Of a stretch of DNA of 64,000 bases, positions 1-64,000 are shown piece after piece. The first letter of the stretch is position 1. Each line of letters starts with the position of its first letter. The position numbers were made by a program, and so were the translations under genes. Below the pieces are notes generated by a model. It made no database searches and was not told the origin of the DNA. It saw only the letters and a list, made by a program, of their open reading frames with translations. Source of the DNA: Curvibacter sp. (GTDB lineage: Bacteria > Pseudomonadota > Gammaproteobacteria > Burkholderiales > Burkholderiaceae_C); assembly GCA_020248905.1 (NCBI GenBank), contig JADCGR010000017.1:1-64000 (forward strand). The letters run 5' to 3'.

Positions 1-77
1 AGCGCTTGCACATGCGAGAATGGGCGCCAGAACAAGTCAAAACCGAAGCGGAGGCAGCCAATGCGGCGACAGCGTCA

Positions 78-140
78 ATCCAACTTCAATGCAGCTCCTC
101 TTGCCTTCGGCGAGGGGGTTTTTGCACAGTCTCGTTAGGC
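78..140 (+). other. Probable first attC (or attI-like) recombination site
   Basis: A GTTAGGC core site (134-140) fits the integron core GTTRRRY, and ATCCAAC (78-84) fits the inverse core RYYYAAC. Between them is a small imperfect stem (CTCCTCTTGCC pairing with GGCGAGGGGG). The first cassette gene starts 17 bases after the core, which is normal cassette spacing. Pairing of the outer arms is poor, so this could instead be an attI-type site or a degenerate attC. The window begins too close upstream to see an integrase. Confidence 0.5.
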
Positions 141-156
141 CGCAGAAGGAAGCACC

Positions 157-864
157 GTGAGTACCCCACTTCCCCCTGGACAGCGTGAGTCCGCAACATT
201 TCACCGCTTTGGGCTCACTCAGTTTGCTCAGCGGTTCCCGAACCACACCTCGAGCTGCGCGCTGGAGGTCATCGGGAGCGTGACGCGGACTTTGCATCTC
301 GTCGACGCCCTCCAAGGTTTGCCGCGGATCGAGCAGACTTCTGACTTCCATTGCGTCACGACCTGGAGCTACCGGGCACTGAGGTGGGAAGGAGTCAGGT
401 TCGTAGACTTCTACAACCAAGTTCTACTGCCCCAAGCAGCGCCACAAGCTAGCGCCACTTTGGTTGCGCTCCGCGGCCAAGACGGTGCGCGCACCGGAAT
501 GCTGCTTGAAGACCTCCTCGCACCAGATGTCCTCTTGGCGGACCGCCTTGACGGTGAACCAATCTCAGTGGATCACGGCGCCCCTTTGCGACTGGTCGCG
601 CCCGCGCACTACGGATACAAGTCGGTGAAGCACCTGTCTCGTATTGAGTTCAGAGAGCCGTCCGCTGGCTACCGCGTCTCTGGACTCTCGTTCATGGATC
701 ACCCGCGCGCACGAGTGGCTAACGAAGAACGCGGACGAGTGCTTCCGGGCTGGCTGCTGCGCTACCTCTATCGGCCTCTTATTCCTGGCACGGTCTCCAG
801 GTTTGCAAAGGCAAGCCAGAGTCGCAACGCAGGTACTGGGTGCAGCGGTGGCGCTGCGACCTAA
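157..864 (+). CDS. Molybdopterin-domain (sulfite oxidase-fold) protein, cassette-borne
   Basis: Predicted 235-residue protein with the oxidoreductase molybdopterin-binding fold (PF00174-like). Cys66 in FHCVTTWS is at the position of the conserved molybdenum-ligating cysteine. W77-G79-V80 and the block HGAPLRL (140-146) followed by YGYKSVKHL (152-160) are family signatures. No signal peptide or heme domain is visible, so the redox partner and substrate are unknown. The GTG start at 157 has AAGGA six bases upstream. The stop codon lies inside the inverse core of the following attC, as is usual for gene cassettes. This is an unusual cassette cargo; an ordinary cytoplasmic molybdoenzyme remnant is the alternative. 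Confidence 0.75.
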   Translation: MSTPLPPGQRESATFHRFGLTQFAQRFPNHTSSCALEVIGSVTRTLHLVDALQGLPRIEQTSDFHCVTTWSYRALRWEGVRFVDFYNQVLLPQAAPQASATLVALRGQDGARTGMLLEDLLAPDVLLADRLDGEPISVDHGAPLRLVAPAHYGYKSVKHLSRIEFREPSAGYRVSGLSFMDHPRARVANEERGRVLPGWLLRYLYRPLIPGTVSRFAKASQSRNAGTGCSGGAAT

Positions 865-944
865 CAACTCGCTCAACTCCCGACCCGCTACGGCACGCCT
901 TACAAGGCTCGCCTCCGCGGTCGGGGTTAGCTCGAACGTTGGGC
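859..944 (+). other. attC site 1 (59-base element)
   Basis: It begins with inverse core ACCTAAC (859-865) and ends with core GTTGGGC (938-944). The two halves are imperfect inverted repeats over most of their length: the left arm reading CTCAACTCCCGACC pairs with GGTCGGGGTTAG on the right. This gives the folded single-strand structure recognised by IntI. It separates the molybdopterin-domain gene from the hydrolase gene. Confidence 0.85.
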
Positions 945-973
945 GGCAGAATGCGACCACAATGGAGCGTCAA

Positions 974-1825
974 ATGAATAAGCTACCCCGCCGTTTTTCA
1001 GTTGGTGCGCTTGTTCTGTTGGTTGCAATGGGAGCATCCGCTCAAGAGCCAGTATTGCTCTTACGGCAAGATCAGAAGATTGTGCCACTTGCCGCGTATT
1101 CGCCCAAGAGCACCGGCTGCCGTGGTGTTGCGATAGTCTCGCCGGGTGCGGGGGGCTCTGAGAAGGGTTACCAGTACCTCGGCGAAGCCATGTCGTCCCT
1201 CGGATACTTAGCCATTGTTGTAGGCCATCAGGAAAGTGGCCGCAGCGCTTTGCGCGAACACTTGCGTGGCAATGGGCTGCGCGAGCGCCTGTCAGAGTTG
1301 ATGACGGACCCGAATGCCTATCGAGGAAGATTCATGGACATTGCCGCTGCCAAAGAATGGGCGGCGTCCAAGTGCAATGCACCCGAATCGATATTGATCG
1401 GCCACTCCATGGGTGCAGCAACCACGATGATGGAGGCGGGTGCTCGGAACAAACTTGGCTTGAACGGCACTGATTCATTCAGTGCATACATTGCTTTGTC
1501 TCCGCAAGGAACTGGGTCGATATTTCCTCAAAACGCCTGGGCAGATATAAAGCGTCCTGTGCTGTCGCTCACAGGGACTCGCGATGACGAACTTGGCGGC
1601 GCCTCTTGGGAGACGCGTACCGAGCCGTATATGAACATGCCTGCAGGCTGCAAGTGGCTGGGGGTCATTGATGGAGCAACGCACATGAACTTTGCTGGGC
1701 TCGGCATGTCTGGTCGAAACGAAGCACTGACCACGCAAATCATTGGATCCTTTCTCGATGGAATCCATCGAGGTGATTGCAGGACGCCAAAACAGAGCAA
1801 TGGGATTGATGTTCAGTCGAAGTGA
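974..1825 (+). CDS. Secreted alpha/beta hydrolase, cassette-borne
   Basis: A 283-residue protein with an N-terminal signal peptide (basic MNKLPRR, a hydrophobic stretch to about residue 21, cleavage likely after ASA). The nucleophile elbow GHSMG is at 143-147 (Ser145). The acid is probably Asp204 or Asp205 in TGTRDD and the histidine His237 in GATHMNF, a complete catalytic triad. The fold resembles dienelactone hydrolase/PAF-acetylhydrolase-type serine esterases; the substrate is unknown. The ATG at 974 is preferred over 962 because GGAG lies six bases upstream of it. The gene lies between attC1 and the interrupted attC2, so it is the second cassette of the array. Confidence 0.8.
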   Translation: MNKLPRRFSVGALVLLVAMGASAQEPVLLLRQDQKIVPLAAYSPKSTGCRGVAIVSPGAGGSEKGYQYLGEAMSSLGYLAIVVGHQESGRSALREHLRGNGLRERLSELMTDPNAYRGRFMDIAAAKEWAASKCNAPESILIGHSMGAATTMMEAGARNKLGLNGTDSFSAYIALSPQGTGSIFPQNAWADIKRPVLSLTGTRDDELGGASWETRTEPYMNMPAGCKWLGVIDGATHMNFAGLGMSGRNEALTTQIIGSFLDGIHRGDCRTPKQSNGIDVQSK

Positions 1826-1834
1826 CAAGCTGAC

Positions 1835-2157
1835 GCCCAACCGGCTGCGGCTCAGGCGCTGGGTCTCCATGATGCGCCAGTGTTCGTCCGCCACAACGAG
1901 TTGAAAGACGGACTTTGCAAGATCAACGGCAACGGTAGTAGCATGCATGTCGGACTCCTTTCGTTTGAAGACCTGATCCCCACGCCAATGAAGACCAGTG
2001 CGCTACTTTCGCGCAAACAAACGGGGGAGTCCATCCCATCATTCAACCGGACCCGCTACGGCAGGCACCGTAAGGCCGGGCTGAGGCACATGGTGCATCA
2101 TCTCAGCCCGGCCTTACGGTGCCTGCCTCCGCGGGCCGTTTAACTCGAACGTTAGAC
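1835..2157 (+). other. attC site 2, interrupted by an IS remnant
   Basis: Inverse core GCCCAAC (1835-1841) follows the hydrolase stop, and core GTTAGAC (2151-2157) precedes the next cassette gene. The two halves are separated by about 195 bases carrying an insertion sequence remnant. The right part holds a perfect 26-bp stem (arms 2060-2085 and 2102-2127) with a 16-base loop, much longer and more perfect than a usual attC stem. The flanking CAACCGGACCC and GGGCCGTTTAACTCGAAC resemble the outer attC arms of site 1. Confidence 0.75.
1842..2036 (-). mobile_element. Remnant of an IS110-family (IS1111-type) insertion sequence in attC
   Basis: On the minus strand, ATG (1948-1946) preceded by AAGGAGT (1960-1954) opens about 36 codons that read like the N-terminus of IS110/IS1111 transposases: TVAVDLAKSVFQLVVAD with the first acidic residue of the RuvC-like DEDD site, then EHWRIMETQRLSR. 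The frame then runs into attC sequence, so the rest of the transposase is deleted. On the other side, TGGACTCCCCC (minus strand, 2033-2023) resembles the terminal repeats I recall for this group. A subgroup, IS1111-attC, is known to insert specifically into attC sites, which matches the position here. Confidence 0.7.
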
Positions 2158-2179
2158 ATATCCATTCGAGGGATTCTGA

Positions 2180-2782
2180 ATGCGGGTATTACAGCACCTT
2201 CCACTACTGGTCGCCATCCTGCTCCTGATGACGGTAACGAGTTGCAGCCAGCCCGACTCGGATGAATCAGCACTTCGTGATGAGTTCGAGATCCCTTCCG
2301 CTGCGAGGGTCGTCAGCTTCAAAGTGCAACCAGAGAAGCCAGGTTGGTTTGGGCGCGAGGGGTTGAAGATTGATATCGCATTCCAGCTCAGCGATGGCAA
2401 TTTCAGAGAGTACGCGGCGCGCGCTACTGCCTCTGGAAAGTGGAGGTCCCTCCCGATTTCTGAGATCTTTCTTCGTAGGATGGCCGCTATCGAGACAGCG
2501 AAGCGGCTGAGAATAGGCTCTTACAGAATGAGAGGCGAAACCCCTGCACCAGAGGGATCCGTCTACAACCCAACTGATGCACAAATGCTCAAGACTTTTG
2601 TCGAGTCGCTTCCGCCCCAACCGGCTAACGGCCTGTTTCAGATTCGGAGAGCGGGAACCGACATTATGCGTGCGCCGAAGTCCGTGTATGAAGAGCCTGA
2701 CCAGGACCTCAATGACTTCATGCTCGCAATGTTGGACACTGATCGAAAGCAGATCATCATCAAGGTAAGCACAAGTTACTGA
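2180..2782 (+). CDS. Hypothetical lipoprotein, cassette-borne
   Basis: A 200-residue protein I do not recognise. The N-terminus is a lipoprotein signal: hydrophobic LLVAILLLMT then VTSC with the lipidated cysteine at residue 22, so it is probably membrane-anchored in the periplasm. The mature part is mixed hydrophilic with no obvious catalytic motif. GAGGG seven bases before the ATG supports the start. It is the third cassette of the array, between attC2 and attC3. A cassette-specific protein family of unknown role is the safest description. Confidence 0.7.
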   Translation: MRVLQHLPLLVAILLLMTVTSCSQPDSDESALRDEFEIPSAARVVSFKVQPEKPGWFGREGLKIDIAFQLSDGNFREYAARATASGKWRSLPISEIFLRRMAAIETAKRLRIGSYRMRGETPAPEGSVYNPTDAQMLKTFVESLPPQPANGLFQIRRAGTDIMRAPKSVYEEPDQDLNDFMLAMLDTDRKQIIIKVSTSY

Positions 2783-2822
2783 AGAACGGCCTCTCGGCCG
2801 CGCAATGGAACTTCAGGGCATA

Positions 2823-2885
2823 GCCTAACAACCGGTTCCAGCGGACGGTCCGCAAGCGGCCCGCCGCTGAACCGGAGCGTTAGGC
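2823..2885 (+). other. attC site 3 (59-base element)
   Basis: The cleanest attC in the window: inverse core GCCTAAC (2823-2829) and core GTTAGGC (2879-2885) are exact inverse complements. The internal arms also pair (AACCGGTTCCAGCGG on the left with CCGCTGAACCGGAGC on the right). At 63 bp it has the classic short length. It sits between the lipoprotein and cupin genes. Confidence 0.92.
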
Positions 2886-2994
2886 GTCAGAAAAGGCAGC
2901 ACCTATCTGGCGCGCCCCAGTGCCGGGCCCCGAGAAGAAATCGGCAGAATCAACGCATCCACTCTTCCATAGCGAATTGTTCAGGAGAGCATTA

Positions 2995-3306
2995 GTGACC
3001 GTCACTCGCAGCAAGCAGTTCACAGCAGAGCGGGCCTGGGGCGCCAAGAGCATTGCCAACATGTCTGGTGTGACCACGAGGCTCCACTGGACAGATCAGC
3101 CATACAAGTGGCACATCAATGACGGCGAGGAAGTTTTTGCGGTTTTGGACGGCGTCGTAGACATGCATTACCGAGAATCAGGCATCGAACAGGTAGTGAC
3201 GTTGGAGGCAGGAGACATCTTCTTCGCAGCCGTCGGCTGTGAACATGTCGCCAGGCCACGTGGCGAAGCTCGAATTCTCGTGGTTGAGCGAGAAGGCAGC
3301 GTTTGA
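2995..3306 (+). CDS. Small single-domain cupin, cassette-borne
   Basis: A 103-residue cupin from the GTG at 2995, which has AGGAGAG six bases upstream. An upstream GTG at 2920 would add 25 residues of poor quality and lacks a comparable ribosome site. The protein carries the two cupin motifs: WHINDGEEVFAVLDG (motif 1 region, His and Glu likely metal ligands) and LEAGDIFFAAVGCEHVARP (motif 2). Small free-standing cupins of this type occur widely in Proteobacteria as possible sensors or isomerase-like proteins; the substrate is unknown. It is the last clear cassette. A partial inverse core (CACTAAC, 3317-3323) follows, but no downstream core is visible, so the array seems truncated here. Confidence 0.8.
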   Translation: MTVTRSKQFTAERAWGAKSIANMSGVTTRLHWTDQPYKWHINDGEEVFAVLDGVVDMHYRESGIEQVVTLEAGDIFFAAVGCEHVARPRGEARILVVEREGSV

Positions 3307-3406
3307 AATGCGCATGCACTAACGCCTACCCAGTTGTGCAACCCGACATCGACTCCCCGTTGTTGCTGCTGATGGGTGCGACGGATACAGAAGCGCGGCC
3401 GCAGGA

Positions 3407-3733
3407 ATGCACGTCAAGGTTCAAACCGCTCAAGATTGCAGGCAAACACAAGCCGTGAACATCTCCTCAAGTCTGAAATGTTCCAGTTGTGGGTTTTCCG
3501 TTTTCAATCGACGCTATCCGAAATACGAGCGTTGCGGTGCGTTGCTGCCTCAAGAGGTGGCCTACTCAAGTGAGGAAGTGGCCGCAGTTCGCAAGCGAGA
3601 GAAGGCTCAAGATCTTGCACGCCGCGCTGACGCGAAGTCGCCGTCGCCGAGTGATGGCGATGTTGCAAGCTGGCTCTATCTCAGTTCCTCCAGCGGCTCA
3701 TCCGAGGGCGGCTCCCGTGGAGGTGGAGATTGA
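3407..3733 (+). CDS. Small zinc-ribbon protein of unknown function
   Basis: A 108-residue frame with CSSCGF and, 14 residues later, ERCGALLP, a four-cysteine (CxxC...one further CG) ribbon-like N-terminal module often annotated as a zinc-binding protein in Burkholderiales. The C-terminus is low complexity, rich in Ser and Gly. The second pair lacks its first cysteine (YERCG instead of CxxCG), so metal binding may be impaired. A GTG at 3455 is an alternative start that would place the ribbon near the N-terminus, which looks more natural; neither start has a strong ribosome site. It lies just downstream of the cassette array and may be an old array-edge gene or decayed. Confidence 0.5.
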   Translation: MHVKVQTAQDCRQTQAVNISSSLKCSSCGFSVFNRRYPKYERCGALLPQEVAYSSEEVAAVRKREKAQDLARRADAKSPSPSDGDVASWLYLSSSSGSSEGGSRGGGD

Positions 3734-4001
3734 AATGCCTATTGCTCTCCTCGCTCAGACGTTGACCCTCCTCAATGGTGACGTTCGTGGCCTGCCGAAT
3801 GGCTGAGAAAACATGAACTGAAAACAATGGATGCCGCGCTCAGGGGCGCATTTGCCTGCGCCGCATACTCCTGGTTGTCTTAGCGTGCACTACGCGAGAC
3901 CCGAATGGCTTGATCGGCTGAGAAGTTGATTTTGCGTGAGAGTGTGTCTCCCTCGCCTCCTGACACACGATCCCTAAACGCCCTGGCCCGTCTGCCAGCC
4001 T

Positions 4002-4721
4002 CTAGGAATCATGTGAGAGTCGCTCTTGTACGTCAGGCGGTGTGACGCGTCGCAAGTAGTCGGCCAGGGTTTTCCCGGCTTCGTCTTTGAAGACGCCGGC
4101 CTGGCCTTCCACGCGCTCGATCGTGCAGATGCGGTCCAGGCGGAAGCTGCGAAAGTCTTGGCGTGACTCACAACACGTCGCGAGAGTCCATACGCTTCCC
4201 CAAAAGAAACAGCCCAAAGGCCGCACAACGCGTTGCGTTGAGTGGTCTCTCGCATCTCGGTAGTCCAGCCGCACTTTTCGGTGCTCCTGCATAGCTTCCC
4301 GCAGCGTGCGAAGTGTCAGTTGCTCCTTGTGTGCGAGCCCCGTTGGTTGTGCAAAAACAGCCATGCTTTGTGCTGTTGCCCGAATGGCGGGCGGCAGTAC
4401 AGAAAGGATCTTCCCCAAAGCCAGCAAAGAGGCTTGTGCAAGGGCAGGGTCCTGCCACGCGTGCGCCATTCGCACGGAGGCGAAGAGTGCACGGGCTTCG
4501 TCGTGTGTGAACATCAGTGGTGGCAAGTCAAACCCTTTACCGAGTCGATAGCCCATGCCGGCTTCTCAATCAATCGGTACGCCCTGCCGCTGCAAGTCTG
4601 CAACATCACGGTAAACCGTGCGCTCGCAGACGCCGAGGCGTTCAGCCAGAAGCGCCGCCGTTGTCAGGCGTCTGCCTCGGATGATTTGGACGACCTGAAA
4701 CAAGCGGTCAGCGCGTCGCAT
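4002..4721 (-). pseudogene. WYL-domain transcriptional regulator split by one in-frame stop
   Basis: From the ATG at 4721 the minus strand encodes an N-terminal helix-turn-helix of the YafY/DeoR type (RADRLFQVVQII, then TTAALLAERLGVCERTVYRDV and DLQRQGVPID). TGA (4568-4566) follows, and then the rest of the family continues in the same frame from GYRLGKGFDLPPLMF through a WYL-like domain to 4002. Family members have IDGE at this junction, so a single GGA to TGA change explains the break. An internal ATG at 4556 could express the WYL part alone. The regulator's target is not obvious; the neighbouring EVE/VOC genes are candidates. Confidence 0.8.
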
Positions 4722-4748
4722 GCGGGGCTAAAGCAGGGTAGAGGTTCA

Positions 4749-5234
4749 TCAAGATGATAGCCTCGGCATGGCGGGCTCCAGTCCGAGCTGAGCCAGATCA
4801 ACGGTCATGGCCTGCGCGATCAGCCTCATGTCATGGTCGCTGACCTTGAAAAGACCAAAGCGAAACCTGTATCCCCAGCGTGATCGATCCTCCACGAAGT
4901 CCAAGTCGTCAAGTAGAGGCGCAATCGGAGCCTCTCGCGCAGGCAGGTAGCGTACATCGCGCCGGTACGAAACAAAGCCCCCGCCCATGTTGCACGCGTA
5001 GGGCTGCCCGGGCTGCACGATACCAAGCGAGACGAAGCTTTGCAGCCGGTCCTTGCCGCCCATCGTCATCGCTGGCGCGTAGTACGCCACGCGGTCGCCC
5101 GGCGCGACGCGTTTGAGCGGGGCGATCTTTCCGTGGCAAACCTGCATGAAACCCTTGGCGGGCTCTCTGCAGCGTAGCCTGGCGTGTTGAGCGCTGGCTA
5201 CAGCAATCCAGTTGGTGGGTACGCTGTTATCCAT
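4749..5234 (-). CDS. EVE domain-containing protein
   Basis: A 161-residue protein with the EVE (PUA/YTH-like) fold signature: NWIAVASAQHARL at the N-terminus, GFMQVCHGK, then LKRVAPGDRVAYYAP with the GDR-Y pattern, and a SYRRDVRYLP segment. EVE domains are linked to recognition of modified bases in nucleic acids and often associate with restriction systems, though none is visible here. The start at 5234 has AGGAGGC six to twelve bases upstream; longer upstream reading is not supported. It begins 19 bases after the stop of the VOC gene on the same strand, so the two probably form an operon upstream of the broken WYL regulator. Confidence 0.8.
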   Translation of the reverse strand: MDNSVPTNWIAVASAQHARLRCREPAKGFMQVCHGKIAPLKRVAPGDRVAYYAPAMTMGGKDRLQSFVSLGIVQPGQPYACNMGGGFVSYRRDVRYLPAREAPIAPLLDDLDFVEDRSRWGYRFRFGLFKVSDHDMRLIAQAMTVDLAQLGLEPAMPRLSS

Positions 5235-5253
5235 TGGCGGTGCCTCCTGATCT

Positions 5254-5631
5254 CTAGGCCCGCGCGTGCAGACCCACGCGGTTGCCGTCAAGATCGTGGA
5301 TGTGTGCGAAGTAGCCCATGCCGGGCGGGAGCGCCTGGCGTGGCAGGGCGACCGAGCCACCGTGGCGCACCGCACGATCCAGCGCAGCGTCCAGAGAAGG
5401 CGAGGCATCCAGGTACACCAGAGGGCCGTCACTTGAAACCTTCGGCGCCGTGGGGCCCATCACGAGTGCGCCGCCTGTTCCCACTCCAGGGTTGTAGGAG
5501 AAGACCGCAGTGATTGACGGCCCCATCACCTCTCGGCGCATCGGGCGCCCGAGCACAGCTTCGTAAAACGACTGCGCCCGGTCCAATTGGACAGTGGGGA
5601 TCTCAAACCAGTTGATTGCGCTATCCATCAT
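5254..5631 (-). CDS. VOC family (glyoxalase/bleomycin resistance-like) protein
   Basis: A 125-residue single VOC module: INWFEIPTVQLDRAQSFYEAVLG at the N-terminus with the FYxxVLG signature, a central GGALVMG strand, VYLDA, and a C-terminal HIHDLDGNRVGLH metal-site region. Two adjacent ATGs (5631 and 5628) follow GGAG; 5631 is given here. Such proteins range from isomerases and dioxygenases to antibiotic-binding proteins, and substrate cannot be inferred. It leads a two-gene minus-strand operon with the EVE gene. A hairpin (5706-5724) with T-runs lies in its upstream region. Confidence 0.82.
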   Translation of the reverse strand: MMDSAINWFEIPTVQLDRAQSFYEAVLGRPMRREVMGPSITAVFSYNPGVGTGGALVMGPTAPKVSSDGPLVYLDASPSLDAALDRAVRHGGSVALPRQALPPGMGYFAHIHDLDGNRVGLHARA

Positions 5632-5825
5632 TTCAGCTCCGTTAATCTGGAGTGGCCATCTTGCGCCCACCCTACTGACACCGCCACGTCAGCAGTGAAA
5701 AAAGCGATGGCTGTGCCGCAGCCATGTTTTCGGGCCGCGCCCCCGCCGGCCCCGTCACAAAACCCGGGCACTTCGAGTCCAAGTAACTAAGCAGCCTATG
5801 TTGGCTGTGAACACCTGGAGTCCTT

Positions 5826-6608
5826 ATGTCCAAGACCTTCGCCCACCGACTTGCCCGTCCCGCCTTGCAAGGCGCAGGCCTGGCCGCATTCATCGCGCTC
5901 ACGCTCGCGGCGGCCCCCGCCGTGCAGGCGGCCGAGCCAAGCGACGCCTCGCTGCCCACGGCCGTCATCGTGCGGGTCCCCAAGCCCTGGTACGCGCCCC
6001 GCGCCCTGGTGGCAAGCCGCATGCGCGACACCATCCCCCAATACGCCGATCTGCCCGGCCTGAGCTTCAAGGCCTACTCGTTCGAGCGCGCCTCCGGCGA
6101 CTACGGCGGGGTTTACCTCTGGCAGAGCCGCAAGGCTGCGCAAGCCTGGTTCAATGCGGCGTGGTTTGAGCGCGTCAAGCGCGAACGCGGCGCCGACGCC
6201 CAGGTGCGCAGCTTCTCCGCGCATCTCGTCCTCGACAACGTTGCGGGCGGCACGCCCGCCAGCACCGACAGCGACTCCATCGCGACCCTGGTGGAAATTG
6301 CCGTGCCGCCCAATACACCGCAGGAGCGGCTTGTGGCCGGCTTGCGGGCCTCAGTGCCAACCTACCAGGCCATCCCCGGGCTGCTGCGCAAGTACTACAT
6401 CACCAGCGATCAGGGTACCTTTGGTGGCATCTATCTCTGGAAAGACGAAGCCAGCGCCCGGGCATGGTTCAACCCGCAGTGGCACGAGCGCGTCACGCAG
6501 ACCTACGGTCGCCCTGCTGTCATCGAGTGGTTTGACACGCCCATCCTCACCCCGACGACCAACCGTGGCAATGCGGTGCCCGAGGCCTTTGTGGTGGGCG
6601 CGCCATGA
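5826..6608 (+). CDS. Secreted tandem YdhR/ABM-like (monooxygenase-fold) protein
   Basis: A 260-residue protein with a signal peptide (hydrophobic stretch ending APAVQAAE near residue 38). The body is two copies of a ferredoxin-like module, each with P..A..Y..IPGL....Y and a GGVYLW or GGIYLW strand followed by A.AWFN..W.ERV (about residues 45-125 and 150-240). This resembles YdhR/antibiotic biosynthesis monooxygenase-like dimeric barrels fused in tandem. GGAGT precedes the ATG. The downstream ECF sigma factor and hydrolase follow closely, so it is the first gene of a likely three-gene unit. The substrate is unknown. Confidence 0.75.
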   Translation: MSKTFAHRLARPALQGAGLAAFIALTLAAAPAVQAAEPSDASLPTAVIVRVPKPWYAPRALVASRMRDTIPQYADLPGLSFKAYSFERASGDYGGVYLWQSRKAAQAWFNAAWFERVKRERGADAQVRSFSAHLVLDNVAGGTPASTDSDSIATLVEIAVPPNTPQERLVAGLRASVPTYQAIPGLLRKYYITSDQGTFGGIYLWKDEASARAWFNPQWHERVTQTYGRPAVIEWFDTPILTPTTNRGNAVPEAFVVGAP

Positions 6609-6654
6609 GGCGCGCGCCGGCCGTGCAAAACTTGGCAACCCCGGAGCCACGCCC

Positions 6655-7533
6655 ATGAAGATCCAGGAGCCTAGCCCACAAACCATCGCCCTGGCCGTGC
6701 AGGGCCAGCTGGCCGCCATCGATGAAATCATCGAGCAGGTGCAGCCCGGCATATTCAACCTCGCGGTGCGTATGCTGGGCAACCGTGACGATGCCGCCGA
6801 CGCCACGCAGGAGATCCTGCTAAAGGTCATCACCCACCTCAGCGAGTTCCGCGCCACGGCGGCGTTCTCCACCTGGGTATACCGGGTGGCCAAAAACCAC
6901 CTGCTGACCGCGCTGACGCGCTCCCGCGAGTCGCCCGAGATCTCGCTGGAGGCGCTGGGGGACAGCCTGGGGCAGGGCCTGCTGTTCAACCAGACCCTGG
7001 CCAGCCCTTACGGCGAACACCGCGTGCTGCAGCCCGAGGAGAAACTCGAGGCCAAGCAGATCGCGCTGGGCTGCACGCAGAAGATGCTCATGAGCCTGGA
7101 CCGGGAACAGCGCCTGTCGTACATCCTCGACACGGTGTTTGGCCTGTCTTCCACCGAAGCCGCCGCAGTGCTGGAGGTGAGTGCCGATGCGCACCGCCAG
7201 CGCCTCTCCCGGGCGCGCAGCCGGCTCAACCGCTTTGCGGGCACGTTCTGCGGGCTCGCCTCGGAAACCGCAGCCTGCCAGTGCGAAAAACAGATCCCGG
7301 CGGTTCGCCACCTGGCGGCCGCGCCCGGCGCAGCGCCCCGGCCGCTGGTGGCCATCCATCCCACCGAACAGGCCGAGCTGCTGGGTAATTTCGAGGCACT
7401 TGTGCGCCTGGGTGACGCGTCGGCCCTGATCAAGGCCCATCCGGCGTACCGCTCGCCCGACCGGATGCGCCAGGCCATACGCGCGGTGCTCAGCGCCGAG
7501 GGCTTTTTTTCAGCCCGCAAACCCCTGCAATGA
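6655..7533 (+). CDS. ECF-type RNA polymerase sigma factor with C-terminal Cys motif
   Basis: A 292-residue sigma-70 family protein. Region 2 contains LAVRMLGNRDDAADATQEILLKV and FSTWVYRVAKNHLL. Region 4 contains TVFGLSSTEAAAVLEVSADAHRQRLSRARSRL, a helix-turn-helix for the -35 element. After region 4 comes FCGLASETAACQC, a Cys-rich extension seen in a group of ECF factors without a separate anti-sigma gene, suggesting self-control by metal or redox state; that role is inference. The ATG at 6655 has GGAG nine bases upstream. It overlaps the next gene by ATGA. It probably directs transcription of its own three-gene operon. Confidence 0.85.
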   Translation: MKIQEPSPQTIALAVQGQLAAIDEIIEQVQPGIFNLAVRMLGNRDDAADATQEILLKVITHLSEFRATAAFSTWVYRVAKNHLLTALTRSRESPEISLEALGDSLGQGLLFNQTLASPYGEHRVLQPEEKLEAKQIALGCTQKMLMSLDREQRLSYILDTVFGLSSTEAAAVLEVSADAHRQRLSRARSRLNRFAGTFCGLASETAACQCEKQIPAVRHLAAAPGAAPRPLVAIHPTEQAELLGNFEALVRLGDASALIKAHPAYRSPDRMRQAIRAVLSAEGFFSARKPLQ

Positions 7534-8426
7534 AGACCCTCGACGTTCCCCACGCCGCCGTCAGCATCACCACCCAGGACGGGACGGTGCTGAGCGCCCG
7601 TCTGTACGGCGCCCGTGGTGCGCCGGTGCTGCTGGCCTCGGCGCTGGCCATCCCGCAGCGCTACTATGAGCCCTTTGCGCGCTGGCTCGCGGCCCGCGGC
7701 ATGATGGTGCTGACCTTTGACCTGCGCGGCATGCATGCGTCGCGCGACGCCACGGGCCCCCGCTCGGTGCGCCGGGTGCAGGCGGATTTTCTCTGCTGGG
7801 CACGGCAGGACTTCAGCGCCTGCGTGCGCTATCTGCAAGAGGTTTCGGGGCGCGCGCAGATCTCGATGGTGGGCCACAGCCTGGGTGCGCAGCATCTGCT
7901 GTGGGCCGATGAGCCAACGCGCCGCGCCATCGCCCGTTGCGTGGCCGTGGCCTCCGGTACCGGCTACTGGCGCGACTGGGCCGCCCCGTCGAGGCGGTTT
8001 GCGCCCTTGCTTTTTTTCGGCCTGATTCCGCTGCTCACACCGCTGTGGGGCTACTACCCGGGCGGCGCGCTGCGGCTGGTGGGCGATCTGCCCGCCGGGG
8101 TGGCCCGGCAGTGGGCGCGCTGGTGCCGGCACCCGGACTTTGCCATTGGCGTCGAAGGTCCCGCCTTGCAGGTGCATTGCCGCGCCCTGACGGTGCCCAT
8201 CTCTGCCTATGCCTTCTCCGACGATGAGGCCATCACCGAGCACTGCGTGCGCCAGCAGCTGGCCCTCACGCCCCATGCACCGCAGCGCCTCACAGTGCTG
8301 AGCCCCGAGCGCTATGGTGTGCCGCGCATCGGGCATATCGGCGCACTGGGCCGACATGCGCCTGAGGCGCTGCGGGCCGAGCTGAGCGCCGAATTGATGC
8401 CCTGCACGGACAGGCCGGCATTATGA
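7530..8426 (+). CDS. Alpha/beta hydrolase co-transcribed with ECF sigma factor
   Basis: A 298-residue alpha/beta hydrolase. The strand before the elbow reads ISMVGHSLGAQ, with Ser at about 117 in GHSLG. FDLRGMHAS (63-71) and a C-terminal GHIGALGRH (catalytic His candidate) complete the pattern. A short hydrophobic segment (LLFFGLIPLLTPLWGYY) lies in the lid region. It has no signal peptide and is probably cytoplasmic. Its start codon overlaps the sigma factor stop (ATGA), implying translational coupling. Hydrolases of this kind accompany ECF sigma genes in several Proteobacteria; the substrate is unknown. Confidence 0.8.
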   Translation: MKTLDVPHAAVSITTQDGTVLSARLYGARGAPVLLASALAIPQRYYEPFARWLAARGMMVLTFDLRGMHASRDATGPRSVRRVQADFLCWARQDFSACVRYLQEVSGRAQISMVGHSLGAQHLLWADEPTRRAIARCVAVASGTGYWRDWAAPSRRFAPLLFFGLIPLLTPLWGYYPGGALRLVGDLPAGVARQWARWCRHPDFAIGVEGPALQVHCRALTVPISAYAFSDDEAITEHCVRQQLALTPHAPQRLTVLSPERYGVPRIGHIGALGRHAPEALRAELSAELMPCTDRPAL

Positions 8427-8477
8427 GGGCGGCGACATCCAGAGGCTTATGCCCTGACTCGTCGGCAAGCCAGACGC

Positions 8478-8505
8478 GAAAAAGCCGCCCGTGGGCGGTT
8501 TTGTT
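8478..8505 (+). terminator. Rho-independent terminator, possibly bidirectional
   Basis: CCGCCC (8485-8490) pairs with GGGCGG (8493-8498) across a two-base loop, followed by TTTTGTT and preceded by GAAAAAG. It ends the + strand sigma factor/hydrolase operon, and the A-run on the other side could end minus-strand transcription that formerly came from an htpG copy. Confidence 0.7.
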
Positions 8506-8521
8506 GTGGTCCACAAGCCGT

Positions 8522-8587
8522 TCATGCCAACAGCGCATACAAGCGCTTCAGATACGCCGCCAGGTCTTCCGGCAGGCCGCCTTCGGA
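8522..8587 (-). pseudogene. Relic of a second, divergent htpG 3' end
   Basis: The minus strand reads SEGGLPEDLAAYLKRLYALL then Ala and a stop at 8524-8522. This matches the C-terminus of the intact HtpG 1.3 kb away ([21 protein letters not shown]) at most positions, but it is not identical in DNA. Upstream of the relic the similarity stops. It lies immediately after the bidirectional terminator, where an htpG end would be expected. It therefore looks like the leftover end of the ancestral or an incoming htpG, separated from the present gene by the DUF4143 ATPase gene. Confidence 0.75.
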
Positions 8588-8703
8588 TTGAGCTGAGCGA
8601 CCCAGCCGGGCATCACACGGTGTCGAGCCCTATGGTTGCCCCCAGCGCTGCATTGAGTGAAAATAACCGTGCAAATTCACCAAACGTTGGTTAAATTACA
8701 CGG

Positions 8704-9879
8704 ATGTATCCCCGTCTCGCTCAAGAACAACTGGCCGATCTGCTGGCCCAGTTCCCGGCCGTGGTGCTGCTCGGGCCGCGGCAGGTGGGCAAGACCACCC
8801 TGGCGCTGGCTGAGGCGGCGCGGCGTGTCGATGCGGTTTACCTTGATCTGGAGCTGCCGTCTGCCCAGCGCCAGCTCGACGATCCCGAGGCCTTTTTGCT
8901 GGCGCATCGCCGGCGCCTGGTCATCCTTGATGAAGTGCAGCGTGTGCCGGAATTGTTCGCGGTCTTGCGCGGCGTGATCGACCAGCGTCGGCGCGAGGGC
9001 GAGGCCGCTGGACAGTTCCTGTTGCTGGGCTCGGCCTGCGGGGTTCTGCTCAAACAGGCCAGCGAAAGCCTGGCCGGCCGCATGGCCCAGTTGGAGCTGG
9101 GGGGCTTGCAGCTTAGGGAGGTATCGCCCGGTGACGCGCCGCACGACCATGCACCCCTGTGGGTGCGAGGCGGTTTCCCCTTGTCATGGCTGGCAGCCGG
9201 TGAGCCGGCAAGTTTGCGCTGGCGCGAAGCATTCATCACCACGTATCTGGAACGCGACATTCCAGCCCTGGGGCCACGCATCCCGGCCACGACGCTGCGG
9301 CGTTTTTGGACCATGCTGGCGCATGCGCAAGGTGGCTTGCTTAACCAGTCGCAGCTCGCCGCGTCGCTGGCGATCAGCGGGCAGACTGTGGCGCGTTATG
9401 TCGATCTGCTGTGTGATCTGATGCTGGTGCGCCGATTGCCGGCCTGGCATGGCAATGTGGGCAAGCGCCTGGTGCGTGCACCCAAAGTGTATGTGCGCGA
9501 CAGCGGTCTGGTCCATGCGCTGCTGGGGCTGGCGGACTTGCCGGCAGTCTTGTCCCACCCGGTGGCCGGAGCCAGCTGGGAAGGCTTTGTGATCGAGCAG
9601 CTCATGGCGGCAGCGGCGCAAGCCCAGGCCAGCTTCTACCGCACCTCGCACGGGGCCGAGGTCGATCTGGTCTTGCAGTGGGCGCATGCCGCACCCTGGG
9701 TGGTGGAGATCAAGCGCTCTTCCGCGCCCACCGTGTCCCGGGGCTTCCATCAGGCAGCACTGGATGTGGGGGCTGCCCGCAAACTGCTGATCGCTCCCGT
9801 GGAGCGCCCCTACCCGATGCGCGATGGCATCGAAGTCATGAGCCCCCATACGGCCGCCCGGCTGCTGGCGGCGCAGTGA
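8704..9879 (+). CDS. DUF4143 ATP-binding protein (AAA_14 ATPase)
   Basis: A 391-residue P-loop ATPase. Walker A is GPRQVGKTT (24-32) and Walker B RRLVILDEVQ (about 71-80). The middle carries REAFITTYLERDIP and a winged-helix region (LAASLAISGQTVARYVDLL), followed by a C-terminal DUF4143 nuclease-like part with EVDLVLQ and WVVEIKRS, as in PD-(D/E)XK folds. This family is widespread, mobile and of unknown function. The ribosome site is weak. Just upstream is a short dyad (ACCAA...TTGGT, 8677-8689) that may be regulatory. It sits between an htpG relic and the intact htpG, suggesting recent insertion. Confidence 0.82.
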   Translation: MYPRLAQEQLADLLAQFPAVVLLGPRQVGKTTLALAEAARRVDAVYLDLELPSAQRQLDDPEAFLLAHRRRLVILDEVQRVPELFAVLRGVIDQRRREGEAAGQFLLLGSACGVLLKQASESLAGRMAQLELGGLQLREVSPGDAPHDHAPLWVRGGFPLSWLAAGEPASLRWREAFITTYLERDIPALGPRIPATTLRRFWTMLAHAQGGLLNQSQLAASLAISGQTVARYVDLLCDLMLVRRLPAWHGNVGKRLVRAPKVYVRDSGLVHALLGLADLPAVLSHPVAGASWEGFVIEQLMAAAAQAQASFYRTSHGAEVDLVLQWAHAAPWVVEIKRSSAPTVSRGFHQAALDVGAARKLLIAPVERPYPMRDGIEVMSPHTAARLLAAQ

Positions 9880-9888
9880 GGCACTGGC

Positions 9889-11862
<1,974 letters not shown>

Positions 11863-11988
11863 GACGGTATCAGTATGGGCAGGTTGATCAGGTCGGCAGG
11901 TAACCCGGACGGGGCTGGCAGCCGGCAAAACCGGCAATTATGGGCCGGGGGCGGGGTTTCAAGGCCCGGCCAGCGGGGCGTGAGCCTT

Positions 11989-12294
11989 TCAGGCTGCTTC
12001 GGGCTGGAAGACGCGGATACGCTGGCTCATCAGCGCCCGCTGCTCCCGAGCCACGACCCGCATGTCGTACTCGGACTGCAGGTTGAGCCAGAAGCGGGGT
12101 TCCATGCCGAAGTAGATGCCCAGGCGCAGGGCTGTGTCAGCCGTGATGGGGCGGGCACCGTTGACGATCTCGCTGATGCGGCTGGGCGAGACATCGATAT
12201 CGGCCGAGAGCTTGCGCGCGGTGATGCCCATGGGCTTCATGAAGTCTTCCAGCAGGATTTCGCCGGGGTGGATTTCGTCGATTAGTTTGCTCAT
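11989..12294 (-). CDS. higA: HigA-type antitoxin (XRE family)
   Basis: A 101-residue antidote protein of the HigA/VapI group. The N-terminal IHPGEILLEDFMKPMGIT is the family signature and is followed by a helix-turn-helix (ARKLSADIDVSPSRISEIVNGARPIT). It then has the typical DTALRLGIYFGMEPRFWLNLQSEYDMR block. It neutralises HigB and represses the higBA promoter. The start has AGGAGCC upstream and lies nine bases after the higB stop. Toxin-first order is characteristic of higBA. Confidence 0.93.
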   Translation of the reverse strand: MSKLIDEIHPGEILLEDFMKPMGITARKLSADIDVSPSRISEIVNGARPITADTALRLGIYFGMEPRFWLNLQSEYDMRVVAREQRALMSQRIRVFQPEAA

Positions 12295-12303
12295 GTTCGG
12301 CTC

Positions 12304-12582
12304 CTAGTGGTAGTCCACGATTTCGACCTGGTGCGCGCCGTCCTCGCGCCACACGAAGCAGATCCGCCATTGGTCGTTGACGCGAATGCTGTGCTGCTGC
12401 CTGCGGTCTGCCTTGGGCGCTTCCAATTGGTTGCCCGCAGGGATGCGCAGGCTAGCCAGTTCCATGGCGGCATGCAACTGCAACAGCTTGCGGCGTGCGA
12501 CCCGTTCAATGTTCCGGAACCGCGCTACCGCATGGCTATGGAACAGGCGTTCGGTGTCCGGGCACACGAACGAGTGGATCAT
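12304..12582 (-). CDS. higB: HigB-type toxin (RelE superfamily mRNA interferase)
   Basis: A 92-residue RelE/HigB fold protein: MIHSFVCPDTERLF at the start, RRKLLQLHAAMELASLRIPAGNQLE in the middle, and the C-terminal RVNDQWRICFVWREDGAHQVEIVDYH strand pair that carries the RNase site in this family. It cleaves mRNA on the ribosome when free of HigA. The family alignment supports the first ATG at 12582. That ATG is only five bases from the promoter -10 element, so the transcript may be leaderless. The operon is higB-higA on the minus strand. Confidence 0.93.
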   Translation of the reverse strand: MIHSFVCPDTERLFHSHAVARFRNIERVARRKLLQLHAAMELASLRIPAGNQLEAPKADRRQQHSIRVNDQWRICFVWREDGAHQVEIVDYH

Positions 12583-12587
12583 GCAAA

Positions 12588-12616
12588 ATGATATTCTGCG
12601 AAACAGAATCTGTCAA
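12588..12616 (-). promoter_or_regulatory. higBA promoter with overlapping HigA operator
   Basis: On the minus strand, TTGACA (12616-12611) and TATCAT (12593-12588) are separated by exactly 17 bases, a near-consensus sigma-70 promoter. Within the spacer lies the dyad ATTCTG-N5-CAGAAT (12609-12604 and 12598-12593), well placed for repression by HigA. The predicted start of transcription falls at or next to the higB ATG. Confidence 0.85.
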
Positions 12617-12647
12617 TCAGGCCGGCCGAGAACCAGCGGGAACAGCC

Positions 12648-13562
12648 TCAAAACTTCTCGTGCGGTGCCAGGTAGCGCCATTGGCCCACGGGCAGCTGGC
12701 CCAGCATGATGCGGCCGATGCGCACGCGCTTGAGGCCCACCACCTTCAGGCCCACCAGCTCGCACATGCGGCGGATCTGGCGCTTCTTGCCTTCGGTCAG
12801 CACAAAACGCAGCTGCTCGGGGTTCTCCCAGTCCACCTTGGCGGGCTTGAGGGCCTGGCCGTCCAGGCTCAGGCCGTGGCGCAACCGGGCCAATTGGCTG
12901 GGCGGGAAGACGGCCTGCACATTGGTGGAGACGAAATCTGAGTCGTGGATGGTCTGCAGTTCGGAAGGCGCGCTGGCCGCAGCGGGTGTGCCGAGATAGA
13001 CCACGCGCACCAGGTATTCCTTCTCCATGGTCGAGTCTTCGCCGATGAGCTGGCGCGCCACGCGGCCGTCCTGCGTGAGCACGAGCAGGCCCGTGGAATC
13101 AATGTCGAGCCGGCCCGAGGGCGCCAGCCCGCGCAGCTGGCTGCCGTTGAAGCGCAGGGGCGCGCGGTCTTCGCGCCAGCGGTTCTGCGCCTGCACCAGC
13201 ACCACGGCGGGTTCGTGTCCGTCCTCGGCCTGGCCGCTGACGTAGCCGATGGGCTTGTTGAGCAGGATGGTGACCTGCGTGGCCTGCTGGTTGCGGGCCT
13301 GCTTGTCGATTTCGATGCGGTCGGTGGGCAGCACCTGCTGGCCCATCTCGGCCACTTGGCCGTTGACCCTGACCCAGCCGTTCTCGACCCAGGCGTCGGC
13401 TTCGCGGCGCGAGCACAGGCCCAGCTCAGCCATGCGCTTGTTGATGCGGCTGGTAGCGCTGCCGCCAGCGGGTGCGCCCGCCTTCGGGCGGGCTACGCCT
13501 TCAGGGCGCGGCGCGCGGCGCAGAGGCCCGGCGGCTTTGCCGGGAGGGAAGTCGTTGCTCAT
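12648..13562 (-). CDS. rluF: 23S rRNA pseudouridine synthase RluF-like
   Basis: A 304-residue RsuA/RluB/E/F-type enzyme. After a basic low-complexity N-terminus comes an S4 domain (SRINKRMAELGLCSRREADAWVENGWVRVNGQ, about 38-69). The catalytic domain contains LLNKPIGYVSG and the motif GRLDIDSTGLLVLTQDG, with catalytic Asp153, followed by KEYLVRV and the C-terminal LTEGKKRQIRRMCELVGL. The length and KPIGYVSG motif fit RluF, which modifies a uridine of the large-subunit rRNA; assignment to RluB/E cannot be excluded. It is a housekeeping gene bordering higBA. Confidence 0.88.
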   Translation of the reverse strand: MSNDFPPGKAAGPLRRAPRPEGVARPKAGAPAGGSATSRINKRMAELGLCSRREADAWVENGWVRVNGQVAEMGQQVLPTDRIEIDKQARNQQATQVTILLNKPIGYVSGQAEDGHEPAVVLVQAQNRWREDRAPLRFNGSQLRGLAPSGRLDIDSTGLLVLTQDGRVARQLIGEDSTMEKEYLVRVVYLGTPAAASAPSELQTIHDSDFVSTNVQAVFPPSQLARLRHGLSLDGQALKPAKVDWENPEQLRFVLTEGKKRQIRRMCELVGLKVVGLKRVRIGRIMLGQLPVGQWRYLAPHEKF

Positions 13563-13672
13563 GCGGCGCCCATTCTAGGCGCCACCCCCGGGTCCGTTCG
13601 GCCTGAGCCAGTCGCAGGCCTCGGGAAAAAGTCTTGCGAGTGTTTCGAAAGGCTCAAAGCGGACGGATGGGT

Positions 13673-14269
13673 TTAGGGGATCTTGCCGAAGTGCGCGAGG
13701 AAGTGCGCCATGTCGTCCAACTGCTGATTGCTCAAGCCACGCAGCGCGTTGGTCATCACGGTATCGCGGCCGAGGCCGGGCTTGTCGCGGTACTCAAGCA
13801 TCACTTCGCGCAAAAACGCCTCGTGCTGGGCGGCCAGACGCGGTACCTGATCGCGCCCCTGGTAGGCGGGCAGGTGGCAGCTGCCGCACAGGCTCTGCGC
13901 GGCCAACTCCCTGCCGCGCAGGTAGCGCGGCGCGTCCACGGCGCCAGCCATCGGCGCGGGCTTCTGTGCGGCGAAGTACTCGGCCAGCGCGATCAGGTCC
14001 GGGTCGCTCAGGCCGTCGAGCACGCCCTTCATCGTCGGGATGTCGCGCAGGCCTTCGCGGATGAGCACGAGCTGGTTCTCCACGAAGATCCTGGGTTGGC
14101 CGGCGAGCGAGGGAATCTGCGGATTCTGCGAATTGCCCTGGGGACCGTGGCAGGCCATGCAGAGTTCCAGACTGGGCGGTTGCTGTGCCAGCGCGGGCAG
14201 ACCGCCAGCCATCAGCAGCACGGCAAGCAGGCGACGCAGCAGGACGGAGGAGCGATCGGCAGGCTTCAT
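13673..14269 (-). CDS. Diheme cytochrome c (c4/c553 type)
   Basis: A 198-residue periplasmic diheme protein. A signal peptide (LLRRLLAVLLMAGGLPALAQ) precedes two heme c sites, CMACH (37-41) and CGSCH (128-132). Candidate axial methionines are in IPTMKGV and DTVMTNAL. The two-domain layout is that of cytochrome c4. It is encoded 78 bases downstream of the lipoprotein PQQ dehydrogenase on the same strand and is the natural electron acceptor for it, passing electrons on to an oxidase. Confidence 0.9.
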   Translation of the reverse strand: MKPADRSSVLLRRLLAVLLMAGGLPALAQQPPSLELCMACHGPQGNSQNPQIPSLAGQPRIFVENQLVLIREGLRDIPTMKGVLDGLSDPDLIALAEYFAAQKPAPMAGAVDAPRYLRGRELAAQSLCGSCHLPAYQGRDQVPRLAAQHEAFLREVMLEYRDKPGLGRDTVMTNALRGLSNQQLDDMAHFLAHFGKIP

Positions 14270-14347
14270 GCGGAGGGCTCAGCAAGAAACAGGGCCCCGG
14301 GACAGTTCTGCCCAGGGCCCTGCATGGAGGGCGTGTTTGCGCTTGCC

Positions 14348-15616
14348 TTAGTTCGCGTAGGAGATGCGATAGATCGCGCCGGTCTGCTCGTCCGAGACCA
14401 ACAGCGCTCCATCGGGCATCTGCAGGAAGTAGGTGGGACGGCCCCAGAAGGTGTCCGAGGCTGGATCAGCGAAGCCCGTCATGAAGGGCGTGACGGTGGC
14501 GCCACTGCCGTCGGGGTTGGCGGTGACGGATACGATGTCGAAGCCGAACTTCGTGCTGCGGTTCCACGAACCCTTGCGCGCCACGAAGGCGGCGTTCTTG
14601 AACACCGGCGGGAACATATTGCCGGTGTAGAAGTGCACACCCATGGCCGCAGCGTGCGGGCCCACAGTGGTGACAGGCAGGGTCACGCCGTCACAGGGGT
14701 TGGCCTTTTTCACATCCGGATCGGCCACAGCCTTGGCATGGCAGTAGGGGAAACCGAAGAAGGGCGTGCCACCCATGCCCAGCTTCCACCAGCTCGGCTT
14801 GGGCAGGCGGTTGAGTTCGTCTTCGGGGCCGTCGTCGCCCATCCAGTCGCGGCCGTGGTCGCTGAACCAGAGCTCGCCCGTGGCCGGATGGAAATCAAAG
14901 CCCACGGTGTTGCGCACGCCGGTCGCTATGACTTCCATGCCCGAGCCGTCAGCGTTGTAGCGGCGGATTTGCGCGTATTCGTCCGTTGGCAGGGTGCAGA
15001 TGTTGCAGGGCGCGCCGAAGGGCACGTAAAGCTTGCCATCGGGCCCGAAGCGGATGTACTTCCAGTTGTGGTGCTCCAGCGGCGGCAGCTTGAAAGCGGC
15101 CGTCATATCCACCGGGCTGACGTTGGGGTTCTTCTCGATACCGTCGTAGCGCAGCACCTTGTCGATGGCCATCACGTACAGATTGCCGTTGTGGAGGGTG
15201 GCGGCAGGCTGCTTGAGGCGGTCGACCACGACGCGGCTGGTGCGGGAGCTGCCGTTGTCGGTGATCTCGTACACACGGCCCAGGCCGCGCGTGCCGCCGT
15301 AAACTTTGCCGCTCTCGCCGCGCGTGATGGCACGGATGCCCGGCGTGCCCGTGGACCAGATCTCGACCTTGAAGCCCGGCGGCAGGCGCAGGCGCTGCAG
15401 CGGGATTTCGGATGCCTGGGTCACGGTGTTCTTGCCGGGCAGCGGTGCAAGCCGCGATTCGGCCATGGCGGCCGGACGACCCTGCTGCCAGGCCGGCGGC
15501 GCGAGCGCTGGGGGTGCGGCGGCCGCGGCTGCTTGCGGTTTGGCCGGATCGGGCGTGGCGCAGCCGGCCAGGATGCCGGCCAGCAAGGCGCCAAAGAGCG
15601 GGGCGTAGCGGGTCAT
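14348..15616 (-). CDS. Lipoprotein PQQ-dependent sugar/sorbosone dehydrogenase
   Basis: A 422-residue beta-propeller dehydrogenase of the soluble glucose/L-sorbosone dehydrogenase family. The signal ends in LAGC (Cys19), so the enzyme is lipid-anchored. Characteristic blocks are LPPGFKVEIW near residue 80, HHNWKYIRFGPDGKLYVPFG (His in the position of the catalytic base), GVRNTVGFDFHPATGELWFSDHG, and a C-terminal GRPTYFLQMPDGALLVSDE. An Ala/Pro-rich linker follows the lipid anchor. PQQ is the expected cofactor; no PQQ synthesis genes are in the window. It is divergent from a second paralogue across a 277-base gap and upstream of a cytochrome c4 gene. Confidence 0.88.
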   Translation of the reverse strand: MTRYAPLFGALLAGILAGCATPDPAKPQAAAAAAPPALAPPAWQQGRPAAMAESRLAPLPGKNTVTQASEIPLQRLRLPPGFKVEIWSTGTPGIRAITRGESGKVYGGTRGLGRVYEITDNGSSRTSRVVVDRLKQPAATLHNGNLYVMAIDKVLRYDGIEKNPNVSPVDMTAAFKLPPLEHHNWKYIRFGPDGKLYVPFGAPCNICTLPTDEYAQIRRYNADGSGMEVIATGVRNTVGFDFHPATGELWFSDHGRDWMGDDGPEDELNRLPKPSWWKLGMGGTPFFGFPYCHAKAVADPDVKKANPCDGVTLPVTTVGPHAAAMGVHFYTGNMFPPVFKNAAFVARKGSWNRSTKFGFDIVSVTANPDGSGATVTPFMTGFADPASDTFWGRPTYFLQMPDGALLVSDEQTGAIYRISYAN

Positions 15617-15839
15617 GGGAAGGTCTCCATCGGAAAAGTGGCGTTGTTATGTTCGCGCCAGCAGGCATGTTATGCAGGCATTGCCGTCTGTGCGCCTGGG
15701 GTTTGCACTGAAAACACTTGCCAAGTGCCCCACTGTCTCAGAAATTGACACTCGGTCTTCGGACTTACCCTCGGAATGGTGCAAAGTCGGCCCTCTTGCG
15801 TAACCGCAACTTGCATGCCTTGTTCTGTCAGAGCCTAAT

Positions 15840-15871
15840 GTCCCCTCCAGCCCCCGGCCGGGGGAGGGGAC
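15840..15871 (+). promoter_or_regulatory. Strong GC hairpin in the 5' leader of a PQQ dehydrogenase gene
   Basis: GTCCCCT (15840-15846) pairs with AGGGGAC (15865-15871), with an inner CCCCCGG/CCGGGGG stem. It ends ten bases before the AAAGGAG ribosome site of the next gene. It could stabilise the leader or act in post-transcriptional control. A TTGACA at 15745-15750 is a possible -35 element upstream, without a convincing -10. Confidence 0.45.
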
Positions 15872-15893
15872 AAACCAGACAAAGGAGCGATTC

Positions 15894-17174
15894 ATGTACT
15901 TACCCAAGCTGTACGCTGCGCTGGTAGTGGCAGGGCTGGCCACCGGGGCTGTGGCGCAGTCTGGCAGGGACAACCTGTCTACCCTCAAGCAGATGAAGGT
16001 CGCCACGACCGATCTGAATATTCCCTTGGTGCCGCAGGGCGGAGCGAATGCCGAGGCCATCCGCGCCAACCTCAAGAAAGTCAAGATGCCGCCGGGCTTC
16101 AAGATCGAGCTCTATGCCGTGGTTCCGGACGCGCGCCACATGGCCGTGGCTCCTTCCACCAACATGCTGTTTGTGGGCACGCGCAAGACCCGGGTCTGGG
16201 CTGTGACCGACCGCAACGGCGACGGCACGGCCGACGAGGTGAAGGCCTTTGCGCCCTCGCTCAACTTCAAGGTGCCCAATGGCGTGTGCTGGACCAAGGA
16301 TGGTTTCCTGATCGTCGTGGAGCACAACCGCGTGCTCAACTTCCCGGCCGCCGAGTTCTTCTATGAGGGCCCGGACGTGGCCGTGATCGAGGTGGTGTCC
16401 CAGGGCAAGCTGATCCCCGAGGACGAGGAGTCTTTCAACCACGGCGCGCGCACCTGCCGCGTTGCCGATGACGGCAAGCTCTACATCACCCTGGGTCAGC
16501 CCTACAACGTGCAGCCGGCCAACAAGGTGGCGCTGTATGAGCGGCTGGGCATTGGCGGCATGATCCGCATGGACGCCTTTGATGGCTCCAAGCGCGAGGT
16601 GGTCGCGGTGGGTGTGCGCAACTCGGTGGGCATGGACATCAACCCGCGCGACAAGACGGTCTGGTTTACCGACAACCAGACCGACGGCATGGGCGACGAC
16701 ATTCCTCCGGGCGAACTCAATCGCATCACCAAGGCCGGGGGTGAGCACTTTGGCTATCCCTACATACATGGCAACAACATCCAGATCGCTGGCACAGGTG
16801 CTGCACCCGACCTCAAGGACATGAAGGCCCCCGCCGTCTGGACGAAGCCGCAGGTGGAGTTCCCGGCGCATCAGGCGCAGCTGGGCATGACTTTCTACAA
16901 CGGCAAGATGTTCCCTGCCAAGTACCAGGGTGGCGTGTTCGTGGCCGCCCATGGCTCCTGGAACCGCACCAAGCCCAGTGGCGCGCTGATCAACTTCGTG
17001 CCGATCAAGGCGGATGGCACGGCCGGTGCGTCTGAAGTGTTCGCAGAGGGCTGGCTGGACGCCGATGGCGTCTACAAGGGCCGCCCGGTGGATGTGGCGC
17101 CCATGAAAGACGGCTCGCTGCTGATCTCTGACGATTACGTCGGCGCCATTTACCGCGTGACCTACAGCAACTGA
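15894..17174 (+). CDS. Periplasmic PQQ-dependent sugar/sorbosone dehydrogenase
   Basis: A 426-residue paralogue of the divergent lipoprotein enzyme, but with a cleavable signal (LYAALVVAGLATGAVAQ). Shared blocks: MPPGFKIELYA, the HGARTCRVADDGKLYITLGQPYN site with the catalytic-type histidine, GVRNSVGMDINPRDKTVWFTDNQ, GSWNRTKPSGALI and the final SLLISDDYVGAIYRVTY. AAAGGAG lies seven bases before the ATG. It is followed by a terminator-like hairpin, a monoheme cytochrome c gene and a PqqU-like receptor gene, forming a functional set for PQQ uptake, substrate oxidation and electron transfer. The substrate (aldose, alcohol or aldehyde) cannot be fixed from sequence. Confidence 0.88.
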   Translation: MYLPKLYAALVVAGLATGAVAQSGRDNLSTLKQMKVATTDLNIPLVPQGGANAEAIRANLKKVKMPPGFKIELYAVVPDARHMAVAPSTNMLFVGTRKTRVWAVTDRNGDGTADEVKAFAPSLNFKVPNGVCWTKDGFLIVVEHNRVLNFPAAEFFYEGPDVAVIEVVSQGKLIPEDEESFNHGARTCRVADDGKLYITLGQPYNVQPANKVALYERLGIGGMIRMDAFDGSKREVVAVGVRNSVGMDINPRDKTVWFTDNQTDGMGDDIPPGELNRITKAGGEHFGYPYIHGNNIQIAGTGAAPDLKDMKAPAVWTKPQVEFPAHQAQLGMTFYNGKMFPAKYQGGVFVAAHGSWNRTKPSGALINFVPIKADGTAGASEVFAEGWLDADGVYKGRPVDVAPMKDGSLLISDDYVGAIYRVTYSN

Positions 17175-17222
17175 GGCTGAACCCGGGTGCGGGGCGCATC
17201 CACGCGCCGCACCTGAAACCGG

Positions 17223-17254
17223 ACGGAGATCGCTACGATCTCCGTCATTTTTTT
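17223..17254 (+). terminator. Terminator-like hairpin between dehydrogenase and cytochrome genes
   Basis: ACGGAGATC (17223-17231) and GATCTCCGT (17237-17245) form a perfect nine-base-pair stem with a five-base loop, followed by CATTTTTTT. The cytochrome c start codon is only about 17 bases further on, so it probably works as an attenuator lowering expression of the downstream cytochrome and receptor genes. Confidence 0.8.
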
Positions 17255-17270
17255 GAGCGAGGAGCAGACC

Positions 17271-17582
17271 ATGAACCGATCTCTGCTGATGGTCGCGCTG
17301 CTTTGCGCTGCCGGGCCCGCTGCGGCCGACCCAATGGCCGGCAAGCTGCGAGCCGCCACGGCCTGCGCTGTCTGCCACGGGCCACGGGGCCTGTCCATGC
17401 AGCCCAATGTGCCTCATCTGGCAGGCCAGCCCGAGTTCTATCTGGTGGAGCAGCTGCGCAACTATCGCAGTGGCAAGCGTGCGCACGAGGTGATGGGCGT
17501 GATCGCCAAGCCCCTGAGCGACCAAGAGATTGACGATCTGGCTCAGTGGTACGCCTCGATTCCATTGAGGGCTGGAGAATAG
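17271..17582 (+). CDS. Small monoheme cytochrome c
   Basis: A 103-residue periplasmic cytochrome: signal peptide (LLMVALLCAAGPAAA), heme site CAVCH (32-36), then the family pattern GPRGLSMQPNVPHLAGQPEFYLVEQLRNYRSG and HEVMGVIAKPLSDQEIDDLAQWYASI, with the Met of HEVM as probable sixth heme ligand. The ATG at 17271 has GAGGAG six bases upstream. It is the expected electron acceptor of the preceding PQQ dehydrogenase. It ends six bases before the TonB receptor start. Confidence 0.9.
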   Translation: MNRSLLMVALLCAAGPAAADPMAGKLRAATACAVCHGPRGLSMQPNVPHLAGQPEFYLVEQLRNYRSGKRAHEVMGVIAKPLSDQEIDDLAQWYASIPLRAGE

Positions 17583-17587
17583 GCCCA

Positions 17588-19738
17588 ATGAACAATACGA
17601 GAAACATGAGGCACACACGATATTCAAAAGGGCGACCGCGATACACGGCGCTGGCGCTGTTGCTGGCGAACGTAGGCGCTGCGCCGCTGGCCGCGCATAC
17701 TTTGGAGAATGTAGTGATCTCGGCCTCCCGAGCGCAGCAGAGCAGCTTTGATGCGCCAGCGGCCATCGAGTCGCTCGACCGCGAAACCATCCAGGGAGCG
17801 GGCCCGCAGGTGAACCTGTCTGAGTCGCTGAACCGCGTGCCGGGTCTTACCATCCTGAATCGGCAGAACTATGCGCAGGACCTGCAGGTCTCGGTCCGCG
17901 GTTTCGGCGCCCGCTCGACCTTCGGCATCCGCGGCGTGCGCCTGCTGATCGACGGCATCCCGGCCACCACGCCCGACGGGCAGGGCCAGGGCTCCTCGAT
18001 CGCGCTGACCTCGACCGACCGCATCGAGGTGCTGCGTGGGCCGCTGGCGCTGCTCTACGGCAACTCCTCGGGTGGCGTGATCCAGGCCTGGACCCGCGAC
18101 GCCCCGCAGGCGCCCGAGCTTTCCGTGCAGGGTTATGTGGGCTCCTACGGTTTGCAGCGTACCGACTGGCAGTACGCGGGCCGCATGGGGAGCGCACAGG
18201 GCACACCGGGCGTAGGCTTGGTGGCGGACTACAGCACCTTCAGCACCGATGGGTTTCGCGCCAACAGCGCGGCCGAGCGCAAGCAGTTCAACGGCAAGGT
18301 CAGCTTCGGGCCCGATGCGGGCACACGTGTAAACGTCGTGTTCAACCACTTCGACATGCCGCTGGCGGAAGACCCGCTGGGATTGACGGCCGCCCAACTG
18401 GCGGCCAACCCGCGGCAGGCCGGCACCAATGCGCTGAGCAACCAGACCCGCAAGATCACGAGCCAGAACCAGCTGGGCGGCTCGCTCGTGCACGCGCTGG
18501 ATTCCGAACGCTCGATCACGGCGCGCCTGTACTTCGGCACGCGCGACAACCTGCAGTACCTTTCCTCGGGCAACTGGGTCGGTCTGGACCGCCAGTACTA
18601 CGGCGCCGGGCTGCAGTACAACGCCCTCGGACACATCGGCGCCACCCCCCTGCGCTGGGTGGCCGGTTACGAGTTTGATCTGTCCGAGGAGCGCCGCCGG
18701 GGCGGCGCCTCCCCGGGCGGCGTGAAGACGCCGGGCTCGCTGACGCGCGACGAGGACAACCGCGCCATCAACAGCGACGTCTTTGCGCAAGGCACCGCCC
18801 TGCTGAGCGAGCGCTGGTCGCTGATTGGCGGCGTGCGCCGCAGCGCGGTGCGCCTGAGCAGCCAAGACTATTTCATCACGACGACCCCTACAGTGAATCC
18901 GGACGGATCAGGGGCCATTCGCTATTCCGCGACCAATCCGGTTCTCGGGCTGACGTGGCATGCGGCCGACACGCTCAATCTCTACGTCAACTACGGCAGG
19001 GGTTTCGAGACGCCCACCCTGGCTGAGGTCGCCTACATCGACAACGGCGCGGTGACGGCAACCTTCAACACTGGCATCGCCGCCGCGCGCAGCCGACACT
19101 ATGAAGCGGGGGCGAAGTGGGTCCCGCAACCCGGAACGCGGGTGGATCTTGCCGTCTTCGTGGTCGATACGGTGGATGAGATCGTTACCTCACGCACCGC
19201 TTTGGGCCAGTCGGCCTTTGTCAACGCACCTGGCACGCAGCGGCGTGGCCTGGAGTTCGGCGGTCGTACGCTGCTCAGCCCCTATTGGCGTGTGATGGCA
19301 TCGGCCTCGGTGATCGAGGCCGAGTTCACGAAGGCCTACACCACCACCGTGGCCAACGTGGCTGCGGGCAACCGCATGCCCGGCATTCCGCAGCATTTCG
19401 TCTTCACGGAGTTGCTGTGGGCGTCGGCGGGCTTTGCGGGCGCACCGCGGCGTCATGCGGCCGGCACGCAGGCGGGTCTGGAGCTGGTGAGTGCTGGCCG
19501 ACTTTATGCCGACGACAGAAACACCGAGAGCGCCGACGGGTACAACGTGTTCAACCTCAAGGCCAGCCATGGCTGGGCCGTGGGCAAGGGTGGCCTGACT
19601 GCCTATGCACGCGTTGACAACGTGGCAAACAAGACCTACGTGGGTTCCGTCATCGTGAACCAGACCGCTCGCCAGTTCTACGAGCCCGCGCCCGGACGCA
19701 ACTGGACGTTGGGCCTGCGGCTGAGCGCTGCGCTCTAA
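17588..19738 (+). CDS. pqqU: PqqU (YncD)-like TonB-dependent outer-membrane receptor
   Basis: A 716-residue TonB-dependent receptor: signal region (TALALLLANVGAAPLAA), plug domain beginning VVISASR, and a 22-strand barrel ending in GRNWTLGLRLSAAL. Long stretches closely follow E. coli YncD, now known as the PQQ transporter PqqU: NLSESLNRVPGL, NRQNYAQDLQVSVRGFGARS, RLLIDGIPATTPDGQGQ, and near the end GNRMPGIP, ADDRNTESADGY and VGSVIVNQTARQFYEPAPGRN (partial quotes). Its place beside two PQQ enzymes and their cytochromes supports PQQ import across the outer membrane. The similarity is from memory of YncD; substrate is inference. Confidence 0.85.
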   Translation: MNNTRNMRHTRYSKGRPRYTALALLLANVGAAPLAAHTLENVVISASRAQQSSFDAPAAIESLDRETIQGAGPQVNLSESLNRVPGLTILNRQNYAQDLQVSVRGFGARSTFGIRGVRLLIDGIPATTPDGQGQGSSIALTSTDRIEVLRGPLALLYGNSSGGVIQAWTRDAPQAPELSVQGYVGSYGLQRTDWQYAGRMGSAQGTPGVGLVADYSTFSTDGFRANSAAERKQFNGKVSFGPDAGTRVNVVFNHFDMPLAEDPLGLTAAQLAANPRQAGTNALSNQTRKITSQNQLGGSLVHALDSERSITARLYFGTRDNLQYLSSGNWVGLDRQYYGAGLQYNALGHIGATPLRWVAGYEFDLSEERRRGGASPGGVKTPGSLTRDEDNRAINSDVFAQGTALLSERWSLIGGVRRSAVRLSSQDYFITTTPTVNPDGSGAIRYSATNPVLGLTWHAADTLNLYVNYGRGFETPTLAEVAYIDNGAVTATFNTGIAAARSRHYEAGAKWVPQPGTRVDLAVFVVDTVDEIVTSRTALGQSAFVNAPGTQRRGLEFGGRTLLSPYWRVMASASVIEAEFTKAYTTTVANVAAGNRMPGIPQHFVFTELLWASAGFAGAPRRHAAGTQAGLELVSAGRLYADDRNTESADGYNVFNLKASHGWAVGKGGLTAYARVDNVANKTYVGSVIVNQTARQFYEPAPGRNWTLGLRLSAAL

Positions 19739-19745
19739 GGAAGGA

Positions 19746-19914
19746 CTGGACAAGACGCGCCGTGCGCGGCGTGGGTTTTGCGCAATGAGCCGCAGGGCGC
19801 AAAACCCAAGGCAAGCCCGGACGGCTTGCCTGCGCCTACGGGCATACCCCGCGCGATGTGGGCGGTCAAATCATTGCGTTTTTGACTCGAACGCGCATGG
19901 CGCGACTTGTCCAG
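19746..19914. repeat. Nested inverted-repeat element between pqqU and terC
   Basis: An outer imperfect 23-bp inverted repeat (19746-19768 and 19892-19914; CTGGACAAG...CTTGTCCAG at the ends) encloses two inner hairpins: GGGTTTTGCGC/GCGCAAAACCC (19774-19784 region with 19797-19807) and GGCAAGCC/GGCTTGCC (19810-19817 with 19823-19830). No coding frame is credible. It sits between convergent genes and could act as a two-way terminator or be a small dispersed palindromic element. Confidence 0.6.
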
Positions 19915-19978
19915 ACCTTCTCTGGCGGGCCAGCGGCCAGTGCCCGTCATGACGCCCCGCGCACGGGGCGCCCCGTGG

Positions 19979-20731
19979 TCACGCCTTTGGTTCTTTCAGG
20001 GTTTCGTGCAGGGCGACCGGTGTCGCACTGACCTTGCGGTAGCGTATGTTCAGCAGCTCCACGAACACTGCAAACGCCATGGCGAAGTACAGGTAACCCT
20101 TGGGCACCGGCTGGCCCATACCATCGGCAATGAGCACGACGCCAATCAGCAGCAGGAAGGACAGCGCCAGAATTTTGACCGTGGGATGGCGCTGCACGAA
20201 CTCGTGAATAGCCTTGGCGAGGAAGACCATCACGCCGGTAGCGACCAGGATGGCAATCACCATGACGCTGATATGGGAAGTCATCCCCACCGCAGTGATG
20301 ATCGAATCCAGAGCAAACACCATGTCAAGCACCATGATCTGCAGGATGACCATCGCGAATGCCGCCTGCGCTGGCGCGCCGGAGGACCCTTCGGGGCCTT
20401 CAAGCTTGCCGTGCATCTCGTTGACGGCTTTGGCAATCAGAAACACGCCGCCGCCAATGAGTATCAGGTCACGCCAGGAAAAGGCATGGCCCCAGAGGCT
20501 GAACACCGGCGCTGTCAGTGACACGATCCATGCGATCGCAAACAGCAGCGCCAGGCGGCTAATTGCCGCCACGGCAATACCAATTTGCCGCGCCTTCGCG
20601 CGCTGATGCGCTGGCAGCTTGCCCGCCAGGATGCTGATGAAGATGATGTTGTCAACGCCGAGGACCACCTCAAGCGCGATGAGCGTTCCCAAAGCGGCCC
20701 ATGCCTCGGGCGACGAAAGCCAGTCAAACAC
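19979..20731 (-). CDS. TerC family integral membrane protein
   Basis: A 250-residue membrane protein with seven or more hydrophobic segments. The N-terminal WAALGTLIALEVVLGVDNIIFISIL carries the DN pair, and a mirrored QIMVLDMVFALDSIITAVG (Asp-Ser) lies in the second half, as usual for TerC proteins. Members have been linked to tellurium resistance and Mn2+/metal export at the inner membrane. The start is taken as GTG at 20731 because GGAGGTT lies seven bases upstream and family members start just before WL.SPE; a TTG at 20761 is the alternative. No ter-gene neighbours are present. Confidence 0.87.
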   Translation of the reverse strand: MFDWLSSPEAWAALGTLIALEVVLGVDNIIFISILAGKLPAHQRAKARQIGIAVAAISRLALLFAIAWIVSLTAPVFSLWGHAFSWRDLILIGGGVFLIAKAVNEMHGKLEGPEGSSGAPAQAAFAMVILQIMVLDMVFALDSIITAVGMTSHISVMVIAILVATGVMVFLAKAIHEFVQRHPTVKILALSFLLLIGVVLIADGMGQPVPKGYLYFAMAFAVFVELLNIRYRKVSATPVALHETLKEPKA

Positions 20732-20979
20732 GTCATGAACCTCCGGTGTTGTCGTGCTCAAACGGGTGTCCGGGAATTGCAGGGCGGCGCGCGCTGATCC
20801 CGCGCACCGCTTGTACTCAAGTGAAACCCCTCAAGTGCCGAACAGACCCGTCATCTCCGAATTGCGCCCACAGCCTCGGCCATGGGGTGCGCCCCGGATG
20901 AGCAGAAGTATGGCACGGGTTCTGCGACGTCCATGCTCCAGCCACCTCGGGACTCTCAACACCCGCTTGATACACCGGC

Positions 20980-21317
20980 TTAGTACAAATACACCGCGCC
21001 GGCATCGGGGGCCGCGTTGTCCGCCTGATTGCCACCCACACCGGTGGCGTTGCTGTCCTCGCCATAGGCCCCCACCGCCCGGGTGTTGCCGTCGGCGGAC
21101 AGCGCGATTACGTAGCCGAAATTGTCATCCGCCCCGGTATTGCTGGCCTTGACGTAAGCCACGGCCGTGCTCAGTGGGACCGGTGCTCCACCGCCGCTAC
21201 TGGCTCCGCCACCCCCGCCGCCTCCGCAGGCGCTCAACAGCCCCGGGCACAAGGCCAAAAAAAATATGTCAACGCGCGCCACGGCGCACGGCCTACCCTG
21301 CCAAGATCGGTGCTCAT
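20980..21317 (-). pseudogene. FG-GAP repeat lipoprotein, copy 1 (frameshifted)
   Basis: The ATG at 21317 (preceded by AAAGGACAGG) starts MSTDLGRVGRAPWRALTYF, but the frame is lost in a run of eight A on the + strand (21257-21264), one base shorter than the corresponding stretch in copy 2. After the shift the sequence reads LLSACGGGGGGG, a lipobox with a Gly tract, then one FG-GAP unit: YVKASNTGADDNFGYVIALSADGN...GAVYLY and stop. The intact ancestor would be an exported lipoprotein with a single integrin-like repeat. A short ORF from an internal ATG (21282) exists but lacks a proper signal peptide. Confidence 0.7.
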
Positions 21318-21385
21318 ACCTGTCCTTTCACAGAAAAACGGGGGGAAACGTCGGAATCGTACAGGAACAGCGCCAAAAAACAGCG
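21225..21385. repeat. Long direct repeat, copy A
   Basis: This 161-base stretch covering the start and leader of FG-GAP copy 1 is nearly identical to 22965-23125 at copy 2, in the same orientation about 1.74 kb away. Differences are a few substitutions and compensating one-base length changes in homopolymer runs. Similarity ends abruptly on the right at 21385. Confidence 0.85.
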
Positions 21386-21517
21386 TAAAACCCCGGCCAT
21401 GTGTTGCAGCCAAAACTGCGGCTTCAGCCGCCCATATGCTCACGACATAAAGCTGCCCCGCCTATCCGCGCCGAAACCAGCCTAATCCACCGCGACCGTT
21501 TATGGCAGCAAATCAGG

Positions 21518-22174
21518 TCACCAGCTTTCTGGTTTCCTGATAGCCGAATGAGGAATTCGATCTGGAAGTTGTGATGCCGCCAAGTGCACCGGACTAAGAA
21601 TCTTTGCCCAGTCCGCGTGCTGAGATAGATCTTTTGAGATTCGGCGATGGTCATCACCTGTAATCGGCGCCACTATGCCAATCCTCAAGTGAGGATGGTA
21701 TCTTTTCACCGTGGCGAGCGCGCCCTCGAGATCCGAGTCATTGCTGCAGATGACGGCCTGTTGGTATTGGTTTGTCCAAGCGCCGGCAATGATGTCCGAA
21801 GCCAGATTCACATCCGTCTTCTTCTCGCTGAAGTCATACACCTGGACTGTCTGCAAATGGGGGGCTTCGGGAATTGGATTTACCAGCCATTGATGGGGCG
21901 TCGTCGCCAAGATTCTTCCCTCTACGATCGTCAACTTTGTGGGGTTGATTTTGCGAAGCGCCTGGAGGTACTGACGTTGACGCTGTGGTGAGTGAGGGTC
22001 ATCGGACATACGCCCAAGCACAGGGGCTGTGTAGTACCTGACCTCGACCAGATCTAATGCCTTATCCAATACATGGTCATTAAAAAGGGTGACCAAATCC
22101 AACCATTTGAGGCCGCTTTTCCTCAAAAGACCGTAGTAAAGGTTGTAGCCGTCGATATAGACCACCGTGCGCAA
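21518..22174 (-). CDS. NYN-domain (PIN-like) predicted ribonuclease
   Basis: A 218-residue protein with the NYN/DUF88 (LabA-like) fold. It has TVVYIDGYNLYYGLL at the N-terminus (first catalytic Asp), EVRYYTAPVLGR, KKTDVNLASDI (second acidic cluster) and AVICSNDSDLEGAL (third), as in PIN-like metal-dependent nucleases. The TTG at 22174 is chosen as start because GGAG lies seven bases upstream and family members begin just before VVYIDGYN; longer upstream reading is low quality. The gene lies between two copies of the FG-GAP gene and the long direct repeats, so it may have arrived with the duplication. Its RNA target is unknown. Confidence 0.8.
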   Translation of the reverse strand: MRTVVYIDGYNLYYGLLRKSGLKWLDLVTLFNDHVLDKALDLVEVRYYTAPVLGRMSDDPHSPQRQRQYLQALRKINPTKLTIVEGRILATTPHQWLVNPIPEAPHLQTVQVYDFSEKKTDVNLASDIIAGAWTNQYQQAVICSNDSDLEGALATVKRYHPHLRIGIVAPITGDDHRRISKDLSQHADWAKILSPVHLAASQLPDRIPHSAIRKPESW

Positions 22175-22394
22175 AAAGCATCTCCAGAAATGACAAAGCC
22201 GCCCGAAGGCGGCCTGTCGCCCCAAGAGCATCCGGCCAAACCGGGCGGTCGAGGGGTGAGTCGTGGGGAAATAATACACGATCCGGCTTTCCGTCAACAA
22301 GATCTTTTTGCTTTACCTGTTGCATGCTGACCAAAGTGAATTGCTGGCGCAGTGGCAGGCCAAAAAGGCGGCCTGATAGGTGCGGCTCAGGCCA

Positions 22395-22412
22395 GGGGCG
22401 CTGTTGCGCCCC
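22395..22412. repeat. GGGCGC-TGTT-GCGCCC hairpin, first copy
   Basis: GGGGCGC TGTT GCGCCCC forms a perfect stem-loop. The same hairpin recurs at 23168-23184, so the two copies bracket FG-GAP copy 2. Confidence 0.75.
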
Positions 22413-22453
22413 CGCCCTTAATACACCAAGCTTGATACACCGGCCTGGAACAC

Positions 22454-23058
22454 TTAGTACAGATACACCGCGCCGGCATAGCCGACCGAGTTGTCGGTCG
22501 GGTCGCCACCCACGCCGGTGGCGCTGCTGGCCTCGTAACGCGCCGCCACCGCCAGGGTGGCGCCGTCGGCCGACAGCGCTACGCTAGTGCCGAAATAGTC
22601 AAACGCCCCGGTATTGCTGGCCTTGACGTAGCCCACGGCCGAGCGCAGCTTGGCCAGGTCGCTCATCTGGCTGGCGACGGTCAGGGGGGCCGAGTCGGTG
22701 CAACCCCCGGTATTGCAGGCCTGGACCTTGTATTGGGCGTTGAGCTGCTTGTGCAGCGCCAGCGGGCGCGTGGCGCTGGTGGTGGTAATGTCGCCGCCCA
22801 CCTGGATCATCGCGGCCACGCCGTCGGCACTTTCAAATACCTTGTAGTCGGTGGCACCACTGACCGCCGCCCATGTCAGTTGTACTGTCTTGACACCAAA
22901 ACCCATGCTTGCCGTCGGCGCCACCGGTGCGCTTACCGGTGCGCTGCCCCCCCGCCGCCACCACCGCAGGCGCTCAACAGTCCCAGGCACAAGGCCAACA
23001 AAAAATATGTCAACGCGCGCCACGGCGCACGGCCTACCCTGCCAAGATCGGTGCTCAT
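22454..23058 (-). pseudogene. FG-GAP repeat lipoprotein, copy 2 with Fn3-like domain (frameshifted)
   Basis: From the ATG at 23058 the frame gives a complete lipoprotein signal (TYFLLALCLGLLSAC, then Gly). It is then broken in a G-run (seven C on the + strand, 22947-22953), after which it would stop within a few codons. One extra G would restore the frame into SAPVSAPVAP, a fibronectin III-like module (VKTVQLTWAAVSGATDYKV...YKVQACNTGGC) and one FG-GAP unit (YVKASNTGAFDYFGTSVALSADGATLAVAARYEAS) ending AGAVYLY. So copy 2 keeps the signal peptide that copy 1 lost, and copy 1 keeps the Gly-tract frame that copy 2 lost. It may be a phase-variable or decaying surface lipoprotein. Confidence 0.7.
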
Positions 23059-23125
23059 ACCTGTCCTTTCACAGAAAAACGGGGGGAAACGTCGGAATAG
23101 TACAGGGACAGCGCAAAAAACAGCG
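22965..23125. repeat. Long direct repeat, copy B
   Basis: Partner of 21225-21385, covering the start and leader of FG-GAP copy 2. The 3' ends of the two gene copies are also similar (GCTTGATACACCGGC and CTTAGTACA followed by ATACACCGCGCCGGCAT), so whole genes were duplicated, not only the leader. Confidence 0.85.
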
Positions 23126-23152
23126 CAACGAACAGCGCAACGAACAGCGCAA
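23121..23152. repeat. Short tandem repeat, 12-bp unit
   Basis: CAGCGCAACGAA occurs twice in tandem (23121-23132, 23133-23144) and partially a third time, directly at the right edge of direct repeat B. Confidence 0.8.
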
Positions 23153-23167
23153 AAGACGGCCGCCTAC

Positions 23168-23184
23168 GGGCGCTGTTGCGCCCC
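23168..23184. repeat. GGGCGC-TGTT-GCGCCC hairpin, second copy
   Basis: Second copy of the hairpin at 22395-22412. It lies between FG-GAP copy 2 and the 3' end of the Crp/Fnr regulator gene and may terminate that gene's transcript. Confidence 0.7.
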
Positions 23185-23213
23185 TGGCCTTGATTAAAGT
23201 TAAGCTGCGCCAG

Positions 23214-23933
23214 TCAGGGCAGGCGTGCTGCATCGAGCGTGCGCAGGCCATCAAGATCGAGCACGCTCAGGCCGCCGTATTCGACCTTGATAAGTCGCTG
23301 TTGCTCCAGCGTGGCCAGCGCCTCGTTCACGCGCTGGCGCGACAGGCCCACAAGATAGGCCAGCTCCTGCTGGGTGATGCGCAGCATCTCGCCCACGCCT
23401 GGGTAGAGCACGGGGTTGAAGAGCGACACCAGGCTGCGCGCGACGCGCAGGTCAGGGTTGGGCATGCGGTCGATCTCGCGCGCTGCGATGAACTGGCCCA
23501 GGCGCTCGTTGAGCTGGTTCATGACGAAACGATTGAAGCCGATGGACTGGTCGAGCAGGCGATGAAAGCTGTCCACGGGCAGACCCGCTACCAAGCTCTT
23601 GCGCAGGGTCTGCACGTTGTAGCGATAGGCCTCGCGCTTGAGCACCGTGCCCTCGCCGAACCAGCCACCGGGGGGCAGGCCGGTAAAGGTCATGGACTGA
23701 CCCTCGGCGTTCTCCCCGCTCATCTTGAGCAGGCCGTCCACCACGCCGAACCAGTAGGTCACCGGCCGGCCGATGCGGCAGACCAGATCGCCGGGCAGGG
23801 CCTCGGTGATGCGCAGCTCGGCCACGGCGTAGTTCTGCTCGTCGGCGCTGAGCTGCGGCAGCCAGGGGATGCCGGCCAGCTCGGCTTCGGTCAGCGGCCG
23901 GCGCCGCTGATGCAGGCTGGGTTCAGACGTCAT
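23214..23933 (-). CDS. Crp/Fnr family transcriptional regulator
   Basis: A 239-residue regulator with an N-terminal cyclic-nucleotide-binding-like barrel (ALPGDLVCRIGRPVTYWFGVVDGLLKM, then PPGGWFGEG) and a C-terminal winged helix (ITQQELAYLVGLSRQRVNEALATLEQQRLIKVEYGG). The recognition helix is LSRQRVNEAL. It lacks the N-terminal cysteines of oxygen-sensing FNR. The start at 23933 is chosen because upstream reading runs into the intergenic operator region. It is divergent from the acyl-CoA ligase/LIV transporter operon, which it probably controls in response to an acyl-CoA or other ligand. Confidence 0.87.
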   Translation of the reverse strand: MTSEPSLHQRRRPLTEAELAGIPWLPQLSADEQNYAVAELRITEALPGDLVCRIGRPVTYWFGVVDGLLKMSGENAEGQSMTFTGLPPGGWFGEGTVLKREAYRYNVQTLRKSLVAGLPVDSFHRLLDQSIGFNRFVMNQLNERLGQFIAAREIDRMPNPDLRVARSLVSLFNPVLYPGVGEMLRITQQELAYLVGLSRQRVNEALATLEQQRLIKVEYGGLSVLDLDGLRTLDAARLP

Positions 23934-23950
23934 GGGTGGGAAACTACCAA

Positions 23951-23984
23951 CTAGGGATTCCCCTAGATTGTCGTTGCAACGACA
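23951..23984. promoter_or_regulatory. Two adjacent perfect palindromes in a divergent promoter region
   Basis: CTAGGG-ATTC-CCCTAG (23951-23966) and the 16-bp perfect palindrome TGTCGTTG/CAACGACA (23969-23984) lie side by side between the Crp/Fnr gene and the divergent ligase gene. The second has the TG...CA form of Crp/Fnr-type operators, so it is the likely binding site of the adjacent regulator. The first resembles a motif upstream of the TctC gene at 32872-32887. Confidence 0.65.
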
Positions 23985-24061
23985 GCCTGGCGTCAAATCG
24001 CGGTCTAGCATGTGGCTTACAGGCAATCCCTACTCGCCCGGTGAGACCACAAGGAATCGGC

Positions 24062-25999
24062 ATGCAGACGACCTTTCCGCGACTTCTGATGCAGCATGCG
24101 GCGCAGCGGCCCGAGGCCCCAGCCCTGCGCGAGAAGGAATACGGCATCTGGCAAACCTGGAGCTGGGCGCGCGCGGCCGAGGATGTGAAGAGCATGAGCT
24201 GCGGGCTGGCCGCACTGGGCTTTGAGCCGGGCCACAACCTGGCCATCGTTGGCGACAACCGCCCGCATCTCTACATGGCTTTCGTCGCCGCGCAAAGCCT
24301 GCGCGGTGTGCCGGTGCCTATGTATCAGGACGCGATTGCCAGCGAGATGGCTTTTGTGCTGCAAGACGCCGAGATCCGCTACGCCTTCGCCGAAAACCAG
24401 GAGCAGGTGGACAAGCTGCTGGAGCTGCGCGCCTGCGTGCCCGGCCTGCTGCAGCACATCGTCTACGACGACCCGCGCGGCCTGCGCAACTACCGCCAAG
24501 AGGGGCTCATCAGCATTGAGCGCTTGTTCGAGCTGGGGCGCCAGTACGCGCAGCAGCATCCGGATTTCTACGAGAAGTCGGTCGCGCAGGGGCAACCTGG
24601 CGATGTGTCGGTCATCCTCTACACCTCGGGCACCACGGGCCGCCCCAAGGGCGTGTGCCAGACCCACGAGAGCTTCATCCGGTCCGCCCAGGGCGGCGTG
24701 CAGGTCGACGGACTGGTGCCGCAGGACAACATCATTTCCTACCTGCCCCCGGCCTGGGTGGGCGACCACCTGTTCTCCATCGCCCAGTGGCTGGTGGCGG
24801 GCTTCACCATCAACTGCCCTGAATCGGCCGCCACGGTCAACATCGACCTGCGCGAGATCGGGCCGAGCTACTACTTCGCGCCGCCGCGGGTCTTTGAGGG
24901 CATGCTGACCTCGGTGTCCATCCGCATGGAAGACGCCGCAGCCCCCAAGCGCTGGCTTTATCGCAAGTTCATGGATGTGGCGCGGCGTTGCGGCGCCGAG
25001 ATTCTGGACGGCAAACCCGTGCCCTTGAGAGACCGCCTGCTCTACGCCCTGGGCGATGTGCTGGTCTACGGGCCGCTGCGCAATGTGCTGGGGCTGAGCC
25101 GCATCCGTGTGGCCTACACGGCGGGCGCGGCCATCGGCCCCGATCTGTTCCGCTTCTATCGCTCGATCGGCATCAACCTCAAGCAGCTCTACGGCCAGAC
25201 AGAGACCTGCGCCTATGTGTGCATCCAGAAGAACGGGCGCGTCAAGCTCAACAGCGTGGGCGAGCCCGCGCCCGGCATCGAGGTGAAGATTGCCGACAAC
25301 GGCGAAGTGCTGGTGCGCGGCGTCTCGGTGCTCAAGGAGTACTACAAGCGCCCGGACGCCACGGCCGAGGTGATGGATGCCGAGGGCTACTTTCACACCG
25401 GTGACGCTGGCCGTCTTGACCACGACGGCCATCTGCACATCATTGACCGCGCCAAGGACGTGGGCAAGATGGCCAGCGGGGCCATGTTCGCGCCCAACTA
25501 CATCGAGAACAAGCTCAAGTTCTTTCCGCAGATCAAGGAAGCCGTGGTGTTCGGGCATGGCCGCGAGCAGGTTTGCGCCTTCCTCAACATTGACTTTGAC
25601 GCGGTGGGCAACTGGGCCGAACGCCAGGGCCTGCCTTACAGCGGCTACGTGGACCTGGCGAGCAAGCCCGAGGTGCTGGACATGGTGGCCGACTGCCTGG
25701 CGCAGGTGAATGCGGACCTCGCGGCCGAAGAGGGCATGGCTGACACGCAGATCGCGCGCTTCCTCGTGCTGCACAAGGAGCTGGACCCGGACGACGACGA
25801 GCTCACGCGCACGCGCAAGGTGCGCCGCGGCTTCATCGGCGAGAAGTACCAGGTGCTGATCGACGCGTTGTACGCCGGCCGCAGCGAGCAGTTCATCGAG
25901 ACGCAGGTGAAGTTCGAGGACGGACGCACGGGCAAGGTCTCGGCCACGCTGCCGATCCGCGAGGCCAAGCGCTACCCGGCCGTGGCTGCGGCAGCCTGA
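24062..25999 (+). CDS. AMP-dependent long-chain acyl-CoA synthetase
   Basis: A 645-residue adenylate-forming ligase. The phosphate loop is YTSGTTGRPKG (187-197), the A5 region YGQTET, and the A7 region YFHTGDAGRLDHDGHLHIIDR. Overall it resembles FadD15-type long-chain fatty acyl- or aryl-CoA ligases. It activates a carboxylic acid to its CoA thioester using ATP. AAGGAAT precedes the ATG. It heads the LIV-type ABC transporter operon, and such ligase-transporter units probably import and activate a carboxylic acid such as a fatty, dicarboxylic or aromatic acid, rather than branched-chain amino acids. Confidence 0.88.
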   Translation: MQTTFPRLLMQHAAQRPEAPALREKEYGIWQTWSWARAAEDVKSMSCGLAALGFEPGHNLAIVGDNRPHLYMAFVAAQSLRGVPVPMYQDAIASEMAFVLQDAEIRYAFAENQEQVDKLLELRACVPGLLQHIVYDDPRGLRNYRQEGLISIERLFELGRQYAQQHPDFYEKSVAQGQPGDVSVILYTSGTTGRPKGVCQTHESFIRSAQGGVQVDGLVPQDNIISYLPPAWVGDHLFSIAQWLVAGFTINCPESAATVNIDLREIGPSYYFAPPRVFEGMLTSVSIRMEDAAAPKRWLYRKFMDVARRCGAEILDGKPVPLRDRLLYALGDVLVYGPLRNVLGLSRIRVAYTAGAAIGPDLFRFYRSIGINLKQLYGQTETCAYVCIQKNGRVKLNSVGEPAPGIEVKIADNGEVLVRGVSVLKEYYKRPDATAEVMDAEGYFHTGDAGRLDHDGHLHIIDRAKDVGKMASGAMFAPNYIENKLKFFPQIKEAVVFGHGREQVCAFLNIDFDAVGNWAERQGLPYSGYVDLASKPEVLDMVADCLAQVNADLAAEEGMADTQIARFLVLHKELDPDDDELTRTRKVRRGFIGEKYQVLIDALYAGRSEQFIETQVKFEDGRTGKVSATLPIREAKRYPAVAAAA

Positions 26000-26017
26000 G
26001 CAGACTGAAAGAGAGCG

Positions 26018-26803
26018 ATGAAAGAACGCAAGCTCGGCGACGTCATCCTGGACGTCAAGAACATCTCGCTGGCCTTCGGGGGCGTGAAGGCGCTGACCGA
26101 CATCTCGTTTGATGTGCGTGAGCACGAGATTCGCGCCATCATCGGCCCCAACGGTGCCGGCAAAAGCTCCATGCTGAACTGCATCAACGGCGTTTACACG
26201 CCGCAGCAGGGCACCATCACTTTCCGCGGTCAGACCTTTGACCACATGGACAGCCGGCAGGTGGCCGAGATGGGCGTGGCGCGCACCTTCCAGAACCTGG
26301 CTCTGTTCAAGGGCATGAGCGTGCTGGACAACATCATGTCCGGACGCAACCTCAAGATCAAAAGCAATATCTTCCTGCAGGCGCTGCGCATCGGCCCGGC
26401 CGAGCGCGAGGAGATTCGCCACCGCGAGTTCGTGGAGCGCATCATCGACTTCCTCGAGATCCAGGCCTACCGCAAGACGCCGGTGGGGCAGCTGCCTTAC
26501 GGTCTGCAAAAGCGCGTGGATCTGGGCCGAGCCCTGGCCATGGAGCCGCAGGTGCTGCTGCTGGACGAGCCCATGGCGGGCATGAACGTCGAGGAAAAGC
26601 AGGACATGTGCCGCTTCGTGCTCGATATCAACGACGAGTTCGGGACCACGGTGGTGCTCATCGAGCATGACATGGGCGTGGTGATGGACATCAGCGACCG
26701 CGTGGTGGTGCTGGACTACGGCAAGAAGATCGGTGATGGCACGCCCGATGAAGTGCGCAACAACGAGGAAGTGATCCGGGCCTATCTGGGCACGGGGCAC
26801 TGA
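26018..26803 (+). CDS. livG: LIV-type ABC transporter ATP-binding protein (LivG-like)
   Basis: A 261-residue ABC ATPase of the HAAT (hydrophobic amino acid) family. Walker A is GPNGAGKSS and the Walker B block VLLLDEPMAGMN. The signature motif is atypical: PYGLQKRVDLGRAL where LSGGQ-like sequence is usual, which is common in LivG proteins. ARTFQNLALF is the Q-loop. It follows the ligase by 18 bases. It pairs with the LivF-like ATPase to energise LivH/LivM. Confidence 0.92.
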   Translation: MKERKLGDVILDVKNISLAFGGVKALTDISFDVREHEIRAIIGPNGAGKSSMLNCINGVYTPQQGTITFRGQTFDHMDSRQVAEMGVARTFQNLALFKGMSVLDNIMSGRNLKIKSNIFLQALRIGPAEREEIRHREFVERIIDFLEIQAYRKTPVGQLPYGLQKRVDLGRALAMEPQVLLLDEPMAGMNVEEKQDMCRFVLDINDEFGTTVVLIEHDMGVVMDISDRVVVLDYGKKIGDGTPDEVRNNEEVIRAYLGTGH

Positions 26804-26839
26804 CATGGCCCCCACGCTCTTCATTTCATGTAATTCGCT

Positions 26840-26887
26840 GCCCCCCGAGGGGGCTTCAGCCGCCTTGGGGCGGCCCTGCGGCGGCTG
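26840..26887. repeat. Hairpin-rich intergenic repeat between livG and livH
   Basis: GCCCCC-CGA-GGGGGC (26840-26854) is followed by CAGCCGCC (26857-26864) pairing with GGCGGCTG (26880-26887). This is a double stem-loop of the type scattered between genes in Comamonadaceae. It may tune mRNA stability between the ATPase and permease genes. Confidence 0.6.
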
Positions 26888-26897
26888 AGGAATCACT

Positions 26898-27827
26898 ATG
26901 GCTTTCTTCCTTGAGACTTTGTTGAACGGCCTGATGGCCGGCATGCTTTATTCGCTCGTGGCCCTCGGCTTTGTGCTGATCTTCAAGGCCTCGGGCGTGT
27001 TTAACTTCGCGCAGGGCGCCATGGTGCTGTTCGCGGCGCTGGCGATGGCGCGCTTTGCCGAATGGGTGCCGCAGTGGATAGGCATCGACAACAAGTTCCT
27101 GGCCAATACTGCGGCCTTTGTGCTGGCAGGCCTGATCATGTTTGCCGTGGCCTGGCTGGTCGAGCGCCTGGTGCTGCGCCATCTGGTGAACCAGGAAGGC
27201 GCGACGCTGCTCATGGCCACGCTGGGCATCACCTACTTCATGGAAGGCCTGGGCCAGACCATCTTTGGCAGCGACATCTACAAGATCGACATCGGCATGC
27301 CCAAGGAGCCGGTGTTTGCCTTTGAATCCGTGTTTCAGGGCGGCATCCTGATCAACCAGGAAGACCTGATCGCCGCCGCCATTGCGGCCGTGCTGGTGGC
27401 CGGGCTGTCCCTGTTCTTCCAGAAGACGTCAACCGGCCGCGCGTTGCGCGCCGTGGCCGACGACCACCAGGCCGCGCAATCCATCGGCATTCCGCTCAAC
27501 CGCATCTGGGTCATCGTCTGGTGCGTGGCCGGCGTGGTGGCCCTGGTGGCCGGGATGATCTGGGGCTCCAAGCTGGGCGTGCAGTTTTCGCTGGCCACGG
27601 TGGCACTGCGCGCGCTGCCCGTGATCATCCTGGGGGGGCTCACTTCCGTGCCCGGCGCCATCATCGGCGGTCTGATCATCGGCGTGGGCGAGAAGCTGTC
27701 CGAGGTTTATCTCGGCCCCTATGTGGGCGGAGGCATTGAGATCTGGTTCGCCTACATGCTGGCGCTGGTTTTCCTGCTCTTCCGTCCGCAAGGGCTGTTT
27801 GGAGAGAAGATCATCGACCGCGTATGA
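26898..27827 (+). CDS. livH: LIV-type ABC transporter permease (LivH-like)
   Basis: A 309-residue inner-membrane permease with about eight hydrophobic helices, starting LLNGLMAGMLYSLVALGFVLIFKASGVFNFAQGAM, the LivH hallmark. The EAA-like coupling region ALRAVADDHQAAQSIGIPLNRI and the end GGLTSVPGAIIGGLIIGVGEKL are typical. It forms the channel with LivM. The gene is separated from livG by a structured 94-base spacer. Confidence 0.92.
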   Translation: MAFFLETLLNGLMAGMLYSLVALGFVLIFKASGVFNFAQGAMVLFAALAMARFAEWVPQWIGIDNKFLANTAAFVLAGLIMFAVAWLVERLVLRHLVNQEGATLLMATLGITYFMEGLGQTIFGSDIYKIDIGMPKEPVFAFESVFQGGILINQEDLIAAAIAAVLVAGLSLFFQKTSTGRALRAVADDHQAAQSIGIPLNRIWVIVWCVAGVVALVAGMIWGSKLGVQFSLATVALRALPVIILGGLTSVPGAIIGGLIIGVGEKLSEVYLGPYVGGGIEIWFAYMLALVFLLFRPQGLFGEKIIDRV

Positions 27828-27889
27828 CACGACGTTGCGTGTTGAGCGTTCGGCGTGCAGCGTGAGATTGCCCCTCGTCGCAGCACCTT

Positions 27890-27933
27890 AACGCCCACCG
27901 CCCAACGCCCACCCCCCAACGCCCAACGCCCAA
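27890..27933. repeat. C-rich short tandem repeat between livH and livM
   Basis: ACGCCCA units repeat irregularly about six times (ACGCCCACCG, CCCAACGCCC, then CCCAACG and CCCAACGCCC), ending just before the livM start at 27941. It replaces the normal ribosome-site context; no good Shine-Dalgarno sequence is seen for livM. Confidence 0.65.
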
Positions 27934-27940
27934 GCTCACC

Positions 27941-29017
27941 ATGTTCTACAGAGAAAACGGCCAGTTCAAGACGACGTACCAGAAGGACCAGCAGATCTTT
28001 CCGATCGCGCAGGACCGCTGGGCCATCCTCGGCCTGATCGCCTTTGCCGCCGTCGGGGTGCCGCTGCTGGCCGACGAATATCTCTTCCGCGCCATCTTCA
28101 TCCCCTTCCTCATCCTGGCGTTGGCTGCGCTAGGCGTGAATATTCTCGTCGGCTACTGCGGGCAGATCTCGCTGGGATCGGGCGCCTTCATGGCCGTGGG
28201 CGCCTACGCGGCCTACAACACCTTTGCGCGCATTGACGGTATGCCGTTGCTGGTGGCGCTGCTCTCGGGCGGCTTCTTCGCCACGCTGGTGGGCATGTTC
28301 TTCGGCATTCCCAGCCTGCGTGTCAAAGGCCTGTACCTGGCGGTCGCCACGCTGGCCGCCCAGTTCTTCTGCGACTGGGCCTTCCTGCGCATCGGCTGGT
28401 TTACCAACAACAACGCTTCGGGCTCGGTGTCGGTGTCCAACCTGCAGGTCTTCGGCCTGCCCATCGAAACGCCGCTGCAGAAGTACCTGTTCTGCCTGGC
28501 CGTGCTGGTGCTGTTTGCCCTGCTGGCCAAGAACCTGGTGCGCAGTGCCATTGGCCGCGAATGGATGGCCATCCGCGACATGGACGTGGCTGCGGCTGTG
28601 ATCGGTATCCGGCCCATGTACGCAAAGCTCAGCGCTTTTGCGGTGAGTTCCTTCATCGTGGGTGTGGCCGGTGCGCTCTGGGGCTTCGTGCACCTGGGCT
28701 CGTGGGAGCCGGCGGCTTTCTCGGTGGACCGCTCCTTCCAGCTGCTCTTCATGGTCATCATCGGTGGCATGGGCTCCATCATGGGCAGCTTCTTTGGCGC
28801 GGCTTTCATCGTGATCCTGCCCATCGTGCTCAACCAGCTGCTGCCAGCCGTTGGCGCGCTGTTCGGCGCCGACATTTCCACGGCCGCGATCTCGCATGCC
28901 GAGTTCATGGTCTTTGGCGCGCTGATCGTCTGGTTCCTGATCGTCGAGCCCCACGGCCTGGCGCGGCTGTGGAGCATCGGCAAGCAGAAGCTGCGCCTGT
29001 GGCCCTTCCCCCATTGA
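27941..29017 (+). CDS. livM: LIV-type ABC transporter permease (LivM-like)
   Basis: A 358-residue permease with an extended hydrophilic N-terminus (about 25 residues), then hydrophobic helices. Signature segments are LGVNILVGYCGQISLGSGAFMAVGAYAAY, FFGIPSLRVKGLYLAVATLA and the coupling region GREWMAIRDMDVAAAVIGI. The C-terminal FMVIIGGMGSIMGSFFGAAF is also typical of LivM. It pairs with LivH. Start context is weak because of the C-rich repeat upstream. Confidence 0.92.
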   Translation: MFYRENGQFKTTYQKDQQIFPIAQDRWAILGLIAFAAVGVPLLADEYLFRAIFIPFLILALAALGVNILVGYCGQISLGSGAFMAVGAYAAYNTFARIDGMPLLVALLSGGFFATLVGMFFGIPSLRVKGLYLAVATLAAQFFCDWAFLRIGWFTNNNASGSVSVSNLQVFGLPIETPLQKYLFCLAVLVLFALLAKNLVRSAIGREWMAIRDMDVAAAVIGIRPMYAKLSAFAVSSFIVGVAGALWGFVHLGSWEPAAFSVDRSFQLLFMVIIGGMGSIMGSFFGAAFIVILPIVLNQLLPAVGALFGADISTAAISHAEFMVFGALIVWFLIVEPHGLARLWSIGKQKLRLWPFPH

Positions 29018-29104
29018 CATTGCTTTGACTGTTGCTGGATTTTCGTTTTACGTTCCGATTGTTCTTCCCCGTGCTTCAACTTAAACCTACCTAGGAGACC
29101 TACC

Positions 29105-30442
29105 ATGAAGCTTCGACAACTCGCCCTCGCTGCCTCGCTCACGGCTGCTGCCGCGACGGGCGCGCTCACCTCCACGGCGGCCTTCGCGCAGGCCAAGGAG
29201 CAGTTCTTCCCGGTGCTGGTCTACCGCACCGGTGCCTACGCACCCAACGGTGTGCCCTTTGCCAACGGTTATGTCGACTACCTCAAGCTGGTCAACGCGC
29301 GTGGCGGTATCAATGGCGTGAAGGTCAGTTTTGAAGAGTGCGAGACTGGCTACGCGACCGACCGCGGCGTGGAGTGCTACGAGCGCCTCAAGGGCAAGAA
29401 CGGTGGTGCCACCGTGTTCCAGCCCCTGTCCACCGGCATCACCTTCGCGCTGACCGAGAAGGCCCCGACCGACAAGATCCCGCTCATCACTGCCGGCTAT
29501 GGCCGAAGCGAGAGCCAGGACGGCATGGTGTTCAAGTGGAACTTCCCGCTGACAGGCACCTACTGGGTGGCGGCTGATGTGCTGATCCAGCACATCGCCA
29601 AGAAGGAAGGCGGCTACGACAAGCTCAAGGGCAAGAAGATCGCGCTGGTCTATCACGACAGCCCGTTTGGCAAGGAGCCCATCCCGCTGCTGCAGGAGCG
29701 CGCCGCCATGCACGGCTTCCAGCTGAGTCTGCTGCCCGTGACCCACCCGGGCGTGGAACAGAAGGCCACCTGGCTGCAGATCCGCCAGAACCGGCCGGAC
29801 TACGTGCTGAACTGGGGCTGGGGCATCATGAACTCGACCGCGCTCAAGGAAGCGCAGGCCACCGGTTATCCGCGCGACAAGATGTATGGCGTGTGGTGGG
29901 CCGGTGCCGAGCCGGACGTCAAGGACGTTGCTGAAGGCGCCAAGGGATACAACGCCATCATGATGCAGCACGGCGCCGAACCCAATGCGGCAGTGGTCAA
30001 GGAAGTCCTGGAGAAACTGCACGCCAAGGGCCAGGGCACGGGACCGAAGGACGAGGTGGGCCAGGTGCTGTACATGCGTGGCCTGACCGCAGCCATGTTT
30101 GCCGTCGAAGGCGTGCGTGTGGCCCAGGAACGCTTCGGCAAGGGCAAGGTCATGAGTGGCGAGCAGGCGCGCTGGGGCTACGAGAACCTCAACCTGACGC
30201 AGGCCAAGCTCGACGCGCTCGGCTTCAAGGGCGTGATGCGACCCATCAGCACCTCGTGCGCCGACCACATGGGCGCATCCTGGGCGCGCGTGCACACCTG
30301 GGATGGCAGCAAGTTTGTCTGGACCTCCGACTGGTACCAGGCCGACGAGCAGATCATCAAGCCCATGGTGAAGAACGCGGCTGACAAGTACGCGGCGGAC
30401 AAGAAGCTGCAGCGCCGCACGCCGGCTGACTGTCAGTCCTGA
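29105..30442 (+). CDS. LIV-type ABC transporter substrate-binding protein
   Basis: A 445-residue periplasmic binding protein (Peripla_BP_6 type). The signal peptide ends at TAAFAQA. The mature start LVYRTGAYAPNGVPFANGYVDYLKLVNARGGINGVKV is the usual lobe-one opening, followed by TGYATDRGVECYERL, a typical second motif. A ligand pocket rich in aromatic residues (YWVAAD, LNWGWGIMN) suggests a hydrophobic or aromatic carboxylate. At 445 residues it is longer than LivK. TAGGAGACC precedes the ATG. Its stop codon lies in the loop of a 12-bp stem. Confidence 0.9.
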   Translation: MKLRQLALAASLTAAAATGALTSTAAFAQAKEQFFPVLVYRTGAYAPNGVPFANGYVDYLKLVNARGGINGVKVSFEECETGYATDRGVECYERLKGKNGGATVFQPLSTGITFALTEKAPTDKIPLITAGYGRSESQDGMVFKWNFPLTGTYWVAADVLIQHIAKKEGGYDKLKGKKIALVYHDSPFGKEPIPLLQERAAMHGFQLSLLPVTHPGVEQKATWLQIRQNRPDYVLNWGWGIMNSTALKEAQATGYPRDKMYGVWWAGAEPDVKDVAEGAKGYNAIMMQHGAEPNAAVVKEVLEKLHAKGQGTGPKDEVGQVLYMRGLTAAMFAVEGVRVAQERFGKGKVMSGEQARWGYENLNLTQAKLDALGFKGVMRPISTSCADHMGASWARVHTWDGSKFVWTSDWYQADEQIIKPMVKNAADKYAADKKLQRRTPADCQS

Positions 30443-30564
30443 GGACTGACAGTCAGCCTTCGGCTGTCTGTTGGCACCCTCCCCAACCCCTCCCGCCCGC
30501 GGGAGGGGCTACGGCTCCACCTGGAGCCGCCCATCGAAAGGTCCGCGCAGCGGTTCTTTCGATG
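30428..30564 (+). promoter_or_regulatory. Four consecutive hairpins after the binding-protein gene
   Basis: Stem 1: GACTGTCAGTCC/GGACTGACAGTC (30428-30439, 30443-30454), a perfect 12-bp stem with the binding-protein stop codon TGA as its loop. Stem 2: CCCCTCCCG/CGGGAGGGG (30487-30495, 30500-30508). Stem 3: GGCTCCA/TGGAGCC (30513-30519, 30522-30528). Stem 4: CATCGAAAG/CTTTCGATG (30532-30540, 30556-30564). Without a T-run these are more likely 3' stabilisers of the abundant binding-protein mRNA than terminators. Confidence 0.75.
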
Positions 30565-30581
30565 GGTCATGAAAGCAAGAC

Positions 30582-31391
30582 ATGGACAAACCAAACATCG
30601 TTCTGAACGTCAACGGCATCGAGGTCATCTACAACCACGTGATCCTGGTGCTCAAGGGGGTGTCGCTGCAGGTGCCCGAAGGGGGCATCGTGGCGCTGCT
30701 GGGTGGCAACGGCGCGGGCAAGACCACGACCCTGCGTGCCATCTCCAACCTGCTCAAGGGCGAGCGCGGCGAGGTGACCAAGGGCAGCATTGAGCTGCGC
30801 GGCGAGCGCATCGAGAACCTCACGCCCGCCGATCTGGTGCAGCGCGGCGTGGTGCAGGTCATGGAAGGGCGGCACTGCTTTGCCCACCTGACCATCGAGG
30901 AGAACCTGCTGACCGGCGCCTACACCCGCCCGAACAAGGCCGAGATCGCCGCCAACCTGGAGAAGGTCTACACCTACTTCCCGCGCCTCAAGACGCGTCG
31001 CGGCTCGCAGGCGGCCTACACCTCGGGCGGTGAGCAGCAGATGTGCGCCATCGGCCGCGCGCTCATGGCCAATCCCAGCGTGGTGCTGCTGGACGAGCCC
31101 TCGATGGGCCTGGCGCCGCAGATCGTGGAAGAGGTCTTCGAGATCGTGAAGGACCTCAACGCCAAGGAGCGCGTCACTTTCCTGTTGGCCGAGCAGAACA
31201 CCAATATGGCGCTGCGCTACGCCGACTATGGCTACATCATGGAGTCGGGCCGCATCGTGATGGACGGCGCGGCCAGTGACCTGGCCAGCAATGAGGACGT
31301 CAAAGAGTTCTATCTGGGCATGGGCGGCGGCGAGCGCAAGAGCTTCCGCGATGTGAAGAGCTACAAGCGCCGCAAGCGCTGGCTGGCTTGA
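30582..31391 (+). CDS. livF: LIV-type ABC transporter ATP-binding protein (LivF-like)
   Basis: A 269-residue ABC ATPase. Walker A is GGNGAGKTTT, the signature region TSGGEQQMCAIGRALM, and Walker B VVLLDEPSMGLAP, matching LivF proteins. A C-terminal extension (GGGERKSFRDVKSYKRRKRWL) is basic. It is the second ATPase of the importer and the fifth transporter gene. It is separated from the binding-protein gene by the hairpin cluster. Confidence 0.92.
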   Translation: MDKPNIVLNVNGIEVIYNHVILVLKGVSLQVPEGGIVALLGGNGAGKTTTLRAISNLLKGERGEVTKGSIELRGERIENLTPADLVQRGVVQVMEGRHCFAHLTIEENLLTGAYTRPNKAEIAANLEKVYTYFPRLKTRRGSQAAYTSGGEQQMCAIGRALMANPSVVLLDEPSMGLAPQIVEEVFEIVKDLNAKERVTFLLAEQNTNMALRYADYGYIMESGRIVMDGAASDLASNEDVKEFYLGMGGGERKSFRDVKSYKRRKRWLA

Positions 31392-31402
31392 ACCACCCCC
31401 GT

Positions 31403-31477
31403 GGCGGCCCTGAGGCCGCCTCCCCCCTCAAGGGGGCAACGCCGGTGGCCCGGCCAAGCCGGTTCCACGGCGTTCCC
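31403..31477. repeat. Intergenic palindromic repeat between livF and ligase
   Basis: GGCGGCC-CTGA-GGCCGCC (31403-31420), then a run of CCCCC/GGGGG and the block AACGCCGGTGGCCCGGCC...GGTTCCACGGCGTT (31438-31475). The last block is the inverse of a sequence at 33966-34018, so this is a dispersed family member in the opposite orientation. Confidence 0.7.
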
Positions 31478-31527
31478 TGAAGTGATCGTTTCATGCGCGG
31501 CCCTGTCGCTGCAGTGGGAAGGTTGAG

Positions 31528-32799
31528 ATGAGTAAACACTACGACGCGCTTGAGACGCGTGATCCGGCGCAGCGGGAAGCGGCGCTCATGGCGGCGCTGC
31601 CGGCGCATGTGGCGCGTGCCCAGCAGGCGGCGCCGGCGTTTGCGGAGATATTGCGGGGCGTCGAAGCGTCGGGCGTGACCAGCCGGGCGGCGCTTGCCAG
31701 GCTGCCGGTGACACGCAAGCACGAGTTGCTGGAGCGGCAGCAGGCAGCGCGGGCGCGTGATGCGAGGGATCCCTTCGGCGGCTTTGCCAGCATTGGCTGG
31801 CGGGGCCTATTGCGCGGCAGTGGCGCACGCCGGGTCTACCAGTCGCCCGGCCCGATCTATGAGCCCGAGGGCCACGCCCCTGATTACTGGCGCAGCGCGC
31901 GCGCCTTTGCGGCTGCGGGCTTTGAGGCTGGCGATCTGGTTCACAACTGCTTCAGCTACCACCTGACCCCCGGCGCCTGGATCATGGAGGCCGGTGCGCA
32001 GGCCTTGGGCTGCACCGTGTTTCCCGGTGGCGTGGGCAATACCGAGCAGCAGCTCGCTGCCATGGCCGACCTCCAGCCGGTGGCTTATGCGGGCACACCC
32101 AGCTTTCTCAAGATCCTGGTTGACAAGGCGGCCGAGGTTGGCGCAAAGCTTTCTGTTCGCAAGGCTCTGGTCAGTGGCGAGGCCTTTCCGCCCAGCCTGC
32201 GTGACTGGCTGGCCGCGCGTGGCATCACGGCCTATCAGTGCTATGCCACGGCCGACGCGGGGCTCATTGCTTACGAGACCCCCGCGCGGGAAGGCCTGTT
32301 GTTGGAGGAAGGCGTGATTCTGGAAATCGTGCGCCCCGGTACTGGCGACCCGCTGGCCGATGGCGAAGTGGGCGAGGTGGTGGTGACCGTGCTTAACCCG
32401 GACTACCCGCTGGTGCGTTTCGGTACCGGCGATCTTTCTGCCGTGCTGCCCGGCGCCTGCCCGAGCGGGCGTACGAACACGCGCATCAAGGGCTGGTTGG
32501 GCCGTGCGGACCAGACCACCAAGGTGCGCGGCATGTTCGTGCATCCTGGGCAGGTGGCCGAGATCGTGCGGCGTTACCCGGAGGTGGTGCGCGCGCGCCT
32601 GGTTGTGGCCGGCGAGATGGCCGATGACCGCATGACGCTGCGGGTGGAAACTGCGAATCGCGGGCTCGGCGAGCTGGCTTCGCGCATCGGCGAGACCATC
32701 CGTGACGTGACCAAGCTGCGCGGCGAGGTCGAGCTGGTCGTGCCGGGCACGCTGCCGAATGACGGCAAGGTCATCGAGGACGCGCGCAGCTACAAGTGA
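31528..32799 (+). CDS. PaaK-like adenylate-forming ligase with degenerate P-loop
   Basis: A 423-residue protein related to phenylacetate-CoA ligase. The fold markers are PVTRKHELLERQ near the N-terminus, NCFSYHLTPGAW, AYAGTPSFLKILVDKA, ITAYQCYATADAGLIAYE and the final KLRGEVELVVPGTLPNDGKVIEDARSYK with the catalytic-type lysine. The phosphate-binding loop reads QSPGPIYEPEG instead of the canonical SSGTTG, which recurs in a subgroup of PaaK-like proteins. It may use another acyl donor or be a modified ligase. It ends the LIV-type operon, giving two acyl-activating genes flanking the transporter. AAGGTTGAG precedes the ATG. Confidence 0.8.
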   Translation: MSKHYDALETRDPAQREAALMAALPAHVARAQQAAPAFAEILRGVEASGVTSRAALARLPVTRKHELLERQQAARARDARDPFGGFASIGWRGLLRGSGARRVYQSPGPIYEPEGHAPDYWRSARAFAAAGFEAGDLVHNCFSYHLTPGAWIMEAGAQALGCTVFPGGVGNTEQQLAAMADLQPVAYAGTPSFLKILVDKAAEVGAKLSVRKALVSGEAFPPSLRDWLAARGITAYQCYATADAGLIAYETPAREGLLLEEGVILEIVRPGTGDPLADGEVGEVVVTVLNPDYPLVRFGTGDLSAVLPGACPSGRTNTRIKGWLGRADQTTKVRGMFVHPGQVAEIVRRYPEVVRARLVVAGEMADDRMTLRVETANRGLGELASRIGETIRDVTKLRGEVELVVPGTLPNDGKVIEDARSYK

Positions 32800-32871
32800 G
32801 TCGCGGTTGGCAGCCGCGAGGCTGTGCGTGCCCCACCTTCCCCGGCGCGTCGCAGCTTGGGTTGCTGCATG

Positions 32872-32887
32872 CTTAGGCAAACCCTAG
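32872..32887. promoter_or_regulatory. TAGG...CCTA dyad upstream of the TctC gene
   Basis: CTTAGGCAAACCCTAG has TAGG and CCTA half-sites separated by five bases. It resembles the CTAGGG-ATTC-CCCTAG palindrome at 23951-23966, whose half-sites are six apart, so they may be sites for one regulator or parts of promoters. Confidence 0.35.
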
Positions 32888-32946
32888 GTCACAAGCGGGT
32901 CGGTCCTGCCTAGACTGGCATGCACCAGAAACAGGAGACCCTCACC

Positions 32947-33933
32947 ATGCACCGTCGTCGTGTTGTCGTCGCAGGCGCTGCCCTTCTCGCGTTTGCATCC
33001 TTCAGCTGGGCCCAGGGCGCGTGGCCGTCCAAACCCGTGAAGATCGTGGTGCCCTTCGCGCCCGGGGGCACCACCGACATCCTGGCCCGTGCGATCGCGC
33101 CCGAGCTCAGCCGGGTCTTCGGCCAGTCCTTCATCGTGGAGAACCGCGCGGGCGCCGGCGGCAACCTCGGCGCCGAGTTGGTGGCCAAGTCGCCCAACGA
33201 CGGCTACACCCTGCTCATGGGCACCGTCGGCACGCACGGCATCAACAAGGCGCTGTATGCCAAGCTGCCCTATGAGCCGCAAAAGGACTTTGCGCCCATC
33301 ACCCTGGTGGCGGGCGTGCCCAACGTGATGGTGATGAACGCCGAGAAGGCGCGTGCGCTCAACATCAACACCGTGCCCGACTTCATCCGCTACGCCCGGG
33401 CCAACCCTGGCAAGCTCAATATGGCCTCCAGCGGCAATGGCACGTCCATCCATCTGGCGGGCGAGCTGTTCAAGTCCATGACGGGCACGTTCATGACCCA
33501 CATCCCCTACCGAGGCTCGGCCCCGGCCCTGCTGGATATGGTGGCCGGCAATATGGACGTGATGTTCGACAACCTGCCGTCGAGCATGCCCCACATCAAG
33601 AGCGGCAAGCTCAGGGCGTTTGCAGTCACGAGCGCGCAACGCTCCAACGCCTTACCCGACACGCCGACGTTGGAAGAGGCTGCCGGCCTCAAGGGTTTCG
33701 AGGCCAGCAGCTGGTTTGGCCTGCTGGCGCCGGCCGGTACACCGGCCGATATCGTGAACCGCATCCAGCAGGAAACCGCCAAAGCGCTGGCTTCACCCGC
33801 CGTGCAGGAGCGCCTGCTGGCCCAAGGCGCCATACCCGGCGGCATGAACCCGGCCGACTTCACGCGCTTCATCGACGCCGAACACATCAAGTGGGCGGCG
33901 GTGGTCAAGGCCTCCGGCGCCAAAGTGGATTGA
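32947..33933 (+). CDS. Tripartite tricarboxylate transporter binding protein (Bug/TctC)
   Basis: A 328-residue periplasmic binding protein. Signal peptide [21 protein letters not shown], then the Bug family hallmarks [43 protein letters not shown] and [12 protein letters not shown]. The C-terminal block [18 protein letters not shown] is also typical. AGGAGACC precedes the ATG. No TctA/TctB membrane genes adjoin; orphan Bug proteins are abundant in Burkholderiales and may feed remote permeases or sensors. The ligand is unknown. Confidence 0.9.
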
Positions 33934-33964
33934 AGGCGCTTGGTCGACCGGGGGGTTTGATTGC

Positions 33965-34018
33965 GGGACGCCGTGGAACCGGCTTTGCCGGGCCGCAGGT
34001 GTCGCCCCCTGCGAGGGG
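33965..34018. repeat. Dispersed intergenic repeat, forward copy
   Basis: GGGACGCCGTGGAACCGGC...GCCGGGCC...GCCCCCT is the reverse complement, with few changes, of the repeat at 31422-31477. It lies in the otherwise empty gap between the TctC gene and the DUF1840 gene. Confidence 0.7.
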
Positions 34019-34135
34019 CTGAGGCCTGCGGCTCCGAGCCTGCCGGCGCAGGCTTGGCCAGGCTGAAGAGCCGGCGCGTCTGGCCCCGGCACCGGACGCA
34101 GCGAACGAAGGGAGCGGAGCCCGGGGGTGTAGTTG

Positions 34136-34462
34136 TTAGACGCCCCAGACGATTTCCTTGCCGGCAGCTTCGCACCGACGCAGCATTTCGATGAAGGGCG
34201 TCGCGCGCTGGCGCAATGACACGCCCTCGGCCTCGGGCAGTTCCTCACCCCGGTCGGTGGCCTTGGCCTCGGCCGCACGGCGCTGCGCCTCGTCCTGCGT
34301 GATGGCGGCCTCCAGCGCTGCGACGGCTGCGGGCATCTCAGCTGGCAGCAGGATGCCGCGGCGGTCCTCGCTGAACTTGCCCACGATCTGCAGCACGCGC
34401 CGGCCATTAGGCTCGAACATGATGAGATCGGGCGTAGCGCGGGACTTGAACTTGTAGAGCAT
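34136..34462 (-). CDS. DUF1840 domain-containing protein
   Basis: A 108-residue cytoplasmic protein: MLYKFKSRATPDLIMFEPNGRRVLQIVGK at the start, GILLPAEMPAAVAALEAAI in the middle, and VSLRQRATPFIEMLRRCEAAGKEIVWGV at the end, as in the DUF1840 family found in Betaproteobacteria. Function is unknown. It is monocistronic. Confidence 0.87.
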   Translation of the reverse strand: MLYKFKSRATPDLIMFEPNGRRVLQIVGKFSEDRRGILLPAEMPAAVAALEAAITQDEAQRRAAEAKATDRGEELPEAEGVSLRQRATPFIEMLRRCEAAGKEIVWGV

Positions 34463-34662
34463 GGCGCGGACTTTCGGGGTAATCGGTGAGAGGGTAGCAC
34501 GCAGGCCGTGAACACCAGACAGGCCGCCTCGTTGCTGGCTCGCAGGTTGGCGATGCCTGAACGCGCCCTCGCAAAGCCGCCCCGCGCCCGGGCAGCAGGG
34601 CGCTGCCGCGCACGCGCCCGCAAACGGAGTGACGCCCCAGCTACGGGCGCGTCATGCCGGTC

Positions 34663-34917
34663 TCAGCTCAGGGATTCGATGAGGTCGATGTAGTCCTGCA
34701 TGGCCTCTTCCTGGCTCTTGTCCTTAAGGGCGTTCCACGCGTCCCACTTGGCGCGAGCGACCATGTCGGCCAAGCCTGGCCGCGCGCCTGCAGGGGCGCC
34801 CTCGCTCGCCTGCTTGTACAGGGCGTAGATCTTGAGCAGAGTCATGTTGTCAGGGCGCTCGCTGAGCTCCTTGGAGGCCGCCACGGCGGCTTCGAAACGG
34901 GACTTGAGATCACTCAC
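34663..34917 (-). CDS. Acyl-CoA-binding protein
   Basis: An 84-residue ACBP: LKSRFEAAVAASKELSERPDN, then LKIYALYKQASEG (Tyr and Lys contact acyl-CoA in the family), KWDAWNALKDKSQEEAMQDYIDLIE. Its GTG start at 34917 overlaps the end of the TetR gene by eight bases and has GGAGT about nine bases upstream. It binds medium- or long-chain acyl-CoA in the cytoplasm and fits the phasin operon as part of acyl-CoA or storage polymer metabolism. Confidence 0.9.
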   Translation of the reverse strand: MSDLKSRFEAAVAASKELSERPDNMTLLKIYALYKQASEGAPAGARPGLADMVARAKWDAWNALKDKSQEEAMQDYIDLIESLS

Positions 34918-35593
34918 GGGGGACTCCGGGGTTCTGGGATGGGGGCTCGTAGGCGTGCAGCAGATGTTGCAGGTGCTCCTGCTGCGCGGCAGCCAGGTAG
35001 GGTAACAGCAAACCGAGGGCCTGGCCCGCGCCACGCAGCGCGGCGCGCTGCTGGCCCTCGGGTTCCAGGGCGTGGCGCGGGTCGAGCACGAACTCGTAGC
35101 TCAGCCAGTAGCTCAGCAGCACCACCTGGCGGGTGGCCAGCCCCGGGTCTTCGGGGGCTTGCGCGCGCAGCGCGCCGCTGCCCCGCAGGGCAGCGAGCAG
35201 CTGGCGCAAGGCCGCCTCCTGGTCCTGCAGCGCCCGGCGCATGCCGCCTTCCAGGTGCCGGTTGCGACTCAGCAGCAGGTTGAGGTCGCGATAAAGGAAG
35301 CGGTACGACCAGATGCGCTCGAACAGGCTGTGCATGAAGAACCAGGCGTCCTCCACGTTGTGCACCCCGCTGGCCGCAGGCAGCAGCGGGGCCAGTGTGC
35401 CCACGTAGTCGTCAAACAGGCGATTGACCAGGCCATCCTTGGCAGGGTAGTGGTAATGCAGGTTGCCGGCGCTGATGCCCAGCTCCTCGGCAATCTGGCT
35501 GGTGGAAACGTTGGGCTCGCCGTAGCGGTTGAATAGCTCCAGGGCAACAGCGCGGATGCGCTCGGCGGTACGACGCGGCGCCTTGCGGGCCAT
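34910..35593 (-). CDS. TetR family transcriptional regulator
   Basis: A 227-residue TetR protein with N-terminal helix-turn-helix ISTSQ-type region (NVSTSQIAEELGISAGNLHYHYPAKDGLV), matching the TetR subgroup with YHYP. The C-terminal ligand domain is long and alpha-helical. The ATG overlaps the phasin stop by one base. It probably controls the phasin-tetR-acbP operon or acyl-CoA metabolism genes. Confidence 0.9.
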   Translation of the reverse strand: MARKAPRRTAERIRAVALELFNRYGEPNVSTSQIAEELGISAGNLHYHYPAKDGLVNRLFDDYVGTLAPLLPAASGVHNVEDAWFFMHSLFERIWSYRFLYRDLNLLLSRNRHLEGGMRRALQDQEAALRQLLAALRGSGALRAQAPEDPGLATRQVVLLSYWLSYEFVLDPRHALEPEGQQRAALRGAGQALGLLLPYLAAAQQEHLQHLLHAYEPPSQNPGVPRE

Positions 35594-36078
35594 CAGCGCG
35601 CGGTCTTGCGGACCGTCTTGCGCGGGGTCTTGATGGCGGCCTTGCGCGCCGGCGTCACCTTCTGCGCGCCAGGCGATACCTTGCGGGCCTTCAGCTGAGC
35701 CTCCAGCTCAGCCACGCGGGCCTGTAGGGCCTGCACCTGCTGCGCCGTTGGCATGCCCAGGCGCTCCATGGCGCGGGCCACGCGGTCTTCAAACAGGCCT
35801 TCCAACTGGCTCCACTGGCTGGACGCGCGCTGGCTCAGGTCCTGCGCCAGGTGGCTGACCTTCTGGCCCGCTTCGGTCAGGCGGACCTCGGCTGCTGTCT
35901 GGGCCTTGCGCTGCATGGCCAGACCCTCTTGCACCAAGGCGTCAAAGACCTTGCTGCCTTCCTGCTGCGCCTTGGTGAAGGCGCCCAGGCCAGCCAGCCA
36001 GATCTGGTGCGAGGACTCCCGAACGGCTTCGGCGGTGGCTGCGGTTTTCGCGCTGCCAGGACTGGATTTGGTGACCAT
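35593..36078 (-). CDS. Phasin (polyhydroxyalkanoate granule-associated protein)
   Basis: A 161-residue phasin of the PhaI/PhaF type: SSHQIWLAGLGAFTKAQQEGSKVFDALVQEG at the start, a helical/coiled middle (LTEAGQKVSHLAQDL, QVQALQARVAELEAQLK, the latter a heptad-like segment at 113-130) and a Lys/Arg/Pro-rich tail (KVTPARKAAIKTPRKTVRKTA) that resembles histone-like PhaF tails and may bind DNA. CAGGAG lies upstream of the ATG. It leads the operon with TetR and ACBP. Confidence 0.88.
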   Translation of the reverse strand: MVTKSSPGSAKTAATAEAVRESSHQIWLAGLGAFTKAQQEGSKVFDALVQEGLAMQRKAQTAAEVRLTEAGQKVSHLAQDLSQRASSQWSQLEGLFEDRVARAMERLGMPTAQQVQALQARVAELEAQLKARKVSPGAQKVTPARKAAIKTPRKTVRKTAR

Positions 36079-36232
36079 GTTGGGGCTCCTGTTAAGTGAG
36101 TAAAGAACACTTTACGCCTTCTGCTGCCTGTGCGCCAGTGCCTGCGCGGCGCGCGAAATGCGTCAGTCGGTCGGCTACACTCGTTGGCCGATCAACAGCC
36201 CGGACCGCGTGAGCCCGGGCCCGGGGGACTTC

Positions 36233-37300
36233 ATGATTCTTGTGACGGGCGGCGCCGGGTTTATTGGCGCCAACTTCGTGCTCGACTGGCTGGCTCAGAG
36301 CAACGAGCCGGTTCTCAACCTCGACAAACTCACCTACGCCGGTAACCTGGAGAACCTGGCCTCGCTGCAAGGCGATGCGCGCCATATCTTTGTGCACGGC
36401 GACATTGCAGACAGCGCCCTGCTGGCGCGCCTGCTGGCCGAGCACAAGCCGCGTGCCGTCATCAACTTCGCCGCAGAGTCGCACGTGGACCGTTCCATCC
36501 ACGGCCCCGAAGACTTCATCCAGACCAACATCGTCGGCACCTTCCGCCTGCTGGAGGCCGTGCGCGCCTACTGGAGTGGGGCTGGGGGCGGGCTGGACGA
36601 GGCGGGCAAGGGGGCGTTTCGCTTCCTGCATGTCTCCACCGACGAGGTCTATGGCTCGCTTGGCGCCAGTGCCCCGGCCTTTACCGAGCAGCACCGCTAC
36701 GAGCCCAACAGCCCCTATAGCGCCAGCAAGGCCGCCAGCGATCATCTGGTGCGCGCCTATCACCACACCTATGGTCTCCCGGTGCTCACGACCAACTGCA
36801 GCAACAACTACGGGCCCTACCATTTCCCTGAGAAGCTCATCCCGCTCATGATCGTCAACGCCCTGGCTGGCAAGTCGCTGCCTGTTTACGGCGACGGCAT
36901 GCAAATCCGCGACTGGCTCTACGTGAAAGACCACGCAAGCGCCATCCGCTGCGTGCTGGCAGCCGGGCAGCCGGGCGAGGTCTACAACGTCGGGGGCTGG
37001 AACGAGAAGCCCAATATCGAGATCGTTCACACCCTGTGCGCGCTCCTCGACGAACTGCGTCCGCGCGCCGACGGCAAGTCCTACCGCGAGCAAATCAGCT
37101 ACGTGAAGGACCGCCCGGGCCACGACAGGCGCTACGCGATCGACGCCCGCAAGCTGGAGCGCGAGCTGGGCTGGAAGCCCGCCGAAACCTTCGAGACCGG
37201 CATCCGCAAGACGGTTCATTGGTACCTGGACCACCCGGACTGGGTGGCCCATGTGCAATCCGGCGCCTACCGCGATTGGGTGCGGAAGCAATACGCATGA
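36233..37300 (+). CDS. rfbB: dTDP-glucose 4,6-dehydratase
   Basis: A 355-residue SDR enzyme, second step of dTDP-L-rhamnose synthesis. N-terminal [19 protein letters not shown] is the NAD-binding Rossmann loop; [26 protein letters not shown], and the catalytic [22 protein letters not shown] (Tyr and Lys) are typical, as is [17 protein letters not shown]. It converts dTDP-glucose to the 4-keto-6-deoxy intermediate. It is the first gene of the polysaccharide locus. The ATG overlaps the following rfbD start by ATGA at its end. A plausible but weak ribosome site precedes it. Confidence 0.96.
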
Positions 37301-38202
37301 AGATTCTTCTGCTCGGCAAGAACGGCCAGGTCGGCTGGGAGCTGCAGCGTGCCCTCGCGCCTCTGGGCGAACTGGTGGCGCTGGATTTTGCCAGTCAGGA
37401 ACTGTGCGGCGATCTGGGTAACACCGAAGGGCTGCAGCAGACCGTGGCGCAGGTGCGTCCCCAGGTCATCGTGAATGCGGGTGCCCATACCGCCGTGGAC
37501 AAGGCAGAAAGCGAGCCCGAACTGGCCTATCGCCTCAACGCCGAGGGGCCCGCCGTGTTGGCGCAGGCTGCGGCGCAACTGGGCGCCCTTCTGGTGCACT
37601 ACAGCACGGACTACGTCTATGACGGCAGCGGCAGCCGGCCCTGGCGCGAGGAAGACGCCAAGGGGCCGCTGAGCGTCTACGGGCGCACCAAGCTGGCGGG
37701 TGATGAGGCCATCGCGGCCAGCGGCTGCCGGCATCTGATTTTCCGCACGAGCTGGGTTTATGGAGCGCGGGGCGGCAACTTCCCCAAAACCATGCTGCGC
37801 CTGGCGCGCGAGCGCGAGCAGCTGAATGTGATTGACGACCAGATCGGCGCGCCCACGGGCGCCGACCTGCTGGCCGACGTCACGGCGCACGCGATCCGCC
37901 ATCTGCTGCCGCCGCAGCGGCACAACGACCTCACGCCCTGCGGTGTCTATCACCTCGCCGCAGCGGGAGAAACGTCCTGGCATGGCTACGCTCGGTTCGT
38001 GCTGGAGCGGGCGCAGCGGATGGGACACACCCTCAAGGCCGGGCCGGCGCAGGTGCTGCCCATCTCAACGTCGGCCTACCCCACACCTGCCCGCAGGCCC
38101 CAAAATTCGCGGCTGGACACCGGGCGGCTGCAGAACACCTTTGGTCTGCGTCTGCCCCCCTGGCAGGCGGGCGTACAGCGCATGCTTGACGAAACTCTTT
38201 GA
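37297..38202 (+). CDS. rfbD: dTDP-4-dehydrorhamnose reductase
   Basis: A 301-residue SDR reductase, last step of the dTDP-L-rhamnose pathway. [18 protein letters not shown] is the NAD(P) loop, [19 protein letters not shown] and [12 protein letters not shown] follow, then the active-site [12 protein letters not shown] and [13 protein letters not shown]. Translationally coupled to rfbB (ATGA). It reduces the 4-keto sugar to dTDP-L-rhamnose. Its 3' end is followed at once by the vapBC operator. Confidence 0.96.
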
Positions 38203-38233
38203 TGCATTGATTCGATAGAATCACTGCATCAAA
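38198..38233. promoter_or_regulatory. Nested dyad operator upstream of vapBC
   Basis: TTTGATGCA (38198-38206) pairs with TGCATCAAA (38225-38233), and inside it TGATTC (38208-38213) pairs with GAATCA (38218-38223). Both dyads share one centre (38215.5). It overlaps the end of rfbD and precedes the vapB start by 17 bases, as expected for autorepression by a VapBC complex. TAGAAT (38216-38221) may be a -10 element. Confidence 0.75.
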
Positions 38234-38250
38234 TCCGACCTTCGATCGTC

Positions 38251-38487
38251 ATGCGCACCACCCTGGACATTGAAGACGATGTTTTGCAGGCCGCCAAAGA
38301 AATGGCGCGCCGCGAACATGTGAGCGCGGGCCAGGTGATTTCCAGGCTCGCCCGTCAGGCCATGACCGCATCCAGCACGTCGACAGGCGCCACGCCCACA
38401 GTGGCCGGTTTCCGGCCCCTGCCGGCCCGGGGGGCGCTGGTGAGCAATGACCAGGTCAACGCCCTGCGGGAGTCCGAAGGCGTCTGA
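38251..38487 (+). CDS. vapB: VapB-type antitoxin (ribbon-helix-helix)
   Basis: A 78-residue protein opening with MRTTLDIEDDVLQAAKEMARRE, a ribbon-helix-helix DNA-binding start of the Arc/CopG type found in VapB, then SAGQVISRLARQAM. The C-terminal part (GFRPLPARGALVSNDQVNALRE) is the toxin-binding tail. The gene sits between rfbD and rfbA and overlaps the toxin by one base (TGATG). It binds the operator upstream of it. Confidence 0.88.
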   Translation: MRTTLDIEDDVLQAAKEMARREHVSAGQVISRLARQAMTASSTSTGATPTVAGFRPLPARGALVSNDQVNALRESEGV

Positions 38488-38936
38488 TGGTTGCCTTGCT
38501 CGATGTCAATGTCCTTATTGCTTTGCTGGATGCGGGTCATGTCCATCACGCCATGGCAACCCAGTGGCTGGCTGACCATCTCGAAGGAGGCTGGGCTTCC
38601 TGTCCCCTGACACAGAATGGCTGCATCCGCATCCTGTCCCAGCCCGGCTATCCCAACCCGGCCCCGGCGGCCGATGTGGCGGCCCGCCTGGCCGAGGCGG
38701 CCCGCCACCCGGCCCATCACTTCTGGCCCGATGCCGTCAGTGTGCTGGCACCCGGGTTGCTGCGGTGGGACCGGCTTCTGAGCGGCCGCCACATCACCGA
38801 CGCCTACCTGCTGGCGCTCGCCGTGCAGAACAAGGGCCGCTTTGTGACGCTGGATCGCGGCATCCCCCTGGCTGCCGTGCCCGGCGCACAGGCACGACAT
38901 CTGGTGGTGCTGGCCGAAGCCAGAACGCCTCGCTGA
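38487..38936 (+). CDS. vapC: VapC-type PIN-domain toxin
   Basis: A 149-residue PIN nuclease. [21 protein letters not shown] carries the first catalytic Asp (residue 6), [12 protein letters not shown] is the middle conserved block (Glu usually, here Gln), and [12 protein letters not shown] (Asp) and [10 protein letters not shown] (Asp) complete the metal site. Such VapC toxins cleave tRNA or rRNA. It is translationally coupled to vapB. It is embedded in the dTDP-rhamnose operon, with rfbA starting 16 bases after its stop. Confidence 0.88.
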
Positions 38937-38952
38937 CCCAAAAGAAGCGACC

Positions 38953-39852
38953 ATGACCCAACGCAAAGGCATCATCCTCGCGGGCGGCTCCGGCACCCGG
39001 CTGCACCCGGCCACCTTGGCCATCAGCAAGCAGCTGCTGCCGGTTTACGACAAGCCCATGGTCTATTACCCGCTGACCACGCTCATGCTAGCGGGCATGC
39101 GCGACATCCTGCTCATCAGCACGCCGCAGGACACGCCGCGTTTTGCCCAGCTGCTGGGCGACGGCAGCCAGTGGGGTATGAACCTGCAATACGCCGTGCA
39201 GCCCAGCCCGGATGGCCTGGCGCAGGCCTTCATCATCGGTGAGCACTTTGTCGGTAACAACCCCAGCGCGTTGGTGTTGGGCGACAACATCTTCTACGGC
39301 CACGATTTCCAGGGCCTGCTGGGCGCGGCCGACGGCAAGACCCAGGGCGCCACGGTGTTTGCCTACCATGTCAACGACCCCGAGCGCTATGGCGTGGTGG
39401 CGTTTGACGCGCAAGGCCAGGCCAGCAGCATCGAAGAAAAACCCAAGGTGCCCAAGAGCAGCTATGCCGTCACGGGCCTGTATTTCTACGACCAGCAGGT
39501 CGTAGACATCGCCAAGGCCGTCAAACCCAGCGCGCGCGGCGAGCTGGAGATCACCACCGTCAATCAGACCTACCTGGAGCGCGGCCAGCTCGGTGTGCAG
39601 ATCATGCAGCGCGGCTACGCCTGGCTCGACACCGGCACGCACGACAGCCTGCTGGAGGCCAGCCAGTTCATCGCCACGCTGGAGCACCGCCAGGGCCTGA
39701 AGATCGCCTGCCCGGAAGAAATCGCCTGGCGCCAGGGCTGGATCAACAGCGCCCAACTGGAGAAGCTGGCCCAGCCGCTGGCCAAGAACGGGTATGGGCA
39801 GTACTTGCTGCGCCTGCTGAAGGAGGCTCCTTCTTCCAAACTGCAGGGGTGA
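38953..39852 (+). CDS. rfbA: Glucose-1-phosphate thymidylyltransferase
   Basis: A 299-residue nucleotidyltransferase, first step of dTDP-L-rhamnose synthesis. [36 protein letters not shown] is the signature, with further blocks [13 protein letters not shown] and [22 protein letters not shown]. It ends [14 protein letters not shown]. The gene follows vapC by 16 bases (AAAAGAAGCGACC before the ATG). It makes dTDP-glucose for RfbB. Confidence 0.96.
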
Positions 39853-39885
39853 GCTTGCCGCCCGGGTCTTCATAGAATCCTGCCC

Positions 39886-40191
39886 ATGCGACTCACACCC
39901 CGGCAGATCGAAAGCCTCAAGCGAACCGCTGCTGAGGTATTTGGCGCACAGGCGCGTATCAGCCTGTTTGGATCGCGCGTCGACGATCAGCGACGCGGCG
40001 GAGATATCGACCTCTACGTCTCTGGCGCGCAGTTGTCTCTGGAGGATCAAGTGGACGCCAAGCTCAGGTTCCTGGTCAAGGCCAAACAAGAGCTGGGCGA
40101 CCAGCGGATTGATCTGGTGTTTGCCCCCGCAGGGGGGCAAACTGTTCTGCCCATCCACCGCATGGCGGAGGAAACCGGGGTGTTGTTATGA
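39886..40191 (+). CDS. mntA: MntA-type minimal nucleotidyltransferase antitoxin
   Basis: A 101-residue minimal nucleotidyltransferase with LFGSRVDDQRRGGDIDLYV: Gly29-Ser30 and the metal aspartates Asp40 and Asp42, the GSX10DXD motif. In the characterised family the enzyme adds AMP units to a tyrosine of the partner HepT toxin. The gene overlaps hepT by ATGA. It is the second toxin-antitoxin pair embedded in the rhamnose operon, between rfbA and rfbC. Confidence 0.88.
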   Translation: MRLTPRQIESLKRTAAEVFGAQARISLFGSRVDDQRRGGDIDLYVSGAQLSLEDQVDAKLRFLVKAKQELGDQRIDLVFAPAGGQTVLPIHRMAEETGVLL

Positions 40192-40736
40192 GTCTGCAGG
40201 AAATTGTCGAATTCAAGCTTCAGCCGGCATTGGGCGAGTGCACCACGCACCGCCAACGCCTGCACCGGGCGTGGCTGGAAGCCAGGGACTTTGAAGCGTT
40301 GCGGCCTGCCGCGACATTCTCGTTGAGTGATGAAGAGGTTCGTACGCTCGATCAACTGGTCTTCCGCTTTGGTCGTCTGCAGGATGCCATGGGCGCGCGC
40401 CTGCTGCCAGCGCTTCTGCAACTGACCCAGGAGTGGCGCGATGACGAGCCCTTTCTGGACAAGCTCAATCGGGCCGAGAAGCTTGGCATGATCCCCAGCG
40501 CCGAGCAGTGGCAACTGCTGCGGGAGCTGCGCAACCAGACTGCGCATGAGTACCCCGCGCAACCAGAGTTGACGCGGGCTAACCTGCTTCGCCTGGTGGA
40601 GCGCGTTCCCGTGCTGGAGCGGGCGCATGAACAGTTGTCTGAATTCGCGCGGCAACGTGCAAGTGCACAAGGTCTTGCTGGCTTGGGTGGTGCAGAGCCC
40701 AAACTTCAGGCGGTACCCAGGCGCCCAACCCCATGA
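40188..40736 (+). CDS. hepT: HEPN-domain toxin HepT-like
   Basis: A 182-residue alpha-helical protein with a HEPN RNase motif: R115-N-Q-T-A-H120-E-Y122, i.e. RX4HXY, the exact form in HepT where the tyrosine is AMPylated by MntA. The rest is helical with EEVRTLDQLVFRFGRLQDAMG. The C-terminal ~25 residues are low complexity and may be non-essential. It is longer than typical HepT (about 140). Start and stop overlap neighbours by ATGA on both sides, so rfbC translation is coupled to it. Confidence 0.85.
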   Translation: MSLQEIVEFKLQPALGECTTHRQRLHRAWLEARDFEALRPAATFSLSDEEVRTLDQLVFRFGRLQDAMGARLLPALLQLTQEWRDDEPFLDKLNRAEKLGMIPSAEQWQLLRELRNQTAHEYPAQPELTRANLLRLVERVPVLERAHEQLSEFARQRASAQGLAGLGGAEPKLQAVPRRPTP

Positions 40737-41281
40737 ATATCATCCCCACCACCATCCCCGACGTGAAGATCCTTGAGCCTAAGGTCTTCGGCGACTCGCG
40801 CGGCTTCTTCTTTGAAAGCTACAACGAACGTGCCTTCTGGCAGGCCACGGGGCTGGACGTGGGCTTCGTACAGGACAACCATAGCCGCAGCGCGCGCGGC
40901 GTGCTGCGCGGGCTGCATTACCAGGTCCGGCAGCCGCAGGGCAAGCTCGTGCGCGTGGTGCGCGGCAGCGTGTTTGATGTGGCGGTTGACCTGCGCCAGA
41001 GCTCGCCCACGTTTGGCCAGTGGGTGGGCGCCGAGCTCAGCGAAGAGAACCAGCGCCAGATGTGGGTACCCGCCGGATTCGCGCATGGCTTTGTGGTCAC
41101 GAGCGACTCCGCCGACTTCCTCTACAAGACCACGGACTACTACGCGCCAGAGCACGAGCGCTGTCTGGCTTGGAACGACCCGTCTGTGGGTGTCGCCTGG
41201 CCGCTGGCGGGGATCACGCCGCAACTTTCGGCCAAGGACCTGCAGGGCCAGGCGCTGGCGCAGGCTGAGGTGTTTGCATGA
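40733..41281 (+). CDS. rfbC: dTDP-4-dehydrorhamnose 3,5-epimerase
   Basis: A 182-residue cupin-fold epimerase: EPKVFGDSRGFFFESYN, QDNHSRSARGVLRGLHYQ with the catalytic His, GSVFDVAVDLRQSSPTFG, and PAGFAHGFVVTSDSADFLYKTTDYYAPEHE with the catalytic Tyr region. It converts the 4-keto-6-deoxyglucose nucleotide to the L-lyxo isomer before RfbD acts. Coupled by ATGA to hepT and manC. It completes the rfbBDAC set. Confidence 0.96.
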   Translation: MNIIPTTIPDVKILEPKVFGDSRGFFFESYNERAFWQATGLDVGFVQDNHSRSARGVLRGLHYQVRQPQGKLVRVVRGSVFDVAVDLRQSSPTFGQWVGAELSEENQRQMWVPAGFAHGFVVTSDSADFLYKTTDYYAPEHERCLAWNDPSVGVAWPLAGITPQLSAKDLQGQALAQAEVFA

Positions 41282-42720
41282 CGGTGCCGATCCGCCCCGT
41301 CATTCTTTGCGGGGGCAGCGGTACCCGTTTGTGGCCGCTGTCGCGCAAGGCCTTTCCCAAGCAATTCATCCCGCTGTTGGGTGACAAGTCACTCTTGCAG
41401 CTTACGCTGGAGCGCGTAGCGCCGCTGGCGGCTGGTGTGCCTGACGCCATTGCCTGCGTGGCCGCAGAAGAGCACCGTTTCCTCGTGGCCGATGTGGCCG
41501 CGCAGGCGGGCCTGAGCGTACGCCAGATCCTCGAGCCGCAGGCGCGCAACACCGCTGCGGCCATGGCCCTGGCCGCACTGGCCAGCGAGCCCGATGCGCT
41601 GCTGCTCTTCTGCCCTGCTGATCATCACATCCCCGACGCGCAGGCTTTCTGCGCGATGGTGCAGGGCGCGGTGCCGGCAGCCCAGGCCGGCCGCCTGGTG
41701 ACCTTCGGCGTGCAGCCCAGTGTTCCGAGTACGGCCTACGGCTATATCCAGAAAGGCGCTGCCTCCGGGGCCGGCTTCGAGGTGGTGCGCTTTGTCGAGA
41801 AGCCCGCGCAGGACAAGGCGCTGGAATTCCTGGCCAGCGGGCAGTACCTCTGGAACGCGGGCATCTTCCTCATGCGCGCGGCCGACCTGCTGGCCGCGCT
41901 GCAGGCCCATGCACCGGACATCCTGGATGCCTGCCGCCAGGCCATGCGTGCCCCCCAGCGTGATGGCCTGTTCCTGCGGCCCGACGCGCAGGCCTTCGCT
42001 GTGTGTCGCAGCCAGTCTATCGACTACGCCGTGATGGAGCAGGCACGCAATGTCAGCGTCTATCCCTTTGTCGGGGGCTGGAGCGATGTGGGCAGCTGGA
42101 ACGCCGTGGCGCAGCTGGCCGAGCCGGATGCCGATGGCAACCGCAGCGGTGGCGACTTGCGGCAAGCCCATCATCTGCGCGCGATGGATACCTATATCTA
42201 CGCTGGAGGGCAGCGCCCGGTGGTGGCGTTGGGCACAAAGAACCTGCTGGTCATCGATACGCCGGACGCCCTGCTGGTGGCGGACGCATCACACGCCGAA
42301 GCCGTCAAGGAAGTGGTGGCCAAGCTGGAGGCGCTCGACGCCTCCCAGGCTGTGCAGCACCGCCGCGTGGCGCGCCCCTGGGGTTGGTACGACAGCATTG
42401 ACATGGGCGAGCGCTTCCAAGTCAAGCGCATCATGGTCAAGCCCGGTGCCTCGCTCTCGCTGCAAATGCACCATCACCGCGCCGAGCACTGGGTGGTGGT
42501 CAGCGGCACGGCCGAGGTGACCAATGGCAACCGCGTTCTGGTGCTGGGCGAAAACCAGAGCACCTACATCCCCATAGGCCAGAAGCATCGCCTGGCTAAC
42601 CCAGAAAAGGTGCCGCTAGAGATCATCGAAGTGCAGAGCGGTGCGTATCTGGGGGAAGACGACATCGTGCGGTTCGAGGACAGCTACGGCCGGGACACCA
42701 GCAAGCGCGAGCAGACATGA
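41278..42720 (+). CDS. manC: Mannose-1-phosphate guanylyltransferase/mannose-6-phosphate isomerase
   Basis: A 480-residue bifunctional enzyme. N-terminal guanylyltransferase: [41 protein letters not shown]; the SDVGSW motif. C-terminal isomerase cupin: [43 protein letters not shown] with metal His residues. It supplies GDP-mannose for the polysaccharide. Overlaps rfbC and wecB by ATGA. The usual partner manB/algC is not in the window. Confidence 0.94.
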
Positions 42721-43892
42721 GACCGCGGGTTCTAGTTGTTTTTGGAACCCGGCCCGAGGCCATCAAGATGGCCCCATTGGTGCAGGCTTTACGGGCTGAT
42801 GCTCGCTTCGACACAAGAGTATGTGTCACGGGACAGCACCGCCAGATGCTGGACCAAGTGCTTGAGTTGTTCGCCATTCGCCCCGATCATGATCTGGCCG
42901 TTATGCAACCCGGTCAGGACCTGACTGACATCACGATGGCCATTCTGCATGGCATGCGTGGCGTGTTTGCGCAAACCCGGCCGGACATGGTGCTGGTGCA
43001 CGGCGATACGACCACGACCTTTGCCGCCACGCTGGCGTCTTATTACCAGCGCATTCCTGTGGGCCACGTCGAGGCAGGGTTGCGCACGGGTGACCTTTAT
43101 GCCCCATGGCCGGAGGAGGCCAACCGCAAGCTGACCGGCGCGCTGGCCACTTTGCATTTCGCGCCAACGGACGGCGCTCGCCAGAACCTGCTGCGCGAGG
43201 GCGTGGCACCGCAAACGATCGTTGTCACCGGCAACACCGTTATCGATGCGCTGCTCCAGGTGGTCGGTCGGCTGCGGCGAGATAGCGCCTTGCATCAGGA
43301 GCAGGCGGCGCGCTTCGCCTTTCTGCGGCCCGAAGCGCAGATGGTACTGGTCACCGGTCACCGGCGCGAGAGCTTTGGCGGCGGGTTTGAGCGTATCTGC
43401 CAGGCGCTGTCGCGCACGGCGGCCCAGTTTCCCAACGTCGACATCGTCTATCCGGTGCATCTCAACCCGCAGGTACGCGAGCCGGTGAACCGGCTGCTGG
43501 CCGGCATCGCCAATGTCCACCTGATCGAACCACAGGATTACCTGCCCTTCGTCTACCTCATGGAACGTGCCCACGTCATCCTGACCGACTCTGGTGGCAT
43601 TCAGGAAGAGGCGCCGGCGCTGGGCAAGCCTGTGCTGGTGATGCGCGAGACTACCGAGCGCCCAGAGGCGGCGCAGGCAGGCACGGTGCGGCTGGTCGGG
43701 ACAGGGGTGGAAGCGATCGAGGGTGCGTTAGCTGAATTGCTGACCGACCCCGAGGCCTGTCGCCGCATGAGTATCGCGCACAATCCCTACGGGGATGGTC
43801 GGGCCTGCGGCCGTGTCATCGAGACCCTGGCGCAATTCTTCGCAAGCAGTGACGTCAAACAGTTAGAGAAACAGAGGGCAGGCGCCTCATGA
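42717..43892 (+). CDS. wecB: UDP-N-acetylglucosamine 2-epimerase (non-hydrolysing)
   Basis: A 391-residue enzyme: [72 protein letters not shown], and [13 protein letters not shown]. It converts UDP-GlcNAc to UDP-ManNAc, the substrate of the next gene product, WecC. Coupled by ATGA on both sides. Confidence 0.95.
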
Positions 43893-45157
43893 GCCTTGAC
43901 ACCATCTCCATCATCGGCCTAGGCTATATCGGACTTCCTACCGCGGCCGTCTTCGCCAGCCGCAAGAAACGCGTGATCGGCGTGGACGTCAATCAGAAGG
44001 CGGTGGATATCATCAACCGAGGCCAGATCCACATCGTGGAGCCGGAACTGGACATCATCGTGCATGCGGCGGTTAGTGCCGGTTACCTGCGTGCGACCAC
44101 GCAGCCGGAGCCGGCGGATGCCTTTCTCATTGCGGTACCCACGCCGTTCAAAGACGACCACCAGCCCGATCTGGACTACATTGAGTCAGCCTGCCGCACG
44201 ATCGCGCCTGTACTGCGCAAGGGTAATCTGGTCATTCTGGAATCAACGTCGCCGGTCGGTGCCACTGAACAAATGGCTGACTGGCTGGCTCAGTTCCGAC
44301 CTGACCTGACCTTCCCGCAAACGCACGGCGAGGACTCAGACATCCGAGTCGCGCATTGCCCGGAGCGTGTGCTGCCGGGCCATGTACTGCGCGAGCTGGT
44401 GCAGAACGACCGCGTCATCGGCGGCATGACCCCGCGCTGCTCGGAGGCAGCGTCGAGGCTCTACAAGATTTTTGTCGAAGGCGACTGCGTTATCACCAAT
44501 GCCCGCACGGCCGAAATGTGCAAGCTGACTGAAAACAGCTTTCGCGATGTGAACATCGCGTTTGCCAATGAACTTTCCATCATCTGTGACAAGCTCGACA
44601 TCAACGTCTGGGAACTGATCCGCCTTGCCAACCGCCATCCACGCGTCAACATCCTGCAGCCCGGGCCGGGCGTAGGCGGGCATTGCATCGCGGTGGATCC
44701 CTGGTTCATTGTCAGCAAGACGCCGGACGAGGCAAAGCTGATCCGTGCGGCGCGGGAGGTGAACGATAGCAAGCCCGGTTGGGTGCTCGACAAGGCCAAG
44801 GTAGCCATCGCCGAGTACCTTCAGACACATCCTGGTATGACCGCGCGTGACGTCACTGTTGCCTGCTTCGGTCTGGCTTTCAAGCCGGATATTGACGATC
44901 TGAGGGAGAGTCCAGCGTTGGAGATCACACATCACATCGCCCAGCAACATCCGGGCGCCGTTTGGGCCGTCGAGCCTAACATTGATGAGCTGCCGAAAGA
45001 TCTTCGTGGCAGCATAAAACTGACGTCCCTTGACGAGGCGCTCGACCTGGCGCATATCAAGATTCTGCTGGTTGACCACAAGCAGTTCAAGGGCATTCAG
45101 CGGTCAACACCACATATGGAGTATCTGATTGATACCCGAGGTATCTGGCATGGATAA
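43889..45157 (+). CDS. wecC: UDP-N-acetyl-D-mannosamine dehydrogenase
   Basis: A 422-residue UDP-sugar 6-dehydrogenase, highly WecC-like. Marks: [22 protein letters not shown], the STSPVG loop, [23 protein letters not shown], and [17 protein letters not shown] with the catalytic Cys, then [18 protein letters not shown]. It makes UDP-ManNAcA from the WecB product, giving an acidic amino sugar for the O-chain. It overlaps the glycosyltransferase by eight bases. Confidence 0.95.
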
Positions 45158-46262
45158 GATGGTGGTTCGCTCAAGCATTGAGCAACTGCGGGAAATCCAG
45201 CAAGACATTGGCGGAAAGCCCATCTTGCACTTCGGCAGTCTGGCTGGGTGGCCGCACACCGTGGCCAGAGTCAGCCGACATCTTGGTGTGGCGGCAGAGA
45301 ACGTCGTGCATGTCTACAAGGACGTCCTCGATCTGGATCGCAAGCTCCCGTATGACAAATCGGTCTTCCAGAAGGCAGATCCTTTTCATGGCAAGGTGCT
45401 GTCGACCTTACGGTTTCTAAGGGACATACCTCGCCACTATTGTTTGGCGCACTACCACAGCACCAACTTGCTGCACCGCGAGTACCATTTCCTGCTCGAA
45501 GGTCCTTATCTCAAGCGTCACAGGGTGCCTATGGTGTTGTCTCTTGGCGGTGGCGACGCTCGCATTGACGGGCAGGCATCGCGGATGAATCCGTACTACC
45601 ACAAGAAGCCCAGCTTCTGGCATGACCTGCGGATCAAGTTGCGTTGGTGGTCCTGGAGCAGGAGCGTGGCGGTGTGCGCCTCCGATCCTGAAATGGCAAT
45701 TATTGCATCTGACTACTTTGAAGACGTCCAGATCTTTCGCCAGCCAGTAGAAATGCACCGCTTTGCATTCAATCCGCCCTCGCCCGCAAAAGAGGTCCCT
45801 TTGCTGTTGCATGTGCCGACTAGTCCGCAGTTTAAGGGTACCAAGTACATCGTTCGCGCGGTAGAGAATCTGAAGAATAAAGGTTTGAAGTTTGATTTCA
45901 GAATGGTTCGCCAATTGACCCAAGAGCAGTTTTTTGAGTTGCTTAGCTCTTGCGACGTCTATATCGACGAATTGCGTTGTGGGACACATGGAATGACAGC
46001 GGTAGAAGCCATGGCCATGGGCAAGCCGACAATCTCGTATATCCGCGAAAACCTTCTCGACAGATACCCCTCAGATCTGCCCTTGGTCAACGCAAACCCC
46101 GACACCATTGAGCAAACGTTGGAGCTGCTGATACTGGATGCCCAACTCCGGCATCAGATCGGTGTCGCCAGCAGAGCGTACGTCGAGCGCTACCACGATG
46201 CAGACGTAGTGCTGGAGGGTCTCGCAAAGATTTACGTGGGTCTTCTACGCAAGACCCTTTGA
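45150..46262 (+). CDS. Glycosyltransferase (GT4-like)
   Basis: A 370-residue GT-B protein. N-terminal PILHFGSLAGWPHTVARVSRHL; the C-terminal donor-binding end has VPTSPQFKGTKYIVRAVENL and CDVYIDELRCGTHGMTAVEAMAMGKPTISYI, the E-X7-E-like region of family 4. It transfers one sugar of the repeat unit; donor unknown. The ATG at 45150 has GAGG eight bases upstream and overlaps wecC. From here the DNA is less GC-rich than the rfb genes, hinting at separate acquisition. Confidence 0.83.
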   Translation: MDKMVVRSSIEQLREIQQDIGGKPILHFGSLAGWPHTVARVSRHLGVAAENVVHVYKDVLDLDRKLPYDKSVFQKADPFHGKVLSTLRFLRDIPRHYCLAHYHSTNLLHREYHFLLEGPYLKRHRVPMVLSLGGGDARIDGQASRMNPYYHKKPSFWHDLRIKLRWWSWSRSVAVCASDPEMAIIASDYFEDVQIFRQPVEMHRFAFNPPSPAKEVPLLLHVPTSPQFKGTKYIVRAVENLKNKGLKFDFRMVRQLTQEQFFELLSSCDVYIDELRCGTHGMTAVEAMAMGKPTISYIRENLLDRYPSDLPLVNANPDTIEQTLELLILDAQLRHQIGVASRAYVERYHDADVVLEGLAKIYVGLLRKTL

Positions 46263-47575
46263 GCTTGAAACCAGAAGCTGGCCGGAAAGGGCCCATCAAT
46301 CGCGTGTCAGCACAAAGCCGCAATCAACTGAAGGCCTTGTTTGGTAGCAACGTATGGGTCAACCTTATCTACCTCGCCACTTTTTTGGTGATGGGTGGGC
46401 TGCTGAACTCAGTCGAGTTTGGGACTTTCCGGGTCGCGCAAGCCTATTTGTCAGTAGCAGTCAGCATCGCCATGCTGGGCCTCAATACGGCAGTTACTCA
46501 TCAGTTTCCACTGTTCACACCTGATCAGAAAGCCCGCGCGTGGGTGTTGGCCAGACGGATTGTCGTCATCACTTCAATCTGCGTCGGCCTGATTGTCTAT
46601 GGCCTGGTTCCGTCGGTCCAGCAGTCGCCAAGCCCTTTGCAGGAGTTGCTTTACCTGCTTTGCTTCCCCGTCGCGGTAGTTGGGGCTAGTTTGTGCAATC
46701 TGCTTTTGTCCGCGTATCAGGCCCGGGGCGACCTCAATGGCTATGCGCGCCTCCAGGCGCAATGGAAGACCACGGTTTTTGTCTTTGGGCTGGCAGGGGG
46801 CGCCTTGCTTCAGGCGCAAACGGTTTTGATCGCTATGGCAATGGCTTATGCGGGTGTCTACTTACTGCAATATCGAAACACTTTGGCCGTCGATCGGGCG
46901 GTTGAGCCAGGCAATACTCCGTTAACGGGTTTCGTGAGACCGCTGTTCAGAAGTGGCATATGGCCGTTTGCGTCCATTTGTGTATCGGCGATCTACGCAA
47001 ATATCGAGTTTCTGTATGTGGATTCAGGGGATCTCAGCTCGGGTGTGGCGGGGGCGTACTCGCTGGCTTCGTTGATCTTCATTGGCGGAGCGGCATTCTT
47101 CATGCCCCTTCAGACCTATGCAGGCAGTCTGGTGGTCAATCGAAGAATCGGGCTTGTGGGGCTGCTGAAACTACAATGCATCTGCTTGGCAGCTGTTTGT
47201 TTGACGGCCCTGGCAGCGCTAGGCTTGGCCTATGGGTTGAACCATGTTCTCCCACAGAAGTTCAACAGCGTTTTTCTCGATTTCGCTGGACTGGTCAGCA
47301 TCAAGCTGGGTCTATGGGGTAGTTATGCAGTTGTTGGCAGCGTCCTCAACTACCTTGATAAAGGATTGGAGAGTTTCCTTCTCACAGTGATTTGCTTGAT
47401 GGGTCTAGGACTGGGATCGCTTCTGATAGGTGGTGTCGATTCACTGCGCGAAATGGTGGTGTTGCAGATTGCATCTGGCGTCGTCCTATTGGGGGGCAGT
47501 ATGTATCTGGTCGTGGTCGGCTTCAGGGGGAGACCCATCAAACGGATGGTAGATAACGAGCATCTGGAGAGGTAA
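46259..47575 (+). CDS. Polysaccharide flippase (Wzx-like) membrane protein
   Basis: A 438-residue protein with 12 or so hydrophobic helices (from GSNVWVNLIYLATFLVMGGL to VLLGGSMYLVVVGF), lacking catalytic signatures; the MATE/PST-type flippase is the best reading. It would flip the undecaprenyl-linked repeat unit across the inner membrane. The start is uncertain: TTG at 46259 overlaps the previous stop, and a GTG at 46303 just before SAQSRNQLK is an alternative. It is the only multi-helix protein in the polysaccharide region, so the Wzy polymerase is not accounted for. Confidence 0.7.
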   Translation: MSLKPEAGRKGPINRVSAQSRNQLKALFGSNVWVNLIYLATFLVMGGLLNSVEFGTFRVAQAYLSVAVSIAMLGLNTAVTHQFPLFTPDQKARAWVLARRIVVITSICVGLIVYGLVPSVQQSPSPLQELLYLLCFPVAVVGASLCNLLLSAYQARGDLNGYARLQAQWKTTVFVFGLAGGALLQAQTVLIAMAMAYAGVYLLQYRNTLAVDRAVEPGNTPLTGFVRPLFRSGIWPFASICVSAIYANIEFLYVDSGDLSSGVAGAYSLASLIFIGGAAFFMPLQTYAGSLVVNRRIGLVGLLKLQCICLAAVCLTALAALGLAYGLNHVLPQKFNSVFLDFAGLVSIKLGLWGSYAVVGSVLNYLDKGLESFLLTVICLMGLGLGSLLIGGVDSLREMVVLQIASGVVLLGGSMYLVVVGFRGRPIKRMVDNEHLER

Positions 47576-48705
47576 TGAAAGTTCCATTTATTGACATTGC
47601 CCGGTACGAAACTGGGTTTCAGCAGCGATGGCTGGACAAGGTGGCCTCCATGTCGGCTGCGGCGCAGTTTATTGGCGGGTCGGAAGTCAATACTCTGGAG
47701 GACCGGTTGAAGTCAGCCCTGGATGTGCGGCATGCAGTGGGCTGTGCAAACGGTACGGATGCACTGCAGCTCGGCTTGCGGGCCCTTGGTGTGGGAGCGG
47801 GGGATGTGGTGCTTGTTCCGAATGCTACCTTCTGGGCCACGTTTGAAGCAGTTGTGAATGTGGGGGGGGTGCCGGTTACTGTGGATATCGACTTGATGGA
47901 TGGCGGCATTGACCACCAGGCTTTTGAGGAAGCAGTCAAGGCCGAAAGGCCCAAAGCGGCTGTGGTGGCGCATCTCTACGGCTGGGGAACAAGTCATATC
48001 CGTGCACTTCGCGCCCTGTGCCTTCAACACGACGTGCAGTTGCTGGAGGACGGGGCCCAATGCTTCGGAGTGACTTACCAGGGTGAGTCGCTATTCAAGG
48101 GTGCACGGATCGCAACGACATCTTTTTATCCAGCCAAGGTTTTGGGCGCGGCTGGCGACGCCGGGGCTGTGTTCACTGATGACGCCGCGTTGGCCGAGCG
48201 CGCTCGGCGATTGGGAAACCACGGCCGCACGGCGCATTACGGTTATGGCGACGTGGGCTGGAACTCGCGGCTGGACGCCTTGCAGGCGGCATTCCTCAAC
48301 CTGTCGATGAACTACATCGATGCGCGAATTCAATCGCGTCGGCGTTCGGCTGAGGAATACCGGCGTCGATTGCCTGCCACGGGGTTGACACCTATGAACC
48401 CCCCAGCGGGCTATGTGGAAAACGGGTATTGCAACGTTTGTCTGGTTTCCGATACGAGCAAGAAGCAGCGCTTGGAGGCATTGCTCAAGGCTCGCTCCAT
48501 TGGCTTCGGAAATATTTACCCTGGTGCGATGTCCGTCCAGGAGGGAGCGGCAAAGTACCTCAAGAAGCACTATGGCGGGACCAATGCTGAGAGATTATCG
48601 AAAACGGTCTTGAATCTCCCCCTGTTCGCTTACATGAAGCCAGAAGAGCTAGATTATGTGATTACTGCGGTGCAGGATGCGGTAATGAATGGAGCAGCGG
48701 AATGA
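47575..48705 (+). CDS. DegT/DnrJ/EryC1 aminotransferase (WbpE-like)
   Basis: A 376-residue PLP-dependent sugar aminotransferase. CANGTDALQLGLRALGVG and VPNATFWATFEAV form the nucleotide-sugar and PLP pocket; SFYPAKVLGAAGDAGAVFT has the lysine that binds PLP. With the WbpD-like and WbpB-like genes that follow it fits installation of a 3-amino group on a 3-keto UDP-hexosaminuronic acid. It overlaps the flippase stop by one base (TAATG) and wbpD by ATGA. Confidence 0.87.
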   Translation: MKVPFIDIARYETGFQQRWLDKVASMSAAAQFIGGSEVNTLEDRLKSALDVRHAVGCANGTDALQLGLRALGVGAGDVVLVPNATFWATFEAVVNVGGVPVTVDIDLMDGGIDHQAFEEAVKAERPKAAVVAHLYGWGTSHIRALRALCLQHDVQLLEDGAQCFGVTYQGESLFKGARIATTSFYPAKVLGAAGDAGAVFTDDAALAERARRLGNHGRTAHYGYGDVGWNSRLDALQAAFLNLSMNYIDARIQSRRRSAEEYRRRLPATGLTPMNPPAGYVENGYCNVCLVSDTSKKQRLEALLKARSIGFGNIYPGAMSVQEGAAKYLKKHYGGTNAERLSKTVLNLPLFAYMKPEELDYVITAVQDAVMNGAAE

Positions 48706-49205
48706 GCGGCGAGTCCAAGGTCTATATCCATCCGACCGCGCATGTGGCGGCCAAGTCCCTGATCGGTGAGGGCACCAAGGTCTGGATCAATGTCCAGATC
48801 CGGGAGAACGCCTCCATCGGCGACAACTGCATCCTGTCCAAGGACGTCTACGTCGACCATGGCGTGTCCATCGGCCATCGCTGCAAGATCCAGAACAGTG
48901 TCTCGGTCTACAACGGCGTGACCCTCGGCGATGACGTCTTCATCGGACCGAACGTCACCTTCACCAACGACCGGGTGCCGCGGGCATTCAATCCCGAATG
49001 GAAGATAACGCCGACCCGCATCGCGACCGGGGCTAGCATCGGCGCGAACTCGACGATCGTCTGCGGTGTGACCGTGGGTGAATTCGCGATGGTCGCTGCC
49101 GGCAGCGTGGTGACCCGGGATGTCCCCCCCTACACCCTGGTGATGGGGAATCCGGCCCGCCCGGCTGGCAAGATCGACAGAATGGGAAACCGCATTGCGG
49201 AGTGA
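48702..49205 (+). CDS. wbpD: Hexapeptide-repeat N-acetyltransferase (WbpD-like)
   Basis: A 167-residue left-handed beta-helix enzyme. Hexapeptide turns run from VYIHPTAHVAAKSLIGEG to VTVGEFAMVAAGSVVTRDVPPYTLVMGNPARP. The YNGVTLGDDVFIGPNVTFTND segment is characteristic of WbpD. It acetylates the 3-amino group using acetyl-CoA after WbpE-like action. Tight coupling with its neighbours supports this pathway. Confidence 0.9.
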   Translation: MSGESKVYIHPTAHVAAKSLIGEGTKVWINVQIRENASIGDNCILSKDVYVDHGVSIGHRCKIQNSVSVYNGVTLGDDVFIGPNVTFTNDRVPRAFNPEWKITPTRIATGASIGANSTIVCGVTVGEFAMVAAGSVVTRDVPPYTLVMGNPARPAGKIDRMGNRIAE

Positions 49206-49210
49206 GCGAG

Positions 49211-50167
49211 ATGAACGATAAACCGATACGTGTGGGCCTCGTCGGGCTGGGGCGCATGGGCCAGAACCACCTGCGCATCCTTTCCATGCTCAAGGGCGTG
49301 GAGCTGGCTTTCGTGGCGGACGCGGATGCGGCTGTTGCCAGCCGGCATGGCGCGACCCATGGCGTACCGGGGGTGAGCAGCCTCGACGGCGTGCTGGATT
49401 CTGCGGATGCCGTGGTGATTTGCACGCCGACAGTGACCCATGCCGACTACATCCGCATGGTGGCCGGCAAGGTACGCAATATCTTCGTCGAGAAGCCGCT
49501 GGCTGACACCCTGGAGCAGGCCGAGCGCGTGGCCCGCTTCGCGGCGGAGCAGGGCCTGAACGTGCAGGTCGGTTTCATCGAGCGCTTCAACTCGGCCGTG
49601 CAGGGGCTCAAGCAGGTGCTGGACAAGTCCGAGCGCGTGATCAGCATCGACTTCACCCGCACTAACAAGCTCAGCGCCCGCATCACCGACGTCGATGTCG
49701 TGACCGACCTGATGATCCATGACATCGATCTCGCGCTGTACCTCAATGGGGCGGCGCGTTCCGTGGCGGCCCACGGCTTTGCGCACGGGGAGATGATCGA
49801 CTTCGCCTCCGCCCTCATCACGCACGAGAACGGCCGCTTCTCACGCATCCAGGCCAGCCGCATCACCGAGAAGAAGATGCGCCTGATCGAGGCAACCTGC
49901 GCGGACATGTTCGTCGACTGTGAGCTGCTGCGCAAGGAGATCATCATCAGCCGCAAGTCCGAGATCCGCCAGGCCGAAGGGCAGCCTTACACGATCTCGG
50001 CCGTTCAGGAGGCCATTGAGGTGCGCCCTCAGGAGGCGCTGTTGTCCGAGCTGCAGGCTTTTGTAGCGAGCTGCCGCGGCCAGCGTCCGGCCGACCTGCC
50101 CGGCGTCGAGGCTGGCCTGGCCGCCATGCAGATCAGCGACGAAATCCAGAAGGCAGTGGCAGCATGA
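49211..50167 (+). CDS. Gfo/Idh/MocA oxidoreductase (WbpB-like)
   Basis: A 318-residue NAD-dependent oxidoreductase: VGLVGLGRMGQNHLRI is the NAD loop, NIFVEKPLADTLEQAE is the conserved EKP motif, and NVQVGFIERFN plus DLMIHDIDLALYLNG follow. It probably oxidises the 3-hydroxyl of the UDP-uronic acid to supply the keto group for the WbpE-like transaminase. ATG at 49211 has GGAG nine bases upstream; a GTG at 49202 is an alternative. It overlaps the next gene by ATGA. Confidence 0.87.
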   Translation: MNDKPIRVGLVGLGRMGQNHLRILSMLKGVELAFVADADAAVASRHGATHGVPGVSSLDGVLDSADAVVICTPTVTHADYIRMVAGKVRNIFVEKPLADTLEQAERVARFAAEQGLNVQVGFIERFNSAVQGLKQVLDKSERVISIDFTRTNKLSARITDVDVVTDLMIHDIDLALYLNGAARSVAAHGFAHGEMIDFASALITHENGRFSRIQASRITEKKMRLIEATCADMFVDCELLRKEIIISRKSEIRQAEGQPYTISAVQEAIEVRPQEALLSELQAFVASCRGQRPADLPGVEAGLAAMQISDEIQKAVAA

Positions 50168-51141
50168 CCCGGCATCGCGAACTCTCCGGCAAGACCGTGC
50201 TGGTCACGGGCGGTGCCGGCTTCATCGGCAGTCACCTGGTGGACCGATTGCTTGCCGAGGGCGCCGCCCACGTGGTAGTGATCGACAACATGTTCCTGGG
50301 CTCGGAGGAGAACCTGACCGAGGCGCTGGCCACGGGCAAGGCCAGCCTCTACAAGGACGATGCCGAATTCGTCACCAGCCTAGACTACATCTTCAACCGG
50401 CATCCAATCGACGTGGTCTTCAACTGCGCGACGAAGGCGCTCAACTACTCGTTCATGAACCCGGCCAACGCCTTCGGCACCAACGTGACGGTGGCGCTCA
50501 ATCTCCTGGAGCTGCAGCGCCGGGGCGCTTTCAAGTCGCTATGCCATTTCTCGACTTCCGAGGTATACGGCTCGGCGGTCTATGAGCCGATGGACGAGAA
50601 GCACCCTCGCAACCCGACCACGACCTATGCCGCCGGCAAGGCAGCAGCCGATCTGGCCGTGGAAAGCTATGTGCACATGTTCGGCCTGGACGGCTTCATC
50701 GTACGCCCCTTCAACAACTATGGTCCGCGCCAGAACCACCGTGGCCTGCTTGCCGGCGTGATCCCGCTGACGGCGTGGCGAATCCTGACCGGTGGCGCGC
50801 CGGAAATTCACGGCGACGGCAAGCAGAGCCGCGATTTCATCCACGTCCGCGACACGGTGGATGCCGTGGTGAAGCTGTTTGGCGTGCTCCCTGCCGGCGA
50901 GTCGGTCAACATCTCCACGGACAACCAGATCGCCATCGGCGAGCTGGTGACGCGCATCGCCGCCATGCTGGGCTACCAAAAGGAGATCGTGCGCAAGCCG
51001 GCGCGCCAGGTAGATGTGCTTTGCCATAACGCCAGCAACCAGAAGGTGCGCGCGCTCATCGACTATTCGCTGACCGACTTCGATGCCGGTCTGCGCGAGA
51101 CACTGGACTGGTACGTGAGTCGCCCTGGGGTTTCGAAATGA
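50164..51141 (+). CDS. NAD-dependent epimerase/dehydratase (SDR)
   Basis: A 325-residue extended [38 protein letters not shown], and YAAGKAAADLAVESYVHMFG with the YXXXK pair, then RPFNNYGPRQNHRGLLAGVIPL. It belongs to the nucleotide-sugar 4,6-dehydratase/4-epimerase group. With the next aminotransferase and acetyltransferase it could make an N-acylated amino-deoxy sugar. Coupled by ATGA to both neighbours. Confidence 0.85.
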   Translation: MTRHRELSGKTVLVTGGAGFIGSHLVDRLLAEGAAHVVVIDNMFLGSEENLTEALATGKASLYKDDAEFVTSLDYIFNRHPIDVVFNCATKALNYSFMNPANAFGTNVTVALNLLELQRRGAFKSLCHFSTSEVYGSAVYEPMDEKHPRNPTTTYAAGKAAADLAVESYVHMFGLDGFIVRPFNNYGPRQNHRGLLAGVIPLTAWRILTGGAPEIHGDGKQSRDFIHVRDTVDAVVKLFGVLPAGESVNISTDNQIAIGELVTRIAAMLGYQKEIVRKPARQVDVLCHNASNQKVRALIDYSLTDFDAGLRETLDWYVSRPGVSK

Positions 51142-52232
51142 ACAATATTCGTCTGATGCGGCCCTATATCAGCTACGACGAGGTCGAGGCTGAATTCCGC
51201 GGCGTCTTCGGCAGCGGCATGTTCACCCGTGGTGAGCACGTCGAGGCTTTCCGCAAGGAGCTGTCGCAATTCACTGGCGCACGGCACGTGCATCTGGCCA
51301 CGTCGGCCACCACGGCGCTCTGGGTCTGTCTCAAGCTGCTGGACATCGGTCCGGGCGATGAGGTGGTCGTCTCGGATTTCTCCTTCCCGGCGGCGGCCAA
51401 CGTGGTCGAGGACCTGGGTGCCACGCCCATCTTCGCCGACGTGTCCCGCGACACCTACAACATGGAAGCGGCCACGCTGGCGCCGCTGCTGGGGCCGCGG
51501 ACCAAGGCCGTCATCTTCGTGGATGCGCTGGGCAACCCCTCCGGCCTGCATGACGTCGGCGCCCTGTGCCGCAGCCGCGGCATCCCGCTGATCGAGGACG
51601 CAGCCTGCGCGATCGGTAGCTCAGAGGGCGGCGCGCTCTGCGGCTCGGTCGCCGACCTGACCTGTTTCAGCTTCCACCCCCGCAAGCTCATCAGCACCGG
51701 CGAGGGCGGGGCGATCACCACCGATCGCGACGACTGGGCGCAGTGGCTGGACGTCAAGCTCGCCCACGGCGCGCGCGGCATGAAGGGCGTGGCGCTCGAT
51801 TTCGTGGACTACGGCTACAACTTCCGCTTGCCCGAGCTCCAGGCCATCATGGGGCGCAAGCAACTTGCGAAGATTGACAGCATTGTGGATGAGCGAAATC
51901 AAGTCCGTGATGCTTATCGTTCGCTGCTCGAGCCCATGGGCTTTTTGCCCCAGCGGGTTAATGCAGATGTGCGCTTCAACGTGCAGTCCTTGGTGTTCTC
52001 GGTACCTCCCGATTGCAACCGCAACCGCCTAATTGCCGGCCTGAAGGCTAGCGGTATCGAATCGACCATAGGTACATACGCGATGAGCGCCTCCACCTAC
52101 TACGCGCGGAAGTACGCCGTTCAGAACACGAATTCACACTGGCTAGAGGAAAATACGCTGACATTGCCGTGTTATGGAGGTGTCGATATCTCGAGAGTTT
52201 GTGCTGCGATAAAGGGAGGGCTATGTCGTTAG
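51138..52232 (+). CDS. DegT/DnrJ/EryC1 aminotransferase, second
   Basis: A 364-residue PLP aminotransferase: TSATTALWVCLKLLDIGPGDEVVVSDFSFPAAANV, LIEDAACAIGSSEGG, FSFHPRKLISTGEGG with the PLP lysine, and YNFRLPELQAIMG. It probably aminates the keto-sugar made by the preceding SDR. Base composition changes inside the gene: the first two thirds are GC-rich while the end after about 51.86 kb turns AT-richer, continuing into the next gene, suggesting a recombination junction. Confidence 0.87.
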   Translation: MNNIRLMRPYISYDEVEAEFRGVFGSGMFTRGEHVEAFRKELSQFTGARHVHLATSATTALWVCLKLLDIGPGDEVVVSDFSFPAAANVVEDLGATPIFADVSRDTYNMEAATLAPLLGPRTKAVIFVDALGNPSGLHDVGALCRSRGIPLIEDAACAIGSSEGGALCGSVADLTCFSFHPRKLISTGEGGAITTDRDDWAQWLDVKLAHGARGMKGVALDFVDYGYNFRLPELQAIMGRKQLAKIDSIVDERNQVRDAYRSLLEPMGFLPQRVNADVRFNVQSLVFSVPPDCNRNRLIAGLKASGIESTIGTYAMSASTYYARKYAVQNTNSHWLEENTLTLPCYGGVDISRVCAAIKGGLCR

Positions 52233-52852
52233 ACTCGCAAAAGGAAGACATCGTCAGCGATTTGATTAAGCTTTGGCACTCAGATGAAGTAAAGCTAAAG
52301 ACAGGAGAGCGTCATCAAAGATTAAGGCCGGAGATACTGTCGCGACTCCTGTCGGTTGTAATGACAGATGACGAGCGTGCCGAGTATTTCGGATTGCCTA
52401 AGGGGTGCCGAATAAGGGACGGTGCGAAGATCATTAGCCCGACTAACTTAATTTGTGGCGAGCACGTATGGATCGGCGAGAACGCCATTCTTGATGCTTC
52501 CGGAGGACTTGAAATTGGAGCGCACACAAGCATAGGCCTGTCGGTCTTTGTATGGAGTCATACCAGTCAACTTACCAATTTGACCCTGGCGAACTTTAGC
52601 GGTAGTCCTCTGATCGAAAGGAAAAGGACAAAAATTGGTAATGGTGTGTTTATCGCTGGACCTGGCGTAATTTTACCGGGCGTGACTGTTGGCGATAAGG
52701 TAATTGTTGCTCCACTTAGTGTCGTAAACAAGGATATCCCTCCGTACTCCGTGATATCTGGAAACCCCGCGCGAATCGTAAAGACGCTCACAGAAGAGGA
52801 TATCGCAGCAGAAAGGGAGCGAGTCTTGAGTGATGGATTGGGTAAAGCCTGA
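52223..52852 (+). CDS. Hexapeptide-repeat acyltransferase
   Basis: A 209-residue acyltransferase with a short helical N-terminus followed by hexapeptide turns (IRDGAKIISPTNLICGEHVWIGENAIL..., IGNGVFIAGPGVILPGVTVGDKVIVAPLSVVNKDIPPYSVISGNPA). It resembles maltose/galactoside O-acetyltransferase-type or sugar N-acyltransferases. GGGAGGG precedes the ATG. It likely acylates the amino sugar of the preceding two enzymes. The DNA is clearly AT-richer than hisH after it. Confidence 0.83.
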   Translation: MSLDSQKEDIVSDLIKLWHSDEVKLKTGERHQRLRPEILSRLLSVVMTDDERAEYFGLPKGCRIRDGAKIISPTNLICGEHVWIGENAILDASGGLEIGAHTSIGLSVFVWSHTSQLTNLTLANFSGSPLIERKRTKIGNGVFIAGPGVILPGVTVGDKVIVAPLSVVNKDIPPYSVISGNPARIVKTLTEEDIAAERERVLSDGLGKA

Positions 52853-53460
52853 TGGTTGTTATAGATTACGGCGCTGGCAACATCGGGTCCGTGCTCAACA
52901 TGATCCGGTATGTGGGCGGGCAGGCTGATGTGGCACGGGACGCAGCCGGGGTGCTGGGAGCCAACAAGATCCTGCTGCCCGGCGTGGGCAGTTTCGACAA
53001 TGCCATGACGCGGCTAGCCGGGTTGGGCATGGTCGAACCGCTGAAGGCACGTGCCGGCGCGGGTGTTCCCTTGCTTGGCATCTGCCTGGGCATGCAGCTG
53101 CTGGCCGATGCCAGCGAGGAAGGGCGCATGGCGGGGCTGGGGCTGATCCCCGGGCATGTGCGCCGTTTCCAATTCGACGGCGAAACCGCCAAGCTGAAGA
53201 TCCCGCACATGGGCTGGAACCGCGTGACGCCCGTGCGCGCCCATCCGCTGGCGCAGGGCCTGGAGGACGGCGCGCGCTTCTACTTCGTCCACTCCTATTT
53301 CTACGATTGCGAGCGCGATGAGGACATCCTGCTGCGCTCCGTCTACGGTTGCGAGTTCACTTCCGGCGTCCAGCGCGGCAATGTCATGGGCGTCCAGTTC
53401 CATCCGGAAAAAAGCCATCGCTACGGCATGCAGCTGATCCGGAATTTCGTGGAACTCTGA
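52852..53460 (+). CDS. hisH: HisH-type glutamine amidotransferase of a sugar amidination system
   Basis: A 202-residue class I glutaminase: VVIDYGAGNIGSVLNMI, PGVGSFDNAMTRL, GICLGMQLL with the nucleophilic Cys, and QFHPEKSHRYGMQLI with His and Glu. In polysaccharide loci such HisH/HisF pairs supply ammonia to the WbpG-type amidotransferase rather than acting in histidine synthesis. It is followed by hisF after one base. The 5' end overlaps the acyltransferase stop by one base. Confidence 0.9.
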   Translation: MVVIDYGAGNIGSVLNMIRYVGGQADVARDAAGVLGANKILLPGVGSFDNAMTRLAGLGMVEPLKARAGAGVPLLGICLGMQLLADASEEGRMAGLGLIPGHVRRFQFDGETAKLKIPHMGWNRVTPVRAHPLAQGLEDGARFYFVHSYFYDCERDEDILLRSVYGCEFTSGVQRGNVMGVQFHPEKSHRYGMQLIRNFVEL

Positions 53461-53461
53461 C

Positions 53462-54235
53462 ATGCTGGCCACCCGACTGATGCCCTGCCTGCTCATGAGC
53501 AATGGCGCTCTGGTTAAGACCGTTCGCTTCAAGGAAGGGTCCTATGTCGGCGATCCGGTCAACGCCGTGCGGATCTTCAATCAAAAGGAGGTCGACGAGC
53601 TGATTCTTCTCGACATCCACGCGACGACGCAAAGCCGGGGGATCGACTTCGACACTTTGGAGAAGGTTGTTAGCGAATGCTTCATGCCTATCTGCTACGG
53701 CGGCGGCGTGCGCACCCTGGAAGACATGCGGCGGCTTTACGCCCTGGGCATCGAGAAGGTCTCGCTGGGCGCGGCGGCGTTCGAGGTGCCGGACCTGGTG
53801 CGCCAGGCTTCCAGTGAATTCGGTGCACAGGCCGTTGTGGTGACGCTCGATGTCAAGAAGGGGGTGCTCGGACGCTCCACGGTGCGCACGCGCAACGGCA
53901 GTCACGACACTAGGATGTCGCCGCCCCAGGCGGCCCGCACTTTCGAGGAGCAGGGGGCGGGAGAATTGCTGCTGTATTCGATCGACAGGGACGGAACCTG
54001 GTCCGGCTTTGACCTCAAGCTGGTGGAGTCGGTTAGCCAGGCGGCCAGCGTGCCGGTAGTGGCCACGGGCGGCGCCGGCTCGCTGGAGGACATCAAGGCC
54101 GCCGTGAAGCAGGCGGGCGCATCGGCCGTGGCGATCGGGAGCATGGCCGTCTTTCAGGGCAAGGATCTGGGGGTGCTGATCAAGTTTCCTGCAAGGGAAC
54201 ACCAAGAGTCACTGTTTGGCGAAAGTTTCATTTGA
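53462..54235 (+). CDS. hisF: HisF-type cyclase subunit of a sugar amidination system
   Basis: A 257-residue TIM-barrel protein: LATRLMPCLLMSNGALVKTVRFKEGSYVGDPVNAVRIFN, LDIHATTQSRGIDF, PICYGGGVRT and VVATGGAGSLEDIK are the IGP synthase-type phosphate and ammonia-channel elements. Differences from housekeeping HisF (for example MSNGALVKT) fit the WbpG-associated type. No other histidine genes are nearby. WbpG, the presumed partner, lies 2 kb further on, after an AT-rich insertion. Confidence 0.88.
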   Translation: MLATRLMPCLLMSNGALVKTVRFKEGSYVGDPVNAVRIFNQKEVDELILLDIHATTQSRGIDFDTLEKVVSECFMPICYGGGVRTLEDMRRLYALGIEKVSLGAAAFEVPDLVRQASSEFGAQAVVVTLDVKKGVLGRSTVRTRNGSHDTRMSPPQAARTFEEQGAGELLLYSIDRDGTWSGFDLKLVESVSQAASVPVVATGGAGSLEDIKAAVKQAGASAVAIGSMAVFQGKDLGVLIKFPAREHQESLFGESFI

Positions 54236-54392
54236 AACCTGAAGCGTTGAAGAGCTAGCAGATTTTTGCTTCATGCGTCTACCCCATAACTAGCGATATA
54301 GACGTCTGACGCTACTGATGAAGATACATTCAAAGGTTACCAGAGTCGCCTATGTTTTTCCCATACAGAGCAGATTTGGATGAGGTATTGAA

Positions 54393-55109
54393 ATGAAAGC
54401 ACCGCCTCACTTCACTTGGGCAGACCTTGAGACTCAATACTCAACTGCAAAAGAGCTTGGCTACGAATTCATTACCTGCGCAGAGTATGTAGAGCGAAAG
54501 AACGATCTCCCAGCGCTGACTGTCGTTAACCGGGTAGACATCGATCTTTCAGTAAAGAAGGCTGATCGGCTGCGCGATATCTTCGATCGTCTGGGTATTA
54601 AAGCGAGCTTCTTCGTCCGGCTTCACGCTAAGGAGTACAACCCGTTCGCCTTCGAGAACTACCGCATACTTAAATCGATTCGCGATAGCGGACATGAGAT
54701 TGGATATCACAGCGAAGTTGTAGATCAAGCGGCAATCTGGAATGAAGATGCTGCTGAATGTCTCCTTAGAGATCTAGATGTCTTGAATCGAATGTTGAAC
54801 GTGAAAGCCGTCGGAGTTGCCAGCCATGGTGGCATGACTGGCTTGAATAACCTCAAGTTTTGGGAAGACAGGAAAGCACCAGACTTCGGTTTGATCTATG
54901 AGGCCTATGACAAAAGTGAGTCATTTAATCTTTTTGATCGCTCTTTCTATGTAAGCGACTCCGAGTGGACTCAGTGGAAGTGTTATGAAAAAGGCCGTTT
55001 AAAGGTTGGCGATCGTCGTAGTTTTGGGGAGCACGTCCTCGATCAGCATCCGTTGATCTATCTCTTGACTCACCCGGACACCTATTTTGATCGCCACTTC
55101 TACGAATAG
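54393..55109 (+). CDS. Polysaccharide deacetylase-like (NodB-fold) protein
   Basis: A 238-residue protein with NodB-like features: NRVDIDLSVKKADRLRDIFDRLGIKASFFVRLHA (the D-D pair of a deacetylase metal site) and IRDSGHEIGYHSEVVDQA. It lacks a signal peptide, so a cytoplasmic role on a sugar nucleotide or an unusual substrate is possible. The gene and its 157-base upstream region are AT-rich (line 54421-54480 is 45 percent GC against 67 percent at 53041-53100). GAGG precedes the ATG. Confidence 0.7.
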   Translation: MKAPPHFTWADLETQYSTAKELGYEFITCAEYVERKNDLPALTVVNRVDIDLSVKKADRLRDIFDRLGIKASFFVRLHAKEYNPFAFENYRILKSIRDSGHEIGYHSEVVDQAAIWNEDAAECLLRDLDVLNRMLNVKAVGVASHGGMTGLNNLKFWEDRKAPDFGLIYEAYDKSESFNLFDRSFYVSDSEWTQWKCYEKGRLKVGDRRSFGEHVLDQHPLIYLLTHPDTYFDRHFYE

Positions 55110-55132
55110 CCTTTGGTCTGGAGTTGATCGAA

Positions 55133-56080
55133 ATGTATTCTTTGCAGAGCATACTTTCAAACATTGGCTGCGACTATCAGGTCCGAGGAAGCCGTGATAA
55201 CTTCGCGACCAACTTTTGTTCGTTGTTTGAGGCGAGAAGTGACAGTGTCTGTTGGATGCGTGCTAGAGGCGGTGAGGCGCTCGAGATCATCAAAGCTACC
55301 CCATCAAGCATATTGATATGTGGAGAGATTGATGTTCCAGATAGGTTCCTTCAAAAAAAGACATTGATACTGGTCGAGAATCCTCATGTTGCGTACTTGC
55401 GTCTACTCCGGAATATGTTCTCACACCAATATCGCGTGGAGCCGGGGATTCATGCATCTGCGGTTGTTTCTCCAAATGCCGCCATCGGAGCCAATGTCTC
55501 AATCGGCCCCTTTGTAACTGTTGGCGCGTGCACTATCGGTGACAACTGCGTAATCAAGTCTCATGCCGTGATTCATGATCGAGCTCTTATTGGTTCGAAT
55601 GTCCTTATTTCCGAGCACTGCAACATTGGCGGAGAAGGCTTTGGCTACATCAAGAACGAACAGAATGAGCTAGAGAATATGCTGCATGTCGGCTCAGTAG
55701 TTCTTGAGGACGATGTCGCGATTTTCCCTTACACGAACATCGATAGATCAACCTTAGGACAGACTAGAGTCGGACGCGGAACCAAGATTGATCACTATTG
55801 CCACATTGGACACAACTCCAAGATCGGATCAAACAGCATAATCACGCCAAACGTGACTTTGTTAGGCGGTGCCCGGATCGGTAACGAATGCATGGTTGGG
55901 TGCGGGTCGGCGCTAAGGGATGGTGTTGTTGTTGGCGATCGGGTGACCATAGGCATGGCCTCGGTCGTAACAAAGGATATCCCTGATAATGAAACTTGGG
56001 TTGGCTCGCCGGCACGACCGATCGATGACTTTAAGCTCCTCCAGATGCGGCTTTCTGAGCTAATTCTCGGCAATGGGTAG
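55133..56080 (+). CDS. LpxD-like hexapeptide acyltransferase
   Basis: A 315-residue protein with an N-terminal alpha/beta domain (CWMRARGGEALEIIKATPSSILICGEID) and a long left-handed beta-helix (IHASAVVSPNAAIGANVSIGPFVTVGAC..., TKIDHYCHIGHNSKIGSNSIITPNVTLLGG). The architecture is that of LpxD, but the sequence is divergent and not in an lpx cluster, so it more likely acylates a sugar of this polysaccharide. ATG at 55133 has GGAG nine bases upstream. AT-rich like its neighbour. Confidence 0.8.
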   Translation: MYSLQSILSNIGCDYQVRGSRDNFATNFCSLFEARSDSVCWMRARGGEALEIIKATPSSILICGEIDVPDRFLQKKTLILVENPHVAYLRLLRNMFSHQYRVEPGIHASAVVSPNAAIGANVSIGPFVTVGACTIGDNCVIKSHAVIHDRALIGSNVLISEHCNIGGEGFGYIKNEQNELENMLHVGSVVLEDDVAIFPYTNIDRSTLGQTRVGRGTKIDHYCHIGHNSKIGSNSIITPNVTLLGGARIGNECMVGCGSALRDGVVVGDRVTIGMASVVTKDIPDNETWVGSPARPIDDFKLLQMRLSELILGNG

Positions 56081-56281
56081 CGGTGTACGGAGCTCGCCTG
56101 CCTCCTAATGGGTGTCTGTTTCGCGTTTGACGGACGGCTCAATCCGATTTGGCGGATTGCCCCGGCAGAATCGGACGCAGGCGCTTGGCCAAGAATGTCT
56201 GAGGAGACTATCTTGTTAGTCTTAGCCTTGTTTACTCGCCTTCTCAAAACTCAAGGGTAGACCCCCACTGGACTAACTCAA

Positions 56282-57418
56282 ATGCCCAAAAACATCTGCA
56301 CGCGGTGCATCTACGACGACTCGGTCCCGAACATCAGCTTCGATGGTGAGGGGGTATGCAGCTATTGCCGCCAGATCGATGCCCTCGAAGCTGAATACCC
56401 AACGGGTCGGGAGGGCGAGACCAGATTGCAGAAGCTGGTCTACGAGATGAAGGCCGCCGGCCGCGGCAAGAAGTATGACGCGGTGATCGGCGTCAGCGGT
56501 GGCTGCGATTCCTCGTACCTGGTGCACCAGATGAAGGAGGTCTATGGCCTGCGCCTGCTGGCCGCTCATTTTGACAACACGTGGAATTCGACGATCGCAA
56601 CGGAGAACATCCACAACGTGCTGGACAAGCTCGGAGTCGATTTGTTCACGATTGTCGTCGACAACAAAGAATACGACGACATCTACCGCTCGTTCTTCCG
56701 GGCGGGCGTCAAGGACATCGACTGTCCAACGGACATCGGTCTTGCTACAACACTCTATCGCGCCTCCGAGAAGTTTGGCATCAAATACATGATCGAAGGG
56801 CACTCTTTCCGTACAGAGGGCGTTGCCCCGCTGGGCTGGGTATACATGGATGGCAAGTACATCGATTCAGTCCATCGGCAGTTTGGCAGTCTGCCCATGA
56901 AAACGTTCCCCAACTTGTGGCTGCATTTGCAACTCAAGTGGATGCTGTTTGGCGGCATCAAGAAGATCCGGCCGCTGTACTACATGGACTACGACAAGGA
57001 AGCCGCCAAGAAACTGCTGACCGACAAATACGGCTGGCAGTGGTACGGTGGACACCACCTTGAGAACCGGTACACCGCCTTCGTCCACAGCTACTTCTTT
57101 CCGCGCCGGTGGAACATCGACTTCCGCATCGCCGGGTATTCCGCTTATTGCCGCAATGGCTGGATGACGCGGGAGGAAGCCCTGCGGCTGATGGATGAGC
57201 CGCCTCACATTGAGACTGGCCTGGTCGATTTCGTGAAGAAGCGGCTGGGATTCTCCGAAGAGGAGTTCGAGCGGCTGATGACCATGCCTCCGAAGACCTA
57301 CAAGGACTACGTGACTTACAAGAAGACGTTCGAGAGAATGAGGCCCTTCTTCTGGGTGATGTACAAGATGGACCTCATTCCGAAGAGCTTCTATATGAAA
57401 TACACGGCAAAGAGCTGA
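56282..57418 (+). CDS. wbpG: N-acetyl sugar amidotransferase (WbpG-like)
   Basis: A 378-residue PP-loop ATPase-type amidotransferase: MPKNICTRCIYDDSVPNISFDGEGVCSYC (four-Cys zinc motif), DAVIGVSGGCDSSYLVHQMKE (PP loop SGGXDS), DCPTDIGLATTLYRASEKFGIKYMIEGHSFRTEG. It converts an N-acetamido group of a UDP-sugar into an acetamidino group using ammonia from HisH/HisF. The gene starts a new GC-rich block after the AT-rich pair. A weak ribosome site precedes the ATG. Confidence 0.92.
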   Translation: MPKNICTRCIYDDSVPNISFDGEGVCSYCRQIDALEAEYPTGREGETRLQKLVYEMKAAGRGKKYDAVIGVSGGCDSSYLVHQMKEVYGLRLLAAHFDNTWNSTIATENIHNVLDKLGVDLFTIVVDNKEYDDIYRSFFRAGVKDIDCPTDIGLATTLYRASEKFGIKYMIEGHSFRTEGVAPLGWVYMDGKYIDSVHRQFGSLPMKTFPNLWLHLQLKWMLFGGIKKIRPLYYMDYDKEAAKKLLTDKYGWQWYGGHHLENRYTAFVHSYFFPRRWNIDFRIAGYSAYCRNGWMTREEALRLMDEPPHIETGLVDFVKKRLGFSEEEFERLMTMPPKTYKDYVTYKKTFERMRPFFWVMYKMDLIPKSFYMKYTAKS

Positions 57419-57423
57419 CCATT

Positions 57424-59559
57424 GTGAAGCAGATATTGCAGGACATGAGAGACGGCGCTACCTACATTGCCGAGGCGCCCGCGCCGGCTGTCAGCAGTGA
57501 GACCCTTCTGATTCATAGCACAGTCAGCCTCATTTCCGCAGGCACCGAGCGTATGCTGGTGGACTTTGGTCGTGCCTCCTATCTGGAGAAGGCGCGTCAA
57601 CAGCCGGAAAAGGTGCGTATGGTGCTGGACAAGATACGCACAGATGGACTAATGACGACCATCGAAGCGGTCCAGTCCAAGCTGGCCCAGCCCCTGCCCC
57701 TGGGCTATTGCAATGTGGGCCTTGTAGCGCAGGTTGGCACCGGGGTGTATGGTTTCAAGGCCGGTGACCGTGTGGTCTCGAACGGTCCACATGCCGATGT
57801 GGTCAAGGTGGGCAAGAACCTTTGCGCGCGCATCCCGGATGGCGTTGACGACGAGTCAGCAGCTTTCGTGGTGGTGGCCAGTATCGGCCTGCAGGGGATT
57901 CGGCTGGCACAGCCTACGCTGGGAGAGGCCTTCGTGGTCACCGGGGTGGGGTTGATCGGCCTGCTGACCGTGCAGCTTTTGCGAGCCCAGGGCTGCCGGG
58001 TGTTGGCGATTGACTTTGACGAGTCCAAGCTGGCGCTGGCGCGCCAGTTCGGCGCCGAGACCTGCAACCCCGGCCAAGGCGAGGACCCCGTGGCTGCTGG
58101 TATGGCGTTCAGCCGCGGGCAGGGGGTGGATGGCGTGATCATCACTGCGTCCACCAAATCCAGTGACCCGGTCACACAGGCCGCACGCATGAGCCGTAAG
58201 CGTGGCCGCATCGTTCTGGTGGGAGTCACAGGGCTGGAGCTCAACCGGGCTGACTTCTTTACCAAGGAACTGAGTTTCCAGGTGTCCTGTTCGTATGGAC
58301 CCGGGCGCTACGACCCGGCTTACGAGGAGCAGGGCCGAGACTACCCTCTGGGTTTTGTGCGCTGGACCGAGCAGCGTAACTTCGAAGCCATACTGGACAT
58401 GCTGGCTTCTGGCCAGATCGACGTCAAACCGCTGATCACGCATCGCTTCGCCTTTGAGGATGCGCCAGCGGCCTATCAGCTACTCACCGAAGACAAGAGC
58501 GGCCTGGGTATTTTGCTGAAGTACAACGCGGCGTCCGCCGACCGTGAGGTGCGCAGCGTGACCTTGAGCGCGGGCTTGCAGTTTGATGCCGCCCGTCCAG
58601 TCCTTGGATTCATCGGCGCGGGCAACTATGCGTCGCGCATGCTGATCCCCGCCTTCAAGGCGGCCGGTGCGCAGTTTCACACCATTGTGACCTCGGGGGG
58701 CATCAGCGGTGTCATTCATGGCGCCAAAGCGGGTTTTGCCGAAGCCTCCACCGACATGTCGGCCATGCTGGCCGACGCCACCATCAACACGGTCGCCATC
58801 GTGACGCGCCATGACACGCATGCCCGCTTTGTGGCGCAGGCCTTGAGCGCCGGCAAACACGTGTTCGTGGAGAAGCCCTTGGCCATACACCAGAACGAGC
58901 TGGCCGAGGTGCATGCCGCCTATGAACAGGCGCACCGCTCGGGCCCCGGACCGCAACTGATGGTGGGCTTCAATCGGCGGTTTGCCCCACAGGTGCAGAA
59001 GATGAAGGCGCTGCTACAGGCGGTGAAAGAGCCCAAGTCCTTCCTCATGACGATGAACGCAGGTGCCATTCCGGCCAGTCACTGGACGCAGGACGTCGAC
59101 GTGGGGGGCGGGCGCATCATCGGCGAGGCCTGCCACTTCATCGACTTGATGCGCTTCCTGGCGGGCAGCCCGATCACCTCGGTACATGCCCGACGCATGG
59201 GGGATGCGCCCGGGATGACATTGACCGAGGACAAGGCATCGATAACCCTGGCGTTCGCGGACGGATCCTTTGGCACCATCATGTACTTGGCCAACGGCGC
59301 GGCCAGCTTTCCGAAAGAGCGCGTGGAGGTGTTTGCCGCCGGCCGTGTGCTGCAGCTGGACAACTTCCGCAAGCTCCGGGGCTACGGCTGGCCGGGCTTC
59401 AGCAAGTTCAATCTGTGGAAGCAGGACAAGGGCCAGAACGCATGTGCCGCCGCATTCCTGCACGGTGTGCAGCAGGGTGTGCCGGCGATACCGCCCGAAG
59501 AAATCTTCGAGGTGGCTCGTGTCACCATCGAGGCGGCCTGGCAATTGCGCCGGCAATGA
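57424..59559 (+). CDS. Fused alcohol dehydrogenase-like/Gfo-Idh-MocA oxidoreductase
   Basis: A 711-residue two-domain protein. Residues 1-375: zinc-type alcohol dehydrogenase fold without clear zinc ligands (LISAGTERMLVDFGRASYLEKAR; GYCNVGLVAQVG; VVTGVGLIGLLTVQLLRAQGCRVLAIDFD). Residues 390-711: Gfo/Idh/MocA (LGFIGAGNYASRMLIPAFKAAG, NTVAIVTRHDTHARFVAQAL, VFVEKPLAIHQNELAEV). Such fusions recur next to heparinase-like genes in exopolysaccharide loci; substrate unknown, probably a nucleotide or lipid-linked sugar. The GTG at 57424 has only a weak ribosome site. ATGA overlap with the next gene. Confidence 0.88.
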   Translation: MKQILQDMRDGATYIAEAPAPAVSSETLLIHSTVSLISAGTERMLVDFGRASYLEKARQQPEKVRMVLDKIRTDGLMTTIEAVQSKLAQPLPLGYCNVGLVAQVGTGVYGFKAGDRVVSNGPHADVVKVGKNLCARIPDGVDDESAAFVVVASIGLQGIRLAQPTLGEAFVVTGVGLIGLLTVQLLRAQGCRVLAIDFDESKLALARQFGAETCNPGQGEDPVAAGMAFSRGQGVDGVIITASTKSSDPVTQAARMSRKRGRIVLVGVTGLELNRADFFTKELSFQVSCSYGPGRYDPAYEEQGRDYPLGFVRWTEQRNFEAILDMLASGQIDVKPLITHRFAFEDAPAAYQLLTEDKSGLGILLKYNAASADREVRSVTLSAGLQFDAARPVLGFIGAGNYASRMLIPAFKAAGAQFHTIVTSGGISGVIHGAKAGFAEASTDMSAMLADATINTVAIVTRHDTHARFVAQALSAGKHVFVEKPLAIHQNELAEVHAAYEQAHRSGPGPQLMVGFNRRFAPQVQKMKALLQAVKEPKSFLMTMNAGAIPASHWTQDVDVGGGRIIGEACHFIDLMRFLAGSPITSVHARRMGDAPGMTLTEDKASITLAFADGSFGTIMYLANGAASFPKERVEVFAAGRVLQLDNFRKLRGYGWPGFSKFNLWKQDKGQNACAAAFLHGVQQGVPAIPPEEIFEVARVTIEAAWQLRRQ

Positions 59560-61397
59560 GCCGTTTTCTGACGCTGCTGCGAACTGCGCTGGCACTTGGA
59601 GCGCCGAGTATCGCGCGGGTGCTCAGCTACCGCATCGGGGTGCGTCTGGGACTTAACCCCGTCCGGCGCCTTCGCGCTGCGGTACCTCAGGGGCCGTTCT
59701 TCGCTCCATGCCCTGCGGATCTGCTGCCGGTGACTGCGCCCCCGGTCACCGACTGGCAGCACAGTGCCAGCCTGTTCGGGCACTGGGTCGTGGCGCTTGG
59801 CTCGCAGCCACCTGACTGGCTGGCCAATCCGCTGACAGGGCAGCGTGTTCCCGACGCCGGGCGTATGTGGTGGCAGATTCCGGACTTTGATCCCCGAGTT
59901 GGCGACATCAAGCTCGTCTGGGAGCTTTCGCGGATGGACTGGGTGCTGGCATTCGCACAGCGGGCGCGCAACGGTGACGCTGCCGCCTTGCAGCGCCTGA
60001 ACGTCTGGCTGGCCGACTGGTGCCAGCACAACCCGCCATATAGGGGGCCCAACTGGAAGTGCGGTCAGGAAGCGTCGATCCGTGTCATGCACCTGGCCAT
60101 GGCGGCGCTGATCCTGGGCCAGACACGACAGGCAACCCCGGCCTTGCGGGATCTGATTCAACTGCATCTGCAGCGCATCGCGCCCACGCTGTCGTATGCC
60201 ATAGGGCAGGACAACAACCATGGCACATCCGAGGCAGCCGCCCTGTTCATCGGCGGTAGCTGGCTCAGCTCTCTCGGTGCGTCGAACGGCTTGCGCTGGG
60301 CCACCTTGGGGCGGCGTTGGGTGGAGAACCGGGCAGTGCAGCTGATCAGCGAGGACGGGTGCTTCAGCCAGTATTCGCTGAACTACCACCGGGTGATGCT
60401 GGACACTTTTAGCATGGCGGAGGTCTGGCGTCGGCACCTGGGGTTACCCGCGTTTTCGGCGAGATGGTCGAGCCGCGCGCTGGCTGCGACCCGGTGGTTG
60501 CATGCCATGGTCGATCCGTCTAGCGGCGACGTGCCAAATGTTGGCGCCAATGACGGGGCGCGGTTGCTGCAACTAACTGATTCGCCCTACCGCGATTTCC
60601 GCCCCAGCCTGCAGCTGGCCATGGTGCTGCATGCCGGACGTCGTGCTGTGGACGAACCAGGCGTGTGGAATCATGCGCTCTCGTGGTTGGGTTTGAACGT
60701 GCCTCTCAAAGTGGCTAAGCCTGCCTCCAGCTGTCAGGGCAATGAAGGCGGCTTTGCCGTTCTGCGCAAGGGGCGGGCCATGGCCATGCTGCGATATCCC
60801 CGCTTTCGTTTCCGCCCCAGCCAGGCGGACGTGTTGCATCTGGACCTCTGGAAGGACGGGGACAACTTGCTGCGTGACGCCGGCACCTACGGTTACAACA
60901 CCGAGTCGCAATGGATGGACTACTTCGCGGGCACGACCGGACACAACACGGTGCAGTTCGACGGGCGTGACCAGATGCCCAGGCTGGGCCGCTTCCTCTG
61001 GGGGCGCTGGTTGAGGACGTCAGCGATCGAAGGGCTCACTGAGAATACGGAAGGCGTGCATTTCTCTGCAGCCTACCGTGACGCGCAAGGCGCCCGTCAT
61101 CGGCGCCGGATCCATCTGGCGGCAGCGCATCTGCGGGTCGAGGACGAGGTGGGCGGGTTCAGGCAGCGTGCGCTCCTGCGTTGGCGGTTGGCGCCCGGGC
61201 CCTGGACTCTGGATGGCTGCCGATTGACGAATGGTGTTGAGATCCTCACAGTGCAAGGCAGCATGCCCATCCTGCGTTGCGAGATAACCGAAGGTTGGGA
61301 ATCGCGACATTACCTCGAAAAGACCCCGGTGCCCGTGCTTGAGGTCGAGATAGGGCAGCCCGGCATCTTGACGACAGACTACCGGTGGGTGGCATGA
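59556..61397 (+). CDS. Heparinase II/III-family protein
   Basis: A 613-residue polysaccharide lyase-like protein. N-terminal alpha-toroid (WELSRMDWVLAFAQRAR, GPNWKCGQEASIRVMHLAMAAL, GQDNNHGTSEAAALFIGG with an Asn-His pair) and a C-terminal beta-sandwich (HLDLWKDGDNLLRDAGTYGYNTESQWMDYFAGTTGHNTVQFDG, the Heparinase_II_III domain). No signal peptide is evident, so periplasmic action would need another route. It may trim or modify the acidic polymer. Overlaps both neighbours by ATGA. Confidence 0.85.
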   Translation: MSRFLTLLRTALALGAPSIARVLSYRIGVRLGLNPVRRLRAAVPQGPFFAPCPADLLPVTAPPVTDWQHSASLFGHWVVALGSQPPDWLANPLTGQRVPDAGRMWWQIPDFDPRVGDIKLVWELSRMDWVLAFAQRARNGDAAALQRLNVWLADWCQHNPPYRGPNWKCGQEASIRVMHLAMAALILGQTRQATPALRDLIQLHLQRIAPTLSYAIGQDNNHGTSEAAALFIGGSWLSSLGASNGLRWATLGRRWVENRAVQLISEDGCFSQYSLNYHRVMLDTFSMAEVWRRHLGLPAFSARWSSRALAATRWLHAMVDPSSGDVPNVGANDGARLLQLTDSPYRDFRPSLQLAMVLHAGRRAVDEPGVWNHALSWLGLNVPLKVAKPASSCQGNEGGFAVLRKGRAMAMLRYPRFRFRPSQADVLHLDLWKDGDNLLRDAGTYGYNTESQWMDYFAGTTGHNTVQFDGRDQMPRLGRFLWGRWLRTSAIEGLTENTEGVHFSAAYRDAQGARHRRRIHLAAAHLRVEDEVGGFRQRALLRWRLAPGPWTLDGCRLTNGVEILTVQGSMPILRCEITEGWESRHYLEKTPVPVLEVEIGQPGILTTDYRWVA

Positions 61398-62629
61398 GGG
61401 TTTTGTATTTTCACCAGCATTTCTCGACGCCGAGTGGCTCCGTGGGGATCCGCTCGTATGAAATGGCGCGCCGTCTGCTGGCGCGTGGACACCAGGTCAC
61501 GATGGTGTGCGGTAGCTATGGTGGCGGTGAGACCGGCCTGCCCCAGCCGTTTAAGCGTGGGAGTCGCCGTGGCCAGGTGGACGGCATCGACATCATCGAG
61601 TTCGACCTGAGCTACTCCAACAACGACGGCTTTCTGAAGCGCACACTGACCTTTCTGAAGTTTGCCGCGCGCAGCATCGGTCTGGTGTTTAGCGAGCGGT
61701 ACGACCTCGTTTTTGCGACGACTACGCCACTGACTGCGGGAATCCCGGGCATATTTGCGCGCTGGCTGCGGGGTAAGCCTTTTGTCTTCGAGGTCCGTGA
61801 CCTGTGGCCCGAATTGCCCAAAGCTATGGGGGTGATACGCAATCCTGTGGTGCTGTGGGCCATGTCTGCGCTCGAGTGGGCTAGCTACCGTTCAGCTCAG
61901 CGTTTGGTCGGCCTGTCGCCCGGCATCGTGGAAGGTATCGTTCGTCGGGGCGCCCCGGCCGAACGTGTGACCATGGTGCCGAATGGCTGTGATCTGGGCT
62001 TGTTCGGAGGGAGTCCTGTGCCCTGGCGCCCGCCGTCCGTCAGCCCGTACGACTTGATGGCCGTGTTTGCTGGAACCCACGGCATGGCCAATGGACTGGA
62101 TGCGGTGCTGGATGCGGCAGCCGAACTCAAACGCAGGGGGCGATCCGATATTAAGCTGCTGCTGATCGGTCAGGGAAGACTTAAACCTGTCCTGCAGGCG
62201 CGCGTGCAGCGTGAGGGCTTGGATTGTGTGGTCTTCCATGATCCGGTCAACAAAGTCCGGTTGGCCGGGCTGATGGCGGCAACGGATTTGGGTTTGCAGA
62301 TCTTGGCCAATGTGCCGGCCTTTTACTATGGCACGTCGCCAAACAAGTTCTTCGATTACATTGCCGCCGGTCTGCCAGTATTGAACAATTACCCAGGCTG
62401 GCTCGCCGAGTTGATCAAACGGGAGCGTTGCGGGTTCGCCGTACCGCCCGACAGCCCGGCAGCGTTTGCCAACGCACTGGAGCAGGCGGCAGCGGACCGA
62501 GTCGGGCTCAAGGCTATGGGAGAGCGGGGGCTGGCACTGGCGCGGCTGGAGTTCGACCGCCAGCGTCTGGCCGACCAGTGGGTGGACTGGCTGGAGCTGG
62601 CGCTGAACCAATCAGTGGACCAGCAATAA
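61394..62629 (+). CDS. Glycosyltransferase family 4 (WbuB/WcaI-like)
   Basis: A 411-residue GT-B transferase: MRVLYFHQHFSTPSGSVGIRSYEMARRLLARGHQVTMVCG at the start, FVFEVRDLWPELPKAMGVI, AQRLVGLSPGIVEGIVRRGAPAERVTMVPNGCDLGLF, and TSPNKFFDYIAAGLPVLNNYPGWLAELI as the nucleotide-binding E-rich end. Similar to WbuB-type N-acetylfucosaminyl transferases. The donor is not certain. It is followed by a 39-base spacer made of an 11-bp tandem repeat before the sugar transferase gene. Confidence 0.87.
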   Translation: MRVLYFHQHFSTPSGSVGIRSYEMARRLLARGHQVTMVCGSYGGGETGLPQPFKRGSRRGQVDGIDIIEFDLSYSNNDGFLKRTLTFLKFAARSIGLVFSERYDLVFATTTPLTAGIPGIFARWLRGKPFVFEVRDLWPELPKAMGVIRNPVVLWAMSALEWASYRSAQRLVGLSPGIVEGIVRRGAPAERVTMVPNGCDLGLFGGSPVPWRPPSVSPYDLMAVFAGTHGMANGLDAVLDAAAELKRRGRSDIKLLLIGQGRLKPVLQARVQREGLDCVVFHDPVNKVRLAGLMAATDLGLQILANVPAFYYGTSPNKFFDYIAAGLPVLNNYPGWLAELIKRERCGFAVPPDSPAAFANALEQAAADRVGLKAMGERGLALARLEFDRQRLADQWVDWLELALNQSVDQQ

Positions 62630-62665
62630 CGGGACAATAACGAGACAATAACGAGACAATAACGA
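62622..62665 (+). repeat. Four 11-bp tandem repeats in a ribosome-binding region
   Basis: Three exact units of GACAATAACGA (62633-62643, 62644-62654, 62655-62665) follow a degenerate fourth (AGCAATAACGG, 62622-62632) that contains the previous gene's stop codon. The last unit ends three bases before the ATG of the next gene, and ACGAG within it is the only Shine-Dalgarno-like sequence, so copy number could alter translation. Confidence 0.85.
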
Positions 62666-62668
62666 GCT

Positions 62669-63265
62669 ATGGCGAAGCGACTGGTGGATGTCTTTGTGGC
62701 GGGGGCAGCTTTGCTGGTTCTGGCCCTGCCCCTGCTGCTGCTTTGGGCTCTGGTGCGCCGTAAGCTCGGCAGCCCGGTGTTGTTCCGCCAGGTCCGCCCC
62801 GGCATGCACGGGCGGCCTTTCATGATGGTCAAGTTCCGCACCATGACGGATGAACGCGGCGCGGACGGCAACCTTTTGCCCGATGCCCGCCGCCTGACGT
62901 CCTTTGGACGTTTCCTGCGTGCCACCAGCCTCGACGAACTGCCCGAACTCTGGAACGTGTTGTGTGGCGAGATGAGCCTGGTGGGCCCGCGGCCTCTGCT
63001 CATGGAGTATCTGCCGCTGTACTCGCCCGAGCAGGCGCGCCGCCATGAGGTGCGCCCGGGTATCACCGGCTGGGCCCAGGTGAACGGGCGCAACGCCCTC
63101 AGCTGGGAGGAGCGTTTCAAGCTTGACGTCTGGTATGTCGACCACCGTTCGCTCTGGCTGGACATCCGCATCCTGTGGCTTACGGTGCGCAAGGTGCTTC
63201 TGCGAGAGGGCATCAGCGCCCAGGGCGAGGCCACCATGCCCCGCTTCACGGGGAACAAGCCATGA
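62669..63265 (+). CDS. Phosphoglycosyl transferase (PglC/WcaJ C-terminal type)
   Basis: A 198-residue monotopic phosphoglycosyl transferase with one N-terminal hydrophobic segment (FVAGAALLVLALPLLLLWAL), then KFRTMTDERGADGN, RATSLDELPELWNVLCGEMSLVGPRPLL (the DE pair is the active site) and the C-terminal PGITGWAQVNGRNALSWEERFKLDVWYVD. It transfers a phospho-sugar to undecaprenyl phosphate, initiating the repeat unit. The short PglC-like form fits a bacillosamine-type first sugar, supported by the PglD/PglE-like genes that follow. Overlaps pglD by ATGA. Confidence 0.92.
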   Translation: MAKRLVDVFVAGAALLVLALPLLLLWALVRRKLGSPVLFRQVRPGMHGRPFMMVKFRTMTDERGADGNLLPDARRLTSFGRFLRATSLDELPELWNVLCGEMSLVGPRPLLMEYLPLYSPEQARRHEVRPGITGWAQVNGRNALSWEERFKLDVWYVDHRSLWLDIRILWLTVRKVLLREGISAQGEATMPRFTGNKP

Positions 63266-63894
63266 AGCTTCTGGCCCTGCTCGGTGCCAGCGGCCATGGC
63301 AAGGTGGTCGCCGATGCCGCCCTGGCCGGCGGCTGGGACGCAGTGGCGTTCTTTGACGATGCCTGGCCGCAGCGCCAGAGCAATGGCCCCTGGCCTGTAA
63401 CGGGCGACAGCGCCGCGTTGCTGGCGCGCCTGCGGGAGTTCCAGGGTGTGATCGTGTCCATCGGAGACTGCGCCCTGCGCTGGGACAAGCACCAGGCCTT
63501 GCAGACTGCCGGCGCACCGATGGCCACGGTGGTGCACCCTGCGGCCGTGGTCAGCCGCCATGCCGTGCTGGGCGCCGGCACGGTGGTGATGGCGGGCGCG
63601 GTGGTCAACATCGATGCCGTCGTCGGCCCGGCAGGCATCATCAACACCGGCGCAACCGTGGACCACGACTGCTGCCTGGGCGACGCCGTGCACATCTGTC
63701 CAGGCGCACACCTGTCGGGCAACGTTCAGGTCGGGCATGGCAGCTGGGTGGGCGTGGGGGCCGCAGTGAAGCAGGGTATGACCATCGGCAAGCGCGTCAC
63801 GGTCGGTGCGGGTGCCGTGGTGGTGCACGCCATACCCGACGGGCTCACGGTCGCAGGCAATCCGGCCGTACCCCTCCAAACCCGTAAGCCTTGA
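63262..63894 (+). CDS. pglD: PglD-like sugar O/N-acetyltransferase
   Basis: A 210-residue acetyltransferase: LLALLGASGHGKVVADAALAGGW with the Rossmann-like PglD N-terminus, FFDDAWPQ, then hexapeptide turns (VHPAAVVSRHAVLGAGTVVMAGAVVNIDAVVG..., GATVDHDCCLGDAVHICPGAHLSGNVQVG; the HD pair is the PglD catalytic type). It probably acetylates a 4-amino sugar such as UDP-bacillosamine. Coupled to the phosphoglycosyl transferase by ATGA. Confidence 0.9.
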   Translation: MKLLALLGASGHGKVVADAALAGGWDAVAFFDDAWPQRQSNGPWPVTGDSAALLARLREFQGVIVSIGDCALRWDKHQALQTAGAPMATVVHPAAVVSRHAVLGAGTVVMAGAVVNIDAVVGPAGIINTGATVDHDCCLGDAVHICPGAHLSGNVQVGHGSWVGVGAAVKQGMTIGKRVTVGAGAVVVHAIPDGLTVAGNPAVPLQTRKP

Positions 63895-63913
63895 ACCACG
63901 AGTCATCGACATA

Positions 63914-64000
63914 ATGCTGAACACGCCGTTTTCCCCCTGGCCCAGCTACACCGAAGAAGAGGCCTTGGCCGTGCAGCAGGTGCTGCTGTCCAACAAGGTC
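63914..64000 (+). CDS. DegT/DnrJ/EryC1 aminotransferase (PglE-like), partial
   Basis: The first 29 codons from the ATG at 63914 read MLNTPFSPWPSYTEEEALAV and then QQVLLSNKV, the typical start of PglE-like aminotransferases, which continue with a WTG motif. The gene is cut by the window end. It would transaminate the 4-keto intermediate for the PglD-like acetyltransferase, supporting a di-N-acetylbacillosamine-type first sugar. Confidence 0.78.
   Translation, partial: MLNTPFSPWPSYTEEEALAVQQVLLSNKV

Follow-up and report, generated by a model that had tools for sequence, protein, structure and literature searches.

Two toxin-antitoxin (TA) modules of different kinds, one a VapBC pair and the other a divergent HEPN-MNT pair, lie between the genes of a dTDP-rhamnose (rfb) operon in the window, that is, the whole stretch of 64,000 nucleotides of Curvibacter sp. 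DNA that was analysed, and the rfb genes are all intact despite them. Here and in several relatives, TA modules of various kinds lie between rhamnose genes in numbers above those predicted for random placement, a pattern suggesting that they guard or exploit a locus that is frequently exchanged. We tentatively favour the reading, plausible though short of probable, that the modules are addictive passengers which anchor an often exchanged surface-sugar locus, and that they belong to a wider pattern in rfb operons and polysaccharide clusters.

The gene order rfbB-rfbD-vapB-vapC-rfbA-mnt-hepn-rfbC, all on one strand with manC next, stands in the window sequence as the first-pass annotation had given it, and so do the four overlaps that it listed: ATGA between rfbB and rfbD (37297-37300), TGATG between vapB and vapC (38485-38489), and ATGA both between mnt and hepn (40188-40191) and between hepn and rfbC (40733-40736). 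A further ATGA overlap, absent from that annotation, joins rfbC to manC (41278-41281). Intergenic gaps are 48 nt between rfbD and vapB, 16 nt between vapC and rfbA and 33 nt between rfbA and mnt. The four enzymes of dTDP-rhamnose synthesis are all present, each above its NCBIfam equivalog cut-off (Table 1). The description of the operon as serving an essential sugar, given in the first-pass annotation, found no support in any of our results. Two of the 15 ORFs of the downstream cluster had no match in a Pfam scan, and no integron, phage or ICE gene was found among the window ORFs scanned with Pfam.

Table 1. Features of the rfb operon, its inserted modules and the adjoining polysaccharide cluster (positions in the window)
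Feature	Position	Strand	Basis
rfbB/rmlB, dTDP-glucose 4,6-dehydratase	36233..37300	+	TIGR01181, 499.4 bits vs cut-off 365.1
rfbD/rmlD, dTDP-4-dehydrorhamnose reductase	37297..38202	+	TIGR01214, 330.4 vs 224.05 bits (scan from 37300)
Inverted repeat, presumed VapB(C) operator	38198..38233	.	16-nt arms; function inferred
vapB, small ribbon-helix-helix-like antitoxin (putative)	38251..38487	+	sub-threshold profile matches
vapC, PIN-domain RNase toxin (predicted)	38487..38936	+	PF01850, TIGR00028
rfbA/rmlA, glucose-1-phosphate thymidylyltransferase	38953..39852	+	TIGR01207, 523 vs 360.65 bits
mnt, minimal nucleotidyltransferase, presumed antitoxin	39886..40191	+	GS-X9-DXD; Polbeta E 0.00055, below cut-off
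hepn, HEPN-like, presumed RNase toxin	40188..40736	+	RX4HXY; profile match to PDB 1JOG
rfbC/rmlC, dTDP-4-dehydrorhamnose 3,5-epimerase	40733..41281	+	TIGR01221, 273.7 vs 155.75 bits
Remaining surface-polysaccharide cluster (DegT aminotransferases, epimerase, glycosyltransferases, heparinase-like, others)	41278..62629	+	Pfam, 15 ORFs
manC	41278-42720	+	named from sequence by eye
wecB-like	42717-43892	+	named from sequence by eye
wecC-like	43889-45157	+	named from sequence by eye

VapC exceeds the curated cut-offs of PF01850 (36.4 vs 23.6 bits) and TIGR00028 (109.4 vs 73.6 bits). PIN domains usually have a further acidic residue beside the three located here, D6, D105 and D123, which are invariant among ten sequences. 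VapB falls below every Pfam cut-off, its best match being DUF6364 (E 0.0001), followed by RHH_4 (E 0.0011) and VapB_antitoxin (E 0.005); a vapB match adjoins vapC in the 30 VapC loci compared. The architecture is that of VapBC, with the antitoxin gene first, the two genes overlapping and a palindrome upstream. The dyad at this palindrome, reported in the first-pass annotation, is real: its 16-nt arms are 94% complementary across a 4-nt spacer, with the left one running into the stop codon of rfbD, and positions 38216-38221 form a TAGAAT box. Judged from sequence, it is presumed to be the VapB(C) operator.

The position of the dyad raises the possibility of a regulatory coupling, in which VapB(C) would repress an internal promoter and perhaps block read-through, so that the levels of rfbA and rfbC, and with them that of rhamnose-bearing polysaccharide, would shift when the antitoxin decays under stress. 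The overlap with the rfbD stop is consistent with this idea, as are the TGATGC/GCATCA repeats and TANAAT box that can be seen by eye upstream of other rfb-embedded vapB genes, in genomes G006, G106 and G134. The short vapC-rfbA gap also fits, being free of any terminator-like site; a scan found no such site at the rfb/TA junctions, its two matches lying within mnt, on the minus strand, and within hepn. A Sulfolobus VapB antitoxin is described as having a second role in biofilm dispersal (PMC10127717). Against it, the promoter scan of the rfb/TA region gave no sigma-70-type match, and a dyad finder run upstream of vapB in four genomes recovered a dyad in the window's own genome (G000), a weaker one in G006 and none in G106 or G134. 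An autoregulated operator is moreover normal for vapBC at any location, and a single conserved circuit is hard to square with the different modules and antitoxins found at the same junction. We consider such a coupling unlikely.

The second pair had been named HepT and MntA, an identity that could not be upheld. The exact RX4HXY motif claimed for HEPN is there (R115-X4-H120-X-Y122), and across 19 sequences R115 and Y122 are invariant and H120 is conserved in at least 90%. The "exact GSX10DXD" of MNT, in contrast to that claim, reads GS-RVDDQRRGG-DID and is thus GS-X9-DXD, a spacing shared by all 23 aligned sequences. Both proteins lie under every curated cut-off tried: MNT scored 14.9 bits against 60 for NCBIfam MntA and HEPN 13.7 against 55.8 for NCBIfam HI0074, while the Pfam scores were 13.5 vs 31.8 bits for PF08780 and 17.6 vs 21 for PF01909; HEPN matched NTase_sub_bind below cut-off (E 0.075), and no PF01934 match was seen up to E 1 in the Pfam scan. 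Membership of the HepT/MntA class I was rejected, as two defining features are lacking, namely GSX10DXD and PF01934 or PF08780 with PF01909. The HEPN profile does match PDB 1JOG (HI0074; E 8.1e-5). The best fold match of MNT is an MNT antitoxin (E 1.5e-3, probability 1.00), although unrelated folds score almost as well. The models of HEPN and MNT are of low confidence (pLDDT 65 and 76, two sequences each), and their best PDB matches, a HEPN toxin and an MNT antitoxin respectively, have E above 0.001. Because MNT and HEPN fall below every cut-off, the pair is, on its sequence features, a divergent HEPN-MNT family and not proven HepT/MntA.

A scan of genome contigs with HEPN found one locus. A direct sign of plasmid or phage origin was also sought for HEPN, and that origin was rejected for want of a match at E 1e-5 in 50,697 phage and 72,556 plasmid records; the wider VapC family occurs in 102 plasmid records, at less than 60% identity. 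O-polysaccharides are phage receptors and several TA systems abort infection, and it is on this general knowledge that one could propose a role in defence against phages, linked to the locus of their receptor, whereby transcription shut-off or damage to surface sugars would free the RNases and abort infection. The absence of HEPN relatives from those phage and plasmid records speaks against it, as does the PADLOC search of the four TA proteins, in which mnt gave the best match (PDC-S09, E 0.0096) and the other three none. We regard this role as quite improbable.

A survey of 104 genomes of the family in which rfbB and rfbC are paired, drawn from the best 150 rfbB places with G108 added by hand, revealed inserts in 13, and TA genes in seven of these inserts. 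The systematic search, in rfb and in his operons alike, covered PIN, MNT and HEPN; the kinds present in rfb inserts are PIN toxins with five antitoxin types, and MNT-HEPN. Nine PIN genes were observed in rfb inserts where 0.43 would be expected from random placement. Leaving out G000 and the sub-threshold gene of G195 (20.4 vs 23.6 bits in Pfam, and missed by the genome-wide PIN search), seven remain against 0.42 (P about 3e-7, a Poisson value that is too strong since the survey genomes are related). The excess over random placement is thus 17- to 21-fold.

As a control, 74 his pairs from the same family were used, of which 35 had no insert, 20 had inserts that were examined and 19 with larger gaps were left out; the G181 pair, with a gap of about 5.9 kb, belongs to this last class. 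One of the 20 inserts, in G055, holds a PIN module on the strand opposite to the his genes, consisting of a PIN gene and an antitoxin judged by eye to be Phd-like; modules thus occur in other operons too. It was found by tblastn with 14 PIN proteins; a 12-row PIN profile found none in the 20 inserts, and a profile of the same type also missed one of the two PIN genes in locus L280. Counted per insert, TA genes are more frequent in rfb than in his (7/13 vs 1/20, Fisher p = 0.0026; p = 0.013 with the starting genome and the hand-added G108 removed). Counted per operon the difference is not significant, either in full (7/104 vs 1/55, p = 0.17) or in the reduced set (5/102 vs 1/55, p = 0.31).

The main rival to addiction is that these loci are merely tolerant: fast-changing polysaccharide loci would take up TA modules as common, mobile small cargo with no benefit to the locus. 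Polysaccharide loci are described as recombination hotspots in Enterobacteriales (PMC7305143), and MNT-HEPN inserts are known in unrelated operons (PMC2701414), to which the his operon with its PIN gene may be added. Six of the 13 rfb inserts lack PIN, MNT and HEPN; among their contents are a glycosyltransferase, a protein for export and a Wzz match below threshold. On the other side, the modules are placed between genes and in a single orientation, all 12 at internal junctions of the family's rfb operons running with the rfb genes; the his inserts consist chiefly of one mutarotase-like gene (12/20); and rfb-embedded VapC and its nearest kin group by locus type on the tree. Mere tolerance is a serious possibility, but on balance a doubtful one.

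In the tree of 29 VapC, the window VapC forms one set (support 96/89) with the three sampled VapC nearest to it, and all four lie inside rfb operons. The gene lies between rfbD and rfbA in G000, G006 and G134 and between rfbA and rfbC in G106, and for this reason a single vertical insertion of VapBC was rejected as the whole story; the G106 VapC falls between both same-genus copies, with weak support (92/78). Outside the genus, too, the nearest relatives are found within rfb operons, and the nearest relatives overall occupy two different rfb junctions or stand beside glycosyltransferase and DegT genes. The 12 VapC loci at which two or more polysaccharide markers matched fall on one side of a branch (86/82), requiring one change vs 9.5 when shuffled, under a generous criterion, as two marker queries can match one gene (in L200, one DegT gene). 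With at least one marker, which brings in L222, L229 and L238, there are 15 loci and four changes vs 9.9, and none of 500 shuffles was as low. A marker is present at 9/9 loci of at least 63% identity vs 5/19 below it (p = 0.0003, the cut-off having been picked post hoc).

The first-pass annotation had named modules at random sites, with no link to rfb, as an outcome that would refute it. This outcome did not occur for VapBC; MNT-HEPN is also linked, though less tightly. A polysaccharide gene was matched in the fetched window of 35 of 72 MNT-HEPN loci vs 0 of 20 random windows, the other 37 loci having no marker match. The linked loci are scattered across the tree (19 changes, of which at least ten are forced), and the commonest neighbour is an epimerase/dehydratase (15/108), not among the random-set families of at least two members. 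The argument that HEPN genes without MNT lose the motif was rejected as a strong one; among six with no MNT at the expected place the motif is truly missing in two, L121, where Leu replaces Arg, and L192, which is truncated.

Individual operons may carry several modules. The rfb operon of G106 holds three and a PIN remnant, and that of G134 two. Upstream of an intact rfb operon, G108 has a PIN gene, an rfbD fragment, a VapBC, an MNT-less HEPN in which Leu replaces the catalytic Arg, and an antitoxin-PIN pair; it apparently retains TA genes where a second rfb copy decayed, and the remnant shows that a TA module can lose its antitoxin.

How addiction might work can be outlined as follows. Two TA modules have been inserted between dTDP-rhamnose genes without breaking any of them, and the rfb operon, with other surface-polysaccharide clusters in the family and order, gathers modules of several kinds. 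Such loci are often exchanged or lost. On loss or replacement, the short-lived VapB or the modifying MNT antitoxin would disappear, and the toxin, outlasting it, would cleave RNA, so that the module-bearing allele is retained. Since the modules are placed within the operon, and their stop and start codons overlap or closely adjoin those of its genes, they would move along when it is exchanged. We infer here that the toxins are toxic, that their partners neutralise them, that the genes are co-transcribed and that loss kills. The guarding role first proposed for this locus becomes more plausible now that relatives prove to have other TA families at these junctions. It is tempered by the distribution within the genus, where VapC was found in two of 26 genomes, both times between rfbD and rfbA, while 24 show no such VapC and 24 show no HEPN of the window's family (15 of the 26 genomes reach 90% completeness with contamination of no more than 5%; 11 fail this standard). 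The modules are thus dispensable, and they do not generally fix the locus in place. A stronger form, in which polysaccharide loci are addicted serotype loci, with dedicated lineages (VapBC and GS-X9-DXD HEPN-MNT) and recruited ones barring loss or replacement and each added module making displacement harder, is conceivable, and we lean against it.

The abundance of chromosomal TA modules is an old open question, and module-bearing and empty rfb operons offer a natural test of addiction. Such a test would also bear on the exchange or retention of surface sugars, by which phages and predators recognise the cell. In addition, the GS-X9-DXD HEPN-MNT family lies under the cut-offs of Pfam, NCBIfam and PADLOC (E 0.001), and motif searches based on X10 would miss it. 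The same pattern, TA modules crowding rfb operons, was not found in open-access literature at the level of titles and abstract openings.

Several known systems invite comparison. The VapBC pair is like others of TIGR00028 (Mtu_PIN) in passing the family cut-off, in its antitoxin-first order, in its TGATG overlap and in its palindromic presumed operator, and differs in that its nearest sampled relatives are all in polysaccharide clusters. HepT/MntA of Shewanella oneidensis is described as a type VII TA pair, among the class I HEPN/MNT pairs (PMC7641770), with which our pair shares the MNT-first order, overlapping genes, RX4HXY in HEPN and GS...DXD in MNT; by profile and by fold it also weakly matches HI0073/HI0074 and MNT/HEPN structures. 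It differs from that class in the spacing and missed profiles given above, in its HEPN of 182 aa and in being often found in polysaccharide loci. For the superintegron of Vibrio cholerae, as for prophages and ICEs, a stabilising role of TA modules has been proposed (PMC12548467); the likeness lies in a region prone to gain and loss and a proposed addiction role, whereas the locus here is a chromosomal biosynthetic operon. A further parallel is the lysine operon of Thermus thermophilus HB8, in which an MNT-HEPN module is inserted between genes and is missing from a relative (PMC2701414), much as modules here lie between operon genes in one strain and are absent from another. Inserts of that type are described there as single cases, whereas here several TA families converge on the rfb operon and on polysaccharide loci.

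Toxin-antitoxin modules of different families converge on the internal junctions of the dTDP-rhamnose (rfb) operon, leaving its genes intact, lying in its direction and occurring more often than random placement would give. In the window the order rfbB-rfbD-vapB-vapC-rfbA-mnt-hepn-rfbC-manC, all on the plus strand, was borne out, as were the stop/start overlaps (ATGA or TGATG) that the first-pass annotation had described at rfbB/rfbD, vapB/vapC, mnt/hepn and hepn/rfbC; the rfbC/manC junction overlaps likewise, and past the operon the window continues as a surface-polysaccharide cluster. All four rhamnose enzymes scored above curated cut-offs and VapC exceeded that of TIGR00028; VapB, the presumed antitoxin MNT and the presumed RNase toxin HEPN did not reach those of Pfam and NCBIfam. 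HEPN has exactly the RX4HXY motif that had been read in it, and R115 and Y122 do not vary among 19 sequences; the GSX10DXD motif ascribed to MNT has to be corrected to GS-X9-DXD, the spacing in 23 of 23 aligned sequences. The dyad reported before vapB was also recovered, with 16-nt arms that are 94% complementary, its left arm overlapping the rfbD stop codon. At the rfbD/vapB border VapB may have a regulatory function. TGATGC/GCATCA repeats and a TANAAT box upstream of vapB were seen by eye in the relatives G006, G106 and G134 also; of these four upstream regions, the dyad finder scored only the window's own and, more weakly, that of G006.

RfbA is present in 86 of 100 relatives searched. The comparison of related rfb operons proposed in the annotation, made on 30 rfbA loci fetched with flanks of 1.5 kb (the one in the window plus 29 more), bore out the insertion for VapBC at one of the 29 (G006) and for MNT-HEPN at none. 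Among 26 genus genomes, 11 of them from assemblies less than 90% complete or more than 5% contaminated, VapC occurs in two, each time between rfbD and rfbA, and the HEPN family also in two, the second (G018) on a 3.1-kb contig separate from the rfb contig. Other modules were found in rfb operons across the family (see table). In G106, G134, G308, G259 and G195 the toxins are all PIN proteins, and it is the antitoxin family and PIN subtype that vary. Within the family, internal rfb junctions hold 12 modules, that of G006 included, and every one points the same way as rfb. The three genomes from outside the family were chosen for their HEPN matches and serve as illustrations, outside the count.

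Features and modules in rfb operons and elsewhere (L numbers, fetched loci)
Genome	Site	Coordinates	Feature
Window	before vapB	38198-38233	dyad
Window's contig	inside rfb operon		PIN gene 1
Window's contig	after Polysacc_synt_2 gene, end of polysaccharide genes	L280:3970-6248 with PIN gene 3 (contig 9, 67.4-69.8 kb, just past window end)	PIN gene 2 with MazE-type antitoxin
Window's contig	after argB (named by eye)	as for PIN gene 2	PIN gene 3
Window's genome	contig 29, near contig end	L128:18981-19756	second same-family MNT-HEPN pair
G106	rfbB-rfbD		MazE/AbrB-type antitoxin (below cut-off) + PIN
G106	rfbD-rfbA		VapB + PIN
G106	rfbA-rfbC		PIN remnant + VapBC of window's type
G134	rfbB-rfbD		MazE/AbrB-type antitoxin (below cut-off) + PIN
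G134	rfbD-rfbA		VapBC
G308	rfbD-rfbA		Phd/YefM + PIN
G259	rfbD-rfbA		FitA-like antitoxin + PIN
G195	rfbD-rfbA		VapB + sub-threshold PIN
G073 (outside family)	rfbC-rfbD	L254:1188-3504	three tandem MNT-HEPN pairs: HepT-like, GS-X9-DXD family, NTase_sub_bind type
G319 (outside family)	rfbA-rfbC	L257:9309-11000	DUF433-DUF5615 pair adjoining MNT-HepT-like pair
G316 (outside family)			Phd + weak PIN match
G316 (outside family)	rfbB-rfbA	L189:8884-9267	23S_rRNA_IVP four-helix protein gene
G055	hisA-hisF	L275:2323-3040	PIN + Phd-like antitoxin (by eye), strand opposite to his
Relative		L186:8020-10191	MNT-HEPN pair, HEPN split, with about 1.3 kb of additional DNA between its parts

The 250 family genomes gave RfbC matches in 235 and RfbB matches in 236, and pairing from the best 150 places of each put rfbB and rfbC on one strand within 15 kb in 104 genomes. 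The gap exceeds 2.4 kb in 13 of these, and seven of the 13 inserts hold toxin-antitoxin genes (the window's genome, G106, G134, G108, G308, G259 and G195); tblastn found no PIN, MNT or HEPN in the remaining six. The his operon, taken from IGPD to PRA-CH, served as a control and was located in 145 genomes. Of its 74 pairs (G181 included), 35 have no insert; gaps of 2.96-3.92 kb occur in 20, which were fetched and form the basis of the count, and 19 have larger gaps. Between hisA and hisF, 12 of the 20 fetched inserts carry a mutarotase-like gene (L265-L274, L276 and L279; Aldose_epim in the one scanned) and two a galE-like gene instead (L277, L278); one insert, that of G055, holds a toxin-antitoxin module. 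Inserts contain such genes in 7/13 cases for rfb versus 1/20 for his (p = 0.0026), or 5/11 versus 1/20 without G108 and the window's genome (p = 0.013); counted per operon, the contrast of 7/104 with 1/55 is not significant (p = 0.17). PIN genes average 5.7 per genome over 145 genomes. If they were placed randomly between genes, 0.43 would be expected at 312 rfb junctions, where nine were observed, and 0.30 at 220 his junctions, where there was one; without the window's genome and G195 the rfb figures are seven against 0.42 (P about 3e-7, a Poisson value that ignores relatedness). The main rival explanation is that the operon is a hotspot at which insertions are tolerated though the locus gains nothing from them; the his control is compatible with this. 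The reading best supported is that addictive modules ride in, and hold, a locus that is often exchanged.

With the window protein as query, 20 of 250 family genomes gave a match to the MNT-HEPN family; a profile search over 399 genomes of the order detected it in 40. A polysaccharide marker match (E <1e-10 to one of 14 window polysaccharide proteins) was present at 35 of 72 fetched loci, which had flanks of up to 10 kb, some clipped at contig ends, and came several per genome, versus none of 20 random 20-kb windows (p = 1.4e-5); 29 loci had at least two matches, where two queries may match one gene. Epimerase/dehydratase families came first among the neighbouring ORFs (108 analysed out of 138 called), with 15 members and an overlapping set of 12 of RmlD type, and were absent from families with at least two members among 95 random-window ORFs (of 139); long, short or seemingly wrong-frame ORFs were left out of both. 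The polysaccharide label is scattered over the MNT-HEPN tree (19 changes versus 22 in shuffles), with at least 10 changes forced by supported branches, and the association has therefore been gained or lost many times. Around the second pair in the window's own genome, on contig 29, a 20-kb window held no polysaccharide marker. The pair with the split HEPN shares its 20-kb window with manC-like and other sugar genes, and at L151, L152 and L172 HEPN lies in two frames beside an intact MNT, apparently as frameshifted toxins within tandem MNT-HEPN arrays.

VapC matches occur in 67 of 250 family genomes. The nearest VapBC relatives in other genera, in G106 (rfbA-vapBC-rfbC) and G134 (rfbD-vapBC-rfbA), are also within rfb, and eight further loci lie near glycosyltransferase or DegT genes (L200 with a DegT gene only). 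In the VapC tree of 29 sequences the four embedded in rfb form the starred set, and the 12 loci with at least two marker matches make up one side of a branch (support 86/82), requiring one change where shuffles averaged 9.5; for the 15 loci that have at least one match there are four changes against 9.9, and none of 500 shuffles was as low.

Eight PIN genes were found in the window's genome. At least three of them map to the 38-70 kb part of the contig from which the window comes, and the one after argB resembles the PIN remnant seen in rfb of G106 (88% over 82 residues). Upstream of an intact rfbB-rfbD-rfbA-mnt-hepn-rfbC operon, G108 (Comamonadaceae bacterium 2FH) has a PIN gene, a 50-residue rfbD fragment, VapBC, a HEPN that lacks MNT and has its catalytic Arg replaced by Leu, and an antitoxin-PIN pair. 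The first of these modules stand in the G106 order, followed by HEPN as in the window, an arrangement that, in this one case, suggests an older copy of rfb in which the sugar genes were the first to decay.

It is possible to see in these arrangements addictive modules that ride within a surface-sugar locus subject to frequent exchange and would hold it in place by killing cells upon its loss; toxicity and such killing are what we infer. A phage role of the modules can be proposed from general knowledge only. Our search of the open-access literature found no paper describing a concentration of toxin-antitoxin modules in rfb operons. Polysaccharide loci are described as recombination hotspots in PMC7305143, the main text of which has no word beginning with "toxin". 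The insertion of toxin-antitoxin genes within operons is already known (PMC2701414), and such modules have been proposed as stabilisers of superintegrons and prophages (PMC12548467).
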